Assembly (NCBI GenBank): GCA_902590705.1 | Contig: CACIXU010000006.1 | Span: forward strand, 1 to 64,000 | Source: an uncultured Bacteroidota bacterium | GTDB lineage: Bacteria > Bacteroidota > Bacteroidia > Flavobacteriales > Flavobacteriaceae | DNA: 64,000 bases | Direction of reading: 5' to 3' | In this document: positions 1-64,000 of the stretch, piece by piece | How the letters are laid out: each line of letters opens with the position of its first letter | How positions within the stretch are numbered: position 1 is the stretch's first letter | Notes under the pieces: model-generated | Seen by the model: the letters and a program-made list of their open reading frames with translations, nothing else | Databases searched by the model: none | Told to the model about the DNA's origin: nothing | Translations under genes and position numbers: made by a program

Positions 1-43
1 ACTCGAAAGTTGAGAAAGGATGGTTATACTTATTTAATTAGAT

Positions 44-919
44 ATGAAGAAATTAATTTTTTTAAAAATATTATTAGTCTATAGTTTTACTTATGCACAA
101 GTAAATGAAAACATGTTACTTGAAAGATTTAACATGAATGCTTTTAACCCTGCTTTCACAGGAGTTGAGGGAAGAGGTCTTTCATTTACCAATAGGAATA
201 CAAACTCAGGTGTAGCAGGAGCTCCAAAACTAAATTACTTTTATTACAATGGAAATCATAAAAATAATCTTGCCTTTGGATTCTCTGTAATTGATAATAA
301 AGTATTTATTGACCAGAGAACCATGTACACCTTGGATGCGAGTTATAAAATTCAAGTAAGCGGTGAACAGATTGTCTATTTGGGGGTTAAGGGTGGTGTT
401 CATACTAAATTTACTGATATTGATGCGATTCAAAGACTACCTGGAGTTCCCGCAAATCCAGCTATTCCAGAAATAACTAAGGAAACTTATCCCGTCATTG
501 GCTTTGGATTTTTGTATAAATTAAAGTCTCTATTTTTTTCAGCATCTGTTCCAAACTTTTTAAATCCAAAAAATTATACTGACGATATTTCTTTTATAGG
601 AAGTCAAAAACCGTCTACATATCTTCTGGCTGGGGCAACTATTCCAATAGGTGTATTTAATTCTACATTTAATCCATATTTGAGTCAAAAAATAGTCCCA
701 GGGATTGGAAATACAACCCATTTCGGAGGGACAATTGATTACAAGGGTGTAATAGAATTTGGAGGGGGATATAAATCAACCAAATATTTTAATGTAATGG
801 CAATACTCTCAACTAAAATTGGGCTTTCAATTGGATATGGATACGACTTCAGAGGAGAAGCTAATGATGTTGAAGTGCAGAAAACTGGAACTGAAATATT
901 TTTGAAATATAATTTTTAG
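44..919 (+). CDS. PorP/SprF-family type IX secretion membrane protein
   Basis: Predicted outer-membrane beta-barrel of the PorP/SprF family, whose members assist secretion or anchoring of gliding adhesins by the type IX system. The 291-residue product starts with a signal peptide (about residues 1-19, ending TYAQ), followed by the family hallmark NAFNPAFTG at 32-40 and then alternating beta-strand sequence to a C-terminal aromatic (KYNF). Members are usually encoded just downstream of a large secreted adhesin; only 43 bases of upstream sequence are in the window, so this cannot be confirmed. The ATG is chosen because the signal peptide follows it directly. The exact paralogue is not identifiable. 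Confidence 0.85.
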   Translation: MKKLIFLKILLVYSFTYAQVNENMLLERFNMNAFNPAFTGVEGRGLSFTNRNTNSGVAGAPKLNYFYYNGNHKNNLAFGFSVIDNKVFIDQRTMYTLDASYKIQVSGEQIVYLGVKGGVHTKFTDIDAIQRLPGVPANPAIPEITKETYPVIGFGFLYKLKSLFFSASVPNFLNPKNYTDDISFIGSQKPSTYLLAGATIPIGVFNSTFNPYLSQKIVPGIGNTTHFGGTIDYKGVIEFGGGYKSTKYFNVMAILSTKIGLSIGYGYDFRGEANDVEVQKTGTEIFLKYNF

Positions 920-927
920 AAAATTAC

Positions 928-2472
928 CTAAGGTTTTAAATCTTTAAAAATCAGCTGGGCATTATTTTTTGAAAGGTCAAAAAAATTAGAATTGAAATTT
1001 TCAACCTTTTCACCGGCAACAATTAGATTTTTAAAAATTATACTTAGATCAGTTTTAGGGGTTTCAGGATAGTGCCTAAAAAAGGAAAACTTCTTTGGGA
1101 AGGTAATATCAAATGTACAATTTTCAATTATTACTTTTTGTATTTTCCCCAATTCAGAAATATTCCTATCTCTTTTTGTTATATAAAAATTCATTCCATT
1201 TTGTTTTCTATCAGGAAAACTTAATTCTGCATGATTATCTCTAAAAACTACATCCTGAACAATTGCTCCATCTCTCACATTTATTCCCATGACACGATCT
1301 GACTCAATTACAACATTATTCTCAAAAATAATATCTTGCATCTGGCTACAAAAAGTTTCAGTACCAATTTTTAATCCTGATTTTTTGGTTAGAAATACAT
1401 TGTCCCTAACAATGATATTTTCTGCATTTGGAACCTTACCAAGTGTACTTCCATATCCAGTACATTTTATTGCAATAGTATCATCCCCAGCCCATCCAAA
1501 ACAGCTTTCTATCAAAATATCCGATGAGCTATCTGGATCCCAACCATCCAAACTTCCAAGTAATTTATTTTCAATCGGATTATTAATCAATTTACAATGG
1601 CGAAAGCTAACAGATTGAGACTTAAGAATATGAGTATTCCAACGAGCTGAGTCTTTAAGTAAAACACCATTAATATTAATATTTTTAGAATTATAAATAA
1701 ATAATAATCGGATCTCCTTAATATTTTTTGCAATTTCGGCATGGGACACGGCTAATATCTGTGTACCATTTCCATCTAGAGTTCCTAGTCCTGATATTGA
1801 CAGGTTCTCAACATTTTTAATTAGTAAAAAACGATTAATCCCGGTCTCATCGTCTGATATATAGTGAGAAAGAGTACTATCATCTGCTAAAATTCGAGCA
1901 TTTTTTGCGAGATAAATTTGACTGTTACTTCTAAATTGAAGCGTAAAGGTTTTGTAAACACCGGGTGGGAAATAAAGTACTTTTCTGCTTCCAGAAATCT
2001 CATCTAAAGCCTTCTGAATTTTAATTGTTTCATTTTTATTTCCAGTATTATCTACCCCATAAGTATCGACAACATCAACCCTATTTTCGGGGATGAATTC
2101 AGGTTTTTCAAAAAGTAAAACAATGCGTTTTGTAAAATCTTGGTTTTGCTTAAATAAAATTACTACATACCCTAGGCGATTAAAAGAAAAAGATAAACTG
2201 TTTCCGGATTTGATTCCATTTAAATTATAACTCTTTGGAGAAATAGACCAATCAGTATTATTAAATTCAAAATCTTTTACTTTAATATTTATGTCAATTG
2301 AACTTCCTTTGTAGGGAATTCTAACAAATTTATACGCTGATAATCCAAGATTTAAGGGAATGTCATTTTGTTCATAAACTTCAACTCTACTTTTGTCAGC
2401 ATAAACCTCAAATGACTGGCCATTAGTTCTTGATATAAAACAAATGAGAATAAAAAAAGATAAAAATCGCAC
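928..2472 (-). CDS. GH28-like right-handed beta-helix glycosidase
   Basis: Secreted protein of the pectin-lyase-fold (GH28-like) group, likely acting on a polysaccharide in the periplasm or outside the cell. After a signal peptide (RFLSFFILICFISRTNGQ) comes a beta-sandwich-like stretch, then the helix entry VDVVDTYGVDNTGNKNE and the typical ALDE...VLYFPPGVY. The catalytic region has DGWDPDSSSD and GDDTIAIK, matching the Asp positions of GH28, but the family's GHG motif is not present; SGLKIGTE stands near where RIK would be expected. The open frame extends upstream into the neighbouring gene, so the true start is probably the GTG at 2472 or the TTG at 2478, a few bases after the stop of that gene. 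No ATG precedes the signal peptide. Substrate unknown. Confidence 0.7.
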   Translation of the reverse strand: MRFLSFFILICFISRTNGQSFEVYADKSRVEVYEQNDIPLNLGLSAYKFVRIPYKGSSIDINIKVKDFEFNNTDWSISPKSYNLNGIKSGNSLSFSFNRLGYVVILFKQNQDFTKRIVLLFEKPEFIPENRVDVVDTYGVDNTGNKNETIKIQKALDEISGSRKVLYFPPGVYKTFTLQFRSNSQIYLAKNARILADDSTLSHYISDDETGINRFLLIKNVENLSISGLGTLDGNGTQILAVSHAEIAKNIKEIRLLFIYNSKNININGVLLKDSARWNTHILKSQSVSFRHCKLINNPIENKLLGSLDGWDPDSSSDILIESCFGWAGDDTIAIKCTGYGSTLGKVPNAENIIVRDNVFLTKKSGLKIGTETFCSQMQDIIFENNVVIESDRVMGINVRDGAIVQDVVFRDNHAELSFPDRKQNGMNFYITKRDRNISELGKIQKVIIENCTFDITFPKKFSFFRHYPETPKTDLSIIFKNLIVAGEKVENFNSNFFDLSKNNAQLIFKDLKP

Positions 2473-2482
2473 AATCAAGAAT

Positions 2483-3031
2483 TTATTTAAATTTGAATTC
2501 TTTGTGATATAGTTTATCAACGATATTAGTAGGGGTACCAATATATTTATTAAAATAAACTTTTTCAACCTCGCGGTCACAGTCGTGAACTAATAAATGG
2601 CGAGTTTTAAGTTTTGAAGCTGAAAAAATACTTTGCATTCGACCGGGGACCTTGTCGTTATAACCTCTCGGGCCATCAACAAAAACAATATCCCAAATAG
2701 TTTTTTTGACATAGTCTGGAAGTCGCATTTGTAACTTTTTGTCTTGACCCAACAATTTCTTCCAATTTCTACGTCTAGTGGAATAATTCACCTTAGTGAT
2801 ATTAATTTCTGGAGAAATCTTTCTACTAAAACGTATCCACTTTCTTACATCTTCTAAAAAGAGTGTATTCCCATATTTGTTGAGTTTCATCCAAAGTTTG
2901 GAGTCTTTTCCAACACTAAAAATAAGTACGTTACCTGGTGAGTATTTCTGAATTAGAGATCCAAGATGTCTATATTCGGATACTGATCCATTTCCTGGAT
3001 TTAAGCTTACTAATTCTTCATATGGATCCAT
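2483..3031 (-). CDS. DUF579/glucuronoxylan O-methyltransferase-like protein
   Basis: 182-residue protein that resembles the plant DUF579 family (IRX15 and GXM, the xylan glucuronic acid 4-O-methyltransferases). Matching landmarks in order: NVLIFSVGKDSKLW (34-47), NTLFLEDV (55-62), VNYSTRR (81-87), WDIVFVDGPRGYNDKVPGRM (113-132) and LLVHDCDREVE (146-156). The family pattern WD.I.VDGP.GY..D.PGRM is the strongest link. By family knowledge it would transfer a methyl group from S-adenosylmethionine to a sugar acid, but the bacterial substrate is unknown. It has no signal peptide. It lies 36 bases after folC and just before the beta-helix enzyme, with which it may be translationally coupled. The similarity is recalled by eye and not searched. 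Confidence 0.6.
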   Translation of the reverse strand: MDPYEELVSLNPGNGSVSEYRHLGSLIQKYSPGNVLIFSVGKDSKLWMKLNKYGNTLFLEDVRKWIRFSRKISPEINITKVNYSTRRRNWKKLLGQDKKLQMRLPDYVKKTIWDIVFVDGPRGYNDKVPGRMQSIFSASKLKTRHLLVHDCDREVEKVYFNKYIGTPTNIVDKLYHKEFKFK

Positions 3032-3067
3032 AAAATTAATAAATTAAAAGGTTTCAAATATAACTAT

Positions 3068-4273
3068 TTAGAGTATCTCAGCTACAACAAAAGTGCTTCC
3101 GCCTACGTAGATTAAATCATCAGAACTAGCCATTGACTGAGCCTTTAACATTGCCTGAGCAACAGTTGGAAATGTTTTAAAATTTATATTTAACTTATTA
3201 GAAACTTTTTCTAAATCCGCAATTGGGAGTGCTCTTGGGATATTGGGGGCAGCAAAATAAAAAATTGCATTTTCAGGAAAGAGCTTTATTAATTTCTCAG
3301 CTTCCTTATCCTTAACAAAACCCAATACTAAATGAAGTTTATTATAAGATTGTGATTTAATTTGAGGAATTACATAATCCAAACCCTCTTGGTTGTGAGC
3401 AACATCTGCTATGGTTAAAGGATTAAGAGCAAGAATTTGCCAACGACCTTGAATACCTGTGTTCGAGATTACCTTCATCAAACCTAAATTAATAATTTTT
3501 GGATCTATTTTAAGTCTTAATAATGCAATTGAGGCAGTTTGAATATTTTTCTTTTGATAGCTCCCTTTGAGGTCTGATGAAAACCCAACAAATTTTTGCT
3601 GGTCTGCAAAAATAATTTGAGAATTCAGCATTTTTGCTTTTTCCATAAAAACTTCTTTGGTTTTTTCATGGGTTTCTCCAATCACTATTGGTGTTCTAGG
3701 TTTTATTATTCCAGCTTTTTCATTGGCAATTTCTGGTAAAGTATTTCCTAAAAATTGGGTATGGTCAAACCCAATATTAGTTATTATGGATAATTCAGGC
3801 AGAATAAGATTTGTGCCATCCAAGCGCCCCCCCATACCAACCTCAATGACGGCGTAATCAACTTTTTTATCAAAAAAATAACTAAACGCCAAGCCAACTG
3901 TCATTTCAAAAAAGGAAAGACAAGTAAGATCAATGTAATTAAGATTATTTTGAATAAATTTTACGATATAATGCTTTTCAATAAAAGCTCCGTTAATTTT
4001 AATTCGCTCTCTGAAATCTCTTAGATGAGGAGAAGTATATAAACCCACTCGATATCCAGCCTCTTGCAAAACTGATGCTATCATATGAGCAGTAGATCCT
4101 TTACCATTAGTCCCTGCGATATGAATAGTTTTTATTTTTTTTTCTGGAGAATTTAAATGTGAACTGAATGCCACCATTCTACTTAGGTCTGGACGGTAAG
4201 CTTGTTTTCCCTTTTGCTGATACATGGGAAGTTGAGAGAGCATCCATTGTAATGTCTTATCATAACTATTCAA
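3068..4273 (-). CDS. folC: folylpolyglutamate/dihydrofolate synthase
   Basis: Mur-ligase-family enzyme that adds glutamate to dihydropteroate and folates in the cytoplasm, using ATP. The 401-residue length is normal. The nucleotide-binding loop HIAGTNGKGSTAHM starts at residue 51, SPHLRDFRERIKI at 81, and VIEVGMGGRLDGTN follows near 142, with the family's C-terminal ADVAHNQEG segment. It starts one base after the TonB-like gene ends, so it is probably co-transcribed with the ExbB-ExbD-TonB-like genes although the functions differ. Confidence 0.95.
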   Translation of the reverse strand: MNSYDKTLQWMLSQLPMYQQKGKQAYRPDLSRMVAFSSHLNSPEKKIKTIHIAGTNGKGSTAHMIASVLQEAGYRVGLYTSPHLRDFRERIKINGAFIEKHYIVKFIQNNLNYIDLTCLSFFEMTVGLAFSYFFDKKVDYAVIEVGMGGRLDGTNLILPELSIITNIGFDHTQFLGNTLPEIANEKAGIIKPRTPIVIGETHEKTKEVFMEKAKMLNSQIIFADQQKFVGFSSDLKGSYQKKNIQTASIALLRLKIDPKIINLGLMKVISNTGIQGRWQILALNPLTIADVAHNQEGLDYVIPQIKSQSYNKLHLVLGFVKDKEAEKLIKLFPENAIFYFAAPNIPRALPIADLEKVSNKLNINFKTFPTVAQAMLKAQSMASSDDLIYVGGSTFVVAEIL

Positions 4274-4274
4274 C

Positions 4275-5096
4275 TTATTCCGAGAGTTTAAACTGAATGA
4301 CTACAAAACCTATTTGTTGGGCTGGAGCATTATTGTCCGGATACCATTTATGAAGCATTGCAGTTGATTTAGCGGGCTTCAACAAACAAGGGTGAGTGTT
4401 GGTAGTGCCTTTAACTCCTGGATCAGCAGAGACTACATCTCCATCTCGATTAACTGTTATTCTAACTACAACAATACCTTGTTGATTACATTCTTGAACA
4501 ACTTTACCATTAGATTCCAACCTTCTGCCATTTAGACCAAATCCTTTCCCCATCCCTCTAGGGCCAGCGATATCAAAATAACTATTTGAATATGGATTGC
4601 CACTTGATTTTCCTTTGTCACCAAATTCATTATCATTTCCTTGACTTCGAGATAATGAATTGTCTTCACTTTTAGATTGATTTACTAATTTGGACAAAAT
4701 ATTTTTGGTAGTCTCATTAACCTTCGGTTTAGGGGGACTAAGTTTTTCTGGTGTTATTTTTTTTTTAACCACCTCCTCTTCTGATTTTTTTGATTGGATA
4801 TTTACATCACTGATTTCTTGGCTAACAAATTTATTCTGAGTAGCAGGCTTTGGAGTAGGGTTTATAGTTTTTTTTATTGGTTCTGATTTGGGCTCAATAT
4901 TTGAAACCAATTCCTCTTTTGAAATATCTTTTCCCATTCCTTGATCTACATTTCCAAAGTTGACCTCCATACCATAACTTATGGGAGGATCAAAATACTT
5001 TAATCCAATTATAAAAAATAATAATATCAGCAGTGTAGTAATCAAAGTGGTAATGATTGCTGATTTTTTCTCATGAGCTGTTTTGAAATATTTCAT
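4275..5096 (-). CDS. TonB-like energy transducer
   Basis: Periplasm-spanning protein expected to pass energy from an ExbB/ExbD motor to outer-membrane receptors. It has a short cytoplasmic N-terminus, one membrane segment at about residues 13-33, a Lys/Pro/Ser-rich linker (about 65-170) and a C-terminal domain with GIVVVRITVNRDGDV and the ending VVIQFKLSE, typical of flavobacterial TonB-like proteins. It overlaps the exbD-type gene by 4 bases (ATGA), indicating translational coupling. The partner receptor is not in the window. Confidence 0.85.
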   Translation of the reverse strand: MKYFKTAHEKKSAIITTLITTLLILLFFIIGLKYFDPPISYGMEVNFGNVDQGMGKDISKEELVSNIEPKSEPIKKTINPTPKPATQNKFVSQEISDVNIQSKKSEEEVVKKKITPEKLSPPKPKVNETTKNILSKLVNQSKSEDNSLSRSQGNDNEFGDKGKSSGNPYSNSYFDIAGPRGMGKGFGLNGRRLESNGKVVQECNQQGIVVVRITVNRDGDVVSADPGVKGTTNTHPCLLKPAKSTAMLHKWYPDNNAPAQQIGFVVIQFKLSE

Positions 5097-5488
5097 TGGG
5101 AGTCAACTGCTAAAACAACCTTTACACCGTTTTTATTTGCAAAATTCATTATGAAAACAACCTGATCAATAGGAACCTTCTGCTCTGCTCTTAATACAAT
5201 TGCAGGGGTTTTGACATCTTTTAACCTTTCAATCAATTTACTCTCAATATTTCTTTTGGAGACCTGTTTAGAGTCAATAAAGTATTGATTGCTATTGTTA
5301 ATAGTTACAGCTATAGTATTTCTGTTTTCAGTTTTACCCTTTGCCTGGGGTAGCTTTACATCAATGGTATCGAGATTTTTAGCTAGAGTAGAAGCAATCA
5401 TAAAGAAAATAAGCAGAAGAAAAACAATATCTGTCATGGAAGACATACTGAATTCTGGGGTAATTTTATTTCTACCTTTCAAATTCAT
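5093..5488 (-). CDS. exbD: ExbD/TolR biopolymer transport protein
   Basis: Inner-membrane partner of ExbB in a proton-driven motor. Starting from the ATG at 5488 gives 131 residues: a short N-terminus, a single membrane helix (about 20-34) beginning SMTDIVFLLLIFFMIAST with the conserved Asp of the proton path, and a periplasmic domain ending MNFANKNGVKVVLAVDSQ. A longer frame begins at 5515 inside the upstream gene, but the ATG at 5488, directly behind the exbB-type stop at 5490, fits the family better. Confidence 0.93.
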   Translation of the reverse strand: MNLKGRNKITPEFSMSSMTDIVFLLLIFFMIASTLAKNLDTIDVKLPQAKGKTENRNTIAVTINNSNQYFIDSKQVSKRNIESKLIERLKDVKTPAIVLRAEQKVPIDQVVFIMNFANKNGVKVVLAVDSQ

Positions 5489-5489
5489 T

Positions 5490-6158
5490 TTAAGCAGGTT
5501 CGTTGAGCAAATCAAAAAACTCTAGGGAAGTGGCTTCCATTTGATAAACTACCTTATTGGTTTTTACAACTAAATGGTTATAAGTAATGTACCCTAAAAT
5601 ACCAACAATCAATCCAGCAACTGTAGTTGTCATTGCAGTGTAGAGACCACCAGCTAGTAATTGCATGTCGATATTTCCTCCTGCATTGGAAATTTCAAAA
5701 ATAGAAAGAATCATACCAATAACTGTTCCTAAAAATCCAATCATTGGAGCTGCTCCTGCAATAGTGGCAAGAATACTTACATTTTTTTCTAGTTTATAAA
5801 CCTCAAGTCTACCTGCATTCTCAATAGTAGTGCTAATATCCTCTAGGGGACGACCAATTCTAGAAAGTCCCTTTGCAACTAATCTCGCAACAGGTTTATT
5901 TTCAGTCAAACAGAGGGCTTGAGCGCCATCAATTTTATTGTTTAGAACATAAGTTTTGATTTGAGCCATAAAATTACTACTTAGCTTAGAGGCAGATTTG
6001 ATAGCAAATAGGCGTTCAAAATAAATATAAATAACACTGATCAATAAAATAAAAAGAAGGCCAATAATAATTTGTCCCCCTAGACCTCCTTCTTGAACTA
6101 ATTCAATAAGAGAAATTGTTTTTTCGATTTGTAACTGGGCTTCTTGATCTAGTTTCAT
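5490..6158 (-). CDS. exbB: MotA/TolQ/ExbB proton channel protein
   Basis: Stator-type inner-membrane protein that forms the proton channel with ExbD. The 222-residue product has three membrane segments (about 29-48, 128-153 and 166-193). The family signature AAPMIGFLGTVIGMILSIF begins at 136 and LLAGGLYTAMTTTVAGLIVG lies in the last segment. First gene of an exbB-exbD-tonB-like-folC run; the gap to nhaD upstream is 54 bases. Confidence 0.93.
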   Translation of the reverse strand: MKLDQEAQLQIEKTISLIELVQEGGLGGQIIIGLLFILLISVIYIYFERLFAIKSASKLSSNFMAQIKTYVLNNKIDGAQALCLTENKPVARLVAKGLSRIGRPLEDISTTIENAGRLEVYKLEKNVSILATIAGAAPMIGFLGTVIGMILSIFEISNAGGNIDMQLLAGGLYTAMTTTVAGLIVGILGYITYNHLVVKTNKVVYQMEATSLEFFDLLNEPA

Positions 6159-6212
6159 TTACACTAAATTAATCTTTAAAATAATAACGTTTTATAATTT
6201 AAAAAATTTTAA

Positions 6213-7547
6213 TTAAACAGTAAAGTCTCTCATCAGTATAAAAGTTAGAGATCCAGAAATAAAGCCAATAAGTGCAAGCCATGAGATCTTTTTAAGATAC
6301 CAGAAAAAGTCAATTCTTTCCATACCCATTGCCACAACACCAGCAGCTGAACCAATAATTAGCATACTTCCACCAGTTCCAGCTGAAAAAGCTATAAAAT
6401 GCCATAATGGATCGTCGATCAACTGTGAGAACATTCCCATGCTGGCTGCAACTAAAGGAACATTGTCAATTATTGCAGAGCCAAAACCTAAAAGTATTAC
6501 CACTACATCAAGATTTGGTATTTTATTGTTAATTGTCTCAGCAAACTCAAATAGCATTCCTAAGGACTCAAGTGCAGCAACAGCCATTAAAATTCCTAAG
6601 AAAAATAATATACTAGGTAATTCAATCTTTGAAAGAGAACTGTGCACAGGACTGTGACTAGAGTATTTTTCGTGATCCTTATCAATTGATGTAATATTTA
6701 TTTTTGAACTACTGAAAATTTCCGCAAAAGCAGCAACAGTTGCTAAAGATAGCATCATTCCAACATAAGGAGGAAGATGCGTTAATATTTTAAAAATAGG
6801 AACAAAAATAATAGCAGACAGCCCAAGATATAGCATCGTAGAGCCATATTTATGTACTTGATTACCTGTATCTTTTTTTCCAATATCAATAGAAAGATTC
6901 CCTTTAAAAGCAGGTAAGCGAGTTGCAACTAAAACTGGGACAATCATACAAATAATAGATGGAATAAATAAATTCAAAATTAATTTTCCTGTCGTAACCT
7001 TATCCCCAATCCAAAGCATTGTAGTTGTTACATCTCCAATTGGCGACCAAGCTCCTCCAGCATTTGCAGAAATAATAATTAATCCTGCAAACCATATTCT
7101 AGTATTACGAACAATGATAACTTTTTGAAGAATTGTTATTAATACAATTGTTGCTGTAAGATTATCAATAATTGCAGAAAGCAAAAAAGCCAGACCTGAA
7201 AAAATAAATAGCAAACCTTTTTTGGATTTTGTCTTGATAAAATTTTTAATTGTTGCAAATCCATTAAAATAATCGATAATCTCTACTATCGTCATAGCAC
7301 CTAAAAGGAATACTAAGATTTCAGCAGTCTTTCCTAAATGATGTAAAAGCAATTCATCAATGTGAGAGGGGATAAGTTGTTTTGATATAATATCCACCTC
7401 AAAAACAGGAAGGTGATAGATAGAAACAACAGCCCATAATACTGCCATCATACTTAGTGCAGGAATAAGCTTATCTATTTTTATAGTATGCTCAAGTGTT
7501 ATGGCTAAATAACCTAAAACAAATAAAGTAGTAAGAACGATTTCCAT
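6213..7547 (-). CDS. nhaD: Na+/H+ antiporter NhaD
   Basis: Sodium/proton antiporter of the NhaD/ion transporter superfamily, 444 residues with about 12 membrane helices. Typical segments: LSAIIDNLTATIVLITILQK, ISANAGGAWSPIGDVTTTMLW, GFGSAIIDNVPLVAASMGM and GTGGSMLIIGSAAGVVAMG. The paired SAIIDN sequences in the two halves are hallmarks of this family. Fits a marine organism that exports sodium. It stands between anmK and the exbB-type gene on the same strand and may have its own promoter. Confidence 0.93.
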   Translation of the reverse strand: MEIVLTTLFVLGYLAITLEHTIKIDKLIPALSMMAVLWAVVSIYHLPVFEVDIISKQLIPSHIDELLLHHLGKTAEILVFLLGAMTIVEIIDYFNGFATIKNFIKTKSKKGLLFIFSGLAFLLSAIIDNLTATIVLITILQKVIIVRNTRIWFAGLIIISANAGGAWSPIGDVTTTMLWIGDKVTTGKLILNLFIPSIICMIVPVLVATRLPAFKGNLSIDIGKKDTGNQVHKYGSTMLYLGLSAIIFVPIFKILTHLPPYVGMMLSLATVAAFAEIFSSSKINITSIDKDHEKYSSHSPVHSSLSKIELPSILFFLGILMAVAALESLGMLFEFAETINNKIPNLDVVVILLGFGSAIIDNVPLVAASMGMFSQLIDDPLWHFIAFSAGTGGSMLIIGSAAGVVAMGMERIDFFWYLKKISWLALIGFISGSLTFILMRDFTV

Positions 7548-7600
7548 CTATTGGGAATAATTATTAATATTGAGTATTGATTTCTAAAGTATGAATAATC

Positions 7601-8686
7601 TCAATCAATAATTGAATTTGGAAAAAATATTTTTCCGCAAGAGTGATCATGTTTTGATCCTGTAACACTTGCAAAACAATTAACTTCACCCCTTATTTTG
7701 AGCACAGATAAAAATGCAAAAATTATTGCCTCTTTATTATTAACTATATCTGTATTTGGAATAATTATTTCACAATTAGTCATTTGTCTAATTTTAGAAA
7801 TTAAAAAACTATTATAGGTTCCACCTCCAGTGACTAAAACCGAAGAAATATTATTGAGATTTTTTGCAATCTGATTGGCAGAGTGAGTCGTATAAGTAAA
7901 TAATAAATCATTAACTGATTTGTCTAAATACTTTTTCAAAATGATTTGTAAGTTTTGTTTCACCCATTCAATGCCTAATGATTTTGGGGGTTTTAACTTG
8001 TAAAAAGGTAAATGCTCTAATTCATGGTATAAATTATCTATTAATTTACCTTTTTTAGCCTCTTTACCTCCATCATCATAATCTAAGTTTAATTGGTTAG
8101 CAAGTAGGTTTAAAATTGTATTTAATGCACAAATATCATATGCAATAAGATTGGTCCCTTTTTTAATTGTAATATTTGAAAAACCACCTAGATTTAAACA
8201 ACCATCATAATCTTTAAATAAATATTTATCTCCAATCGGAACCAAAGGTGCACCTTGTCCACCAAGAAGTACATCTTGAGCCCTAAAATCGCAAATTAAT
8301 GGCTTTTTGATTTTATTGGCAATTAAAGGTAAATTTCCAATTTGATAAGTAAAACCTTCATCAGGTCTGTGAAAAACTGTATGTCCATGTGAACCAACTC
8401 CATCAAGTTTATCAATTTTAAAATCTTCAATGAAAGTCAAAATTTGATCTGCTAGAAAGCTCGAATATTCTATATCTAATTGCACTAAAACCTTGGATGA
8501 CAAATTTATAGCATTACGAAGTTTATTGACCCAATTGGAATTATAATTGTATGTTTTAGATGCTAAAACTTTAAAATCCCAAGTATGTGCTTTTGTAAAC
8601 TTAACATAAACTAGGTCTAATCCATCAATAGATGTTCCAGACATAGCTCCTATAAAAAAATAATTCTGAGATTTTACTTTTTTCAT
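7601..8686 (-). CDS. anmK: anhydro-N-acetylmuramic acid kinase
   Basis: Cytoplasmic enzyme that opens and phosphorylates 1,6-anhydro-MurNAc released from peptidoglycan turnover, giving MurNAc-6-phosphate. The 361 residues contain the N-terminal AMSGTSIDGLDLVYV (14-28), GSHGHTVFHRPDEGFTYQIG, LICDFRAQDVLLGGQGAPL and LNLGGFSNIT, all characteristic of AnmK. It is transcribed away from gltB. A perfect 14-base palindrome lies 18 bases upstream of the start and may be regulatory. Confidence 0.95.
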   Translation of the reverse strand: MKKVKSQNYFFIGAMSGTSIDGLDLVYVKFTKAHTWDFKVLASKTYNYNSNWVNKLRNAINLSSKVLVQLDIEYSSFLADQILTFIEDFKIDKLDGVGSHGHTVFHRPDEGFTYQIGNLPLIANKIKKPLICDFRAQDVLLGGQGAPLVPIGDKYLFKDYDGCLNLGGFSNITIKKGTNLIAYDICALNTILNLLANQLNLDYDDGGKEAKKGKLIDNLYHELEHLPFYKLKPPKSLGIEWVKQNLQIILKKYLDKSVNDLLFTYTTHSANQIAKNLNNISSVLVTGGGTYNSFLISKIRQMTNCEIIIPNTDIVNNKEAIIFAFLSVLKIRGEVNCFASVTGSKHDHSCGKIFFPNSIID

Positions 8687-8703
8687 AAAATGAAAGCCAA
8701 AAA

Positions 8704-8717
8704 TTAACCTAGGTTAA
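8704..8717. repeat. 14-bp perfect palindrome upstream of anmK
   Basis: TTAACCTAGGTTAA reads the same on both strands. It is 18 bases before the anmK start, in the 199-base divergent region between anmK and gltB. Its position would suit an operator, but no repressor gene is adjacent and no second copy was noticed. Confidence 0.4.
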
Positions 8718-8828
8718 AATTATTATTAAATAAATATTGTTAAATAACAGGAAACATTGATTTATTATCATTATTTGAGGTAATAAATTGTAATTTGATA
8801 ATTGTAAATGATTGTATTTCGCAAATAC

Positions 8829-8858
8829 TTGGGCTTAAATATTAAAAAACTAATTTTG
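8829..8858 (+). promoter_or_regulatory. gltBD promoter (TTG-N19-TAnnTTTG)
   Basis: TTG at 8829-8831 and TAATTTTG at 8851-8858, 19 bases apart, match the known Bacteroidota primary-sigma promoter pattern exactly. A transcript would begin near 8866, about 20 bases before the gltB ATG at 8886. Confidence 0.75.
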
Positions 8859-8885
8859 TAGTTCTCAAAATACCATTTTCTATAC

Positions 8886-11800
8886 ATGCTACCAAAAAAA
8901 CAAGGATTATACTCCCCAGAATACGAACATGACAATTGTGGTGCAGGATTCATTTGTAGTCTTCAGGGAAAAAAAACAAATGATATAATTCATAAAGCTC
9001 TTGATATTCTCGACTGCTTGGAACATAGAGGTGCTGTAAGTGCAGATGGAAAAACAGGTGATGGCGCAGGTATTTTGATAGAAATACCACATGAATTTCT
9101 AAAGAATCAGTGTAAATTTATTCTACCCGAAGCAAATGAATATGCGGTTGGAATGGTATTTCTTCCTCAAAAAGACAATCAAAGTTCATACTGTAAAGGG
9201 GTCTTAGAATCCGAATTAAAAAAACAAGGATTAGACGTTTTAGGCTGGAGAAAAGTTCCAGTTAAACATGGAGTGGTTGGTAAAATAGCTTCCCAAACTG
9301 AACCTAAAATAATGCAGATCTTTGTCAGTAAGGGAAATAAATCTATATCTGATCATCAATTTAATAATAAATTATTTTGCGCAAGAAAAATATCTGAACA
9401 TACAATACTCAATTCAAAACTATCTCAAAGTTCATATTTTTATTTACCAAGTCTCTCTACTAGGACTATTATTTACAAGGGATTATTAATACCTGAAGAC
9501 ATTAAGGGCTATTACACTGATCTCTCTGATCCAAAAGTTGTTACTAAGCTTGCTTTAGTTCACCAAAGATTTTCAACAAATACCTTTCCGACTTGGGATC
9601 TCGCTCAGCCATTTAGATATATGTGTCATAATGGAGAAATCAACACTTACAGAGGAAACTTCAGCCGTATGCAAATAAGAGAAGAATTACTTGAAAGTGA
9701 ATCATTCGGAGCTGAAATTAAAAATATGCTTCCCATTATTCTTCCCGGTAAATCTGACTCATGCTCAATGGACATGGTAGTAGAACTACTTCTTTCTACA
9801 GGAAGATCCTTACCTGAGGTTATGATGATGTTGGTTCCAGAAGCCTGGGAAAAACACCCCTCGATGAATGCCAATAAAAAGGATTTCTACAAATTTAATT
9901 CTTGTTTGATGGAGCCTTGGGACGGACCTGCTTCTATTCCTTTTACAGATGGCAAATATATTGGGGCTCTTCTTGACAGAAATGGCTTAAGACCGTCAAG
10001 GTACTCTGTTACTAAGGATGGATACGTTATTATGTCATCTGAAACAGGGGTTTTGGAAATTGAACCTGAAAATGTTGAAATCCATGGTAGACTTGAGCCA
10101 GGGAAAATGTTTCTTGTAAATATGGATGAAGGAAGGATAATTGAAGATGAAGAAATAAAAGACATTGTAACATCTAAAATGCCTTATAAAAAATGGCTTG
10201 ATAATAACTTATTACCTTTAAAAGAAATTCCTTATAATCCTAATAATGACACAAAAGAAAAAGAGGACTTTGAGACAAGAATGAGAGTTTTCGGTTATAC
10301 TCAAGAGGATTTAAAAACACTAATAGGCCCAATGAGCATTAATGCGAAAGAGGCAATCGGTTCTATGGGAACTGATACTCCTCTAGCTGTATTATCTGAA
10401 AAACCTCAACTTCTTTTTAATTATTTTAAGCAATTATTTGCTCAAGTTACAAATCCCCCACTAGATGGTATAAGAGAAGAAATTGTTACAGATATTAGTA
10501 TTACACTTGGTAAAGAGTTTAATCTTTTTGAATTATCAGCCAATCATGCTAAAAAACTATTTATTGAGAACCCTATTATTTCTAATGAAGATCTTCATAA
10601 GATTCATTCTATTAATAAAAATGGTTTTAAAGCAAGCAAAATATCAATTCTATACGAGGTTCAGTTGGGATTAAATGGAATTGAATCTGCATTAGACAGT
10701 ATGGTACTGGAAATTGAAAGAAAAATTTCTCAAGGGATTAATTTGATAATTCTTTCAGATAAAGGAGTTTCTGCTTCTTTAGCTCCAATCCCAGTTCTTT
10801 TAGCCACCTCTCATGTACAAAACTATTTTAAACGCTTAAAAAAACGATCCAAATTTGGAATCATTATTGAGTCTGCTGAGCCAAGAGAACCGCATCATTT
10901 TGCTTTACTTTTTGGTTACGGGGCAAGCGCTATAAACCCATACATGGTCAATGAAATAATTTCACACCAAATTAAAAATAAAGTTATTCAGAATATTTCC
11001 GTTCAAAATGCGATTGACAACTTCAATAAAGCAATTGCAAAAGGAATAGTTAAGATAATGAACAAGATTGGCATTTCAACTTTAAATTCTTACCGGGGTG
11101 CACAAATTTTTGAAGCTCTCGGTTTAAGCGAAAAATTTATTGACACTTTTTTTACAAATACACCTACAAGAATTCAGGGAATCGGCCTGTATGAAATAGA
11201 AAAAGAAATTAATAGTAGACACTCTAAAGCTTATATCCACGAATCAAATATTGGCCTCCCCCTAGAAATTGGCGGTGATTACAGGTGGAGAAGAGATGGT
11301 GAAGCTCATGTAGTAAATCCATCAACAATAGCCTCACTCCAGCAGGCAGTGAAAAACAAAAATTTTGATAAATATGAAACCTTCGCTAAACTAGTTAATG
11401 ACCAAAATGAGAAGCTCATGACTTTAAGAGGTCTTTTTGAATTTTCTAGTTATGATCCAATTCCAATTGATCAAGTAGAGCCCTGGACAGATATAGTGAA
11501 ACGATTTAAAACCGGAGCTATGTCTCTTGGATCAATTAGTCAAGAAGCCCATGAAAATCTTGCAATTGCCATGAATAAAATTGGAGGGAAGAGTAACTCA
11601 GGAGAAGGTGGAGAAGATGTAAAAAGATTTTTGCCAGATAAAAATGGTGATTGGAAGAACTCTGCAATTAAACAAGTTGCATCTGGAAGGTTTGGTGTCT
11701 CAAGCTACTACTTGAGCTCTGCAAGAGAAATACAAATTAAAATGGCTCAAGGAGCTAAGCCAGGAGAGGGAGGTCAATTACCTGGCCCAAAGGTTAACCC

Positions 11801-13391
11801 ATATATTGCCTCTGTAAGAAACTCAACACCCTTTGTTGGACTTATATCTCCCCCTCCACACCACGACATATACTCCATAGAAGACTTGTCTCAACTGATT
11901 TATGATTTAAAAAATGCAAACCGTGATGCTAGAATAAACGTTAAGCTTGTTTCTGAGGTTGGAGTTGGTACAATTGCTGCTGGAGTTGCAAAAGCAAAAG
12001 CTGATGTTATTCTTATTTCCGGTTATGATGGGGGAACTGGAGCTTCGCCTTTAACTTCACTAAAGCATGCTGGTTTACCATGGGAATTAGGAATTGCCGA
12101 AGCACAACAAACTCTTGTTTTAAATGGGTTAAGAAGTAGAGTTGTTTTGGAATGTGATGGAGCGCTGAAAACTGGAAGAGATGTTGCAATTGCATGTCTT
12201 TTAGGGGCTGAGGAATTCGGATTTTCAACTGCACCACTAATTGCCAGTGGTTGTATTATGATGAGAGCTTGCCATTTAAATACCTGTCCTGTTGGGATTG
12301 CAACCCAAGATCCAGAGCTTAGAAAAAACTTCAAAGGTAAGCCAGAACATGTAATTAATTACATGTACTTTGTAGCTGAAGAGTTGAGAAAAATAATGGC
12401 TAATTTAGGGTTCAGAAAAATCGACGAAATGATAGGCCAATCTCAGAAACTTAACATGAATAAAGCCATAGATCATTTTAAAGTACAAGGCCTTGATCTT
12501 TCTTCAATACTTCACAAACCAAGGATTTCAAGCGGAGTAATTGAGAGAAACACTGAATCCCAAAACCACAATTTAGATAGGGTTATAGATTTTAAAATTT
12601 TGGAGGATGGGAATGATGCTATTTTAAATAAAACACCTCAAGTCCTTTCATATAAAATTAAGAATACTGATAGAACAGTCGGTACCATAATTAGTAACGA
12701 AATATCAAAAATTCACGGTGCTAAAGGATTACCTAGTGGTACTCTAAGCTTAAATTTTGAAGGTACTGCTGGGCAAAGTTTTGGATGTTTTGCTGCTAAT
12801 GGTATTAAAATGACCATAACTGGCACTACAAATGACTACTTCGGAAAGGGGCTCTCTGGAGCTACAATTATTGCTAAAGTACCTGAAAAAGCTACTTTTA
12901 TCTCCCACGAAAATATAATTACTGGTAATGTCGCTCTCTATGGCGCAACTAGTGGGGAGGCTTATATTAATGGAATTGCTGGTGAGAGGTTTTGCGTTAG
13001 AAATTCTGGTGCAAAGGCTGTCGTTGAAGGCATTGGAGATCACGGATGTGAATATATGACTGGAGGTATTGCTGTAATCTTAGGCAAAATTGGCAGAAAT
13101 TTCGCCGCTGGTATGAGTGGTGGAATTGCTTATATTTATAATGAAAAAGGTATTTTTGATGAGAAAAAATTTAATCTTGAAATGGTTGAACTCGAGAATC
13201 TGCAAGTCGATGATGAAAAAAATATTCTCAGTCTAATTAAAAGTCATTATGATTATACTAATAGTCAGCTTGCAAAAAAAATCATTGATAATTGGTCAAA
13301 CTCATCAACTAAATTTATAAAAGTAATGCCAACTGATTACAAAAAAGCCCTTGAATTAATGTCTGAAAGTAAAACAGAAAAATCATTTTAG
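8886..13391 (+). CDS. gltB: glutamate synthase large subunit
   Basis: Large (alpha) subunit of NADPH-type glutamate synthase: takes ammonia from glutamine, moves it through a tunnel and makes two glutamates from 2-oxoglutarate. At 1501 residues it is full length. The N-terminal glutaminase domain has the nucleophile region DNCGAGF (Cys18) and HQRFSTNTFPTWDLAQPFR. The FMN domain contains GAMSLGSISQEAHENLA, GGKSNSGEGGED and GAKPGEGGQLPG; the iron-sulfur cysteines are in CHLNTCPVGIATQ. The C-terminal beta-helix domain carries GDHGCEYMTGG. gltD follows after 2 bases. Confidence 0.98.
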   Translation: MLPKKQGLYSPEYEHDNCGAGFICSLQGKKTNDIIHKALDILDCLEHRGAVSADGKTGDGAGILIEIPHEFLKNQCKFILPEANEYAVGMVFLPQKDNQSSYCKGVLESELKKQGLDVLGWRKVPVKHGVVGKIASQTEPKIMQIFVSKGNKSISDHQFNNKLFCARKISEHTILNSKLSQSSYFYLPSLSTRTIIYKGLLIPEDIKGYYTDLSDPKVVTKLALVHQRFSTNTFPTWDLAQPFRYMCHNGEINTYRGNFSRMQIREELLESESFGAEIKNMLPIILPGKSDSCSMDMVVELLLSTGRSLPEVMMMLVPEAWEKHPSMNANKKDFYKFNSCLMEPWDGPASIPFTDGKYIGALLDRNGLRPSRYSVTKDGYVIMSSETGVLEIEPENVEIHGRLEPGKMFLVNMDEGRIIEDEEIKDIVTSKMPYKKWLDNNLLPLKEIPYNPNNDTKEKEDFETRMRVFGYTQEDLKTLIGPMSINAKEAIGSMGTDTPLAVLSEKPQLLFNYFKQLFAQVTNPPLDGIREEIVTDISITLGKEFNLFELSANHAKKLFIENPIISNEDLHKIHSINKNGFKASKISILYEVQLGLNGIESALDSMVLEIERKISQGINLIILSDKGVSASLAPIPVLLATSHVQNYFKRLKKRSKFGIIIESAEPREPHHFALLFGYGASAINPYMVNEIISHQIKNKVIQNISVQNAIDNFNKAIAKGIVKIMNKIGISTLNSYRGAQIFEALGLSEKFIDTFFTNTPTRIQGIGLYEIEKEINSRHSKAYIHESNIGLPLEIGGDYRWRRDGEAHVVNPSTIASLQQAVKNKNFDKYETFAKLVNDQNEKLMTLRGLFEFSSYDPIPIDQVEPWTDIVKRFKTGAMSLGSISQEAHENLAIAMNKIGGKSNSGEGGEDVKRFLPDKNGDWKNSAIKQVASGRFGVSSYYLSSAREIQIKMAQGAKPGEGGQLPGPKVNPYIASVRNSTPFVGLISPPPHHDIYSIEDLSQLIYDLKNANRDARINVKLVSEVGVGTIAAGVAKAKADVILISGYDGGTGASPLTSLKHAGLPWELGIAEAQQTLVLNGLRSRVVLECDGALKTGRDVAIACLLGAEEFGFSTAPLIASGCIMMRACHLNTCPVGIATQDPELRKNFKGKPEHVINYMYFVAEELRKIMANLGFRKIDEMIGQSQKLNMNKAIDHFKVQGLDLSSILHKPRISSGVIERNTESQNHNLDRVIDFKILEDGNDAILNKTPQVLSYKIKNTDRTVGTIISNEISKIHGAKGLPSGTLSLNFEGTAGQSFGCFAANGIKMTITGTTNDYFGKGLSGATIIAKVPEKATFISHENIITGNVALYGATSGEAYINGIAGERFCVRNSGAKAVVEGIGDHGCEYMTGGIAVILGKIGRNFAAGMSGGIAYIYNEKGIFDEKKFNLEMVELENLQVDDEKNILSLIKSHYDYTNSQLAKKIIDNWSNSSTKFIKVMPTDYKKALELMSESKTEKSF

Positions 13392-13393
13392 AT

Positions 13394-14860
13394 ATGGGAA
13401 AGATTAAAGGTTTTATGGAGTTTGAAAGAATGAATGAGACTGTTGTTAAGCCTAAAGATAGGATCAAAAATTATAACGAATTTACAGTAAGCCCTAAAAC
13501 AGACAAACTGAGAGATCAAGGTGCTAGATGTATGGATTGTGGAGTTCCTTTTTGTCATAGTGGTTGTCCTTTAGGAAATCTGATTCCAGATTTTAATGAC
13601 GCAGTGTATCAAAATGATTGGAAAAGTGCGCTCTCTATTCTACATAGTACAAATAATTTTCCTGAATTTACAGGTAGACTATGTCCAGCTCCTTGTGAGG
13701 AGGCTTGTGTTTTAGGAATTGTTAATCCCCCTGTATCAATTGAGTTAATAGAGAAATATATAGTTGAACGAGGTTTCTCAGAAGGATGGATAAAGCCACA
13801 GCCTCCAGAATCTAGAACTGGAAAAACTATTGCTGTAATTGGTTCTGGACCTGCAGGATTAGCAGCTGCTCAGCAGTTGAACAGGGCTGGACATACTGTC
13901 ACGGTTTTTGAAAGGGACAATAAAATTGGCGGCCTTTTAAGGTACGGAATACCTGATTTTAAAATGGAGAAAAATATCATTGACAGACGTCTAAAAGTCA
14001 TGCAAGCTGAGGGAATCAATTTTAAAATTAATATTGAAGTTGGTAAGACCATTTCGGCAGAAGATATTGAAAATGAATATGATGCAATCGTCATTTGTAC
14101 AGGTGCTTCTATTAAAAGAGAGCTCCCCATACCTGGTTCTGAGCTTAAGGGTGTTGAGCAAGCAATGGATTTCTTACCCCACAACAATAAAGCTGTTGAC
14201 GGACAGCACGAACGAAATACAAGATTCTTAGCTAAGAATAAAAATGTGATTGTAATTGGTGGTGGTGATACAGGTTCAGACTGTATTGGAACTTCTAATA
14301 GACAAGGGGCGAAAACTGTTACTAATTTTGAAATCATGCCTAAACCTTCAGATGAAAGAACTGAAGAAAATCCATGGCCATACTGGCCATTTAAACTTAA
14401 AACCAGCTCCTCTCACGAGGAAGGAAGTCACAGAGAGTGGAGCATTTTAACTAAAGAATTCGTTGGGGACGAAAATGGAAATCTCAAGGGCTTAAAAACG
14501 GTTGAAGTGGAATGGGAAAAAATCCCTGGAGAACGTCCTAAATTAAAAGAATTGATAGGATCTGAAAAAGAATGGCCATGCGAACTAGCATTATTAGCAT
14601 TAGGATTTACCGGTCCTGAAAAATCCTTACCTGAACAATTTGGCTTAATTTTTGATTCGAGGGGTAATGTTAAAGGTGAAAAACTTTACCAAACTAATAA
14701 GCCTAATATTTTTGCTGCTGGAGATGCAAGAAGAGGACAATCACTAATAGTCTGGGCTATATCAGAGGGACGAGAAGCAGCCCACCAGGTTGATACTTAT
14801 TTAATGGGAAGTTCGAAATTGCCTCAAAAGAATAAGACTGGAGATCTTATAGCCACATAA
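13394..14860 (+). CDS. gltD: glutamate synthase small subunit
   Basis: FAD- and NADPH-binding beta subunit that feeds electrons to GltB. The 488 residues show the N-terminal iron-sulfur cysteines (ARCMDCGVPFCHSGCPLGN, and LCPAPCEEACVLG), the FAD loop VIGSGPAGLAAAQQL, the NADPH loop VIGGGDTGSDC and the C-terminal IFAAGDARRGQSLIVWAI. It forms a two-gene operon with gltB and converges on the porin gene with only 2 bases between the stops. Confidence 0.98.
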   Translation: MGKIKGFMEFERMNETVVKPKDRIKNYNEFTVSPKTDKLRDQGARCMDCGVPFCHSGCPLGNLIPDFNDAVYQNDWKSALSILHSTNNFPEFTGRLCPAPCEEACVLGIVNPPVSIELIEKYIVERGFSEGWIKPQPPESRTGKTIAVIGSGPAGLAAAQQLNRAGHTVTVFERDNKIGGLLRYGIPDFKMEKNIIDRRLKVMQAEGINFKINIEVGKTISAEDIENEYDAIVICTGASIKRELPIPGSELKGVEQAMDFLPHNNKAVDGQHERNTRFLAKNKNVIVIGGGDTGSDCIGTSNRQGAKTVTNFEIMPKPSDERTEENPWPYWPFKLKTSSSHEEGSHREWSILTKEFVGDENGNLKGLKTVEVEWEKIPGERPKLKELIGSEKEWPCELALLALGFTGPEKSLPEQFGLIFDSRGNVKGEKLYQTNKPNIFAAGDARRGQSLIVWAISEGREAAHQVDTYLMGSSKLPQKNKTGDLIAT

Positions 14861-14862
14861 AT

Positions 14863-17250
14863 TTATTGGAAAAAATTCCAAACAATTCCAAACCTAAGTA
14901 TTGAATCCCTATAAGGGGTGAAAGGAGCTGAATAATAATTATATCCTGTTCTATCATCATTGACATGTTCAAATTTTAAAAATAATCTCGTCTGTTGTAT
15001 TTTAGCATTTATAAAAAAATCAATTCTTGGAAAATCGCCTATCTCCGTATGATTTTGTGAGACAAACTCTCCAATCACAGGACTGTAGCGGTCTCCAAAA
15101 TACTTTGTGAAATATTGGGCAGTAAAACCTGTTTGCAAAAAAAGTGCTTTCCGAAAAAGTTCACTTGAGAAAAACAATGAACTTCTAACATTCCACTCTG
15201 GAACATTTAGTGGCATAAAGTCACCAGCCTCATTATTCTGAGTAACATGTTGGTATTGAACTGCATTAGCAAGAGAAAATTTACCCAAATTAAGTTGATT
15301 ATTCCATCTTAATTTTAAGTAGTTAATCTGATTTTTAGATTGCTCTGGTGTAATCAATAATTCTTCTTCAATCTTATTGGTTGATTCCAAAAAAGAAATC
15401 ATTCTTTTAAAAGGTAATAAATTCCTGAAATAGGTATAATTATTTATAAGTTCATAACTACCTTGAAGGGTACCCCATATTTGGTGACTAAGAGCAAATT
15501 CTAAAGTGTTAATTTGCTGGTTTTTAAAATTTGGATTATACCAGTCATATTCAATAAAATTACTTCGATGTAAGAAAAAATTAAAATTTGGCGTCTGATT
15601 ACGAAAACTTACTTTGGTCTCAACAAAAAGATCGTTTTTAAATCGTTTACTTAATGCTCCAGACAAGAATTGGGTGGCATAAAGCTTTTTAACTGAAATA
15701 TAGCCTTCCACCTTAAAATCTAGTTTTAAAAAAGTTTTTTTCCAATAAGTATCTAACGCAAACTGATTGGCTTTAATAGAAAGAGGATAAGGTCCACGAT
15801 CAACTGGCTCATCCTTAGCATCATCGGAAGGGAAAATAATAAAATAGTTCCAATTAAAAATTCGCATTCCAGCTTTTATTTGTCCTAATTTTTTTTGATT
15901 AAAAATTACATATAATTCATTTTCCAATGCATCCAAACGATTACTCACATTATATCTTGAGGTGCCTGATACAGTTCCAAAAAAACCTTTCAAGTCTAAC
16001 TCGGAATTATCATAATTAAATTGCTTTATTTCATAATTGATTTTATGACCAACAGTCAATCTTTTTGGCCTTTGATAATTATACATTTTGTTATTACCTC
16101 CTATTAATACATCATATTGTTGATCTAGAAAATATCTGCGACCAACTAAGGTATTTTCTACTTCAACATTATTATTTAATCTAGATCGGTCCAAAAAGCC
16201 GTCGTATTCAAGTTCATCCACCGCTTTTTCAAAAAAGTAAACATTTAAAGAATCTAGACCGCCGTTTGCCTGATTCTCAAGCCTTTGAGCAACAAAATGA
16301 GCACGCTGACGGTAGCGATAGTTTTTTGAGGTGTAATTTGTAGTAAAACGTAGGTTAGTTCCTCCCCCTAGTGTATTTATATATTTTCCTAAAGATCTGT
16401 ATCCCTTGTGGGCAACTGATAAATTAAACCTAGGAGAGGTATTAACTGTAATCAGAGCGTCAACCATTTGACCCTGCTCAAAAACAGATTTAAAAAAGAG
16501 CTCTGTCATCGGACTAGGTACTTCAAAATAAGGGGTTTCCTCCTCTTGCATGTAGGCAAAATGTTTTGCCCTAGCTCCGATTTGAGGGGTTTTCTTCTCC
16601 ATTTGAAAATCATAACCAAGTCTATTGTAGGCTTCTCCGGTATTTGGAAAAGTCAATAATTCAAAGTAATCCTTCCTTAAATAATTAAAACGATAATCCT
16701 TATTAATATTCAAGGTAGTATCCAAATGAGTTTCTGTACCATCTGAATAGAAGATCTTATAATCCTCAACAGTTATTTCATTCATTTCTTTTATCGGTTT
16801 TTGGACCACTTTTCTTAGTTCAACAAGACGTAACTTAAATTTTGTTCTTTCTATTGAGAAAGAATCAAGTAACTGGGTAAATAAACTTATGGAAAGTAAC
16901 CTACTATCATGATCTAAACTCACTCGATCCATTATCTTAAATCTACTTGGTAAAGAATCTAAATCTGCCTCCTGAGGTATATTAATAAGCGGTTTTTTTA
17001 AAATCCCAAGTTTGGGAAGTGAAAAATTCAAAAAACGAATGGAATCCTTTTGGCTAATTGGTTGAATTACTTCTCCAGCAATACTATCATTTAAAACAGT
17101 TAAACTATCGACTACCTGAACTGGGACAGAAAAACCCATAACTTCAAGCGTATTTTTCGGTTTAGCCTCGGCCTCCTTTTTATCATCAATCTCTTGAGCA
17201 AAAGTAAGCGGGGTAAACAGCAGAAAAAAAACTGCTAACTGTCGCCTCAT
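14863..17250 (-). CDS. putative outer-membrane porin (Porin_10-like)
   Basis: Large outer-membrane protein of 795 residues, similar to the 'putative porin' family common in Bacteroidota. There is a signal peptide (1-18, ending PLTFAQ), a region of about 200 residues with no recognised domain, then many amphipathic beta-strands rich in Tyr, Phe and Asn, ending in the aromatic RFGIVWNFFQ as expected for a barrel. The 46-base gap to the divergent rnhB gene must hold both upstream regions. The transported substrate is unknown. Confidence 0.75.
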   Translation of the reverse strand: MRRQLAVFFLLFTPLTFAQEIDDKKEAEAKPKNTLEVMGFSVPVQVVDSLTVLNDSIAGEVIQPISQKDSIRFLNFSLPKLGILKKPLINIPQEADLDSLPSRFKIMDRVSLDHDSRLLSISLFTQLLDSFSIERTKFKLRLVELRKVVQKPIKEMNEITVEDYKIFYSDGTETHLDTTLNINKDYRFNYLRKDYFELLTFPNTGEAYNRLGYDFQMEKKTPQIGARAKHFAYMQEEETPYFEVPSPMTELFFKSVFEQGQMVDALITVNTSPRFNLSVAHKGYRSLGKYINTLGGGTNLRFTTNYTSKNYRYRQRAHFVAQRLENQANGGLDSLNVYFFEKAVDELEYDGFLDRSRLNNNVEVENTLVGRRYFLDQQYDVLIGGNNKMYNYQRPKRLTVGHKINYEIKQFNYDNSELDLKGFFGTVSGTSRYNVSNRLDALENELYVIFNQKKLGQIKAGMRIFNWNYFIIFPSDDAKDEPVDRGPYPLSIKANQFALDTYWKKTFLKLDFKVEGYISVKKLYATQFLSGALSKRFKNDLFVETKVSFRNQTPNFNFFLHRSNFIEYDWYNPNFKNQQINTLEFALSHQIWGTLQGSYELINNYTYFRNLLPFKRMISFLESTNKIEEELLITPEQSKNQINYLKLRWNNQLNLGKFSLANAVQYQHVTQNNEAGDFMPLNVPEWNVRSSLFFSSELFRKALFLQTGFTAQYFTKYFGDRYSPVIGEFVSQNHTEIGDFPRIDFFINAKIQQTRLFLKFEHVNDDRTGYNYYSAPFTPYRDSILRFGIVWNFFQ

Positions 17251-17296
17251 TAAAATAAATTTGATACGAAGTTAAAATAAATGTGCTTAAATTGTC

Positions 17297-17929
17297 TTGA
17301 TTAATGTAAACGAATATCTGACATTGATAGCAGCACAGTTTTCATTAAAGTTTGAGGCAGGAACAGATGAAGCCGGAAGAGGATGTTTAGCAGGTCCAGT
17401 AACTGCTGCTGCAGTCATATTACCTTCTTCTTTCGATTTGCCTTTTTTAAATGACTCTAAACAATTAAACAAAAAACAACGTTATAAACTTCGACCCTTA
17501 ATTGAATCTCAAGCGCTTGATTTTGCTTATGCTCATATCTCCCCTAAAGAAATAGATCAAATCAATATTCTAAATGCAAGTATCAAAGCTATGCATTTGG
17601 CTTTGATGCAACTTAAGAAGCAACCTGAATTTATCGCTGTGGACGGAAATCGTTTTCATTCCTTTGAGAACGTCCCTCATCATTGTATAATTAAAGGAGA
17701 TACAAAATACCTTAATATTGCAGCAGCTTCAGTCTTAGCAAAAACATATCGAGATGATTATATGGACAAAATTCACGAAGAATACCCAGATTATCTATGG
17801 CAAAAAAATAAAGGTTATCCCACCAAAGCGCATAGAGCGGCTATAAAACTGAAAGGACCATCACCGTATCATCGAAAATCTTTTCAATTACTCTCAAAAC
17901 AATTAGAAATTGACTTCAAGTCTAAATGA
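17297..17929 (+). CDS. rnhB: ribonuclease HII
   Basis: Cytoplasmic nuclease that cuts RNA in RNA-DNA hybrids and removes ribonucleotides from DNA. The product shows [20 protein letters not shown] with the first Asp and Glu of the active site, FIAVDGNRF with the next Asp, and [15 protein letters not shown] with the last. No ATG precedes the domain in frame: the start is a TTG at 17297 (210 residues) or another TTG at 17324 (201 residues), which gives a length nearer the family average. The start is therefore unsure, the identity is not. Confidence 0.93.
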
Positions 17930-18009
17930 TATCATTGTTGAAAAGTTAGTGGAATATATTTTTTAATCTAACCTCATGCGCAAGATGGGTTTTAATAATT
18001 TTGATTTGT

Positions 18010-20451
18010 ATGTATAAAATTATAATTCTTTTGATATTATTGATAATTTCCGGATGCAGTATCCCGAAATCAAAAGATATTGAATTATTGGAAGCTGTCC
18101 CTCAAAATACTTCTCTTGTAATTCAAGTTAACGATACCATCGATTTAGATAGCTCACCATTACTTTTAAAAATTTTTGATCTCAATCCAGACATAAAAAA
18201 AACCATAAAAAATATAACACCACAAAAGCCCTCACTTCCATTTGTGTATTGTATTACACCCATCGGAAAAAATGAAAATGCCATAGGTTTTATTGCTAAG
18301 TCAAATACAGTAGACACCTTGATTACCTATGAAACTGAAATAAAATACAGTGATCAAATAATTGGTACCATCAATGAAAGAGGTCAAAGATTTTATATGG
18401 CTCAATTTGGTAAACTAAAAATGATTTCTGAATCGCAATTAATAATTGAAAATGGCATACGAAATTATAAAAGAAAAAATCGAGGAATAATGAGTCCTGA
18501 ATTTTTTCAATTAGCTAAAACTATGGACCAAAATCTGGCAATTAACTTTTTTATTCACCCATCATCCAAATCTCTATTTAACACTTTATTTCCCTCCACT
18601 CCTCTTTTTCCAAAAACTGGAAATCAATGGTTGGCTTTAGACTTAGAGGTTGAAAATGATTTTTTTACACTTGATGGCATCGCTTTTATAAATGATTCAA
18701 TTCCAGATGCCCTGACATTAATTAAGTCCCTTAAACCAGGGCAAGCAAGTCTACATAATTTCATTCCAAAGAATTTCACCTCATACTTAAGTCTTTTAGT
18801 TGGAAATTTAAGTCAGCTGGAAGATAATTTTAAAAATTATTCCAGTAAGGTAAATATTCCTCTTAATAAAATAGATTTCTCCTCCCTCAATTCAGTGAGC
18901 GAAATTGGATGGGTAAGTCATGGAGTAGAAAAATCTATAATTTTCCACCTAAATTCTTTTGAAGACATTCCCTATTTTACCTCTGGAGAACAAGAACCAA
19001 AGAACTTTCGAGGGGCAAGTTATCAGAAAATTAAGCTACCTAAAGAATTAATCAGTATGTTCTCAAGTTTTGGCCAAAAGATCAGTCCAGCGTGGTCCTG
19101 TCAATATGATGACTACTTGATTTTAAGCGAAACAGAAAGTGGATTAAAAAATCTATTAAGTAACTATCTCGATCAGAATACCTTAGGGAAAAACCCAAAT
19201 TTTAAAACTCTTCAAGACAGATTGGCTAACGAAAGTTCCTTTATCTGGGTTGGCCAATCAAAGAACCTTATAAATTATTGGGAAAAAAATGGGAAATATC
19301 CCAAAAATCTTGCAATACTCCCGGTATCAGAATATCCTCTGTTAGTATTCCAAGGGGTTGTAGAAGAAGGTTTTACTCACCTTCACCTTAGTGTACAGAA
19401 AGATCAACCATTTCAAAATAAAGGAAGTGTAAATAACATATTATCAATTGACCTTCCTAAACCTACCGTCATATCTCCACAATGGCTAAAAAATCACCGA
19501 AATAATGGAATGGATATTGCTGTTCAGGACCAGGAAAATATTTTATATTTATTTTCTGGCACTGGAAAATTATTTTGGAAAAAACAATTGGATGGTAAGA
19601 TTATTGGACCAATCCAACAAGTGGACTTATATAAAAACAAACGTTTACAAATGGCTTTTAGAACCCAGGATAGGTTGATGGTTTTAGATCGAAACGGAAA
19701 TATTGTTAAGCCATTTAATATCAAATTGCCCAAAAATGAAAACCCCCTCCCGCTTTCCATATTTGATTATGACAAAAACCGAAACTACCGATTTATAATT
19801 GCCCAAGATAAATCGCTCTTAATGTATGATGGAAAAGGTAAAAGTGTAAATGGATTTAAGCTTAAAAAAGTTGAATCGCAAATTCTTTCCTCACCGAAAC
19901 ACCTGCGATTCCAAGGCAAGGATTATATAGTAATCCCATTAATGAATAATCAATTAAAAATTGTTTCCCGTACTGGCTTAGATAGAATAAAGGTTAAAGG
20001 CAATGTTAATTTTAGTGAAAATGAGATTTTCGCCTATATGAATACCTTTACCACAACGGATCGAGAAGGGAAATTGATCCAAGTTGATACTAGGGGAAAC
20101 CAGGTATACTCCTCTCTGGGGCTAAGTCCAAATCATAAAATTGATGCTACTACTAAATCACTTGTTACTTTATCAGACAATAATCTCAATATTAAAGGAG
20201 TCCCCGTCACCCTTCCTTTTGGAGATTACACTTCACCAAAAATCTTTTACCTTAACAATACACTTTACATTAGTACCACAGACAAAGAAGCGCAAAAAGT
20301 TTACCTTTTCTACAGCAATGGGAATGCGGTGGAGGGCTTCCCAGTTTATGGGAATGGAAAAATAGACTTATCCAACAGCGACAAGGACAAGGCGCTAGAA
20401 TTGCTTGTGACAGCTGAGGATAATAGTCTTTTGGTTTATGAAATTAATTAA
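18010..20451 (+). CDS. large lipoprotein with C-terminal beta-propeller-like region
   Basis: Predicted lipoprotein of 813 residues. From the ATG at 18010 the leader MYKIIILLILLIISGC has its lipobox Cys at 16; the frame also opens at a TTG at 18001. Residues about 30-480 resemble the DUF3352-type proteins found near rnhB in other flavobacteria (AVPQNTSLVIQVND near the start). The last 330 residues contain repeated strands such as NILYLFSGTGKLFWKKQL and RLMVLDRNGNIVKPF, suggesting a PQQ-like or WD-like propeller. Function unknown. The stop overlaps that of lipB on the other strand by 8 bases. Confidence 0.7.
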   Translation: MYKIIILLILLIISGCSIPKSKDIELLEAVPQNTSLVIQVNDTIDLDSSPLLLKIFDLNPDIKKTIKNITPQKPSLPFVYCITPIGKNENAIGFIAKSNTVDTLITYETEIKYSDQIIGTINERGQRFYMAQFGKLKMISESQLIIENGIRNYKRKNRGIMSPEFFQLAKTMDQNLAINFFIHPSSKSLFNTLFPSTPLFPKTGNQWLALDLEVENDFFTLDGIAFINDSIPDALTLIKSLKPGQASLHNFIPKNFTSYLSLLVGNLSQLEDNFKNYSSKVNIPLNKIDFSSLNSVSEIGWVSHGVEKSIIFHLNSFEDIPYFTSGEQEPKNFRGASYQKIKLPKELISMFSSFGQKISPAWSCQYDDYLILSETESGLKNLLSNYLDQNTLGKNPNFKTLQDRLANESSFIWVGQSKNLINYWEKNGKYPKNLAILPVSEYPLLVFQGVVEEGFTHLHLSVQKDQPFQNKGSVNNILSIDLPKPTVISPQWLKNHRNNGMDIAVQDQENILYLFSGTGKLFWKKQLDGKIIGPIQQVDLYKNKRLQMAFRTQDRLMVLDRNGNIVKPFNIKLPKNENPLPLSIFDYDKNRNYRFIIAQDKSLLMYDGKGKSVNGFKLKKVESQILSSPKHLRFQGKDYIVIPLMNNQLKIVSRTGLDRIKVKGNVNFSENEIFAYMNTFTTTDREGKLIQVDTRGNQVYSSLGLSPNHKIDATTKSLVTLSDNNLNIKGVPVTLPFGDYTSPKIFYLNNTLYISTTDKEAQKVYLFYSNGNAVEGFPVYGNGKIDLSNSDKDKALELLVTAEDNSLLVYEIN

Positions 20452-21148
20452 TGATTTCTACTTCAAAAATCTCAGAAAAATATTTAAGTAAAGAATCTTT
20501 AACAACTTCAGGGTCGACTTGCTTATTGAGCTCTTTAGAAAGGGATGTGACCTTTTTCCCTTTAATCCCACATGGGACAATATAATCAAAATAAGAAAGA
20601 TCAGTGTTAATGTTTAAAGCAAATCCGTGCATAGTAACCCATCGGCTAGCACGAACACCCATGGCACATATTTTTCGAGCAAAAGGGGTGTTGAAGTCTA
20701 ACCAAACACCTGTTTCTCTATAACCACGTGTACTTTTTAATCCGAAATCTAAGAGCGTTTTGATTATAATCTCCTCTAAATATCGAAGGTATTTATGAAT
20801 ATCCGTAAAGAAATTCTCTAAATCTAGTATAGGGTAACCTACCAGTTGACCAGGGCCGTGAAATGTAATGTCTCCACCACGATTAGTTCTAAAAAATTTA
20901 ATCCCTTTTTGTTTTAAGGCTTCCTCCTTTAATAATAGGTGTTCTATTTTTCCACTTTTCCCAAGGGTAAAAACTGGAGGATGCTCAACCAGCAATAAAT
21001 GATTTTCAGTGAGAATAGGTGATTCCAACTGTCGATTTTGTCTTTTAGTAGCAATAGTTTTAGAAAAATATTCTTCTTGAATATCCCAAGCCTCACTGTA
21101 TGAAAGAAATCCCAGTTCAGTAATCTTTACTTTTTTATTTTTAATCAT
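20444..21148 (-). CDS. lipB: octanoyltransferase LipB
   Basis: Transfers octanoyl groups from acyl carrier protein to the lipoyl domains of 2-oxoacid dehydrogenases in the cytoplasm. The 234 residues contain LLVEHPPVFTLGKSG, RGGDITFHGPGQLVGYPILD, the Lys-containing ARKICAMGVRASRWVTMHGF and the catalytic Cys in DYIVPCGI. Its ATG lies inside the end of the yqaE-type gene (8-base overlap), implying coupled translation from the upstream promoter. Confidence 0.95.
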   Translation of the reverse strand: MIKNKKVKITELGFLSYSEAWDIQEEYFSKTIATKRQNRQLESPILTENHLLLVEHPPVFTLGKSGKIEHLLLKEEALKQKGIKFFRTNRGGDITFHGPGQLVGYPILDLENFFTDIHKYLRYLEEIIIKTLLDFGLKSTRGYRETGVWLDFNTPFARKICAMGVRASRWVTMHGFALNINTDLSYFDYIVPCGIKGKKVTSLSKELNKQVDPEVVKDSLLKYFSEIFEVEIIN

Positions 21149-21308
21149 TCCATCGATCAGGATTATTCAAAATTACCAGTGCAGCAATAATTCCTGGTAC
21201 CCAGCCACATAGAGTTAATAAAAAAACAATAATAATTGAGCCACATCCTTGGTCTATAACAGCCAATGGAGGGAAAGAAATAGATAAAAGTACTCGCCAA
21301 AAACTCAA
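21141..21308 (-). CDS. yqaE: YqaE/Pmp3 family small membrane protein
   Basis: A 55-residue gene that would be missed by an ATG-only search. The leftward frame from the TTG at 21308 reads MSFWRVLLSISFPPLAVIDQ and continues through a second hydrophobic segment with FLLTLCGWVPGIIAALVIL, ending NNPDRWND. The FPPLAV and GWxPGxIAA motifs and the two membrane helices are those of the Pmp3/YqaE family, small proteins linked to membrane potential and stress. No ATG occurs in frame upstream. The stop lies within the beginning of lipB. A TATCTTTG box on the same strand at 21326-21333 supports this start. Confidence 0.85.
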   Translation of the reverse strand: MSFWRVLLSISFPPLAVIDQGCGSIIIVFLLTLCGWVPGIIAALVILNNPDRWND

Positions 21309-21325
21309 TAGGCCATTGTTTTGTG

Positions 21326-21333
21326 CAAAGATA
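21326..21333 (-). promoter_or_regulatory. -7 box for yqaE-lipB
   Basis: On the minus strand this reads TATCTTTG, a full match to TAnnTTTG. A transcript would start roughly 10 bases upstream of the yqaE TTG. No clear TTG -33 element sits at the right distance, so the site is tentative. Confidence 0.45.
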
Positions 21334-21392
21334 AGAAAATTGATTCCTGATTGTTCTAGAGTGATTATCTTTACGTAAATATTAATATTTCA

Positions 21393-23087
21393 ATGACAAA
21401 ATTTTCAGAGCAAGAATTGATAAGAAGAGAGAAGCTTAAGGCTCTGAGGAGCTTGGGGATTGACCCCTATCCAGCTGCACTTTTTCCTATAGATGCCGAT
21501 TCAAAATCAATAAGAGAAAATTTTTGTGAAGGGAAAAAAGTAATTATCGCAGGGCGATTAATGTCCAGGCGTATTCAGGGAAAAGCAAGTTTTGCAGAAT
21601 TACAAGACAGCAAAGGAAGGATTCAACTCTATTTTAATCGCGATGAAATTTGTTATGGAGAGGATAAAACAATATACAATGAAGTATATAAGAAACTACT
21701 AGATATTGGTGATATAATTGGATTGAATGGTTCGCTTTTTACTACTAAAGTTGGGGAAAAAACAGTTATGGTAAAATCCTTTCAAATCCTCAATAAAACG
21801 TTACGTCCACTACCACTGCCTAAAACTGATGCTACTGGACGGGTTTATGATGAGTTCAATGATCCAGAATTACGATACCGCCAGCGATATGTGGATTTGA
21901 TTGTAAACCCAAAAGTCAAAGAAACATTTGTCAAACGCACTAAAATTACCAATAGCATCCGTAGTTTTTTTAATGAAAAAGGCTATCTAGAAGTTGAGAC
22001 TCCTATACTACAACCTATACCAGGTGGGGCAGCTGCACGACCTTTTTTGACCCATCACAATGCTATGAACATCCCACTTTATTTGAGAATTGCAAATGAA
22101 TTATACCTTAAACGTCTAATTGTGGGTGGTTTTGATGGGGTTTATGAATTTGCGAAAGACTTTCGCAATGAGGGTATGGACCGCAATCACAACCCTGAAT
22201 TCACTGTCATGGAACTTTACGTAGCTTACAAGGATTACTTGTGGATGATGGAGATGACCGAAAGCCTATTAGAAAAAGTTGCTTATGAAACTAATGGAAA
22301 TACAGCTGTCGCAGTTGGGGAGAATACAATAGATTTTAAAGCTCCTTACACGCGTGTTCCAATTCTTGAAGCCATCAAAATCCATACTGGGTTTGATGTC
22401 AAAGAAATGGATGAAAAACAACTTATAGTTACTGCAAAAAACTTAGGAGTTGAAGTGGATGATTCTATGGGAGAAGGCAAGTTAATTGATCAAATTTTTG
22501 GTGAAAAATGTGAACACCATTACATTCAACCCACTTTTATCACTGACTATCCAAAGTCCATGAGCCCCTTAACAAAAGAACACCGAAGTAATCCAAAACT
22601 AACAGAACGTTTCGAGTTGATCATCAATGGAAAGGAAGTCGCCAATGCTTATTCAGAACTAAATGATCCTATTGACCAAAAGGAACGTTTTGAGGCCCAA
22701 TTAACTCTCAGTGAAAAAGGTGATGAGGAGGCTATGTTTATAGATCAGGATTTTCTTCGTGCACTTGAATACGGAATGCCTCCAACCTCTGGGATTGGTA
22801 TTGGCATTGATCGGCTAACGATGCTTTTAACAAATAATAGCTCTATTCAAGAAGTACTTTTCTTCCCACAAATGAAGCCGGATAAAAAGGCAACTAGCTT
22901 AACTGAGCAGGAAAAATTGATTTTTGGTCTGCTAAAAAAACAAAGCCCAATTGAACTTTCATCACTAAAAGAACAGGCAGGTCTAAGCAATAAAAAATGG
23001 GATAAGGCCCTTAAATTGTTGACTCAAAATAAGCTGGCTAAGATAACCAAAGATGCTGAAGTGCTTTGGGTTGAGATGATAGAATAG
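21393..23087 (+). CDS. lysS: lysyl-tRNA synthetase (class II)
   Basis: Charges tRNA-Lys. The 564-residue product has the N-terminal OB-fold anticodon domain ([20 protein letters not shown]) and class II core: [37 protein letters not shown] (motif 2) and [16 protein letters not shown] (motif 3). After motif 3 there is an extra tail of about 60 residues, starting [15 protein letters not shown], which looks like a small helical or winged-helix unit; E. coli LysS ends shortly after motif 3. Similar tails are recalled in other flavobacterial LysS. Confidence 0.97.
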
Positions 23088-23113
23088 ACAGCTAATATAT
23101 CTCAATTTTTGTA

Positions 23114-23132
23114 ACTTATTTATAAAATAAGT
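23114..23132. repeat. AT-rich hairpin between convergent lysS and hemL
   Basis: ACTTATTT-ATA-AAATAAGT forms a perfect 8-bp stem 27 bases after the lysS stop. It could be a transcription end point for lysS, but there is no clear T-run behind it and the stem is all A-T except one pair. The rest of the 209-base gap shows nothing recognisable. Confidence 0.3.
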
Positions 23133-23296
23133 AACTACATAATTATTTTCATATTGGTAAATAAAATCCGTGATTTTAAAGCTAAAAATATCTACATTTC
23201 GGTTTGCCTTATTTGTGAGAAAAATATAACTATTACCAAAATACTTTTTTAAAAGTATCGTGAAACCATTAATGATTGAATCTTGGTTTAGTCCTT

Positions 23297-24583
23297 TTAT
23301 TTATTTTTTAACCAATCCTCAAAGGCTGAAAGGGTGAAATCGATGTCCTTTTCTGACAAAGCATCATTTAAAAAATAGCTTTCAAAAGCACTAGGAGGAA
23401 GATATACTCCTCGGTTCAACATACCGTGAAAATAAGCCTTAAAATCTTCGTTATTTCCCAAAGCAGCAGTTCTAAAATCCACTACAGGTTGATCTGTAAA
23501 ATGAAGTGACATCATTGAACCGTAACGATTGATTTGAAAGGGAATACTTTTTTTATCCAATAGGCTAGAAATACCAGAAGTTATTGATTTAGTTTTTCCT
23601 TCAAGACTTTCAAAAACCTCAGTATTTTGATTTAAATATGAAAGCATGGTATATCCAGCTGCCATGGCTAGTGGATTTCCACTGAGAGTTCCAGCTTGAT
23701 AAACTGGTCCTTCGGGAGCAAGATAATCCATGATTTCATCCCTTGAGGCGTAAGCCCCAACGGGTAGGCCGCCCCCTAAGACTTTACCATAAGTAATAAT
23801 ATCTGCGTTTACACCTAAGCTTTCTTGTGCGCCTCCTTTAGCCAAACGAAAACCGGTCATAACTTCGTCAAAAATCAACAAAGTTTGGTAATCGTCACAT
23901 AATTTTCTCAATCCTTCCATAAAACCAGTTTGGGGTGGAATACAGCCCATATTTCCTGCGACAGGTTCAACGATGACAGCTGCAATTTGATCAGGATATT
24001 GTTTAAAATGATTCTTAACACTCTCCAAATCATTATACTGCGCTAAAAGCGTATCCCTTGCGGTGCCTTGAGTAACCCCGGGGCTATTAGGTATGCCAAA
24101 TGTCATTGCTCCACTTCCTGCTTGAATCAAAAAGGCATCGGAATGCCCATGATAACAACCCACAAACTTGATGATCTTTTCCCTAACGGTATACCCTCGG
24201 GCTAATCTAATAGCACTCATACAGGCTTCTGTCCCTGAGTTTACCATTCTGATTTTATCGATATTAGGAACCATTTGCACTGCCAACTCTGCGATTTGAG
24301 TTTCCAACTCGGTTGGCATGCCAAAGGAAGTTCCTCTTTCTGCACGTTTTTTTACAGCCTCTATAACGGGTTCAAAAGCATGTCCTAAAATCATTGGACC
24401 CCAACTTGAAATGTAGTCGATCAAAATATTTCCATCCACGTCATATAAATAAGCACCTTTTGCTTTTTCTATATAAACCGGAGCACCACCTACGGCTTTA
24501 AAAGCCCTAACTGGAGAATTGACTCCTCCCGGTATGACTGCTTGGGCAGATCGAAATAGAGAACTGCTTCTTTGATATTGCAT
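23297..24583 (-). CDS. hemL: glutamate-1-semialdehyde 2,1-aminomutase
   Basis: PLP enzyme that makes 5-aminolevulinate for haem synthesis. All 428 residues align with the family by eye: [18 protein letters not shown], the cofactor-binding [29 protein letters not shown] with the PLP-contact Asp, and the PLP lysine in [16 protein letters not shown], followed by [13 protein letters not shown]. It ends a three-gene leftward run behind the deaminase-like gene and the glucosaminidase; the gap to the latter is 4 bases. Confidence 0.97.
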
Positions 24584-24587
24584 ATTA

Positions 24588-25418
24588 TCAGTGTATAGGA
24601 ATTATCAAATTTTGCCCTAAAAAAATGGTATTATTATCAAGTTGATTTTCTTGAACCAATGACTTAATATCAACTTTATATTTTTTAGAAATTGAATAGA
24701 GTGTATCTCCTTTTTGAACAAGATGTACCTTTTTTTTTGAGGGCTGCTTGACAACCTCGAGATGATTATTTCTTCTTTTCATTTTTTTCTTAATATCAAA
24801 GCGATCCAAACTGTAGCGTTCAATTAGATTTATTAATTTATTAGAATATTTGGGGTCAGTAGCATAACCAGCTTTTTTAAGGCCTTTTGCCCAGCCCTTG
24901 TAATCATCGATTTTGAGATCAAACAGTAGGTTATAACGAGATCTACTAGTCAAAAACAAAGAGTGATCTCGATAGGAGGTTCTTGGGTCTTTATAAACCC
25001 TGAAACACTCTCCTTTTTCGTCATCATCATGATAAATACGTTTTCCTTCCCATTCACTGTGGCATTTAATACCAAAGTGATTATTTGCTTCTACAGCTAG
25101 GCGACTATAGCCCATTCCAGACTCTAATATTCCCTGAGCAAGACTAATACTAGCTGGGATATCGTACATTTTCATTTCCTCAATAGCTACAGTGGAAAAA
25201 GCGGCTACATAATTATTGACTCTTTCAACTACACTTAGTTTTTCTTTTGACTTATGAATATTAAGGTCTAACTTGGATTGCTTGACCTCAGATTTTTTTA
25301 ATGTCTTTTCTGGTATTTTTGTATGACGAATACTAACTTTCTTAGCTCCACCACAACTAATAATTAACAAAATCACTAATAATGTAAAAAAATGATTTAA
25401 ACTTCTATTATTGGCCAT
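24588..25418 (-). CDS. LysM-containing glucosaminidase lipoprotein
   Basis: Predicted peptidoglycan hydrolase (FlgJ/glucosaminidase family, beta-N-acetylglucosaminidase). The 276 residues start with a lipoprotein leader ([16 protein letters not shown]), then the catalytic domain with [20 protein letters not shown] (general-acid Glu) and [19 protein letters not shown], and a LysM peptidoglycan-binding repeat at about 230-276 ([20 protein letters not shown]). Its start overlaps the end of the deaminase-like gene by 22 bases. Confidence 0.92.
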
Positions 25419-26296
25419 TCTTTTTTACTTAGTATTTGATTCATACCGGCTATTCCCTGTAAACCCCCAGTGTGAATGACTAATATACGATTCCCCCAAT
25501 TCCATTGCTTTTGTTTAATTAAATCAAAAATACCAAAAAGTAGCTTTCCAGTATAAATAGGATCAAGAGGAGTTTTAAATTTTTTATTAAAATGATTAAT
25601 GAACTCGATCAGTGGCAAAGTGAGTTTGGCATACCCACCAAAGACATAATTATGGTTAATCTCCCAATTTTTTTTTTCTGTAAACCGCTCAATATGACGC
25701 TCTAATCCGCTATGGCGAAGGGCGGCAAAGCCCAATACCTTTTGATTTAATTGAGCAGTTTGGATTAAACCCAACAGGGTGCCTCCTGTTCCAACGCTGC
25801 AACAGATTACATCAAAATCTTTATCTGCTGTTGTGAGAATTTCACTACAACCACGAACAGCAATTGAATTAGTACCGCCCTCTGGAATTAAATAAAATTC
25901 ACCAAATTTCTGTCTTAAAATCTTACGAAAATGAGTGTTGTCTTTTTCGCGATAAGTGCTTCGACTGACTGGAAATAAAGTCATGCCTTGATCTTGACAA
26001 AATTGTAGTGTGGGATTTTGATATTTTTCATCACCCCTAACTATTCCTATAGTTTTGAACCCCATAATCATTCCAGCAGCAGCAGTTGCAGCTAAGTGAT
26101 TGGAAAATGGTCCTCCAAAAGTTAAAAGAGTGTTATAACCTTCTCTAGTCGCCTGTTCTAAATTGTATTTAAGTTTCCTGAACTTGTTACCAGAAACAGT
26201 GGTATGCAATAAGTCTTCTCTTTTGATAGTGATTTGAACGCCATCAATTTTAGGTAATTTTTGATTTTCGACTTTTAGGTTTTGAAATAAATGCAT
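25397..26296 (-). CDS. ACC deaminase/D-cysteine desulfhydrase-like PLP enzyme
   Basis: PLP-dependent enzyme of the tryptophan-synthase-beta fold, in the ACC deaminase/D-cysteine desulfhydrase group. The PLP lysine lies in TTVSGNKFRKLKYNLEQA, followed by TFGGPFSNHLAATAAAG and a phosphate-binding VGTGGTLLGLIQ. The start is set at the ATG 26296 (299 residues, MHLFQNLKVENQ); an upstream in-frame start at 26314 would add six residues. ACC deaminase itself cannot be told from D-cysteine desulfhydrase here; flavobacterial members are commonly just annotated as 'pyridoxal-phosphate dependent enzyme'. Confidence 0.85.
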   Translation of the reverse strand: MHLFQNLKVENQKLPKIDGVQITIKREDLLHTTVSGNKFRKLKYNLEQATREGYNTLLTFGGPFSNHLAATAAAGMIMGFKTIGIVRGDEKYQNPTLQFCQDQGMTLFPVSRSTYREKDNTHFRKILRQKFGEFYLIPEGGTNSIAVRGCSEILTTADKDFDVICCSVGTGGTLLGLIQTAQLNQKVLGFAALRHSGLERHIERFTEKKNWEINHNYVFGGYAKLTLPLIEFINHFNKKFKTPLDPIYTGKLLFGIFDLIKQKQWNWGNRILVIHTGGLQGIAGMNQILSKKEWPIIEV

Positions 26297-26489
26297 TTTA
26301 GAAAACAAATACAAGATAAAATTAAATGATAAACTTTAAATATAATTACCTTTAGTATAAAACATGGGATCAGACCTATCTTTAGAAAAAGAAGATTTTA
26401 TCTTTCCTCACTGAGTTACTAGGTGTTTAGTGAAAAATGTCATCTTAAAAGAGGGATTTGTTGTAAAACCAATTGTAAGCATTTTCCAT

Positions 26490-26523
26490 TTGGATTCGAT
26501 CCCAAAATAGATAAATAATTTTG
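26490..26523 (+). promoter_or_regulatory. promoter for the DUF4136 lipoprotein gene
   Basis: TTG at 26490-26492 and TAATTTTG at 26516-26523, 23 bases apart. The -7 box covers the upstream TTG codon at 26521, so translation must start at the ATG at 26554, about 23 bases after the expected transcript start. Confidence 0.6.
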
Positions 26524-26553
26524 GTACAGTTTTTGAATAATTATAAGTTTATA

Positions 26554-27069
26554 ATGAAAAGTATATATATATTATTTTTTTGGATTTTATTTAGCTGTAG
26601 TTCCGTAAGGGTTTTTACTGACCACGACTCAGGAGTTGATTTTTCAAAATATAAAACTTATGCTTATTTCAAACCTGGAATTGATAAAGTAGAGATTTCA
26701 GATTTAGATAAGCGAAGGATTTTAAAAGCAATTGACTTTCAGCTATTGGGTAAGTCAATGATGAAGTCTGAAATTCCAGATCTTTTGATCAGTATAAATA
26801 CAACCGCTAAGGAAAAAATTTATATAAACAATATGAATTATGGCTTTTGGGGCTGGAATCCTTGGTTCTGGGGTCCTAACTTTAATTCTATAAGCTCAAA
26901 AACCGAGGGAACACTTTACATTGATTTAATTGATGCCAAAACCAAACAATTGGTTTGGCAAGGAAAGGGTAAGGGAGGAATAAGTGAATACATGAAAAAT
27001 AGGGATGAACAAATTGGGTCTTTTGTAGCCGAAATATTGCAAAATTACCCGCCAGAGGTTGAGATGTGA
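26554..27069 (+). CDS. DUF4136-type lipoprotein
   Basis: A 171-residue predicted lipoprotein: leader MKSIYILFFWILFSC with the lipobox Cys at 15, then VFTDHDSGVDFSKYKTYAYF, which is the usual opening of DUF4136 proteins (HDPAADFSKYKTYAW-type). An aromatic stretch with repeated Trp (GFWGWNPWFWGPNF) lies in the middle, and EGTLYIDLIDAKTKQLVWQG follows. Function unknown. The start at 26554 is preferred over a TTG at 26521, which falls inside the promoter. Confidence 0.82.
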   Translation: MKSIYILFFWILFSCSSVRVFTDHDSGVDFSKYKTYAYFKPGIDKVEISDLDKRRILKAIDFQLLGKSMMKSEIPDLLISINTTAKEKIYINNMNYGFWGWNPWFWGPNFNSISSKTEGTLYIDLIDAKTKQLVWQGKGKGGISEYMKNRDEQIGSFVAEILQNYPPEVEM

Positions 27070-27071
27070 TG

Positions 27072-29681
27072 CTAGATGAAATCTTTAGAGGCAGATAGTG
27101 CTTTGGGAATACCGTCGAGTTTTTTTCCCCCTGCAGTAGCGAAAAAGGGTTGACCTCCTCCACTACCTTGAATAAATTGACCTAATTCTCTTACTACCTT
27201 TACCGCGTCTAAACCTTTTTTAATTAACAGTTGTTTGGATATATAGCAGCTTAGAGTAGCTTTTTCATTCGACTCCGAGCCCAATACCATGAATAAATTT
27301 TCATATTCTTTACCTAATTCAAAGCAAAGATCTTTTATTGACTTAGGGTCAAGATCAACTAGTTTTGATAAAAAAGCAACTTCTTGAATTTCTTCAATTT
27401 CTAGTTTAATCTCTGTAGTTAAAATTTTAGTTTTTAATCTTTTGAGCTCGTTGATCTCTTTTTTTAAAAGAATATTTTCAGTTTGAATATTCTCAACTGC
27501 TTTAGGAAGATTTTGCGGATCTTTTAGAAGAAAATTTACTTTTTCTAATACTTGATTTCTATCTTCAAAATATGCTAACGCATCTTCACCAGTAATAGCC
27601 TCTATTCTTCTTACTCCTGCTGCAATTGCAGTTTCAGAAGAAATCTTGAAATACCAAATATCTGCGGTATTCTTTACATGAGTTCCTCCACATAGCTCTA
27701 TTGAATGACCAAAACGAATGGTTCTAACAGTGTCGCCATATTTTTCTCCAAACAAGGCAATTGCACCAGAGGATATTGCCTTTTCATAGGGAACACTTCG
27801 ACTTTCTTCAAGTGGAAGCTTTTCTTTTATTCTAGCATTAACAAATTGTTCCACAGCGGAAATTTCCTCAGGCAACAGTTTTGCAAAGTGAGAAAAGTCA
27901 AATCTAAACATCCCCGAATGAACCATAGAGCCTTTTTGCTCAACATGATCTCCTAAAACAGAACGAAGAGCCTGATGCATTAAATGGGTTGCACTGTGGT
28001 TACAAGCAATTTTATGTCTTTGTTTCTCATCCACCTCAGCATTTAATTTTTGATTTAAGTCAAGGGGAAGAGTAGAAGAATAATGAACAATAAGGTTGTT
28101 TTCCTTTTTAGTGTCTATGATGTAATGAATATCTCCATTAGATGCTTCCAAATAGCCTTTATCTCCAACCTGCCCTCCACTTTCAGGATAAAAAGGTGTC
28201 ATATTAAATACTAATTGAAAAAACTCACCCTCCTTTTTGTTAACCACTTTACGGTATTTAACGATTTTAATTGGGGTAGACAGCAAATCATATCCAACAA
28301 ACTCTTCTTCATCATCATCAGCAATTATTTGCCAGTCATCAATTACAGCGATAGAGGCCGCTCTGGATCGCTCTTTTTGTTTTGTCATCTCTTTATCAAA
28401 TTCCCTCTGGTCGATTTCAAATCCTCTTTCTCTAGCAATCAATGCAGTGAGGTCTAGCGGAAATCCAAATGTGTCGTATAGCTCAAAAGCCTTGATGCCA
28501 CTTATGATTTTACTTTCAGAAGAAGATAATATTGTATTCAATAAGGTCAACCCTTGATCTAGGGTTTTTAAGAACGATGCTTCCTCCTCACGAATGACAT
28601 TTGTAGATATACTTTTTTGTTTTTCTAGTTCAGGGAAAACAGTATTTAGCTGTTTATTTAGGGTTTCAACGAGATGAAAAATAAAAGGTTCTTTTTGATT
28701 TAAAAAAGTAAATCCATACCTAATAGCCCTTCTCAAAATTCTACGAATTACATATCCTGCTCCAGTATTGGATGGAAGTTGGCCATCTACAATTGCAAAA
28801 CAAACTGATCTTAAGTGGTCTGATATTACTCGAATAGCACGGTCAGTTTTTTCATCAATTCCATATTTAAAACCACTAAGGGTTTCAATTTCTTTAATTA
28901 ATGGAGTAAAAACATCAGTGTCATAGTTAGAGGTCTTACCTTGCATTGCCATACAAAGCCTTTCGAAGCCCATTCCTGTATCTACATGTTTTTTAGGTAA
29001 TTGCTCAAGACTACCATTAGCCTTCCTGTTAAACTCAATGAATACAAGATTCCATAACTCAATAACTTGGGGATGATCTTGGTTAACAAGATTGGCTCCA
29101 GGAATCATAGACTTTTCTTCTACACTTCTCAAGTCTATGTGAATTTCTGAGCAAGGTCCACAAGGTCCTTGCTCTCCCATTTCCCAAAAATTATCTTTTT
29201 TATTACCCAATAATATTTTTTCTTCAGGCACTATTTCTTTCCATAAATCATATGCTTCGTGATCTTTATCAAGTTTTTCATTAGAATCTCCCTTAAATAT
29301 TGTTACATATAAGTTTTCTGGATTGATTTTATAGACCTTGGTTAAAAGTTCCCAGGCCCAGGAGATTGCTTCTTTTTTAAAATAATCCCCAAAGCTCCAG
29401 TTTCCAAGCATTTCAAAAAAAGTATGATGATAAGTGTCGACACCGACTTCCTCAAGATCATTATGCTTACCAGATACCCTAAGACATTTTTGTGTATTAG
29501 TAATTCTGGAACTTTTAGGTTTTTGATGACCTAGAAAATAAGGCTTGAATTGATTCATTCCAGCATTGGTAAACATCAAAGTAGGATCATCTTTAATTAC
29601 AATTGGAGCTGAAGGCACAATAGCGTGATCTTTAGATTCAAAAAATTGAAAAAATCGTTTTCTTATTTCAGCAGATCTCAT
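27072..29681 (-). CDS. alaS: alanyl-tRNA synthetase
   Basis: Charges tRNA-Ala and edits Ser/Gly misacylation. The 869 residues contain [20 protein letters not shown] and [12 protein letters not shown] of the catalytic core, [19 protein letters not shown], the editing-domain zinc ligands [13 protein letters not shown] and LCGGTHV, and the C-Ala tail with [17 protein letters not shown]. Full length. It converges with the DUF4136 gene (2-base gap). Confidence 0.98.
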
Positions 29682-29708
29682 TAATTAACGTGATGTTTTT
29701 GACTGATA

Positions 29709-29716
29709 CAAATATA
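29709..29716 (-). promoter_or_regulatory. -7 box for alaS
   Basis: Minus strand TATATTTG, 28 bases before the alaS ATG. A TTA rather than TTG is found at the -33 distance, so the element is only half matched. Confidence 0.45.
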
Positions 29717-29750
29717 GTTTTTTAGTTTTACAGCTAAGCCTATAAATACC

Positions 29751-29785
29751 TTGGGTAACAATAATTTATATATTTAGTATATTTG
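29751..29785 (+). promoter_or_regulatory. candidate promoter for the M23 peptidase gene
   Basis: TTG at 29751-29753 and TATATTTG at 29778-29785. The 24-base spacing is at the long edge of the Bacteroidota range. The gene ATG is at 29827. Confidence 0.45.
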
Positions 29786-29826
29786 AATTAGTATTTTTAA
29801 TACATTCAACCTTTCGAAAACTAATA

Positions 29827-30804
29827 ATGGCCAAGGTTAAATATTATTACGACAAAGAGTCACTCTCATATTTGCCTGTAGAGGTGAACCGATTTGCAGT
29901 TCTATCAAATTTTATTCTTTTTTTGTTAGCTGCAATTTTCTTTGGCGTATTTACATTATTTGTGCTTCTAAATACAGAAACCCTAAATACCCCAAAAGAA
30001 ATAATTCAGTCTCGTGAAATTGAAAATTTTGAATTGCAGTATGAGTTACTAAATAAAAAATTAGATCAAATTGAAGAGGTTATGGCTAATGTCGAGGATA
30101 GGGATAATAATCTTTATCGAGTTTATTTTGAAGCTAGCCCAATTCCAGAAGAACAAAGAAAAATGGGATTTGGTGGAATAAACCGTTATAAGGAATTAGA
30201 AGGGTATGATAATTCTAAACTGATAATCAATACTACCAAACGCTTAGAAATATTAACAAAACAAGTTGTTGTTCAGTCCCGATCACTTGAGGAAATTGAA
30301 AGTTTAGCAAAAAGAAAAGAAGAACTTTTAGGAGCCATGCCCTCTATCCAGCCTATTCACAAAAGTGATTTGAAACGTATGGCATCAGGTTTTGGATATC
30401 GAACAGACCCTTTTACCAAAAAAAGAAGATTCCACCAAGGAATGGATTTTACAGCTCCACGCGGTACCCCTATTTATGCTTCTGGGGATGGTATTGTAGG
30501 GAGAGCTGATAATAGAGCTGCAGGGTATGGAAAACATATTCGAATCGACCATGGATTTGGATATGTTAGTTTGTATGCCCACCTAAGTGAATACAAGGTT
30601 AGGCGAAGACAAAAAGTAAAACGCGGAGATGTTATTGGCTATGTCGGAAGCACAGGTAGGTCCGTAGGTCCCCATCTTCATTACGAGATTTTCAAAGACG
30701 GAAGAAGAGTAAATCCGCTTAACTATTATTCAGGAAATCTAACAGCGGAGGAGTTCGACATTATGCTTAATCTGGCAAATCAGGAAAACCAATCTATGGA
30801 CTAA
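29827..30804 (+). CDS. M23 family membrane-anchored peptidase
   Basis: Predicted peptidoglycan endopeptidase or regulator of one. One membrane segment (about 24-50), a coiled-coil region (about 55-165), then a lysostaphin-like M23 domain: the zinc ligands appear at RFHQGMDFTA (His203, Asp207) and GPHLHYEI (His285), with His252 in the YAHLSEY motif, so the active site looks complete. Its layout resembles flavobacterial MepM-type proteins. The next gene starts on the last base of its stop codon. Confidence 0.92.
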   Translation: MAKVKYYYDKESLSYLPVEVNRFAVLSNFILFLLAAIFFGVFTLFVLLNTETLNTPKEIIQSREIENFELQYELLNKKLDQIEEVMANVEDRDNNLYRVYFEASPIPEEQRKMGFGGINRYKELEGYDNSKLIINTTKRLEILTKQVVVQSRSLEEIESLAKRKEELLGAMPSIQPIHKSDLKRMASGFGYRTDPFTKKRRFHQGMDFTAPRGTPIYASGDGIVGRADNRAAGYGKHIRIDHGFGYVSLYAHLSEYKVRRRQKVKRGDVIGYVGSTGRSVGPHLHYEIFKDGRRVNPLNYYSGNLTAEEFDIMLNLANQENQSMD

Positions 30805-31133
30805 TGCTCATTAAATTACCATCAAAGAGGTATTATACGATAGGAGAAATTGCAAAAGCATTTAATGTAAATACATCTCTTTTAAGATTTTGGGAAAAAG
30901 AGTTTAAAGAAATCCAACCCAAAAAGAAGCAAAGTGGAGCAAGAAAGTATACTAAAGAAGATATAATTATTTTAGAAAAAATTTATTTCCTTCTTAAGAA
31001 GAAGGGTTTGACTATTGAGGGAGCAAAAAAGCAACTTAAAATTAAATCTTCTGAGGATGGAAATCACCAGTTGATCATTCAAAAGTTAGAAATTATTAAA
31101 GCTAATTTGGAATTAATTAAAGAAAAATTATAA
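30804..31133 (+). CDS. MerR-family transcriptional regulator
   Basis: Small DNA-binding protein of 109 residues with a winged-helix MerR domain: KRYYTIGEIAKAFNVNTSLLRFWEKEF at the N-terminus and a short C-terminal helix. No effector domain or metal-binding cysteines are present, so it is of the short type found beside M23 peptidase genes in Bacteroidota. It overlaps the peptidase gene by one base (TAATG), suggesting the two are co-transcribed; its targets are unknown. Confidence 0.9.
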   Translation: MLIKLPSKRYYTIGEIAKAFNVNTSLLRFWEKEFKEIQPKKKQSGARKYTKEDIIILEKIYFLLKKKGLTIEGAKKQLKIKSSEDGNHQLIIQKLEIIKANLELIKEKL

Positions 31134-32438
31134 TTATTTTTTTCTGAAAAATAATTGAATTGGAACTCCCTTGAAATTATATATTTCTCTTATTTTCTTT
31201 TCAAGAAATCTCTTATACGGATCTTTAACGTATTGTGGTAAATTACAGAAAAACGCAAATTGAGGATGGTTAGTGGGCAACTGTGTGCAAAATTTAATTT
31301 TGACATACTTCCCTTTAAATGATGGAGGCGGTTGGCTCTCAATAATTGGTAGTAGAACATTATTCAGCTTTCTTGTGGCAATCCGATTTGAACGATTTTT
31401 GAATACTGAAACTCCTGTTTCTATAGCCTTAAAAATTCTTTGTTTACTTAAAGCTGAAATAAAAACGATCGGGACATCTGTAAAAGGGTTAATCTTATCA
31501 CGAATTTGATTTTCAAACACCTTGGTAGAAAGGGTTTCTTTTTCAATCAAATCCCACTTATTAATTAAGATTACAATTCCTTTGTTATTTCTATGGGCAA
31601 GCCAAAATATATTTTGAACTTGTCCATCAAATCCACGGGTAGCATCAACTAAAAGTAAGCATATATCACAGTACTCAATTGATCTCACTGAGCGCATTAC
31701 AGAATAAAACTCAATATCTTCCTTAACCTTACTTTTTTTCCTAATCCCAGCTGTATCGATAAGATTAAATTCAAAACCAAAACGATTATAAATCGTATCG
31801 ATACTGTCTCTAGTTGTCCCAGAAATATCAGTAACTATATAACGATCTTCTCCAATTAGGGAATTGATAAAAGAAGACTTTCCAGCATTAGGTCTCCCTA
31901 CAACAGCAAATCTGGGCAATTTATCTCTGATGTTTTCGCCATCTTTAGGCAATACTTTAACCAACTCATCTAATAATTCCCCAGTGCCACTTCCATTAAT
32001 AGCAGAAACAGTGTATATTTTTTCGTATCCCAAGGCATAAAATTCAATCACATTCTCTTGTGTTTTTGAATTGTCCCCTTTATTAGCAGTCAAGAAAATA
32101 GGTTTTTGAGAACGGCGAAGTAATTTAGCAATGGTCTCGTCCATTCCAGTTATACCTTCGACCAAATCAACCATAAAAAATATAGCATCAGCTTCTTCAA
32201 TAGCGAGATTCACCTGCTTATCAATCTCTTTTTGGAAAATGTCATCGCTATTTTCTAAATAACCCCCAGTATCAATAAGAGTAAATTCAATTCCGTTCCA
32301 GTCTGATTTCCCATAATGACGATCTCTAGTAACGCCGCTTATTGCATCAACGATTGCCTCTCTTTTTTTAATCAGTCGGTTAAAAAAAGTAGATTTCCCA
32401 ACGTTTGGTCTACCTATAATTGCTACAATACCTCCCAC
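31134..32438 (-). CDS. der: GTPase Der (EngA)
   Basis: Double GTPase needed for 50S ribosome assembly. Two G domains: the first with GRPNVGKSTFFNRL near residue 8 and DTGGY; the second with GRPNAGKSSFINSL near 180, DTAGIR and LINKWDLIEK. A C-terminal KH-like domain ends VPIQLFFRKK. 434 residues, normal length. The start codon is followed almost at once by the first P-loop. Confidence 0.97.
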   Translation of the reverse strand: MGGIVAIIGRPNVGKSTFFNRLIKKREAIVDAISGVTRDRHYGKSDWNGIEFTLIDTGGYLENSDDIFQKEIDKQVNLAIEEADAIFFMVDLVEGITGMDETIAKLLRRSQKPIFLTANKGDNSKTQENVIEFYALGYEKIYTVSAINGSGTGELLDELVKVLPKDGENIRDKLPRFAVVGRPNAGKSSFINSLIGEDRYIVTDISGTTRDSIDTIYNRFGFEFNLIDTAGIRKKSKVKEDIEFYSVMRSVRSIEYCDICLLLVDATRGFDGQVQNIFWLAHRNNKGIVILINKWDLIEKETLSTKVFENQIRDKINPFTDVPIVFISALSKQRIFKAIETGVSVFKNRSNRIATRKLNNVLLPIIESQPPPSFKGKYVKIKFCTQLPTNHPQFAFFCNLPQYVKDPYKRFLEKKIREIYNFKGVPIQLFFRKK

Positions 32439-32492
32439 TCTATTAGTTTTGTCAGCAAAAATAAGGCAATTCTACGGGAATCGATTTGTGAT

Positions 32493-33383
32493 TTATTGCT
32501 GATAACCAAAACGTTTTAGTTGTTTTGGATTAGATCGCCAATTTTTCTCTACTTTGACGAAAAGTTCGAGGTGAACTTTCTTCCCAAAAAAGGTTTGAAG
32601 ATCCATTCTGGCGATAGTTCCAACTCTCTTGAGCTGTTCTCCTTTATTACCTATAATAATCCCCTTTTGAGTATCTCGCTCAACAAAAATAACTGATCGT
32701 ATTCGTATGATTTTTTCTTCCTCCTTAAAAGATTCAGTGATCACCTCAACAGAATAAGGCACCTCTTGATCGTAAATCTGTAAAATGCTTTTTCTTATGG
32801 CCTCATTTACAAAAAATCGTTCTGATTTATCACTGAGTTGATCTTTAGGGAAATAAGCTGGTGACTCAGGTAAAAGCTTAATAAGTAACTGAAGCAGTTC
32901 CTCAATATAAAAACCAGTTAAAGCTGAGATAGGAATGATTTTAGCACTTGGAAAAACTGAACTCCAGTGACTTACTGCCAACTCCAAATCCTTTTGATTT
33001 GAACAATCAATTTTATTTATTAAAACTAACAAAGGGATTTTAATTTTTTTTATCTTATCAAATAATTTTTGGTCTTTTGTTTGATCTTCATCAATTGCAA
33101 TCATATATATCAATACATCAGCATCAATTAAAGATTCTTTGACAAATTTCATCATTGAATTTTGCATTTCATAGGCTGGCTCAATTATCCCCGGAGTATC
33201 GGATAGAACTAACTGATAATTTTGACCATTAATTAATCCCAAGATACGATGCCTGGTTGTTTGAGCTTTTGGAGTGGTAATAGTAAGGTCTTTTCCTATC
33301 AATGCATTGACCAAAGTAGATTTACCTACATTAGGGTTACCAACTATAGAAACGTAGCCAGATTTATGTGAGGTTTTCGACAT
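32493..33383 (-). CDS. era: GTPase Era
   Basis: GTPase that binds the 3' end of 16S rRNA in 30S assembly. With the ATG at 33383 the product has 296 residues: SIVGNPNVGKSTLVNALIG (P-loop), DTPGI, LINKID, then a KH domain with the signature VIFVERDTQKGIIIGNKGEQLK. A TTG five codons upstream could be used, but the ATG is in the usual place. It is divergent from the initiator tRNA and followed by der on the same strand. Confidence 0.96.
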   Translation of the reverse strand: MSKTSHKSGYVSIVGNPNVGKSTLVNALIGKDLTITTPKAQTTRHRILGLINGQNYQLVLSDTPGIIEPAYEMQNSMMKFVKESLIDADVLIYMIAIDEDQTKDQKLFDKIKKIKIPLLVLINKIDCSNQKDLELAVSHWSSVFPSAKIIPISALTGFYIEELLQLLIKLLPESPAYFPKDQLSDKSERFFVNEAIRKSILQIYDQEVPYSVEVITESFKEEEKIIRIRSVIFVERDTQKGIIIGNKGEQLKRVGTIARMDLQTFFGKKVHLELFVKVEKNWRSNPKQLKRFGYQQ

Positions 33384-33412
33384 TTCACAAAGATACAATG
33401 TTTGATTAAGCC

Positions 33413-33443
33413 TTGGTTGTAGGGTATTAATTTTGTAAATTTG
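33413..33443 (+). promoter_or_regulatory. tandem promoter boxes for the initiator tRNA
   Basis: TTG at 33413-33415 and TAAATTTG at 33436-33443 are 20 bases apart, a full match to the Bacteroidota pattern. A second box TAATTTTG lies directly before it at 33428-33435, with another TTG 23 bases upstream of it. The first box pair would start transcription at about the tRNA 5' end. Confidence 0.65.
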
Positions 33444-33451
33444 TAAAATCT

Positions 33452-33524
<73 letters not shown>

Positions 33525-33546
33525 CTACAGCAGCATTAAGTTTGTA

Positions 33547-33582
33547 AAACTCTTTTTCTATATTTGATAAAGAGTTTTTTTT
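33547..33582 (+). terminator. intrinsic terminator of the tRNA gene
   Basis: Stem AAACTCTTT/AAAGAGTTT (33547-33555 and 33569-33577) with a 13-base loop and a run of T to 33582, directly before the ATG of the next gene. The loop contains TATATTTG (33559-33566), a match to the -7 promoter box, so the same bases may end the tRNA transcript and start the next one. Confidence 0.65.
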
Positions 33583-33996
33583 ATGTCTAAAGTTTCTTGG
33601 AAGGATAAGTTTGAAAGTAAATCAAATATCCGAGTTAAGAAATTAAATAAGTCTTATTGGGGTAATCCTATTGGATCGAAAATGCTCATTCCTTCACCAA
33701 AGGTGATTCAAGAATACATTAATAATAGTGAATTTGGTGATAAACTCGATGTCAGAACTATGAGAAATGACTTAGCAATTGAGTTTAATGCTGATTTTAC
33801 CTGCCCAATGACGACAGGTATTTTTTTAAAAATTGTTGCTGAATATAACTATGAAAAATTCAAAGAAAAAAAAGAAATCGAGGAAATATGCCCGTTTTGG
33901 AGAATTATTGAACCAAAAAGTAAACTTGCAGAGAAACTAACTTTTGGTAAAAAATTTATTATTGAAAATAGAATAGTTGAAAAAATAGACAATTAA
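33583..33996 (+). CDS. MGMT-like family protein
   Basis: 137-residue protein that resembles the small 'MGMT family' proteins related to the DNA-binding domain of O6-methylguanine transferase. Matching landmarks: KMLIPSPKVIQEYIN, DVRTMRNDLAIEFNADFTCPMTTGIFL (cysteine in TCPMTTGIF) and CPFWRIIEPKSKLAEKL, where the last resembles the PFWRVI-type strand of the family. The alkyl-accepting PCHR motif is absent, so it would bind DNA or a nucleotide rather than transfer alkyl groups. The family link is by recall and not searched. Confidence 0.6.
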   Translation: MSKVSWKDKFESKSNIRVKKLNKSYWGNPIGSKMLIPSPKVIQEYINNSEFGDKLDVRTMRNDLAIEFNADFTCPMTTGIFLKIVAEYNYEKFKEKKEIEEICPFWRIIEPKSKLAEKLTFGKKFIIENRIVEKIDN

Positions 33997-34129
33997 AAAA
34001 ACACATCTTCATTACAAAGATTAAATATTTTTAAGTTCATTTTTCCAGATTTATTAAATAATACTTTTAATTTGATTTTAACAACTATTTCATTTTTATA
34101 CACTAAAATATCTCCCCTTACTGTATAAG

Positions 34130-34160
34130 ACGGATTAGTATTTTTACTAGTCCGTTTTTT
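34130..34160 (+). terminator. intrinsic terminator after the MGMT-like gene
   Basis: Stem of 11 bp ACGGATTAGTA (34130-34140), 4-base loop TTTT, TACTAGTCCGT (34145-34155) with one G-T wobble, then T to 34160. It sits 134 bases past the MGMT-like stop. The stretch 33997-34295 contains no gene I can support apart from this hairpin; a 62-codon frame on the other strand (34181-33993) runs through the hairpin. Confidence 0.75.
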
Positions 34161-34295
34161 ATTTGAATTATCCTCAACCACTGTAAATAAATGGATTAAC
34201 CTAACATTAATTCAATTAAATGTTTTCAAGACCATTTTTGATAACAGAGTAATTTTATTAGATTGTATCTTTCTAAACTCTATACTAATAAATAT

Positions 34296-37142
34296 ATGAG
34301 AATAAATCTATCACCAATATGCTTTATGGTCGTGCTATTTTTAATCAACTTTACCCATGCACAAAATGATTCCATTTATTGGCCTAAAATCAATAAGGAA
34401 TCCAAAACATGGACTCGATGGTGGTGGATGGGTAGTGCAGTCAATAAAAAAAATATTACCCGTTCATTAATCACTTTCGAAAAAGCAGGAGTCGGCGGTG
34501 TAGAAATAGAACCTATCTACGGAGTAAAAGGACAAGAGAAAAATTTTATTAATTTTTTAAGTCCATATTGGATTGAGATGCTAAACCATACTATAAGGGT
34601 CGCAGATAGCTTACAAATGGGTGTTGATTTGACACTTGGAACTGGTTGGCCTTGGGGTGGATCAAATGTAAAACCAGCAGATGCCGCCAAGCGTCTATTG
34701 GTTAGGAAAGTCAACCTAAAAAAGGGAACTCTTTTTTCCGAGAGAGTTTCTCCATTCGAAACTGGAACCTTGATATACCCCGACCAACTTGACATCAAGG
34801 TCTTTGATTCAAAAAAAGTTAGGCCAAGCAGAAAGTGGGGGTTTCGCGAAGTTGGTTCAGTCTGGCCAAAACTCATTGGGGTTTTTGCTTTTGACACCCA
34901 AAACAATTTTATAGATCTGACTAATAAAATTATTAATGAAAAAATTGAATGGGAGAACAAAGACAAGGACTTCGATCTGTTTTTTGTCTTTGAAGACCAA
35001 ACTAGGCAAAAAGTAAAGAGAGCTGCTCCAGGAGGGGAAGGTTGGGTTCTAGATCACTTTTCTATCAAGGCTTTAAAAAATTACCTACAACTTTTCAGTA
35101 GTGTTTTGGAAAAAGCAGATGGTAAGGTTCGGTCAGTTTTTAACGACAGCTATGAAGTATACAGAGCAGACTATACTAATAAATTTTTTGAGATTTTTGA
35201 ACTTTACCGCGGCTATGATCTGAGGCCCTACATGAATCGTCTTTTGGATAGAGATGATAACGAAATCAGCAATCGAATCAGAAGTGATTACAGAGAAACA
35301 TTGTCTGATTTATTGGTAAAAGGGTTCAATACCTTTTGGAATGAATGGGCGCAAAATAAAGGAGTAAAAACTAAATATCAAGCGCATGGTTCCCCGGGAA
35401 ATCTTATCGACCTTTATGCCTCAGCAGACATCCCTGAATGTGAAACCTTTGGATCTATGCCTTACGATATCAAAGGGTTTAGGAGGATAGAAGGAAATGG
35501 AAGTTCAGCGGATTACCCTCACAGGAATTTTCGAGCTGGAGATGCCGATGTGGCCATGATAAAATTTTCATCCTCTGCAGCACATTTGTCAGGTAAAAAA
35601 CAGGTTTCGGCCGAAACATTTACTTGGCTCAGAGAACATTTTAGAACTGCTTTATCTCAGTGCAAACCAGAGTTGGAAGATTTGTTTCTAAATGGTATTA
35701 ATCATGTCTTTTTACACGGATCTACCTATTCGCCGGAATCTGCCGAATGGCCGGGATGGAAGTTTTATGCTCCAGTGAATTTTAATGATTCTAACCCGAT
35801 TTGGGAAGATGCCCCCGCACTATTTGAATACATCTGCCGATCACAGTCACAATTACAACAGGGCCAGCACGACAACGATTTATTGGTCTATTGGCCTGTT
35901 CACGACAGTTGGGCAAAATTTAATCAGGGTAAGCTATTAGTACAGTTTGCTATTCATCGCCTCGATACTTGGTTGTCGGGAACTCCATTTTATGAAACAG
36001 TTCATCATTTAATAAAACAGGGCTATAGCATGGACTACGTATCGGATCGCTTTTTGGAAAAAATCAATGTTGAAAATGGGGTCATTCAACTACCGGGGGG
36101 AAATTACCGCTCAATCATTGTTCCTCCTTCCCAATACATACCCCTGAAAACTTTGAAAAAACTTGTTGATCTTCGAACCATGGGAGCATCGGTTGTCTTT
36201 TTGGGAACCCCCAAAAGTGTTCCAGGTTTTTTCGAGTATCAAAAAAGAGAGCAGGAACTTAAAGCTTTTGTCAAAGAAAAAATCAATAAAGTTTATTCCC
36301 TAAAAGAAATGGAAATCCCCCTTAAAAAAGCAGGAGTAATCAAGGAGAAATTAGTCCAAAATGGGCTTAAATTCATCCGAAGGAAAAATAGGGGTGAAAA
36401 AATCTACTATCTGGTAAATCATACATCCAAAAAAATTGAGGAATTTGTCTCCTTGGTCATTCCCAACAAAGAGGTTTTGATCTTGGACCCTCTAACTGGA
36501 AAAACAGGAAAAGCTATTACAGAGCACCAAACAGGGATCACCAAAGTAAAAATTTCGCTACCCTCTGGATCAAGCATCTTTCTCATAACCTCCGACAGAA
36601 TCAACACTCAAAAATGGTATTATTACAAGCCCTCAAAAAACTCCTACAAAATCACCGGTGACTGGGATTTTAAATTAATCAAAGGAGGGCCATATACTGA
36701 CTTTTCGAAAAAAACCAATTTATTGACCTCATGGACCCAATGGGGTGAAAAAATGGAAGCCTTTTCAGGTACTGCTCAATATGAAATCAAATTCAACAGA
36801 CCAACAGAACATAAAGGCGCTTGGCTATTGCAATTGGGAGATGTTCGTGAAAGTGCAAAAATCTGGTTAAATGACAAGTTCATTGGTCCATTATGGTCCT
36901 ACCCTTATCAGCTCACCATTAAAAGTTTGAAAAAGGGGAAAAACAGCCTTCGTATTCAAGTGACTAACCTGGGGGCTAATCGAATAAAAGCAAAGGAAGC
37001 AAGAGGTGAGGAATGGAAATCCTTTTATAATATTAATATGGTTGGGCTAGATTATAAACCTTTTGATACGTCAAAATGGGAACTTATAGAGGCAGGAATT
37101 TTGGAAGATCCTATATTAATTCCCTTAGAGATTTCTGAATAG
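34296..37142 (+). CDS. GH106-like alpha-L-rhamnosidase
   Basis: Secreted glycoside hydrolase expected to release terminal L-rhamnose. From the ATG at 34296 it has 948 residues: a signal peptide (MRINLSPICFMVVLFLINF, ending HAQ), the GH106 opening WTRWWWMGSAVNKKNITRSL and GVGGVEIEPIYG, then the large catalytic part and a C-terminal galactose-binding-type beta-sandwich (LLQLGDVRESAKIWLND and KSLKKGKNSLRIQVTNLG). An earlier in-frame TTG at 34263 adds 11 residues before the signal peptide. First gene of the rhamnose island, followed by the sulfatases on the same strand. Confidence 0.85.
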   Translation: MRINLSPICFMVVLFLINFTHAQNDSIYWPKINKESKTWTRWWWMGSAVNKKNITRSLITFEKAGVGGVEIEPIYGVKGQEKNFINFLSPYWIEMLNHTIRVADSLQMGVDLTLGTGWPWGGSNVKPADAAKRLLVRKVNLKKGTLFSERVSPFETGTLIYPDQLDIKVFDSKKVRPSRKWGFREVGSVWPKLIGVFAFDTQNNFIDLTNKIINEKIEWENKDKDFDLFFVFEDQTRQKVKRAAPGGEGWVLDHFSIKALKNYLQLFSSVLEKADGKVRSVFNDSYEVYRADYTNKFFEIFELYRGYDLRPYMNRLLDRDDNEISNRIRSDYRETLSDLLVKGFNTFWNEWAQNKGVKTKYQAHGSPGNLIDLYASADIPECETFGSMPYDIKGFRRIEGNGSSADYPHRNFRAGDADVAMIKFSSSAAHLSGKKQVSAETFTWLREHFRTALSQCKPELEDLFLNGINHVFLHGSTYSPESAEWPGWKFYAPVNFNDSNPIWEDAPALFEYICRSQSQLQQGQHDNDLLVYWPVHDSWAKFNQGKLLVQFAIHRLDTWLSGTPFYETVHHLIKQGYSMDYVSDRFLEKINVENGVIQLPGGNYRSIIVPPSQYIPLKTLKKLVDLRTMGASVVFLGTPKSVPGFFEYQKREQELKAFVKEKINKVYSLKEMEIPLKKAGVIKEKLVQNGLKFIRRKNRGEKIYYLVNHTSKKIEEFVSLVIPNKEVLILDPLTGKTGKAITEHQTGITKVKISLPSGSSIFLITSDRINTQKWYYYKPSKNSYKITGDWDFKLIKGGPYTDFSKKTNLLTSWTQWGEKMEAFSGTAQYEIKFNRPTEHKGAWLLQLGDVRESAKIWLNDKFIGPLWSYPYQLTIKSLKKGKNSLRIQVTNLGANRIKAKEARGEEWKSFYNINMVGLDYKPFDTSKWELIEAGILEDPILIPLEISE

Positions 37143-37224
37143 AAATATATACCAATTGAACAGGAAAATAATTGGACATTAAACTTTATCTAAATTTATT
37201 AAATTTAAAAAAACAATTACAAAT

Positions 37225-38640
37225 ATGTATAATTCATTAATTATAAGTTTATGGTTTTTAATCTTTTGCTCTTGTGGGAGCCCAAAAAAACAAAAGCTTG
37301 AGGAAGAAAGTCCACCTAATATCATTTTTATCCTTTCCGATGACCAAGCATGGGGAGATTACAGCTTTATGGGACATCCCTATATAAAAACTCCAAATAT
37401 TGATCAACTTGCAAGTGAATCTGCGACCTATTCAAGAGGCTATGTTACAAGTCCACTTTGTGGACCATCTTTAGCAAGTATAATTACTGGTAAATATGCC
37501 TTTGAACATAATCAAACTGGAAATGATGCTGGTAACTCGAGACGAGATGCTAGTTTATGGATTGAAAATGGTTACAAAAAAGTGAAAAAGAGAAAATCCA
37601 ATAATTATCTCTACAGTAAGGAACGAAATGATAAGTTTGATATTATAAAGGCTAATTTTTATCAAAATAAACTTTTAACTGATTATCTTGGAGTTAAAGG
37701 ATATAAATCATTTCAATCGGGAAAATGGTGGTTAGGTTCTTGGGAAGAAGGGAAATTTGATGGAGGAATGACACATGGGGATTATAAAAGAAAGGGAAGA
37801 CATGGAGATGAAGGGCTAAAAATTGGTCGAGAAGGATTAGAACCAATATTTAATTTTATAGAAAAAACTAATGAAAATGGTAGTCCATTTTTTGTGTGGT
37901 ATGCCCCTTTTTTACCTCATACTCCTCATAACCCGCCCCAAGAATTACTTGACAAATATATTAATTTGGCGCCTAATGAAAGTATAGCTAAGTATTGGGC
38001 CATGTGTGAATGGTTGGATAAAACTGTTGGTGAAATGATGAACTATTTGAAAGAAAAATCTTTAGATAAAAATACTCTAATAGTTTATACAACAGATAAT
38101 GGCTGGATCCAATCTGATAAAAGAAATCGATATGCGCCTAGATCAAAAAGAGCACCACATGAAGGCGGAATTAGAACGCCTATTATGTTTAAGCTTCCTG
38201 GTGTAATTAAACCTAAGATGGATAAATCTTCATTGGTAAGTAATATTGACCTAGTACCTACAGTTCTTGACATATTAAATATTTCTTTTGATAGCTTGCC
38301 AGGAATAAGTATTATGAAAAAAGAAAAGATAGAAAATAGAGAAACGATTTTTGTAGAATGTTACAATCATGACATTTTAAATGTTGAAAAACCAACTGAG
38401 ACAATTTTATATAAAGTTGCCTTAAATAAAAAATGGAAGTTAATGGTTCCTAATCAAGATTTAGTTATTAGAGATTTTACAGATCCTCAAGAAAATTACT
38501 ATGGATTTTACTCCAACCAAATTCAACTGTTTGACTTAGATGAAGACCCTAATGAGAAAGTTAATTTAGCTTTGAAGTACCCTGAAATAGTTGTAAAAAT
38601 GAATCAACAAATTGATGAGTGGTGGCAACCAAAGAATTAA
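37225..38640 (+). CDS. sulfatase with non-canonical CxPxL motif
   Basis: Lipoprotein-type sulfatase (alkaline phosphatase fold) of 471 residues, likely removing sulfate esters from an algal sugar. Leader MYNSLIISLWFLIFCSC; metal-binding SDDQAWGD at 38-45; the formylglycine site is LCGPSLASIITG, with Cys79 but Leu83 where canonical CxPxR sulfatases have Arg; C-terminal TTDNGW and APHEGGIRTP. Similar CRPSLAT-type motifs are recalled in other Planctomycetota and Bacteroidota sulfatases, so this may be a real subfamily. Formylglycine formation without the Arg is unproven. Lies between the GH106 gene and rhaM. Confidence 0.85.
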   Translation: MYNSLIISLWFLIFCSCGSPKKQKLEEESPPNIIFILSDDQAWGDYSFMGHPYIKTPNIDQLASESATYSRGYVTSPLCGPSLASIITGKYAFEHNQTGNDAGNSRRDASLWIENGYKKVKKRKSNNYLYSKERNDKFDIIKANFYQNKLLTDYLGVKGYKSFQSGKWWLGSWEEGKFDGGMTHGDYKRKGRHGDEGLKIGREGLEPIFNFIEKTNENGSPFFVWYAPFLPHTPHNPPQELLDKYINLAPNESIAKYWAMCEWLDKTVGEMMNYLKEKSLDKNTLIVYTTDNGWIQSDKRNRYAPRSKRAPHEGGIRTPIMFKLPGVIKPKMDKSSLVSNIDLVPTVLDILNISFDSLPGISIMKKEKIENRETIFVECYNHDILNVEKPTETILYKVALNKKWKLMVPNQDLVIRDFTDPQENYYGFYSNQIQLFDLDEDPNEKVNLALKYPEIVVKMNQQIDEWWQPKN

Positions 38641-38664
38641 ATTTGAGATTAAAATAAAATCACA

Positions 38665-38973
38665 TTGAATAGACTTGCGTTTAAAATGTTTTTAAAACCT
38701 AATTCATTAGAGGAATACAAAAAACGTCATAGTGAAATTTGGCCTGAACTAAAGCTACTCCTTAAAGAAGCAGGAGTTGGCGCATATCATATTTACCATG
38801 ATCCTCAAACTAACTGTCTTTTTGCTTATCAAGAAACTAATGGAAGTGACTCTCAATCTTTAAGTGAAAATCCCATCGTTAAAAAATGGTGGGAATACAT
38901 GAGCGATCTAATGGAAACCAATCCCGACAATTCACCAAAACAATTAAATCTAAATAAAGTATTCTCTCTATGA
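38665..38973 (+). CDS. rhaM: L-rhamnose mutarotase
   Basis: Converts the alpha and beta anomers of L-rhamnose so that the isomerase gets its substrate. The 102 residues match the family well: NRLAFKMFLKPNSLEEYKK, then RHSEIWPELKLLLKEAGV, YHIYHDPQTNCLFAYQE and the C-terminal KKWWEYMSDLMETNPDNSP. The start is a TTG at 38665; no ATG precedes the conserved N-terminus. The stop overlaps the start of the second sulfatase by four bases (ATGA). Confidence 0.93.
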   Translation: MNRLAFKMFLKPNSLEEYKKRHSEIWPELKLLLKEAGVGAYHIYHDPQTNCLFAYQETNGSDSQSLSENPIVKKWWEYMSDLMETNPDNSPKQLNLNKVFSL

Positions 38974-40367
38974 TGAACAGAATGATCAAACTTGTCTTTT
39001 TATTCGTTTTTTTTTGGTCATGCGATGAAAAAACTGAACCCCAAAACCCTCCAAATATCATAGTAATTGTTACCGATGACCAAAGATGGGATGCCATTGG
39101 GTACGCTGGAAACCGAATAATTAAAACACCTCAACAAGACCAATTAGCAAAGGAAGGAACTTATTTCAAAAATGCTTTTGTAACCACACCGATATGTGCT
39201 GCAAGTCGAGCTAGTATTTTTACAGGGCTATATGAGCGAAAGCATAAATTTACTTTTGGAGGTAAAACCCTGGACCCAATTTACAATCAGGAAAATTATG
39301 CCAATAAACTGCAAAAAAAAGGATATAAAACTGGATTTTTTGGTAAACTTGGAATTAAAAACGATGGAAACCTAACAGGATCTTTCTCTGAGTACGAGGT
39401 ATACGATAGGAATAATAAATTCAAAGATTCCCGAGGATATTATTACAAAACTATTGAAAAAGATACAGTGCACCTTACTCGATACACTGGTTACAAAGCT
39501 CTAAACTTTATAAAAAATACAAAGGAAAACGAACCTTTTTGTTTATCTATTAGCTTCAGCGCTCCCCATGCTCATGATGGTGCTTGGGAGGGGATTCAAA
39601 AACAATATTTCTGGCAAGAAGAAGTAGAAAATTATTATAAAGATGTCGATATCCCAGGGCCTAAAAATGCCTCCGATAAACAATTTAATGTTCTGCCAAA
39701 AGAGGTAAGGGAAGGATTTAATAGAACTCGTTGGTATTGGCGATATGATACCCCCGAACGTTATCAAGAAAGTCTTAAAGGATATTACAAAATGATCAGT
39801 GGGGTGGACAATGAACTAGGAAAAATAAGAAAGATGCTCAAGGCAAAAGAAATTGAAGATAATACGATCATTATTTGGATGGGAGACAATGGCTATTTTC
39901 TAGGTGAGAGACAAATGGCAGGCAAATGGTTAATGTATGACAACTCGGTCAGGGTACCATTGATCATTTTTGATCCACGTATAAACCAACACTATGATGT
40001 TGATGACATGGTCGCCAATGTAGATTTAGCGTCTACTATTTTAGATTTTGCTGGAATTGATGCTAAACTAGAAACACATGGAAACTCTTTGACACCTTAT
40101 GTAAAGACCGGTCATTCTCCCTACAAGAGAGAGGAACTCTTGATAGAGCATTTATGGGAATTTGAACCCATCCCTCCCAGTGAGGGTATAAGAACCGAAA
40201 AATGGAAATTCATGAGGTACAGAGACATAGAAGCCAAAGACGAACTCTATGATCTGACAACCGATCCAGAGGAACTCAAGAACCTAGCGGGTAATCCCGA
40301 CTATGCAAATGTCGTAATAGAAATGAGGGAAAAGCTTGAAAGAACAATTGCAAAGTACGCCCAATAA
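38970..40367 (+). CDS. sulfatase
   Basis: Sulfatase of 465 residues with a lipoprotein leader (KLVFLFVFFWSC). It has the divalent-metal pair in VTDDQRWDAIGYAGN, the canonical formylglycine site CAASR (Cys76 to Arg80) followed by ASIFTGLY, and ends like other sulfatases (DELYDLTTDPEELKNLA). It overlaps rhaM by 4 bases, so it is translated with it. Together with the GH106 and the other sulfatase it suggests a sulfated rhamnoside as substrate. The exact sulfate position cannot be read from sequence. Confidence 0.92.
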   Translation: MMNRMIKLVFLFVFFWSCDEKTEPQNPPNIIVIVTDDQRWDAIGYAGNRIIKTPQQDQLAKEGTYFKNAFVTTPICAASRASIFTGLYERKHKFTFGGKTLDPIYNQENYANKLQKKGYKTGFFGKLGIKNDGNLTGSFSEYEVYDRNNKFKDSRGYYYKTIEKDTVHLTRYTGYKALNFIKNTKENEPFCLSISFSAPHAHDGAWEGIQKQYFWQEEVENYYKDVDIPGPKNASDKQFNVLPKEVREGFNRTRWYWRYDTPERYQESLKGYYKMISGVDNELGKIRKMLKAKEIEDNTIIIWMGDNGYFLGERQMAGKWLMYDNSVRVPLIIFDPRINQHYDVDDMVANVDLASTILDFAGIDAKLETHGNSLTPYVKTGHSPYKREELLIEHLWEFEPIPPSEGIRTEKWKFMRYRDIEAKDELYDLTTDPEELKNLAGNPDYANVVIEMREKLERTIAKYAQ

Positions 40368-40368
40368 A

Positions 40369-43110
40369 TCAGTTCGCAACAAAAGAAAAATTATATTTTC
40401 CCGACCCCAAAAGCAAAAGTGTTTTTTGCTTATTCTCCTCCTTACTCAAAATTTTGGAGATCAATTTAGGATTTTCTAACTTCCAACTACCATCCGAGGG
40501 TTTATTAAGAATTACATCGGAAGAAGTGTTGGCAGGTATCTCTATGGTCAATTGTAGTTTTCCATTTTTGCGTGACCAAGCCACTGCAATTTTCCCATAA
40601 CTGGATTTAAAGCTTCCATCAATATTTACAAAGTTTTTATCAAATAAAGGTTTAATTGTGAAACGCTTAAAGCCCGGGTAATTCTCATTGATTTTAAGTC
40701 CCATTAAATTAGCATACATCCATTCACCAATAGCACCATACGCATAATGGTTAAATGAGTTCATACTTGGGTATTGAAAACTTCCATCTGGCTTAATCCC
40801 ATTCCAACGCTCCCATATGGTAGTGGCCCCCTTTGTGACAGGGTATAACCATGATGGGTATTCTTTTCTCAATAATAATTCAATAGCTTTTGCGTGTTTT
40901 CCGTTATCTGATAAAACATGACACAAAAAAGGTGTACCCAAAAAACCAGTTGTAAGATGACCGTAATCATTTATGTTATCAATTAGTCTCTCAACTGCTA
41001 TTTCTCTATTTTTCTTAGACAGTAAATCAAATTGTAATGCAAGAACATATGAAGTTTGAGAATCTGAGATTAGCATACCATTTTTTGTTACAAATTCATC
41101 ATTAAAAGCCTTTAAAATTTTTTGATATAATTCAGAATAAACTTTTAAATCATCTTTATAATCCAAAACCTTTGCTGCTTTAATTAATAATTTAGTTGAA
41201 TAACAATAGAAAGCTTGCGCAATGAGTTTTTTACTTGTTACTGCAGATACCCCACTATTGTCATCATCTCGAGAAAAAAACAACCAGTCCCCCCAGTGAT
41301 CTCTCTTTTGAAAAAGGTTGTTAATAGAGTTTTTTGTCATAAAACCAATCCACTTTTTCATACTTAAATATTGTCTCTCCAAAGTTTCTTTATCTCCATA
41401 AATAAGAAAAGAATTCCATGGAATGATTGTGGCAGCGTCAGCCCATCCAGTCCGTCCGAAGTTTCCCTCTAATCCCTCTGAATCGTTGGGTCCTAAATAA
41501 TTATTGTGAGGAACAACTCCAGGAACTGCTCCATCAGATCGCTGATCGTATGTTAAATCAATCAACCATTTATCAAAAAAGTTTTTTACATCCATATTAA
41601 AACCAGCCGTGTTAAAAAACGCTTGGGCATCACCGGTCCAACCAAGTCTCTCATCCCTTTGAGGGCAATCGGTAGGAACATCCAAGAAGTTACCTCTTTG
41701 ACCCCATTGGATATTTTGCTGGAGCTGATTAATTAGTTTATTAGAAGTAGTCAATTGACCAGTAAACTCCATATCTGAGTATATCGCAACGGCTTTAAAA
41801 TCTTTAATATTTATTTTATCTATTCCTTCAATTTTCAAATATCTGAATCCCTGAAATGTAAAAACAGGCTCATAAATTTGATCTTCATCTCCATTTAAAA
41901 TAAAAGTATTTTTTTGTTCTGCTTTTCTAAGATTAGTAGTGTAAAATTCTCCTTTTTTATCAAGTACTTCAGCATGATACAATTTTACCTCTGTTCCTTT
42001 AGGGAGGGCTGACTTAAATTTGACCCAACCTACAAGGTTTTGTCCAAAATCAATAACTTTATCACCTGAGGGTGTAATAATAAGCTCCTTGGCAGATAAA
42101 ACCTCTCGTTTCTTTATCATTTCATTTCTGGTGTAATCTATAAAACCCTTATATCTGCTCGCAGTTTTAGCTTTTTTTGAATTTTTATTTTTATGTCCAG
42201 GGAATGACCATTTTGAATTTTTTAAATTCATATCAACACTTTCTCCATTATAGATTGATGAACTTAAAATCGGTCCAAAGTTATAACTCCAATTCTTTTC
42301 ATCAATTATACTTTCTTTTCTCCCATCTTCATATGAGATAATTAATTCTGAAATGAATGAGGTTCTTTCCCCATAATCGACTATTCTGTTTTTTCTGTTT
42401 TGTCTAAAATTCCTATACCAGCCATCTGCTAGAATAACTCCTATTCTGTTTTCACCTGTTAAAAGCATTTCCATTACGTCATATGCTTGATATTGAATCC
42501 TATTTGAATAAGACGTCCACCCTGGAGTAAGTATAGCATCACCAATTCTTTTGCCATTAATATGTGCTTCATAAACACCCCTAGAAGTAATATATAAGTT
42601 TGCTGAAATAATTTTACTATCTACTCTAAAATCATTAATAAAATAGGGGATTTTTGGAGAAGTCATGTCCTCATTATTTACAGTAATCCAATTAGATTTC
42701 CAATTCTGGTTATCCATTAGTCCTGTTTTCCATGATGAAACTTTACTCTGACTTGATCTTTTGGATTTATTGGTCCAGACTTTGACTGTCCAAAAGTATT
42801 GAGTATCATAAGCGAGTTCTTTTCCTAAGTAATTAACATAGACTGATTCATCGGAAGACACTTTTCCAGAGTCCCAAACAAGACTATTTTTTGAAAAAAT
42901 CTCATCAGTAGCGACGAAAATTTGGTAGTGCGTTTGAACTACATCATAGTCCTCAGATTTAATAATCCATGAAAAATCTGGATTTTTATTATCCAATCCC
43001 AAAGGAGAAATAAGCTTATCGACTTCTAAATTTGTTATTGTAGTTTTTTGGGCATTAACAGAAAAGAAGCATATTAACAGTGTTAGGGTTGTAAAAAGAA
43101 AACGTCTCAT
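40369..43110 (-). CDS. GH78 alpha-L-rhamnosidase
   Basis: Secreted alpha-L-rhamnosidase. From the ATG at 43110 there is a signal peptide (MRRFLFTTLTLLICFFSVNAQ), an N-terminal beta-sandwich, then the alpha/alpha barrel with the GH78 catalytic segment DVPTDCPQRDERLGWTGDAQ and downstream GATTIWERWNGIKPDG, both diagnostic. About 913 residues. An in-frame start at 43143 would put 11 residues before the signal peptide. Strand changes here: this gene converges with the second sulfatase (1-base gap) and begins the leftward half of the island; a 114-base gap separates it from the kinase. Confidence 0.93.
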   Translation of the reverse strand: MRRFLFTTLTLLICFFSVNAQKTTITNLEVDKLISPLGLDNKNPDFSWIIKSEDYDVVQTHYQIFVATDEIFSKNSLVWDSGKVSSDESVYVNYLGKELAYDTQYFWTVKVWTNKSKRSSQSKVSSWKTGLMDNQNWKSNWITVNNEDMTSPKIPYFINDFRVDSKIISANLYITSRGVYEAHINGKRIGDAILTPGWTSYSNRIQYQAYDVMEMLLTGENRIGVILADGWYRNFRQNRKNRIVDYGERTSFISELIISYEDGRKESIIDEKNWSYNFGPILSSSIYNGESVDMNLKNSKWSFPGHKNKNSKKAKTASRYKGFIDYTRNEMIKKREVLSAKELIITPSGDKVIDFGQNLVGWVKFKSALPKGTEVKLYHAEVLDKKGEFYTTNLRKAEQKNTFILNGDEDQIYEPVFTFQGFRYLKIEGIDKINIKDFKAVAIYSDMEFTGQLTTSNKLINQLQQNIQWGQRGNFLDVPTDCPQRDERLGWTGDAQAFFNTAGFNMDVKNFFDKWLIDLTYDQRSDGAVPGVVPHNNYLGPNDSEGLEGNFGRTGWADAATIIPWNSFLIYGDKETLERQYLSMKKWIGFMTKNSINNLFQKRDHWGDWLFFSRDDDNSGVSAVTSKKLIAQAFYCYSTKLLIKAAKVLDYKDDLKVYSELYQKILKAFNDEFVTKNGMLISDSQTSYVLALQFDLLSKKNREIAVERLIDNINDYGHLTTGFLGTPFLCHVLSDNGKHAKAIELLLRKEYPSWLYPVTKGATTIWERWNGIKPDGSFQYPSMNSFNHYAYGAIGEWMYANLMGLKINENYPGFKRFTIKPLFDKNFVNIDGSFKSSYGKIAVAWSRKNGKLQLTIEIPANTSSDVILNKPSDGSWKLENPKLISKILSKEENKQKTLLLLGSGKYNFSFVAN

Positions 43111-43160
43111 AAAATTATTATTAGAATTAATTGTTTTGGTCAATTTTTTGCTTAATATAA

Positions 43161-43203
43161 TAATTAAATTCTAATTTAATTATCAGCTAACCAGCTGGAT
43201 AAT
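43161..43203. repeat. two adjacent inverted repeats between kinase and GH78
   Basis: TAATTAAATT-CT-AATTTAATTA (43161-43182) is a perfect inverted repeat of ten bases each side. It is followed directly by a hairpin with stem ATTAT-CAGCT and AGCTG-G-ATAAT and loop AACC (43179-43203). They lie between the end of the kinase gene and the GH78 start, and may be an operator, a processing site or a weak terminator. Confidence 0.45.
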
Positions 43204-43224
43204 AGATAAAATTTTTAAATTCAA

Positions 43225-44532
43225 TTACTTTTTACTTAACAACATTGAAGCACCCAGTGCACAGGCATATGAAGCGGGCTTAGCTTTTATTTTTTGATTC
43301 GGAAATTGTATTTTCAACAGTGCTAAAAAAATACTGTTATCTGAAAAGCCCCCATCAATATAAATTATGTTGGGAAGGGTTTCACAAATGATATCAATTT
43401 TGAGCTTAAGCAAATCCATTAACTCATTTATCAATTGATGATACGCAATCTCAAAACTAGAAAAGTTCAACTGGTCATACACTGGAGCATTTGAATTATC
43501 TAAATACCTCCAACGAAAATGGTTCTTACTATTGATAATGTATTCATGGTATAATGCTTCATTAAATTCTAGACTTCGATGATGAAATTTTGGAACCCGA
43601 AAATATTTGGTCAATATTTTAACCTTCATTCTATGTTCTTCCCCTAAAAATAATCGAGAAGTTTTAACCGGGCTACCATCAATTTTCATATATGCTGTAG
43701 CTCCGGAGGCAATTTGTTTTTCTTCAAAAATAGAAGTACTTGAAAAAGGGTTGAAGTTAATACACCAGGTACCGGTGGAAAGCAATAAAAAAGATTCCTT
43801 AGCCTTTAATAAATAAGTCAAGAGAGCCGAGGAACTATCGTGAATACCTATCCCAAAAGTTATTCTTCTTCCGCCTATTTCTTTAGTTATGGTTTTACTC
43901 GTATGAACGATTTTTGGAAAAAGTTGGTCAATGCCCTCAGATTTTATCCAAGAATGATAATCATTTTTTTCAAAGTCCCAAAGATCGGTATGACATCCTA
44001 TACTAGTAAATTCAGAATGCAACTCACCAGTGAAAACATAACTTAAATACTGAGGAAGATGAAGAGTATATCTGATTTTTTTAAAAAGATGAGGACGTTT
44101 GTATTTAATCCAATAAAGTTGCTTACCAGAATTGAGCATTCCCAGATTCCTAGAACCTGTTTGAACTGAAAAGGTGGATTCAGGGCCATATTTAATATAA
44201 AATTCTTTGAAGGTATTCTCGTCTATGGGTTTGTGATAATCATATACAGGTGTTATCACTTTTTTATTTTTATCCAAGTGAACTAAAGTTGCACCAAATC
44301 CTGAAAAACTAACTTTGTCAATTTTAAATTCATTGGAGGCCATTATAAAATCAAAACTTTCTCTGAGCCATATAATAATTCCCTCAATATTTTCCGCCAT
44401 ATGACCGTCCTCATCTAAAACCTTCGGAATGGTGACTTTTTCCCGTTTAAGAATTTTATCTTCTGAATTAAATACAAAGTATTTTTGATTGGTTTTACCA
44501 ACATCAAAAACTAGACAACACTTTGTTTCCAT
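43225..44532 (-). CDS. FGGY-family kinase, probable L-rhamnulokinase
   Basis: Phosphorylates L-rhamnulose to the 1-phosphate, inferred from context. The 435 residues have the FGGY fold: LVFDVGKTNQKYFVF at the N-terminus, SFSGFGATL-type strand, LLSTGTWCINF in the middle, and the ATP-binding IYIDGGFSDNSIFL near the C-terminus. It is the only kinase in the rhamnose cluster and lies directly after the isomerase, with its ATG sharing one base with the isomerase stop (TAATG). The family includes kinases for fuculose and xylulose as well, so the assignment rests on neighbours. Confidence 0.8.
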   Translation of the reverse strand: METKCCLVFDVGKTNQKYFVFNSEDKILKREKVTIPKVLDEDGHMAENIEGIIIWLRESFDFIMASNEFKIDKVSFSGFGATLVHLDKNKKVITPVYDYHKPIDENTFKEFYIKYGPESTFSVQTGSRNLGMLNSGKQLYWIKYKRPHLFKKIRYTLHLPQYLSYVFTGELHSEFTSIGCHTDLWDFEKNDYHSWIKSEGIDQLFPKIVHTSKTITKEIGGRRITFGIGIHDSSSALLTYLLKAKESFLLLSTGTWCINFNPFSSTSIFEEKQIASGATAYMKIDGSPVKTSRLFLGEEHRMKVKILTKYFRVPKFHHRSLEFNEALYHEYIINSKNHFRWRYLDNSNAPVYDQLNFSSFEIAYHQLINELMDLLKLKIDIICETLPNIIYIDGGFSDNSIFLALLKIQFPNQKIKAKPASYACALGASMLLSKK

Positions 44533-45806
44533 TACAGTCCTGTTGATTTGGAATCAACTCCTCGAGCCTCAATAAGTTTTTGACGGATTTTCAATTCTCG
44601 GTAAGCTTTAAGAGGATCAATTACCCCCCCAGATGCATAATAAGATTCAACTACCAATGCCCTTACATCAGTTCTAAATGCATCTTGGAGCATCGATTGA
44701 CATGCAGCAACATCATTTTTTTGCTGAAAGGTTTTTAATTCATTATAATCGACTAATAAAGCTTTAGCGAAAGCAATTTTGATGGTTTCAACTGATTGAA
44801 GTAGATCTTCCATCGGATCTTTGAGATTATGGCTAGCATCTATCATCCAAGATAAATCTGGATTAGAAGTTTCCTCCATTCCTTGAACTAACTCACAAAA
44901 AATTAAAAACAACTGATATGGTTTTAAGGAGCCTACCGTAAGGTCATCATCTCCATATTTACTTTCATTAAAATGGAAGCCGCCTAATTTATTTAAATGC
45001 ATTAAAATAGCTACAATTTGTTCAATATTAGTGTTGGGTAGATGATGCCCTAAATCTACTAGTGTTGTGGCCTGCTCACCTAATTCAGATGATATAAGAT
45101 GGGATGTACCCCAGTCAGGAATTACCATAGAATAGAAATTAGGTTCGTAAGGTTTGTATTCAATAAGTAATTTCCAATCAGCTGGTAAATGAGCGTAAAT
45201 ATCTTGGAGTGATTCCAAAGTACGCTGAAAAGCACCTCTAAAACTTTGTTGTCCTGCAAAGGAAGTTCCATCAGCCAACCAAACTGTCAAGGCTTTTGAC
45301 CCTAATTTTACTCCATGGTCAATTACTTCCTTATTGTGTTGAATTGCTTTTTTTCTTACTGCTTTATCAATATGGCTTAGTGAACCAAACTTATAAGAAT
45401 GAGTACCTCCAGATTGATCCTGGAATGTGTTGGAATTAACAGCGTCAAAATTTATATCTAACTCGTGTGCAAGGGATTTCATTTTTTTGTAATCCTCTGG
45501 GATGTCCCAAGGAATATGCAAGCTTATTGCTCCACTGGATCGATTTAATGCATGAAGTAATCCAACATCTTTAATTTTTTCCTCAAGTGTATTGGGCTCT
45601 CCACCCAGAGGGAATCTGCCAAATCGGGTACCCCCAGTACCTAATGCCCAACTGGGAATTGCAATCTGAAAATCACTCAATTTATTTATAACGTTATTCA
45701 AATCAAGATTTTTTTTAGATAAATTTTCACCTAAAAAATTCAGGTTCTGCTTATGAGTTGCCAAATAAGACTCGTTAAAAGACGCTATTTTTTCTTTATT
45801 TAGCAT
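44532..45806 (-). CDS. rhaI: L-rhamnose isomerase (RhaI type)
   Basis: Converts L-rhamnose to L-rhamnulose. The 424-residue TIM-barrel protein resembles the Pseudomonas/Bacillus RhaI type rather than E. coli RhaA, with IPSWALGTGGTRFGRFP near the N-terminus, SLHIPWDIP, LIEYKPYEPNFY, LVDLGHHLPNTNIEQ and GGFHFNESKYGDDDLTVG; the Glu, His and Asp positions in these would bind the metal. It lies 14 bases behind the aldolase gene and overlaps the kinase by one base, so the three form one unit. Confidence 0.9.
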   Translation of the reverse strand: MLNKEKIASFNESYLATHKQNLNFLGENLSKKNLDLNNVINKLSDFQIAIPSWALGTGGTRFGRFPLGGEPNTLEEKIKDVGLLHALNRSSGAISLHIPWDIPEDYKKMKSLAHELDINFDAVNSNTFQDQSGGTHSYKFGSLSHIDKAVRKKAIQHNKEVIDHGVKLGSKALTVWLADGTSFAGQQSFRGAFQRTLESLQDIYAHLPADWKLLIEYKPYEPNFYSMVIPDWGTSHLISSELGEQATTLVDLGHHLPNTNIEQIVAILMHLNKLGGFHFNESKYGDDDLTVGSLKPYQLFLIFCELVQGMEETSNPDLSWMIDASHNLKDPMEDLLQSVETIKIAFAKALLVDYNELKTFQQKNDVAACQSMLQDAFRTDVRALVVESYYASGGVIDPLKAYRELKIRQKLIEARGVDSKSTGL

Positions 45807-45820
45807 GATTAATTCATAAT

Positions 45821-47920
45821 TTACCTAACAAAAGCATTGGGAACTCCCCCGTCAACATTAATGATATTACCAGTGCTCTTATCTAATACTGCCAAGAATG
45901 CAAAAACCCCATTAGCAATGTCTTCCGGTCGAATAATTTTATTCAAAATATTTCGTTTGGCATAAAATTCGGGTAATTGCGCTACAGTGATTCCATAAGC
46001 TTTTGCTCTACCTTCTGCCCAATCTCCCTCCCATATTTTACTTCCAATAATCACCCCATCAGGGTTTACAGTGTTGACCCTAATTTGGTCGGGAGCTAAT
46101 TCGGTAGCCAACAATCGCGACATATGCATTTGAGCAGCTTTTGCAGTTCCATAACCGGCATTATTAGGACCAGAAACTAATCCATTTTTACTTACAATAT
46201 TTATAATATTTCCTTCTAAATTTTGCTTTCTCATGATTTTTGCAGCGGCCCTAGACAATAAAAACTGTCCTTTGACCAATACATCCTGAAGCAAATCCCA
46301 ATCGGTCTCAGTAGTGTCTTCAACAGGTTTTGAAATAGCCAAACCTGCGCTATGTACAACAATATCCAATCCGCCAAACTGAAGTGACGCCTTTTGAACT
46401 GCTGCTTCAATACTCTCTGCGCTTGTTACATCGCATTGACAAGCAATTGCTTCATCAGGGCTATATTGAGCTGTGGCCTCTTTAAGGTAATCTTCTGAAA
46501 TATCAGTAAAAACTACAGTTGCTCCTTCAGAAATTAATTTATCAGCTATAGCTCTGCCAATTCCTCCTCCTGAGCCAGTAATTAATGCTACTTTTCTAGA
46601 CAAAGGTTTTTCTTTTGGTTGGCGCTGGAGTTTGGCTTCTTCTAACAACCAATATTCGATATCAAAAGCTTCTTGACGGGGAAGAGAGGTATATTTCGAA
46701 ATAGCCTCAGCCCCTCGCATGACATTCACTGCATTGATATAAAACTCACTTGCTACTCTAGCAGTTTGTTTGTTTTTTGCAAAAGTAAACATCCCTACTC
46801 CAGGGTAGAGTATCACAACTGGATTAGCATCTCTTATGGCAGGGCTATCGGACCGCTTACAAGAGTCATAGTATTCTTGATAATCCTTTCGATATTGCTC
46901 AAAAGAAGGGGTAATTTTTTTCAAAACTGCAGAAGCATCCATAAGGTCATCCTCTGGATCTAATGCTAAGATAAGTGGCTTAATTTTTGTTCTTAAAAAG
47001 TGATCTGGACAAGATGTTCCCATTGGAGCCAAGCGGTTCAAATCATTGCTATTTATAAATTCCAGTACCTTGGTATCATCCGTAAAATGTCCAATCATAT
47101 TTTGCTCAGAGGAGCATAGCCCTCTTAAAATTGGAGCAAGTATTGAAGCCTGTGACTCTCGTTTGGTCTTTTCTAGGCTATTCATTTTTTGTCCTCCAAA
47201 AACAGCTCCTCTCTCAGTAATTTTATCTTCTATGTATTGAGAAGCTACTTCAATTACTTCCAAGCTATTGATATATGACTCGTAAGAAGTATCTCCCCAA
47301 GTAAAAACGCCATGGCTTCCTAAAACAATTCCTCGAATACCAGGGTTTTCATTTAAACAGTTTTCTAATTGTAATCCCAAATCAAAACCGGGTCTTTGCC
47401 ACGGGACCCAGCCCATGGTATCCCCCCAAATTTCTTTGGTTATTTTTTCACTATCCTCTGCAGCTGCAATGGCGATTAAAGCATCTGGATGCAGGTGATC
47501 TATATGTTTGAAAGGAAGTAAACCGTGCAAAGGGGTATCAATAGAGGGGGCTCTACTATCTAAATCATAGATACAGTGATTGAAAAGTGCAACCATCTCA
47601 TCCTCGTAGTCCAAACCACGGTAAACTTTTTTAAGGTCGTGTAGTCTTTGGTTATATAAACCAGCAATACCATTTCTTTTAAGCGTTCCAATATCTCCCC
47701 CAGAACCTTTAATCCACATCACCTCAACTTCTTTATTTGTAATAGGATCTTTTTCGATAGTTTTACAGCTGGTATTTCCTCCACCAAAATTTGTGATTCT
47801 AAGATCAGCCCCTAATATATTTGAGCGATATAAAAAAAGAGCCACTTGGTCATCTCCTAGGGCATCCTCCTTTTTTTTATCCCACAAATAGTTAACGTGA
47901 GTGAATTTATTTTTTCCCAT
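45821..47920 (-). CDS. rhaEW: bifunctional rhamnulose-1-phosphate aldolase/lactaldehyde dehydrogenase
   Basis: Two-domain enzyme. The N-terminal half is a class II aldolase (FGGGNTSCK, the metal-binding HIDHLHPDA near residue 140, and GIVLGSHGVFTW) that splits L-rhamnulose-1-phosphate to DHAP and L-lactaldehyde. The C-terminal half, from about residue 444, is a short-chain dehydrogenase with VALITGSGGGIGRAIADKL and catalytic GYGTAKAAQ, which would oxidise lactaldehyde to lactate. The fusion is known from other Bacteroidota and Chloroflexi-type rhamnose loci. Start set at the ATG at 47920 (699 residues, MGKNKFTHVNYLWD); the frame continues 7 codons upstream without a better start. Confidence 0.92.
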   Translation of the reverse strand: MGKNKFTHVNYLWDKKKEDALGDDQVALFLYRSNILGADLRITNFGGGNTSCKTIEKDPITNKEVEVMWIKGSGGDIGTLKRNGIAGLYNQRLHDLKKVYRGLDYEDEMVALFNHCIYDLDSRAPSIDTPLHGLLPFKHIDHLHPDALIAIAAAEDSEKITKEIWGDTMGWVPWQRPGFDLGLQLENCLNENPGIRGIVLGSHGVFTWGDTSYESYINSLEVIEVASQYIEDKITERGAVFGGQKMNSLEKTKRESQASILAPILRGLCSSEQNMIGHFTDDTKVLEFINSNDLNRLAPMGTSCPDHFLRTKIKPLILALDPEDDLMDASAVLKKITPSFEQYRKDYQEYYDSCKRSDSPAIRDANPVVILYPGVGMFTFAKNKQTARVASEFYINAVNVMRGAEAISKYTSLPRQEAFDIEYWLLEEAKLQRQPKEKPLSRKVALITGSGGGIGRAIADKLISEGATVVFTDISEDYLKEATAQYSPDEAIACQCDVTSAESIEAAVQKASLQFGGLDIVVHSAGLAISKPVEDTTETDWDLLQDVLVKGQFLLSRAAAKIMRKQNLEGNIINIVSKNGLVSGPNNAGYGTAKAAQMHMSRLLATELAPDQIRVNTVNPDGVIIGSKIWEGDWAEGRAKAYGITVAQLPEFYAKRNILNKIIRPEDIANGVFAFLAVLDKSTGNIINVDGGVPNAFVR

Positions 47921-48024
47921 TTGTAATTTATTGAATGTCAATTTAAAGTTTTTAAGGAAAATATCCTATGAGTTACGGAATTTAAAAAATCAATTATAAA
48001 CCACAAAAATTACTATCTTTTTAA

Positions 48025-49431
48025 ATGAAATTAAAGCGAATGAAAAAAGACAAACAAATAAGCTCTGAATTTGAACGAGAAGTTATTCCTGAGAATAAGT
48101 TAAAAAGCTGGAAAAGTTTTTTAGGAATGTATGCAGGAGAACACGCTGCAGGGACTGAGTTCATGATAGGTCCATTGTTTCTGACGGTTGGAGTAAGTGC
48201 TTTTGACTTGCTAGCAGGTTTACTCTTAGGAAATCTAATGGCTGTGTTGAGCTGGCGGTATTTAACTGCCAATATTGCTGTCCAACAACGACTTACGCTT
48301 TATTTTAAATTGGAAAAAATATCAGGTAAGAAGTTGGTCACCGCTTATAATGTTGCCAACGGTATATTGTTTTGCTTTCTGGCAGGAGCCATGATTACGG
48401 TCTCTGCAACGGCTGTAGGAGTTCCAACGGATTTAGAAATGCCTAAACTAACCGATGTGATGCCTAATAGCCTAAGCTGGGTAATTACAGTAATTATTAT
48501 AGGAGGGTTGACGACCTGGATTGCAAGCAAAGGATATGACATGGTATCTAAAGCGGCCAATTGGATGTCACCAATCATTGTCTTTGCCTTTTTAACTTGT
48601 GGTTTTGTAGCTCTAAGGCAGCTTGGAGTTGATAATTTTTCTGATTTTACAGCGATTTGGGGTGAGGGAGCTGAACCCTTTCCTGGTCAAAGAAAATATA
48701 CTTTTTGGCATGTATTGTTATGGTCATGGTTTTGCAATGCTGCAATGCATATTGGAATGTCTGACCTTTCAGTGTTTAGGTATGCAAAATCACCTGGTTC
48801 AGGCTGGAGCACTGCTGCAGGAATGTATGTGGGACACTATATGGCATGGATTGCCGCTAGCTTGTTGTACGCAGTTTACTTAAAAACACCTGAAGCGGTT
48901 GCTTTCCTAGCAGATGGCACTGCACCACCGGTAGCTCCGGGTCCTTTGGCTTATAACGCGTTAGGATGGTTTGGAATTATTGCTGTTATTCTGGCTGGAT
49001 GGACTACTGCCAACCCTACTATATATAGATCTGGATTAGCTTTTCAGGCAATTCTTCCTAAATTAACGATTTCAAAAGCAACTATTTTGGCAGGCGTATT
49101 AGCAACAACAGCAGGTATTTTTCCAGCTTTTGCAATGAAATTACTTGATTTCGTTGCTGTTTACGGATTTATTTTAGCACCTGTAGGAGCAATAATTGTA
49201 TTCGAACACTTTTTTGCTGACCGCTATGGAGTCGTAAAGGACTATGCAGAAAAAAATAATATTTCTTTTAACAGGTCAGTTTTTTTAGCATGGCTGATAA
49301 GTTTTGTTTTCTTTTTTGGATTATCGCAATCACAGGAAATTTTCCTTTCTTTCTTGACACTCCCTGCCTGGGTCTCTTGTGGCTTACTTTTTGTTATATT
49401 TAGTAAAATATTTCAAAATAAAAAATTATAA
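48025..49431 (+). CDS. NCS1-family permease, candidate rhamnose or lactate carrier
   Basis: Integral membrane protein of 468 residues with about 12 helices, of the nucleobase:cation symporter-1 (purine-cytosine permease) family: NILFCFLAGAMITVSATAVG-type helices, GGLTTWIASKGYDMVSKAAN, WSWFCNAAMHIGMSDLSVFR and AGWTTANPTIYRSGLAFQ. It stands between the fused aldolase gene (divergent) and the lactate dehydrogenase gene (same strand, 3-base gap), so its substrate is unlikely to be a nucleobase; it may import rhamnose or move lactate. An alternative ATG at 48040 is possible. Confidence 0.85.
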   Translation: MKLKRMKKDKQISSEFEREVIPENKLKSWKSFLGMYAGEHAAGTEFMIGPLFLTVGVSAFDLLAGLLLGNLMAVLSWRYLTANIAVQQRLTLYFKLEKISGKKLVTAYNVANGILFCFLAGAMITVSATAVGVPTDLEMPKLTDVMPNSLSWVITVIIIGGLTTWIASKGYDMVSKAANWMSPIIVFAFLTCGFVALRQLGVDNFSDFTAIWGEGAEPFPGQRKYTFWHVLLWSWFCNAAMHIGMSDLSVFRYAKSPGSGWSTAAGMYVGHYMAWIAASLLYAVYLKTPEAVAFLADGTAPPVAPGPLAYNALGWFGIIAVILAGWTTANPTIYRSGLAFQAILPKLTISKATILAGVLATTAGIFPAFAMKLLDFVAVYGFILAPVGAIIVFEHFFADRYGVVKDYAEKNNISFNRSVFLAWLISFVFFFGLSQSQEIFLSFLTLPAWVSCGLLFVIFSKIFQNKKL

Positions 49432-49434
49432 TCA

Positions 49435-50586
49435 TTGGGGAAAAAAATTCAATACGACCCTCGGTACCCATCAATTGAGGATTTGAGAGCTAAAGCTAAA
49501 AGAAAAATTCCAAAGTTTGCTTTTGAATATTTAGATGGAGGCTGCAATGATGACATCAGTTTACAAAAAAATACTGATGAATTGAGAAAAGTCGAAATGA
49601 AACCTCGCTACTTAGTCCATTTTTCAGGAGCCAATTTGAAGACCAAACTTTTTGGGCATGAATATGACGCCCCTTTTGGGATTGCACCAGTTGGACTTCA
49701 GGGCTTAATGTGGCCCAAGTCCCCAGAAATACTTGCCAAAGCTGCTTATGAACACAACATTCCTTTTGTTCTAAGTACAGTTACTACAGCCAGTTATGAA
49801 AAAATAGCTGAGATTACTGAGGGAAAAGCTTGGTTTCAACTCTATCATCCAGCAGATGATAAAGTAACCAAGGATATAATCACCCGGATTGACGTTGCTG
49901 GATGCCCTGTTATGGTTATACTCTCAGATGTTCCTTCCTTTGGTTATCGTCCAAAAGATATCAGAAATGGCCTTTCGATGCCTCCTAGAATGACATTACA
50001 GAATATTCTCAGGGTAATAAAGCGTCCTCAATGGGGATTAAGAACGTTAATCAATGGACAACCTAACTTCGAAATGCTCAAACCATATATGCCAAAAAAT
50101 CTAAATTTGAAGCAGCTAGGTAAATTCATGAATGATACATTTGAGGGAAGATTGAACGAAGAAAAGGTCAAAAGATTAAGAGACCTTTGGAAGGGAAAAC
50201 TTGTTATCAAAGGTGTTGAATCCAAAGAGGATGTAGAAAAAGCAATTGAATTAGGACTGGATGGAATCATAATTTCAAATCACGGGGGTAGGCAGGTAGA
50301 TATGGGACAAGCTACAATTTCTTCACTAAAAACAATTGCCCCACAGTACAGTAATAAAATCAAAATAATGATGGATAGTGGCATTCGAAGTGGAGCTGAT
50401 GTCAGTAGAGCCTTAGCGTCAGGTGCTGATTTTACTTTTCTTGGAAGGAGCTTTATGTATGGTGTATCTGCTTTGGGTAGAAAAGGTGGAGACCATACTA
50501 TTTCTATTTTAAAAACTCAACTTAAACAGGTTATGGAGCAAATGTGTAGTGAAAATACTATAGATCTTCGTAACAATACAATCTGA
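49435..50586 (+). CDS. lldD: FMN-dependent alpha-hydroxy-acid dehydrogenase (probable L-lactate dehydrogenase)
   Basis: Oxidises L-lactate to pyruvate, passing electrons to the respiratory chain. The 383-residue TIM barrel has the N-terminal FAFEYLDGGCNDD, FGIAPVGLQGLMWP, FVLSTVTTASYEKIAE, the FMN/substrate region IIISNHGGRQVDMG and MDSGIRSGADVSRALA. The start is a TTG at 49435, three bases after the permease stop; no ATG fits. Its place makes it the last step of the rhamnose pathway (lactaldehyde to lactate to pyruvate). Related 2-hydroxy-acid oxidases look alike, so the substrate rests on context. Confidence 0.85.
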   Translation: MGKKIQYDPRYPSIEDLRAKAKRKIPKFAFEYLDGGCNDDISLQKNTDELRKVEMKPRYLVHFSGANLKTKLFGHEYDAPFGIAPVGLQGLMWPKSPEILAKAAYEHNIPFVLSTVTTASYEKIAEITEGKAWFQLYHPADDKVTKDIITRIDVAGCPVMVILSDVPSFGYRPKDIRNGLSMPPRMTLQNILRVIKRPQWGLRTLINGQPNFEMLKPYMPKNLNLKQLGKFMNDTFEGRLNEEKVKRLRDLWKGKLVIKGVESKEDVEKAIELGLDGIIISNHGGRQVDMGQATISSLKTIAPQYSNKIKIMMDSGIRSGADVSRALASGADFTFLGRSFMYGVSALGRKGGDHTISILKTQLKQVMEQMCSENTIDLRNNTI

Positions 50587-50710
50587 AAATCCATTTTGAA
50601 ATCTCTATATATTATAAATTATCAACTCTTGATTTGAATCAGTCCTAGTTATTTTATATTCGACTTATCAATAGATATCAACTAATGTTTTATTTCCTCT
50701 AAATTGGATT

Positions 50711-50718
50711 TATTTTTG
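50711..50718 (+). promoter_or_regulatory. -7 box for trxB
   Basis: TATTTTTG, a match to TAnnTTTG, ending 8 bases before the trxB ATG at 50726. The transcript would have almost no leader. No -33 TTG was found at the right spacing; the other 120 bases of this gap hold nothing recognisable. Confidence 0.4.
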
Positions 50719-50725
50719 TTTATAA

Positions 50726-51658
50726 ATGGAAAAAGTTAAAACCTTAATTATTGGAAGTGGCCCTGCCGGTTATACTGCAGCAATTTACGCCGCAAGAGCA
50801 GACTTAAATCCTTTGGTATATACCGGTATGGAACCTGGAGGTCAGCTTACTACTACTACAGAAGTTGATAATTTCCCCGGTTATCCAGATGGAGTGGACG
50901 GCCCCACAATGATGATTGAGTTACAAAAACAGGCCGAACGTTTTGGTACAGAAGTGAGAATTGGACACATTGACAAAGTGGAATTATCTAATAAAGCCGG
51001 TGGTTTTCATAAGGCTTTCGCTGAAGATGGCACTGAAATTCATGCTCAATCAATTATAATTAGTACTGGAGCTACTGCTAAATACTTAGGCTTACCTAGT
51101 GAGCAACGCCTTCGAGGTGGTGGGGTTTCTGCTTGTGCTGTTTGTGATGGATTTTTCTATAAAGATCAGGAGGTTGCAATTGTCGGAGGAGGAGATACTG
51201 CCGCTGAAGAGGCTACTTATTTGGCAAATATTTGTTCCAAGGTAACTATGTTAGTAAGAAAAGCTGAAATGAAAGCTTCAAAGGCAATGCAACACAGGGT
51301 TACAAACACCCCTAATATTGATCTTCGATTCAATCATGAGATTGACGAGGTGCTTGGAGACAAAGTAGTTGAAGGACTAAGGATATTTAATAATCAAACT
51401 GGTGAAAAAGAGGAAATTAAAATCACTGGACTTTTTATTGCTATTGGACACAAACCTAATACAGAGATTTTTAAAAGTCAATTGGACATGGATGATGATG
51501 GGTATTTGATCACAAATGGAAAGTCAACAAAAACTAATCTTCCAGGAGTTTTTGCCTCAGGAGATGTACAAGATAAAGAGTACAGACAAGCAGTAACCGC
51601 TGCTGGTACAGGATGTATGGCAGCACTAGATGCAGAGCGTTATTTACAATCGCTTTAA
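50726..51658 (+). CDS. trxB: thioredoxin reductase
   Basis: Reduces thioredoxin with NADPH in the cytoplasm. The 310 residues have the FAD loop LIIGSGPAGYTAAIYAARAD, the redox pair CAVC (Cys137 and Cys140) in GGVSACAVCDGFFY, the NADPH loop VGGGDTAAEEA and the C-terminal FASGDVQDKEYRQAVTAAG. Full length and normal. It converges with the small CPXCG gene (2-base gap). Confidence 0.97.
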   Translation: MEKVKTLIIGSGPAGYTAAIYAARADLNPLVYTGMEPGGQLTTTTEVDNFPGYPDGVDGPTMMIELQKQAERFGTEVRIGHIDKVELSNKAGGFHKAFAEDGTEIHAQSIIISTGATAKYLGLPSEQRLRGGGVSACAVCDGFFYKDQEVAIVGGGDTAAEEATYLANICSKVTMLVRKAEMKASKAMQHRVTNTPNIDLRFNHEIDEVLGDKVVEGLRIFNNQTGEKEEIKITGLFIAIGHKPNTEIFKSQLDMDDDGYLITNGKSTKTNLPGVFASGDVQDKEYRQAVTAAGTGCMAALDAERYLQSL

Positions 51659-51660
51659 TC

Positions 51661-51849
51661 CTAGAAGTTATCTTCTAAATTTTGTGCCTCAAAATGAATT
51701 AAATCTTGATTCTCAAAACCGTAAAATATGTTGATTGGATTACAGCAAATTTCACAATCCTCAACATACTCGGTGCTAACTAAAGATGAATCCAAAAGCA
51801 TTGAAATTTCCTCCCAACAATACGGGCATTGAAAAAAATGTTCAAACAT
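51661..51849 (-). CDS. CPXCG motif-containing cysteine-rich protein
   Basis: A 62-residue acidic protein of the CPXCG family found in many Proteobacteria and Bacteroidota. It has CPYC (Cys8, Cys11) and EDCEICCNPI (Cys32, Cys35, Cys36), probably a zinc site; here Trp replaces the Gly of the usual CPYCG. STEYVEDCEICCNP matches the family core. Function unknown. Its ATG overlaps the last base of the ABC-F gene stop, so it is translated after it. Confidence 0.85.
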   Translation of the reverse strand: MFEHFFQCPYCWEEISMLLDSSLVSTEYVEDCEICCNPINIFYGFENQDLIHFEAQNLEDNF

Positions 51850-53762
51850 TAGTATTGTTTTAAGTTCTCAATTTCTTCCACCAATCGTTCCCAATTTTCG
51901 ATATTTCTTGAAAGTTCCTTTTTCTTTTCATGGTAGCTTTCAAAAAAGTTTGCTTCACTAATAGTTTGTTCATAGTTGATTTCCAATTCTAGATCAATTG
52001 CCTTTATCTTTTTTTCCAAACCAGCAATATTAACCTCTAGCTTACTGAGTTTATTTTTTAGGGATTTTTCTTTTTTCTGAAGCTTATAATCGAAATCTTT
52101 TCTTTGATTATGAGCTTTATTTTTCATTAGATTTTTTTCAAGCTCCTTAAGAGAATTAATTTTTTTATTCTCCAAATAGGTATTAATATCGTCTAAGTAA
52201 AGCTTAGTTCTCCCATCCTTAAATTCCAGTACTTGACCACATAATCCAGACAGGAAATCCCGATCGTGAGAAACCAAAATCAAAGTTCCTTCAAAATTAA
52301 TTAATGCGTCTTTTAATATACGCTTAGACTGAATATCCAAGTGGTTTGTTGGCTCATCCATTATAAGAGTGTTAAATGGTTGAAGTAGTAATTTACATAG
52401 AGCAAGTCTGTTGCGTTCACCTCCAGATAAAACACTGACTTTTTTATCTACATCGTCACCTTTAAACAAAAAAGCACCCAACAAGTCTCTTACCTTACCT
52501 CTATTCTCATTAGAGGCAGAATCTTGAATGGTAGTCAAAACAGTTTTAGAAGGTGCTAAAGTCTCGGATTGATTCTGAGCAAAATAACCAATCATAACAT
52601 TATGTCCTAAGCTCAATTCTCCATTTCCATTTATAATTCCTACCAATAGCTTTGCAAGGGTCGACTTTCCTTGTCCATTTTGACCAACAAAAGCCATTTT
52701 AGTACCTCTTTCAATATAGAGATTTATATTGTTAAGTACTTTTTTATCTCCATAACTTTTTGCCAAGTCTTTAGTTTCTAATATCATTTTACCAGGTTGA
52801 ATGGCGACTGGAAATTTTAGTTTCATCACCTGAGTTTCCTCAGTGTCAATAATTACACGTTCAACTTTTTCCAATTTTTTAATCAGAGACTGAGCCATAC
52901 TGGCTTTTGACGCTTTGGCCCTAAAACGCTCAATTAGCTTTTCAGTTTGCTGGATTTGTTTCTCTTGATTTCTTTGAGCCGCTTGTTGTTGAATTCGCAT
53001 TTCCTCTCTTAATGCCATGAAGGGAGTATAAGACTTTTTTAAATCAAAATGTCTCTTGTTAACAATTTCAATAGTTCTATTAGTAACTTGGTCGAGAAAC
53101 ATTATATCATGAGATACCAGAACAACAGCTCCATTATATTTCATTAAAAATTGTTCTAACCACTCAATTGAATCAATATCTAAATGGTTTGTCGGCTCAT
53201 CTAATAGAAGTATATCGTGAGATTTTAATAATATTTTTGCCAATTCAATTCGCATTCGCCATCCTCCAGAGAAAGTAGATGTTAGTTGGTGGAAATCATC
53301 AGTGGTGAAACCCAATCCCGATAATATTTTTTCAGATTGCGCCTTATACGTATATCCTCCTAAAATCTCAAATGCCACTCCTAGATCACTAAGCTCCTGA
53401 ATCAACTCTTGATAAACATTACTTTCATAATCTATTCGAGTATTTAATAATTCACTAATCTCCTCTTGACGGGATTGATTTTTCAAAAGTTTTGGAAAGG
53501 CTTGATAGGTTTCTTCGATCACAGTTCTATTGTTTTCAACCTCAAGCTCTTGAGGTAAATACCCTATAGAGCGATTTTTCTCAAGTGACAAACTTCCAGT
53601 TGATGAAATATTTCCACCTGATAATATCTTCAAAAAAGTACTTTTACCTGCTCCATTTTTGCCAATTAAACCGATTCGATCACCCATGCCAATCCTAAAA
53701 GAAAGGTTCTCAAATAAAACCTCCCCACCAAATGAAAGCCCTAAGTTTTGTATGTCAAGCAT
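51849..53762 (-). CDS. ABC-F family ATPase (Uup/EttA-like)
   Basis: Cytoplasmic protein with two ABC ATPase domains and no membrane part, acting on the ribosome. Walker A motifs GKNGAGKSTFLKIL and GQNGQGKSTLAKLL; signatures STFSGGWRMRIELAK and VLSGGERNRLALCK; Walker B ILLLDEPTNHLDI and LIMDEPTNHLDI. A long linker rich in Lys and Gln joins the domains, and the C-terminal 100 residues form a coiled coil as in Uup-type proteins. 637 residues. The choice between Uup and other ABC-F members is uncertain. Confidence 0.92.
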   Translation of the reverse strand: MLDIQNLGLSFGGEVLFENLSFRIGMGDRIGLIGKNGAGKSTFLKILSGGNISSTGSLSLEKNRSIGYLPQELEVENNRTVIEETYQAFPKLLKNQSRQEEISELLNTRIDYESNVYQELIQELSDLGVAFEILGGYTYKAQSEKILSGLGFTTDDFHQLTSTFSGGWRMRIELAKILLKSHDILLLDEPTNHLDIDSIEWLEQFLMKYNGAVVLVSHDIMFLDQVTNRTIEIVNKRHFDLKKSYTPFMALREEMRIQQQAAQRNQEKQIQQTEKLIERFRAKASKASMAQSLIKKLEKVERVIIDTEETQVMKLKFPVAIQPGKMILETKDLAKSYGDKKVLNNINLYIERGTKMAFVGQNGQGKSTLAKLLVGIINGNGELSLGHNVMIGYFAQNQSETLAPSKTVLTTIQDSASNENRGKVRDLLGAFLFKGDDVDKKVSVLSGGERNRLALCKLLLQPFNTLIMDEPTNHLDIQSKRILKDALINFEGTLILVSHDRDFLSGLCGQVLEFKDGRTKLYLDDINTYLENKKINSLKELEKNLMKNKAHNQRKDFDYKLQKKEKSLKNKLSKLEVNIAGLEKKIKAIDLELEINYEQTISEANFFESYHEKKKELSRNIENWERLVEEIENLKQY

Positions 53763-53774
53763 TAAATTATGTTA

Positions 53775-54830
53775 TTAATTGCGAAAATAATTATTTTCAA
53801 AACGTTTTATATCTGTCGCTTCAGGCAATTTAAATTGATTTTCAATATATTCATATAACCACTTAGAAAGTAATGGGGCCATTAGTACCCCCCTTGTTCC
53901 CATTCCATTTAGGATGAATAGTTTATTGTTCAAAGGGTGAATTCCTAGTAGTGGCCTTCTGTCAATTACCGTGGCTCTTATCTGAGCCTTATGTTCAAGA
54001 ATTTGATAGGGTAAGTTGAGGATTTTGTCTAATTTAGAAAGTAACCACTCATTTCCTTTTTTGGTAGCAAACGTGGTTTTATCCTCTCGGTCAAAAGTAG
54101 CTCCTACCCAAAACTTGTTCTCCCCAATTGGGGAAAGAAAAATTGGTCCTTTAAAAATAACTTCCTCTGTGAGTAGATTACATTTAATGATCAACATTTC
54201 GCCTTTTGAACCTACCAACGGGAGATAATTAAAAAAAGGGTTCTTAACACTCTGAAATCCTTCACAGAAAACAATTTTTTTTGCTTGAATACCCTTATAT
54301 AATATTCCCTCTGGATTAAATTCTAACTTTGTATGGTCGATTCTACAATCAATATATTGGTTGGGAATTATTTTTTTTTGGTATGAGGAAATAAGAGTAA
54401 TATTATCAACTCTCGCACTCTTTTTTACCTCCCCATAATTGAATGGAGCTTTAATACCATTGTATTTTTCTCCTGAAATTAATTTATTGTTTAAATAATT
54501 TTTTAGAAATGGCTTCGAGCATCCAAAAACCCACTCATTTTGTTCCCTTTTGTTATTTAAAATACGGAGAATTGGAGTCCTATGAATTATTTTAGTTTGG
54601 ACTAAATTTTGAAGCTCACTATAATGTGTAAATGCATAATTCAAAAATTCATCCGATTTCCAAACAGAATTAAACCTTTTTAAAACTGTAGGGTTAATTA
54701 TTCCAGCAGCCAGATTGGATGCACTTTCCTCTCTAGGAGCAAGTACAATAAAACTTCTATTATGTCGCCTTAATTGTTCGGCATAATTAAGCCCTGCTAT
54801 ACCAAAACCAACTATTAGTGTATCTATCAA
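53775..54830 (-). CDS. FAD-dependent oxidoreductase (DAO family)
   Basis: Predicted FAD enzyme of 351 residues: dinucleotide loop IVGFGIAGLNYAEQLRRHN at the N-terminus, AAGIINPTVLKRFNSVWK, VGATFDREDKTTF and the C-terminal ILNGMGTRGVLMAPLLSKWL, which resemble the D-amino-acid oxidase/glycine oxidase (DadA, ThiO, MnmC-C) fold. The substrate is unknown; flavobacterial relatives are usually annotated only as FAD-binding oxidoreductases. The gldKLMN terminator lies between it and gldN. Confidence 0.8.
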   Translation of the reverse strand: MIDTLIVGFGIAGLNYAEQLRRHNRSFIVLAPREESASNLAAGIINPTVLKRFNSVWKSDEFLNYAFTHYSELQNLVQTKIIHRTPILRILNNKREQNEWVFGCSKPFLKNYLNNKLISGEKYNGIKAPFNYGEVKKSARVDNITLISSYQKKIIPNQYIDCRIDHTKLEFNPEGILYKGIQAKKIVFCEGFQSVKNPFFNYLPLVGSKGEMLIIKCNLLTEEVIFKGPIFLSPIGENKFWVGATFDREDKTTFATKKGNEWLLSKLDKILNLPYQILEHKAQIRATVIDRRPLLGIHPLNNKLFILNGMGTRGVLMAPLLSKWLYEYIENQFKLPEATDIKRFENNYFRN

Positions 54831-54843
54831 AACAACCTAAAAT

Positions 54844-54871
54844 AAAAAAAGCGTTATCGTTAGATAACGCT
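54844..54871 (-). terminator. intrinsic terminator after gldN
   Basis: On the minus strand: AGCGTTATC-TAAC-GATAACGCT, a perfect 9-bp stem, followed by a run of seven T. It lies 22 bases after the gldN stop and should end the gldKLMN transcript. Confidence 0.9.
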
Positions 54872-54893
54872 TAAAATTAAATATTGAAAGGTA

Positions 54894-55790
54894 TTAGTTG
54901 TTCCACAAATCTTGCTCAAAATCACGAATTATTGACTTAATTCTGTCAGCCTCCAAAAGCATTTTTAAAGCGTCGTCTCTGATATAATCTTTGATTAATC
55001 TATCCTCGTAGATGTTTTCTTCTTTATATATAAGAGAATTAAATCTCCTTGAGTTTAACATGTGATCATATGTAACAGGTTGAGAAGAATTCCTAGTATT
55101 AAAAACTTTGTGTCTATTTAAAGATTTCCTTGCATCGGGAAACCAAATCCAGAATAATTCAACGGGAATAATATTTTTATCACCGCTTTCATACTTTTCA
55201 ATGTCTTTACCCTGAATAACTACTGGGCATAAACCTAGCAGCCTGTATTTTAATTCACCTAATCTTTTATCAACATACCAAGTACCTTTAATTCTGTACT
55301 CTCTTACATATTTAGCAGTGACTGGCCATTCAAAAATTAAATCATCATTCCAAACTCCAGTAATATTAAATTCTGCCTTTGCCTGATCAGTGGTGTCAAT
55401 GTATTTTAATTGAATTTCATCTCCAACTTGTTTTGTTCGAAAATATGGGTCTTTGTAAACCTCTTTAATTTCTTTATTTTCAATGGCATCGGTTAAAACA
55501 TGCCATAAAGATCTTCTGTCCTCACCTAAATTTTCAATCTGAGTTGGATAGTAAAACGGGAAGTTTATTCTTTCATCTAAGTCAATTATTTCCCAAACGG
55601 TTTTTGACCATAAAACATCTCTGTCATCTACATAACCATATTTAAGTGGATCCTGATTATTAGCTAAAATTTGTTGTTCATTTAACTGACCTACATCTTG
55701 TGGAACTCGAGCATTAAGAAGATTAGCCTGAGAGTTGACCCTAATAAAGGATATTAAAAAAATTAAAACAATAAATGATTTTAAGTTCAT
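54894..55790 (-). CDS. gldN: type IX secretion protein GldN
   Basis: Component of the type IX secretion/gliding complex, a periplasmic partner of GldK at the outer-membrane ring. 298 residues with a signal peptide (SFIVLIFLISFIRVNSQ), then the GldN features VWEIIDLDERINFPFYYP, LWHVLTDAIENKEIKEVY and ELFWIWFPDARKSLNRHKVF. Last gene of the operon gldK-gldL-gldM-gldN, 9 bases after gldM. Confidence 0.95.
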   Translation of the reverse strand: MNLKSFIVLIFLISFIRVNSQANLLNARVPQDVGQLNEQQILANNQDPLKYGYVDDRDVLWSKTVWEIIDLDERINFPFYYPTQIENLGEDRRSLWHVLTDAIENKEIKEVYKDPYFRTKQVGDEIQLKYIDTTDQAKAEFNITGVWNDDLIFEWPVTAKYVREYRIKGTWYVDKRLGELKYRLLGLCPVVIQGKDIEKYESGDKNIIPVELFWIWFPDARKSLNRHKVFNTRNSSQPVTYDHMLNSRRFNSLIYKEENIYEDRLIKDYIRDDALKMLLEADRIKSIIRDFEQDLWNN

Positions 55791-55799
55791 ATCAAAGTT

Positions 55800-57380
55800 C
55801 TAAATAACAGTAATAATTATAGGGTTAACGCTTTTAATAGCTAGTTTAGGATTTGAGGGTGCCCTTACCTTTATGTTCTCAATGGTTAATTTCCCACCAG
55901 ATCTAACCCTGCTAATTAAACCTCTTGCATCATTATTAAATTTATTACCTGTAACTTCTATAGCTGGAAGCCCAGGAGCAGATAATGTGTAGCCTAAAAC
56001 AGAAAGAGGTAGGTCAAAATCAAAATCTTTAAATATAGCGACAACGGTTTGCTTTCCAATTGCACCTTTTGGAAGAGATATAGAACCTGTCTTCCCTGCT
56101 ATTTGACAGGTTGGGTTAGGAAGACCTTTTACTCTAAATTTACTCTGACTAGAAACAACCTGGCCGTCAGGAAGTGTACCAGAGGCTCTAATAATTACCT
56201 CTCTTCCTCCACCTGATGGTATCAAAATATACTTACTTCCCCTTGTCCTCTTTAATCCTCTAGCAGAGGCTCTAACCTTATTATCCGGTATACCAGGTAT
56301 TGATATTGTTAATGGATTTTCCACTCCAATGTAAACGACATTCATTTTGTCAGCGGAAATTACAGCAGAGTTAGGTTTAGATATGACTGGGAAAGACTGA
56401 TCGACTGGAATCCTTGACTCAACTCCTTCATTTAAAAAAATCAAATCACCTTTAATTATGTGATCACCAGGGTTTCCTGTTCTAATTTTTAACTTTATAC
56501 CACCATCAATTAATTCATAATCTTCCTCAGTAAGTTTTCGACCATCTAATTCAAGCTCAACACCGTTTGGCTTTTGTGCTCCACCTTTTCTTCCGAGAAT
56601 TACACTCCCATCAAAAGTTTCTCCTTGATAATAAGCCCCTTTTTCAGTTTTTAACAAACTTATATAGTTTGATTCATTGACACTTGAGGACATTTTTAGT
56701 TCTTTTCCCATTAAAGTAGCAAATACATCGTGTTCAGTTTGTCGAATATCGTTCTGCATTAACGAAAATTTAGCAAGAGAGGATATCAAAGGCATTCCTT
56801 GATAATTACTGAAAAACCAATCCTCATCCATTCCATCACTATTCACAATATTGCCATTCTCGTCTCCTGTGAAGAAACGATTTTCGACCATTTCTATATA
56901 TTCAGGATACTGACTTCCAAAAACTTGAATTACATGCATTTTGTATGTATTAATCATATCTAGGAATTCCTCTTTGGCCTCAGTTGAACCTTCTTTGAAA
57001 AATAGCATATCAAGGGTTTCACCCTTATCCATTTGGGCGTATTCCTTTAACTCTGGATCCTTCTCTCTTTGTTTTTCAGTAATCTGGTTCATTATCTCAG
57101 ATATCCTATCATAAAATGCATCTGATTCCTCTTTAATTTCAGTTGCAGTTCTAAGATGTCCTATCCACTTACCTCCTTTTTCCTCTGCATTAACTTTAAT
57201 ATTTTCATATATATTGTTATTGCTTTCATCAACCCTAGTGTTAGCATCGGAAATCTTTACAAACATTTGACCAAATCCATCTAATACCTCTTTACTTACA
57301 TTCAAAGCAAGCATGGTTATAAATACCAGATACATTAAACTAATAAGTTTCTGTCTGGGTGTTTCTTTAGCTCCAGCCAT
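55800..57380 (-). CDS. gldM: type IX secretion protein GldM
   Basis: Periplasmic arm of the type IX rotary motor, which passes torque from GldL to the outer membrane. 526 residues; N-terminal membrane helix LISLMYLVFITMLALNVSKE (about 12-31), long helical D1 domain and several beta-rich domains with GLPNPTCQIAGKTGSISLPKG near 425. Length and layout match known GldM. Ten bases after gldL. Confidence 0.96.
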   Translation of the reverse strand: MAGAKETPRQKLISLMYLVFITMLALNVSKEVLDGFGQMFVKISDANTRVDESNNNIYENIKVNAEEKGGKWIGHLRTATEIKEESDAFYDRISEIMNQITEKQREKDPELKEYAQMDKGETLDMLFFKEGSTEAKEEFLDMINTYKMHVIQVFGSQYPEYIEMVENRFFTGDENGNIVNSDGMDEDWFFSNYQGMPLISSLAKFSLMQNDIRQTEHDVFATLMGKELKMSSSVNESNYISLLKTEKGAYYQGETFDGSVILGRKGGAQKPNGVELELDGRKLTEEDYELIDGGIKLKIRTGNPGDHIIKGDLIFLNEGVESRIPVDQSFPVISKPNSAVISADKMNVVYIGVENPLTISIPGIPDNKVRASARGLKRTRGSKYILIPSGGGREVIIRASGTLPDGQVVSSQSKFRVKGLPNPTCQIAGKTGSISLPKGAIGKQTVVAIFKDFDFDLPLSVLGYTLSAPGLPAIEVTGNKFNNDARGLISRVRSGGKLTIENIKVRAPSNPKLAIKSVNPIIITVI

Positions 57381-57390
57381 TAGTATTTAA

Positions 57391-58035
57391 TTAATTTTTA
57401 TTCATTGCGTTTAGCATTCCATCATATACCTGATTCAAAGAGGCTAGATTAGATGATAATGCTTCCATTTGTACTCTTAATTTCTCAGCGTTATCTGCTA
57501 CTTGCTGATTAAATTGCGAGTTATTACCAGCAGATTGTACCTGTTCCGAATATACGCCATTAAGTTGCTTCAATTTTTGAGAAGCAGCAATTAATTGTTC
57601 TGAGTAATCCTGGGAAGAGGAAGCAGCATCAGCAGCAGGCGATAGAGCCTCAGCTGAGGATTCAAGTTTCTTTATACTTTGAGTTAATTTATTCACAAGT
57701 GCGACATCCAATTTAGCTTCTTGTAAAATATCATCGATTTTAGCAGAAAGACCTTTCTCTCCTCCAGATGATGCAGAAGAGGATTGCCCTTTAATTTTTT
57801 TGGCGAAATCTTCGTGTTCTTCTTTAATTTCTCCAGTGCTTAGTGCAGAAACAGTAAAGATTAGGGCTTCTGTTCCAAGGCCCAAACCAAGAACAAGTCC
57901 ACCTGTTATGGGGCCTATTTCTAAGTGTAGAATTTTAAAAAGGGCTCCAATAATTACAACGGCTCCACCTAAACCGAAAAGCATATGCATCATTACTTTT
58001 CCTCTTAATCTCTTTTTTAAAGCTTTATCATCCAT
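57391..58035 (-). CDS. gldL: type IX secretion motor protein GldL
   Basis: Inner-membrane motor protein that turns GldM using the proton gradient. The 214 residues have two N-terminal membrane helices (about 19-36 and 43-64) with acidic residues in or near them (HLEIGP and GTEALIF), as expected for proton flow, and a cytoplasmic coiled-coil tail (about 95-214). Lies between gldK and gldM. Confidence 0.95.
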   Translation of the reverse strand: MDDKALKKRLRGKVMMHMLFGLGGAVVIIGALFKILHLEIGPITGGLVLGLGLGTEALIFTVSALSTGEIKEEHEDFAKKIKGQSSSASSGGEKGLSAKIDDILQEAKLDVALVNKLTQSIKKLESSAEALSPAADAASSSQDYSEQLIAASQKLKQLNGVYSEQVQSAGNNSQFNQQVADNAEKLRVQMEALSSNLASLNQVYDGMLNAMNKN

Positions 58036-58071
58036 TTTTAAAGTTTTTTATGTTTATCTAAAAATATTAAA

Positions 58072-59457
58072 TTATTTTATTTTCACCTTGCTTGTGCCTA
58101 AATAATCTTGAACAGTCCTGAATCCAATATAACTTCTTGATGTATCCGCATACTCGTAGTCCCTTGAACTGACTCTTAAAAAGTATGCAACATCTTTCCA
58201 AGAACCTCCTCTTACCACCTTACGAAATTCACTTTTCATAGACATATTCGGGTTTAGAGATGCCACATATTCGTAAGCACCTGATTCATACGAGGAACTC
58301 GTCCACTCGGCAACATTTCCAGCCATATTGTATAAATTGAAATCATTTGGCAAATAAGATTTTGCTTCAACAGTATAAACAGCCTGGTCAGCAGCATAAT
58401 CACCCCTTAAAGGCTTAAAATTGGCAAGAAAACATGCTCTATCATTTAAAAGATAGGGACCTCCCCAAGGATAAGTTCCTGAGGGTATTCCACCTCTAGC
58501 TGCATATTCCCATTCCGCCTCACTAGGCAACCTAAAGTTATTTACAAGTGGCTTTTTCTTGGACTTCTGATAGCTATTCTTAAAATGAGTTCTCCAATTA
58601 CAAAATGCTACAGCTTGGTCCCAAGAAATCCCAACTACAGGATAATCTTGAAATGCTGGATGAGAAAAATACTCGTTATGCATTGGTTCGTTATAAGAAT
58701 AAATAAAGTCCTTTATCCAAACAGTGGTATCAGGATAAATTTGAACTTCTTCTTGTTTGATATATGGTTTTCTATCAATAAATTTTTGTCTTGTTCTTTT
58801 TGACTCAGCAGCAGCTGCCTCAGCATCAAACCAAGTGTATTTGTAAATAAGCTTAGTAACGTCAATTTTCATCTCACCATTATACCATAATTCAGGGGGT
58901 AAATATAAAGAATCGAGTACCTCAGAATAGGCTTGATCTGGGTAGTCTTCGGTATCCCAATATAGGTCATTATCCCAGTTTAGTGGTCTACCAGCATACA
59001 GATCCTCACTTAAATCGTAATAATTTGTACGCATATATTTTTGAAATTCACTTAATTTAGAGGTATCTGCGTCTTTAAAGGAAAATTCTCCTATACCATC
59101 TCTATTTTCCTCACCAAGCTCTAGTTCATCAGCTTTTCTAGCTAACATCGCCATGGTAACGGAATCTTTAACCCAGTAAACGAATTGTCTGTATTCGCCA
59201 TTTGTGATTTCAGTTTCATCCATGTAGAATGAAGGGACAGTAACAGTTCTTGCAGCAGCATTATTGAGCTGCGCAACATCCTCGTCAGATTTACCCATAA
59301 TAAAAGCACCTCCTTCCACAAGAGTCATTCCATACGGTTTTTCTGGAAACCACTTTTTTTGTTTTACCCCAATAAGTTCCCCTCTGTTCTTCTTACCTCC
59401 ACAACTAAAAATTATGATAGGTAGAAAAACAAAAAGAATAAATCTTTTTATGGTCAT
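58072..59457 (-). CDS. gldK: type IX secretion lipoprotein GldK
   Basis: Outer-membrane-ring lipoprotein of the type IX secretion system, with a formylglycine-generating-enzyme-like (SUMF1) fold. From the ATG at 59457 the leader RFILFVFLPIIIFSC gives the lipobox Cys. Motifs: LVEGGAFIMGKSDEDVAQ, EITNGEYRQFVYWVKD, GISWDQAVAFCNWR, FRLPSEAEWEYAARGG, NMAGNVAEWTSSSYE and VRGGSWKDVAYFLRVSSR. 461 residues. The frame opens 17 codons earlier, but those residues do not fit a leader. First gene of the gld operon. Confidence 0.95.
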   Translation of the reverse strand: MTIKRFILFVFLPIIIFSCGGKKNRGELIGVKQKKWFPEKPYGMTLVEGGAFIMGKSDEDVAQLNNAAARTVTVPSFYMDETEITNGEYRQFVYWVKDSVTMAMLARKADELELGEENRDGIGEFSFKDADTSKLSEFQKYMRTNYYDLSEDLYAGRPLNWDNDLYWDTEDYPDQAYSEVLDSLYLPPELWYNGEMKIDVTKLIYKYTWFDAEAAAAESKRTRQKFIDRKPYIKQEEVQIYPDTTVWIKDFIYSYNEPMHNEYFSHPAFQDYPVVGISWDQAVAFCNWRTHFKNSYQKSKKKPLVNNFRLPSEAEWEYAARGGIPSGTYPWGGPYLLNDRACFLANFKPLRGDYAADQAVYTVEAKSYLPNDFNLYNMAGNVAEWTSSSYESGAYEYVASLNPNMSMKSEFRKVVRGGSWKDVAYFLRVSSRDYEYADTSRSYIGFRTVQDYLGTSKVKIK

Positions 59458-59591
59458 TGACGAGTATTTAAACCCATTAAATATTTGTAAAACTAAATAT
59501 TTTTTCACTATAATACAGTTTCTCTATAAAAAAGAACACCTTTCATTAGTAAATCGCCGTAAAAATAGGGAAATAATTACCTAAATAATTT

Positions 59592-60737
59592 TTAACACCT
59601 TTTTATTGCTTTCCACCACATATCGGGTATTTTATCATTGCAAGCATCCAAATAATCTTGATGCGTGCATGGTAATAACGTCGTTGTTTTATTTTTATTA
59701 TTTAAATATGAATGATTTGTTACTTCTAACCACCAGCGATTACTTTTTTCACTTTGAAAAAAAATCATTTCCATATCAGATAATGTCACAGTATATTTGG
59801 TAAATCCTTTACTAGTAAGTACCGGATATTCATCAAACCTACAACTATACCCCTCAATGAAATACCAAATAATTTGAGCCAACAATTGGTTGAAAACATT
59901 TGAGTTGGGTAGTTCAAAAACACCGAAAATATCTAGTCTGTCACTAATTCCTGCATACCTTGCAAGAGCACATATTGTTCTGGCATCTATTCCATTAGGG
60001 TTACCTGAAGGAAGATTTGTAGCCTGCCAACTAAGAGATTTCATATCAAATCCAATAATATTAGCATTTCTTAAGTATGGTTCAGCGATAGTAACATCAT
60101 TTAAAATATTCCCAAGTCTTAAGGCATCAAAATGAAGTTTATCAATTAAATCTAATTCTTCTTGGGCTATAAAATAACTTTGGTATCCTAGGTTAGTGAA
60201 ACTTAATAAGAAATTAGGCTGATCCAAGATTATTCTACTCATATATGATCGACCCGAAATCAATTCCTCCTCTTGAGAAAAATCAAACTGATTGTCGACT
60301 GAAACAATATTTACTAATTGTTTTGTTTTCTGGTAAGATTGGTACATGGGAAAGATTAGGTCATGGCTGCCTCCAATTACTATTGGTAGTATATTAAGTT
60401 GACGTAAATACAAGCAAATTTCACTCAAGGCAAAATAAGTGTCCTCCGCAGTAGCTCCATTTGGGAGGTCGCCTAAATCACAAATACTAAAATTCCAATT
60501 ACCCGGAAAAAGTTTGTAAAAAGACTTACGAAAATCTAAAGTTTCATAAGTGGCAGTAGGAAAAAATGTGTTTCTAATTTCAGAAACACCTATTATGGCA
60601 ATTGAACACCCCTTTAAGTCTGGAATTCCGTTTTGTTCTGTGAAAATATCAATGTTTTTCCCTATTACTTGATTAGGTTGAATCAAAAGTGAGGAAATAG
60701 CCTCCTCTGAGACGGGAACTAGAGACTCAAGGCTCAT
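59592..60737 (-). CDS. arginase-fold protein with incomplete metal site
   Basis: 381-residue protein of the ureohydrolase (arginase/formimidoylglutamase) fold. Aligning the ligands: His125 in IGGSHD and Asp148 and Asp152 in SVDNQFDF are kept, but Gln150 stands where the family has His (DAHxD), and in IGFDMKSLSW Asp231 is kept while Lys233 replaces the next Asp. This leaves the first manganese site possible and the second broken, so it may be a non-catalytic protein. It follows topA with a 4-base overlap and precedes gldK by 134 bases. Such genes are recalled beside topA and gldK in other flavobacteria. Confidence 0.8.
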   Translation of the reverse strand: MSLESLVPVSEEAISSLLIQPNQVIGKNIDIFTEQNGIPDLKGCSIAIIGVSEIRNTFFPTATYETLDFRKSFYKLFPGNWNFSICDLGDLPNGATAEDTYFALSEICLYLRQLNILPIVIGGSHDLIFPMYQSYQKTKQLVNIVSVDNQFDFSQEEELISGRSYMSRIILDQPNFLLSFTNLGYQSYFIAQEELDLIDKLHFDALRLGNILNDVTIAEPYLRNANIIGFDMKSLSWQATNLPSGNPNGIDARTICALARYAGISDRLDIFGVFELPNSNVFNQLLAQIIWYFIEGYSCRFDEYPVLTSKGFTKYTVTLSDMEMIFFQSEKSNRWWLEVTNHSYLNNKNKTTTLLPCTHQDYLDACNDKIPDMWWKAIKRC

Positions 60738-63196
60738 TTTTTCTTTTTAGAGGTTTTGGGACTCAGGTATTTTATAGCCACTTCCAATGTTATTTTAGTT
60801 GGATCTATATCCTTTCCTAATTCGACTTTTTTCTTACCCTTTATAATGTTGGACCTACCCCATCTTGCCTTTTCAATTCTAATTTCCTCATTTGGCCATT
60901 CTTGAATTAATTTTTCTTTTTCCTTCTGAATTTTGTCTTTGATAAGACTCTCTATATCTTGTTCAGAAAGGTCATCAAAATTATATTTTTTGTTAACATT
61001 GATGAACATTCCACTCCATTTGATAAAAGGTCCAAATCTCCCTTTTCCTTTGGTAACTGGAAGATTTTCATAAGTATAAATTGGAGCTTCTGCTTCTTGT
61101 TTTTCATTTATTAATAGTATTGCTCTGTCAATATTGATTGACATCGGATCTTCGTCTGACGGTAATGAGACAAACATAGTATTAAATTTAATGTAAGGTC
61201 CATATCTTCCATTATTTACAATTACTTCTTGACCATCATAAATCCCCAAATTCCTAGGTAGCTTGAATAACTCAAGAGCATCTCCTAATTCAAGTGTCTC
61301 CAATTGTTGACCAGGTGATAGGCTTACAAAAATTGGCTTTTCCTCATCCTCGGCTTCTCCAATTTGAGCGATTGGTCCAAATCGACCCAATCTAACTTTT
61401 ACTACTCTTCCTGATTTTGGATCGTTTCCTAAAATTCTTTCACCGGACTCTCTAGACGCATTTTCATTGACATGACTAACTGTTTTGTGGAAATTGTCAT
61501 AGAAACCTTTAATCATTTTTGTCCAATCTTCAGAACCCTGCGCAATTTGATCAAAACTCTGCTCAACTTTTGCAGTAAAGCTGTAATCGAGAATATTTTT
61601 AAAATTAGAAACTAAAAAATCATTTACAATGGATCCTATATCAGTTGGTATTAACTTCCCCTTATTTGCTCCAACCTTCTCATTAAGAATCTGGGATTTA
61701 ATTTTATTATTTGATAATTCCAATTGGATATATTTTCTTGATTCACCTTCAGAAATTCCTTTTTCGATATACTTTCGGTTTTGAATCGTGGATATGGTAG
61801 GAGCGTATGTTGAAGGTCGACCTATACCTAGTTCTTCTAATTTTTTTACTAGTGAAGCCTCCGTGAACCGATAAGGAGGACGGCTAAATCTTTGATTTGC
61901 CGTCATAAACTTAAGACTTAATACCTCACCTTTTTCTACTTTCGGAAGTAAATCATTTTGTTCATCACTTTGGTTATCAACCCCTTCAAGATATACTTTA
62001 AGGAATCCATCAAAAGTAATGACCTCACCTTTAGCAACGAATTGATCTGAGTGAGTAGATGCTGAAATTTTAAGTTGAGTACGCTCCAACTTAGCATCAC
62101 TCATTTGGGAGGCAATGGATCTTTTCCAAATTAGTTCATATAATCGAGACTGATCATAATCAACATTTTCTAATCTAGTTCTGCTAAAATCAGTAGGTCT
62201 TACAGCTTCATGGGCCTCTTGGGCTACTTTATTTTTATTTTTGTATTGACGTTGTTTTACATATTTTTCACCGTAGAGATTTTCAATTTGCTTCAAAGCG
62301 CTAATTTTAGCCTCTTTGGATAAGTTTACACTGTCAGTCCTCATGTATGTAATTAACCCAGCCTCGTAGAGTCTCTGGGCAAGATTCATAGTTTTACTAA
62401 CAGAAAAATATAATTTTCTTGATGCTTCTTGTTGAAGTGTTGATGTTGTGAATGGAGCAGTGGGACTTTTAGATGCAGGGTTTTTTTCTATTGAATCTAC
62501 AAAGAAATCGGCAGATATATTTTTTTCTAAGAATTTTTGGGTAAGCTCCTCAGATTCAAAATTTTTAGGCAAAAGTGAATTTATTGGCTTATTAGCTTTG
62601 TTTAAAAATAAGGCTTGGGTTTTAAATGACTCTTTGGGAATGAAATTATTAATTTCTCTCTCTCTTTCAACAATTAATCTTACAGATACAGACTGTACCC
62701 TTCCTGCAGATAAACCCCCCTTAACTTTTCTCCATAATACTGGAGATAATTCATAACCCACCAATCGATCCAGAACTCTTCTAGCTTGCTGTGCATTGAC
62801 TAGATCATAATTGATGTTTCTAGGGTTTTCAATAGCATCCAATATAGCTGTCTTGGTAATCTCATTAAAAACTATTCTTTTAGTATTGTCAGCTTTTAGT
62901 TCTAAGGTATTTAAAAGATGCCAAGCAATAGCTTCTCCCTCGCGGTCTTCATCACTGGCTAGCCAAACTGTATTCATTTTTTTTGCTAATGATTTTAATT
63001 CACTAACTACTTTCTTCTTGTCGGAGGAAACAATGTATTTAGGAGAGAAATCTCCTTCTACATTTACTCCTAACTCATTGGAGGGAAGATCTGCGATATG
63101 ACCAAAACTTGATGCAACTTTAAAATCTTGACCTAGAAACTTTTCTATGGTTTTGGCTTTTGCCGGAGACTCTACAATTACTAAATTTCTTGCCAT
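60734..63196 (-). CDS. topA: DNA topoisomerase I
   Basis: Relaxes negative supercoils. The 820 residues begin with the Toprim segment RNLVIVESPAKAKTIEKFLG, then SSFGHIADLP, ASDEDREGEAIAWHL with acidic metal ligands, and the active-site Tyr in LYEAGLITYMRTDSVNLS. Instead of zinc fingers, the C-terminal third has several short GRFGP/GRYGP-type repeats (GRFGPIAQI, GRYGPYIKF, GRFGPFIKW) and ends in a Lys-rich tail. The usual Bacteroidota form. Confidence 0.97.
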   Translation of the reverse strand: MARNLVIVESPAKAKTIEKFLGQDFKVASSFGHIADLPSNELGVNVEGDFSPKYIVSSDKKKVVSELKSLAKKMNTVWLASDEDREGEAIAWHLLNTLELKADNTKRIVFNEITKTAILDAIENPRNINYDLVNAQQARRVLDRLVGYELSPVLWRKVKGGLSAGRVQSVSVRLIVEREREINNFIPKESFKTQALFLNKANKPINSLLPKNFESEELTQKFLEKNISADFFVDSIEKNPASKSPTAPFTTSTLQQEASRKLYFSVSKTMNLAQRLYEAGLITYMRTDSVNLSKEAKISALKQIENLYGEKYVKQRQYKNKNKVAQEAHEAVRPTDFSRTRLENVDYDQSRLYELIWKRSIASQMSDAKLERTQLKISASTHSDQFVAKGEVITFDGFLKVYLEGVDNQSDEQNDLLPKVEKGEVLSLKFMTANQRFSRPPYRFTEASLVKKLEELGIGRPSTYAPTISTIQNRKYIEKGISEGESRKYIQLELSNNKIKSQILNEKVGANKGKLIPTDIGSIVNDFLVSNFKNILDYSFTAKVEQSFDQIAQGSEDWTKMIKGFYDNFHKTVSHVNENASRESGERILGNDPKSGRVVKVRLGRFGPIAQIGEAEDEEKPIFVSLSPGQQLETLELGDALELFKLPRNLGIYDGQEVIVNNGRYGPYIKFNTMFVSLPSDEDPMSINIDRAILLINEKQEAEAPIYTYENLPVTKGKGRFGPFIKWSGMFINVNKKYNFDDLSEQDIESLIKDKIQKEKEKLIQEWPNEEIRIEKARWGRSNIIKGKKKVELGKDIDPTKITLEVAIKYLSPKTSKKKK

Positions 63197-63406
63197 AAAT
63201 TATTTTTTAAAGGATAAAATTATGTAGTTTTTTTTTAAGATCAATTATAATATCGGGATGCAAATCTATAAAAATTGAAAAGATGTAAAGTTTTAATTTT
63301 TAAGATTTGAAAAAAATTAAGATTTAAGGTTTGTGTAATTGATTATTTTATTTCATTTTTGGAAAAGATTAAGTTAAAATGATTGTAGGAAATTAGCGTA
63401 AAGCTT

Positions 63407-64000
63407 ATGAAAATTGAACAAATTTACACTGGATGCCTATCTCAAGGCACATATTACATTGAAAGTAACGGAGAGGTTGCTATTATTGATCCTTTAAGAG
63501 AAATAGATCCTTATTTAAAGCTTGCCAAAGAAAATAATGCTAAAATTAAATATATATTTGAAACTCATATTCACGCTGATTTTGTAAGTGGTCATTTAAC
63601 CCTTTCCAACGCTACAGGAGCACCTATAATTTTTGGGCCTAATACTATAACGTCCTATCCTGTAACAATTGCTGAGGATGAACAGGTTTTCAAACTTGGT
63701 AATTTAACTTTTGTAGCTCTCCACACTCCTGGACACACACTTGAAAGCACCACTTATCTTCTTAAAGATAATCTTGGTAAAGATCATGCAATTTTCACAG
63801 GTGATACACTTTTTGTAGGGGATGTTGGAAGACCAGATCTGGCCCAAAAGCAAAGTGGAAAGACCCAAAGAGACATGGCAGGAATGCTATTTGATAGTCT
63901 AAGAAAAAAGATAATGCCATTAAGCGATGATGTGATTGTTTATCCAGCTCATGGGGCAGGAAGTGCATGTGGGAAGAAAATAAGTAAGGAAACCTTCAGC
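63407..64000 (+). CDS. MBL-fold hydrolase, persulfide dioxygenase-like (partial)
   Basis: 5' part of a gene cut by the window edge (198 codons visible). Starts MKIEQIYTGCLSQGTYYIES; metal-binding ETHIHADFVSGH, LHTPGHTLEST and FTGDTLFVGDVGRPDL, then VIVYPAHGAGSACGKK, all typical of the glyoxalase II/persulfide dioxygenase (ETHE1) branch, often fused to rhodanese domains. Whether rhodanese domains follow cannot be seen. The 210-base gap before it, shared with topA, shows no clear promoter. Confidence 0.88.
   Translation, partial: MKIEQIYTGCLSQGTYYIESNGEVAIIDPLREIDPYLKLAKENNAKIKYIFETHIHADFVSGHLTLSNATGAPIIFGPNTITSYPVTIAEDEQVFKLGNLTFVALHTPGHTLESTTYLLKDNLGKDHAIFTGDTLFVGDVGRPDLAQKQSGKTQRDMAGMLFDSLRKKIMPLSDDVIVYPAHGAGSACGKKISKETFS

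Follow-up and report, generated by a model that had tools for sequence, protein, structure and literature searches.

The gene at positions 2483..3031 of the window, by which we mean the whole 64,000-nucleotide stretch of flavobacterial DNA analysed here, encodes a member of the DUF579 (IRX15/GXM) family, and its product is predicted to be a glycan sugar O-methyltransferase. DUF579, discussed in the literature as a plant cell-wall family, is not restricted to plants, and members are also encoded by tailed phages and by bacteria other than this one. We consider it likely that the protein is a cytosolic SAM-dependent O-methyltransferase of a surface-glycan sugar, and the bacterial and phage members of the family most likely decorate surface sugars.

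Gene and family membership

The open reading frame is real, and it carries the series of motifs, in the order of plant IRX15/GXM proteins, that was quoted for it in the preliminary description.

2483..3031, minus strand: class I SAM-dependent methyltransferase of the DUF579/IRX15-GXM family (PF21729), 182 aa, assigned from Pfam, AlphaFold and fold neighbours

The assignment to the plant family made in that description is borne out by the profile search that it had proposed. PF21729 (IRX15_IRX15L_GXM) matches the 182-aa protein with 111.1 bits (E = 6e-32) against a curated Pfam gathering cut-off of 27.8 bits, the match covers nearly the whole domain, and no other Pfam family, and hence no better methyltransferase family, matches the protein at E <= 0.1. 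The plant-derived NCBIfam domain TIGR01627 (A_thal_3515) scores 105.7 bits (E = 2.9e-30), which is under its strict cut-off of 149.85, and the sole other NCBIfam match is to RlmH (E = 0.07). The match to the plant profile is split into two parts, and about 18 intervening profile positions remain unmatched.

Only 22 residues precede the profile match. There is no long hydrophobic stretch among them, and in the structural model described below the N-terminal region forms a helix at residues 3-10, followed by the domain helix at 17-30. An N-terminal transmembrane anchor, which is a Golgi trait of plant GXM proteins, was not seen in this region, and because no such anchor is apparent, the protein is presumably cytosolic and not a Golgi protein.

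Two other explanations for the gene were considered and rejected. A chance resemblance of motifs is ruled out by the 111-bit profile score together with seven syntenic orthologs, while contamination of the bin is ruled out by the ordinary flavobacterial genes that flank the gene, by its recurrence at the same site in other assemblies and by a GC content close to that of the window (0.33 for the gene, 0.34 for the window). The gene is single-copy in its own genome.

Predicted fold and conserved residues

A structure prediction had also been suggested, and AlphaFold2, run on an alignment of the relatives, returned a model of high confidence (pLDDT 95.8, pTM 0.92) in which the order of elements is that of a class I SAM methyltransferase. 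The model has a Rossmann-like fold, a Gly motif after strand 1 and an acidic residue that ends strand 2, and we are confident in the class I SAM-methyltransferase fold as predicted. The 182 residues leave little beyond the catalytic domain in this model.

When 30 bacterial and viral relatives are aligned, 18 columns are invariant, and these include G41, E60, W113, D114, D119, P121, G123, G130, R131, D150, R153 and E156. Four short motifs stand out:

2900..2926, minus strand: motif I 'LIFSVGKDS', residues 36-44, following strand 1 (34-38 in the model), with G41 invariant; the putative SAM-binding loop, as judged from the class I fold
2846..2860, minus strand: 'FLEDV', residues 58-62, at the end of strand 2, with E60 invariant
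2663..2695, minus strand: 'WDIVFVDGPRG', residues 113-123, strand 4, with W113, D114, D119, P121 and G123 invariant
2564..2587, minus strand: 'HDCDREVE', residues 149-156, after strand 5, with D150, R153 and E156 invariant

Little or no variation is seen from bacteria to phages at G41 and D43 (in the putative SAM loop), E60, D119 and D150. In the model, E60 ends strand 2, D119 lies after strand 4 and D150 lies after strand 5; in COMT-like enzymes, the ligands of the SAM ribose and of the metal are found at the ends of strands 2, 4 and 5. E60 would be expected to hold the SAM ribose, and, judging from position only, D119 would be expected to serve as a metal or substrate ligand and D150 as a second metal ligand.

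Comparisons of the model with solved structures point to the same class. The best PDB matches in Foldseek are methyltransferases, and a search of BFVD returned general methyltransferases only. The top row of a VIA-align comparison is MeT1 (Z 14.6, rmsd 3.1, 158 aligned residues, 13% identity). COMT (Z about 13), MycF (Z 13.1) and several tRNA-modifying rows, all tRNA methyltransferases, follow within about 1.5 of it; since these rows are nearly tied, the comparison supports the class and not the substrate. The closest solved folds include metal-dependent O-methyltransferases, and two of the enzymes, MeT1 and MycF, act on sugars. Searching the PDB by sequence gave no solved relative, and the weak matches that it produced are due to chance.

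Locus and distribution

Scanning bacterial and archaeal genomes yielded seven close relatives (L003-L009), with 68-91% identity. They come from assemblies of Flavobacteriaceae or Bacteroidetes, most of which have names that indicate a marine origin, and in all seven the methyltransferase gene is preceded by exbB-exbD-tonB-like genes and folC, the last of which provides a fixed anchor for the locus.

3068..4273, minus strand: folC-like Mur-ligase family gene, upstream of the methyltransferase gene (Mur_ligase_M and Mur_ligase_C matches); order kept in L003-L009

The gene is under purifying selection: pairwise dN/dS is about 0.03-0.11 for the pairs that gave a dS value, the majority of pairs being saturated at silent sites. 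Its distribution is sparse: a survey of the bacterial family found it in 1 of 149 genomes, that one being its own, a survey of the phylum Bacteroidota found it in 7 of 395, and four genomes of the same genus are without it. Given this rarity and the congeners that lack the gene, it is a patchy gene that has been gained or lost at one site, where its GH28-like neighbour persists without it. Five of the relatives have a tRNA-Val(tac) gene downstream of the locus (L004:10197-10272, L005:8606-8681, L006:8609-8684, L007:4971-5046 and L009:5516-5591), possibly marking a site of gene turnover; no tRNA was seen near the methyltransferase gene in the window.

Relatives in other bacteria and in phages

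More distant bacterial members are found in the company of glycan genes. A plasmid of Priestia megaterium (NZ_CP109861.1) carries a homolog that shows 42% identity across 90% of the query, scores 159.8 bits with TIGR01627 (above the cut-off of 149.85) and is annotated as a 'TIGR01627 domain-containing protein'. The surrounding cluster includes galU, a GT-D glycosyltransferase, a polysaccharide pyruvyl transferase, a galactosyltransferase-related gene and a UDP-glucose/GDP-mannose dehydrogenase. Two other Bacteroidota homologs have a group 1 glycosyltransferase gene nearby, and a further one adjoins genes for an FkbM methyltransferase and a sulfotransferase.

Viral contigs gave no match when scanned with the window protein alone; when an alignment was used instead, 44 loci were found, and many of these encode one identical protein. 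Those sampled bear tailed-phage genes (terminase, UvsX-like recombinase, single-strand DNA binding protein and baseplate wedge), and the neighbours of the viral members include GT8, GT25 and GT29-like (sialyltransferase-like) transferases, cytidylyltransferases and other methyltransferases. Moreover, in four loci DUF579 lies inside larger proteins of 446-1286 aa, where its partners are GT8 (a weak match in the case of L046), Stealth/Caps_synth-like, GT25, GT34 and RXYLT1/GT47-like domains:

L046:7188-8528: DUF579-glycosyltransferase fusion
L069:6690-10550: DUF579-glycosyltransferase fusion, which appears to hold two DUF579 copies
L074:6255-9221: DUF579-glycosyltransferase fusion
L075:6570-9293: DUF579-glycosyltransferase fusion

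The strongest indication that the family acts on glycans in bacteria and phages comes from these fusions. In plants, GlcA is added to xylan by the GUX enzymes; these also belong to GT8, but that family is broad. Five viral contigs (L047, L048, L050, L057 and L058) share a conserved island in one gene order, with glycosyltransferases, DUF579, a CMP-sugar-synthetase-like gene and an HpcH/HpaI-aldolase-like gene.

In a tree of bacterial and viral members only, rooted at the midpoint, the phage member L032 groups with the Bacteroidota set that contains the window (99/99), although its branch is long and we are unsure of the placement. Three viral members and the window protein, used as queries, found no match in cultured phage genomes, and seven members found none in PHROGs.

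Proposed function

The reading that we favour is that a small soluble protein, most likely acting in the cytoplasm, would use SAM to methylate a sugar hydroxyl of a growing surface polysaccharide or of its lipid-linked repeat. The first candidate acceptor would be the 4-OH of glucuronic acid, and a divalent metal would probably be required, held by the conserved D119 and D150 as in COMT-like O-methyltransferases; we infer both the metal dependence and the glycan acceptor.

This assignment to glycan assembly in the cytosol draws on the activities of plant members, on the presence of 4-O-methylglucuronic acid in bacteria and on a dehydrogenase of the same genome. In plants, methylation of GlcA at O-4 requires GXM1-3 on xylan and AGM1/2 on arabinogalactan (PMC6508755), and the poplar GXMs are active on GlcA-bearing xylooligomers and inactive on free GlcA or UDP-GlcA (PMC3921138). 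Among bacteria, 4-O-methylglucuronic acid occurs, for example, in the exopolysaccharide of Bradyrhizobium elkanii (PMC4881576). Contig C8 of the same genome as the window encodes two nucleotide-sugar dehydrogenases, one of which is nearest, among equivalogs, to TuaD (UDP-glucose 6-dehydrogenase), with 298 bits against a cut-off of 700 for an ORF that runs off the contig end, and lies beside a UpxY-type antiterminator in a polysaccharide-like region. A supply of UDP-GlcA is thus plausible in this genome, as it is in the Priestia cluster. As a counterpoint, the methyltransferase gene itself stands alone after folC, in the window and in its orthologs, outside any polysaccharide cluster. The proposal in the preliminary description that the enzyme acts on a bacterial surface glycan gains indirect support from the Priestia cluster, the viral glycosyltransferase fusions and the dehydrogenase.

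Specificity for O-4 of GlcA, carried over by analogy from the plant biochemistry, is a tentative assignment, with a little under an even chance of being right. There is also a considerable, if lesser, chance that the enzyme applies GXM chemistry with a different specificity, to another uronic acid or to a neutral or amino sugar. The stretch of about 18 unmatched profile positions implies a difference in a loop with a possible influence on specificity, the phage homologs lie among varied sugar genes (sialyltransferase-like and cytidylyltransferase), and chlorophytes that make no xylan have orthologs too (PMC5902652), in line with a family that is older or broader than xylan. However, the members of known activity in the literature cited here all methylate GlcA at O-4, and the plausible supply of UDP-GlcA also argues for that acceptor.

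Perhaps the protein instead resembles IRX15 and IRX15L, family members for which no enzymatic activity is known (PMC6508755), and, without methyltransferase activity of its own, takes part in glycan synthesis as a partner or a scaffold. We regard this as improbable, considering that the five putative SAM, metal and substrate positions listed above are kept in bacteria and phages alike, and that a protein of this size has little room for anything outside the catalytic domain. An active sugar O-methyltransferase is accordingly the reading that we retain.

The GH28-like neighbour

The preliminary description also placed the methyltransferase beside a GH28-like beta-helix enzyme. The identity of this neighbour holds:

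928..2580, minus strand: GH28-like beta-helix protein, immediately after the methyltransferase gene; PF00295 Glyco_hydro_28, 42.7 bits, cut-off 22.9

The protein is probably secreted, and because the mechanical start overlaps the methyltransferase gene, translation probably begins further downstream. Its best NCBIfam model is the PglB polygalacturonase, with 114.8 bits against a cut-off of 600. Elsewhere in the window, at 34263-49431, inspection of the ORFs suggests a rhamnose and sulfated-glycan utilisation cluster, with large glycosidases, two sulfatase-like genes and RhaB-, RhaI- and aldolase-like genes.

Although family and fold stood up, the tie between the two genes did not. We reject a functional pairing on the evidence of the congeners: in three of the four same-genus genomes without the methyltransferase (the folC site was read in three), folC is followed directly by the GH28-like gene. 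Since these genomes keep the GH28-like gene without the methyltransferase, the neighbour is incidental. It is thus very improbable that the two enzymes together degrade a methylated plant or algal polysaccharide, as their adjacency on the same strand in the window, L003 and L004 and the apparent utilisation cluster might suggest, given those congeners, the presence of the methyltransferase without a GH28-like gene in L005-L007 and L009, and the fact that methyl addition is no known step of degradation.

Novelty and implications

Bacterial DUF579 members have already been named by automatic annotation, so that their kind is known. A literature search, with subscription papers mostly outside its reach, found no description of bacterial or phage members, which is weak evidence of novelty. 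These members bear on the origin of the plant xylan-methylating enzyme, and they suggest that phages and bacteria have the methyl capping of sugars as a common trait. One could go further and suppose that DUF579 is mainly a family of microbial and phage glycan methylation, alone or fused to GT8, GT25 or GT34, which caps surface sugars, and that the plant enzymes derive from that pool. We consider this broader view speculative and rather unlikely to hold in full. If it were true, uronic acids or other surface sugars would be capped, perhaps altering phage receptors, and the xylan and arabinogalactan methyltransferases of green plants would have come from a microbial and phage pool. The small soluble or glycosyltransferase-fused members would lend themselves to biochemical and crystallographic work, in a family for which sequence searches find no solved structure.

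Comparison with known systems

MeT1, the mycobacterial methylmannose polysaccharide 1-O-methyltransferase, MycF and COMT have a fold like that of the window protein (Z about 13-14.6 over about 155 residues), with 9-17% identity only and no sequence match, and the shared fold does not show function. Both MeT1, whose substrates are mannosides (PMC9883506), and MycF, which acts on a macrolide sugar, are O-methyltransferases of sugars. The Priestia homolog is a relative by sequence, sharing 42% identity; it differs in its polysaccharide-cluster setting, and its own function is a predicted one. AGM1/AGM2 (DUF579 clade III) share the family and indicate that it serves GlcA on more than xylan (PMC6508755); they are plant Golgi proteins, unlike the window protein, and the likeness is at the level of the family. 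Finally, the plant glucuronoxylan 4-O-methyltransferases GXM1-3/GXMT (DUF579 clade I) differ from the window protein, which has no apparent N-terminal anchor, leaves about 18 profile positions unmatched and falls below the TIGR01627 cut-off, and they have in common with it the PF21729 domain, at 111 bits.
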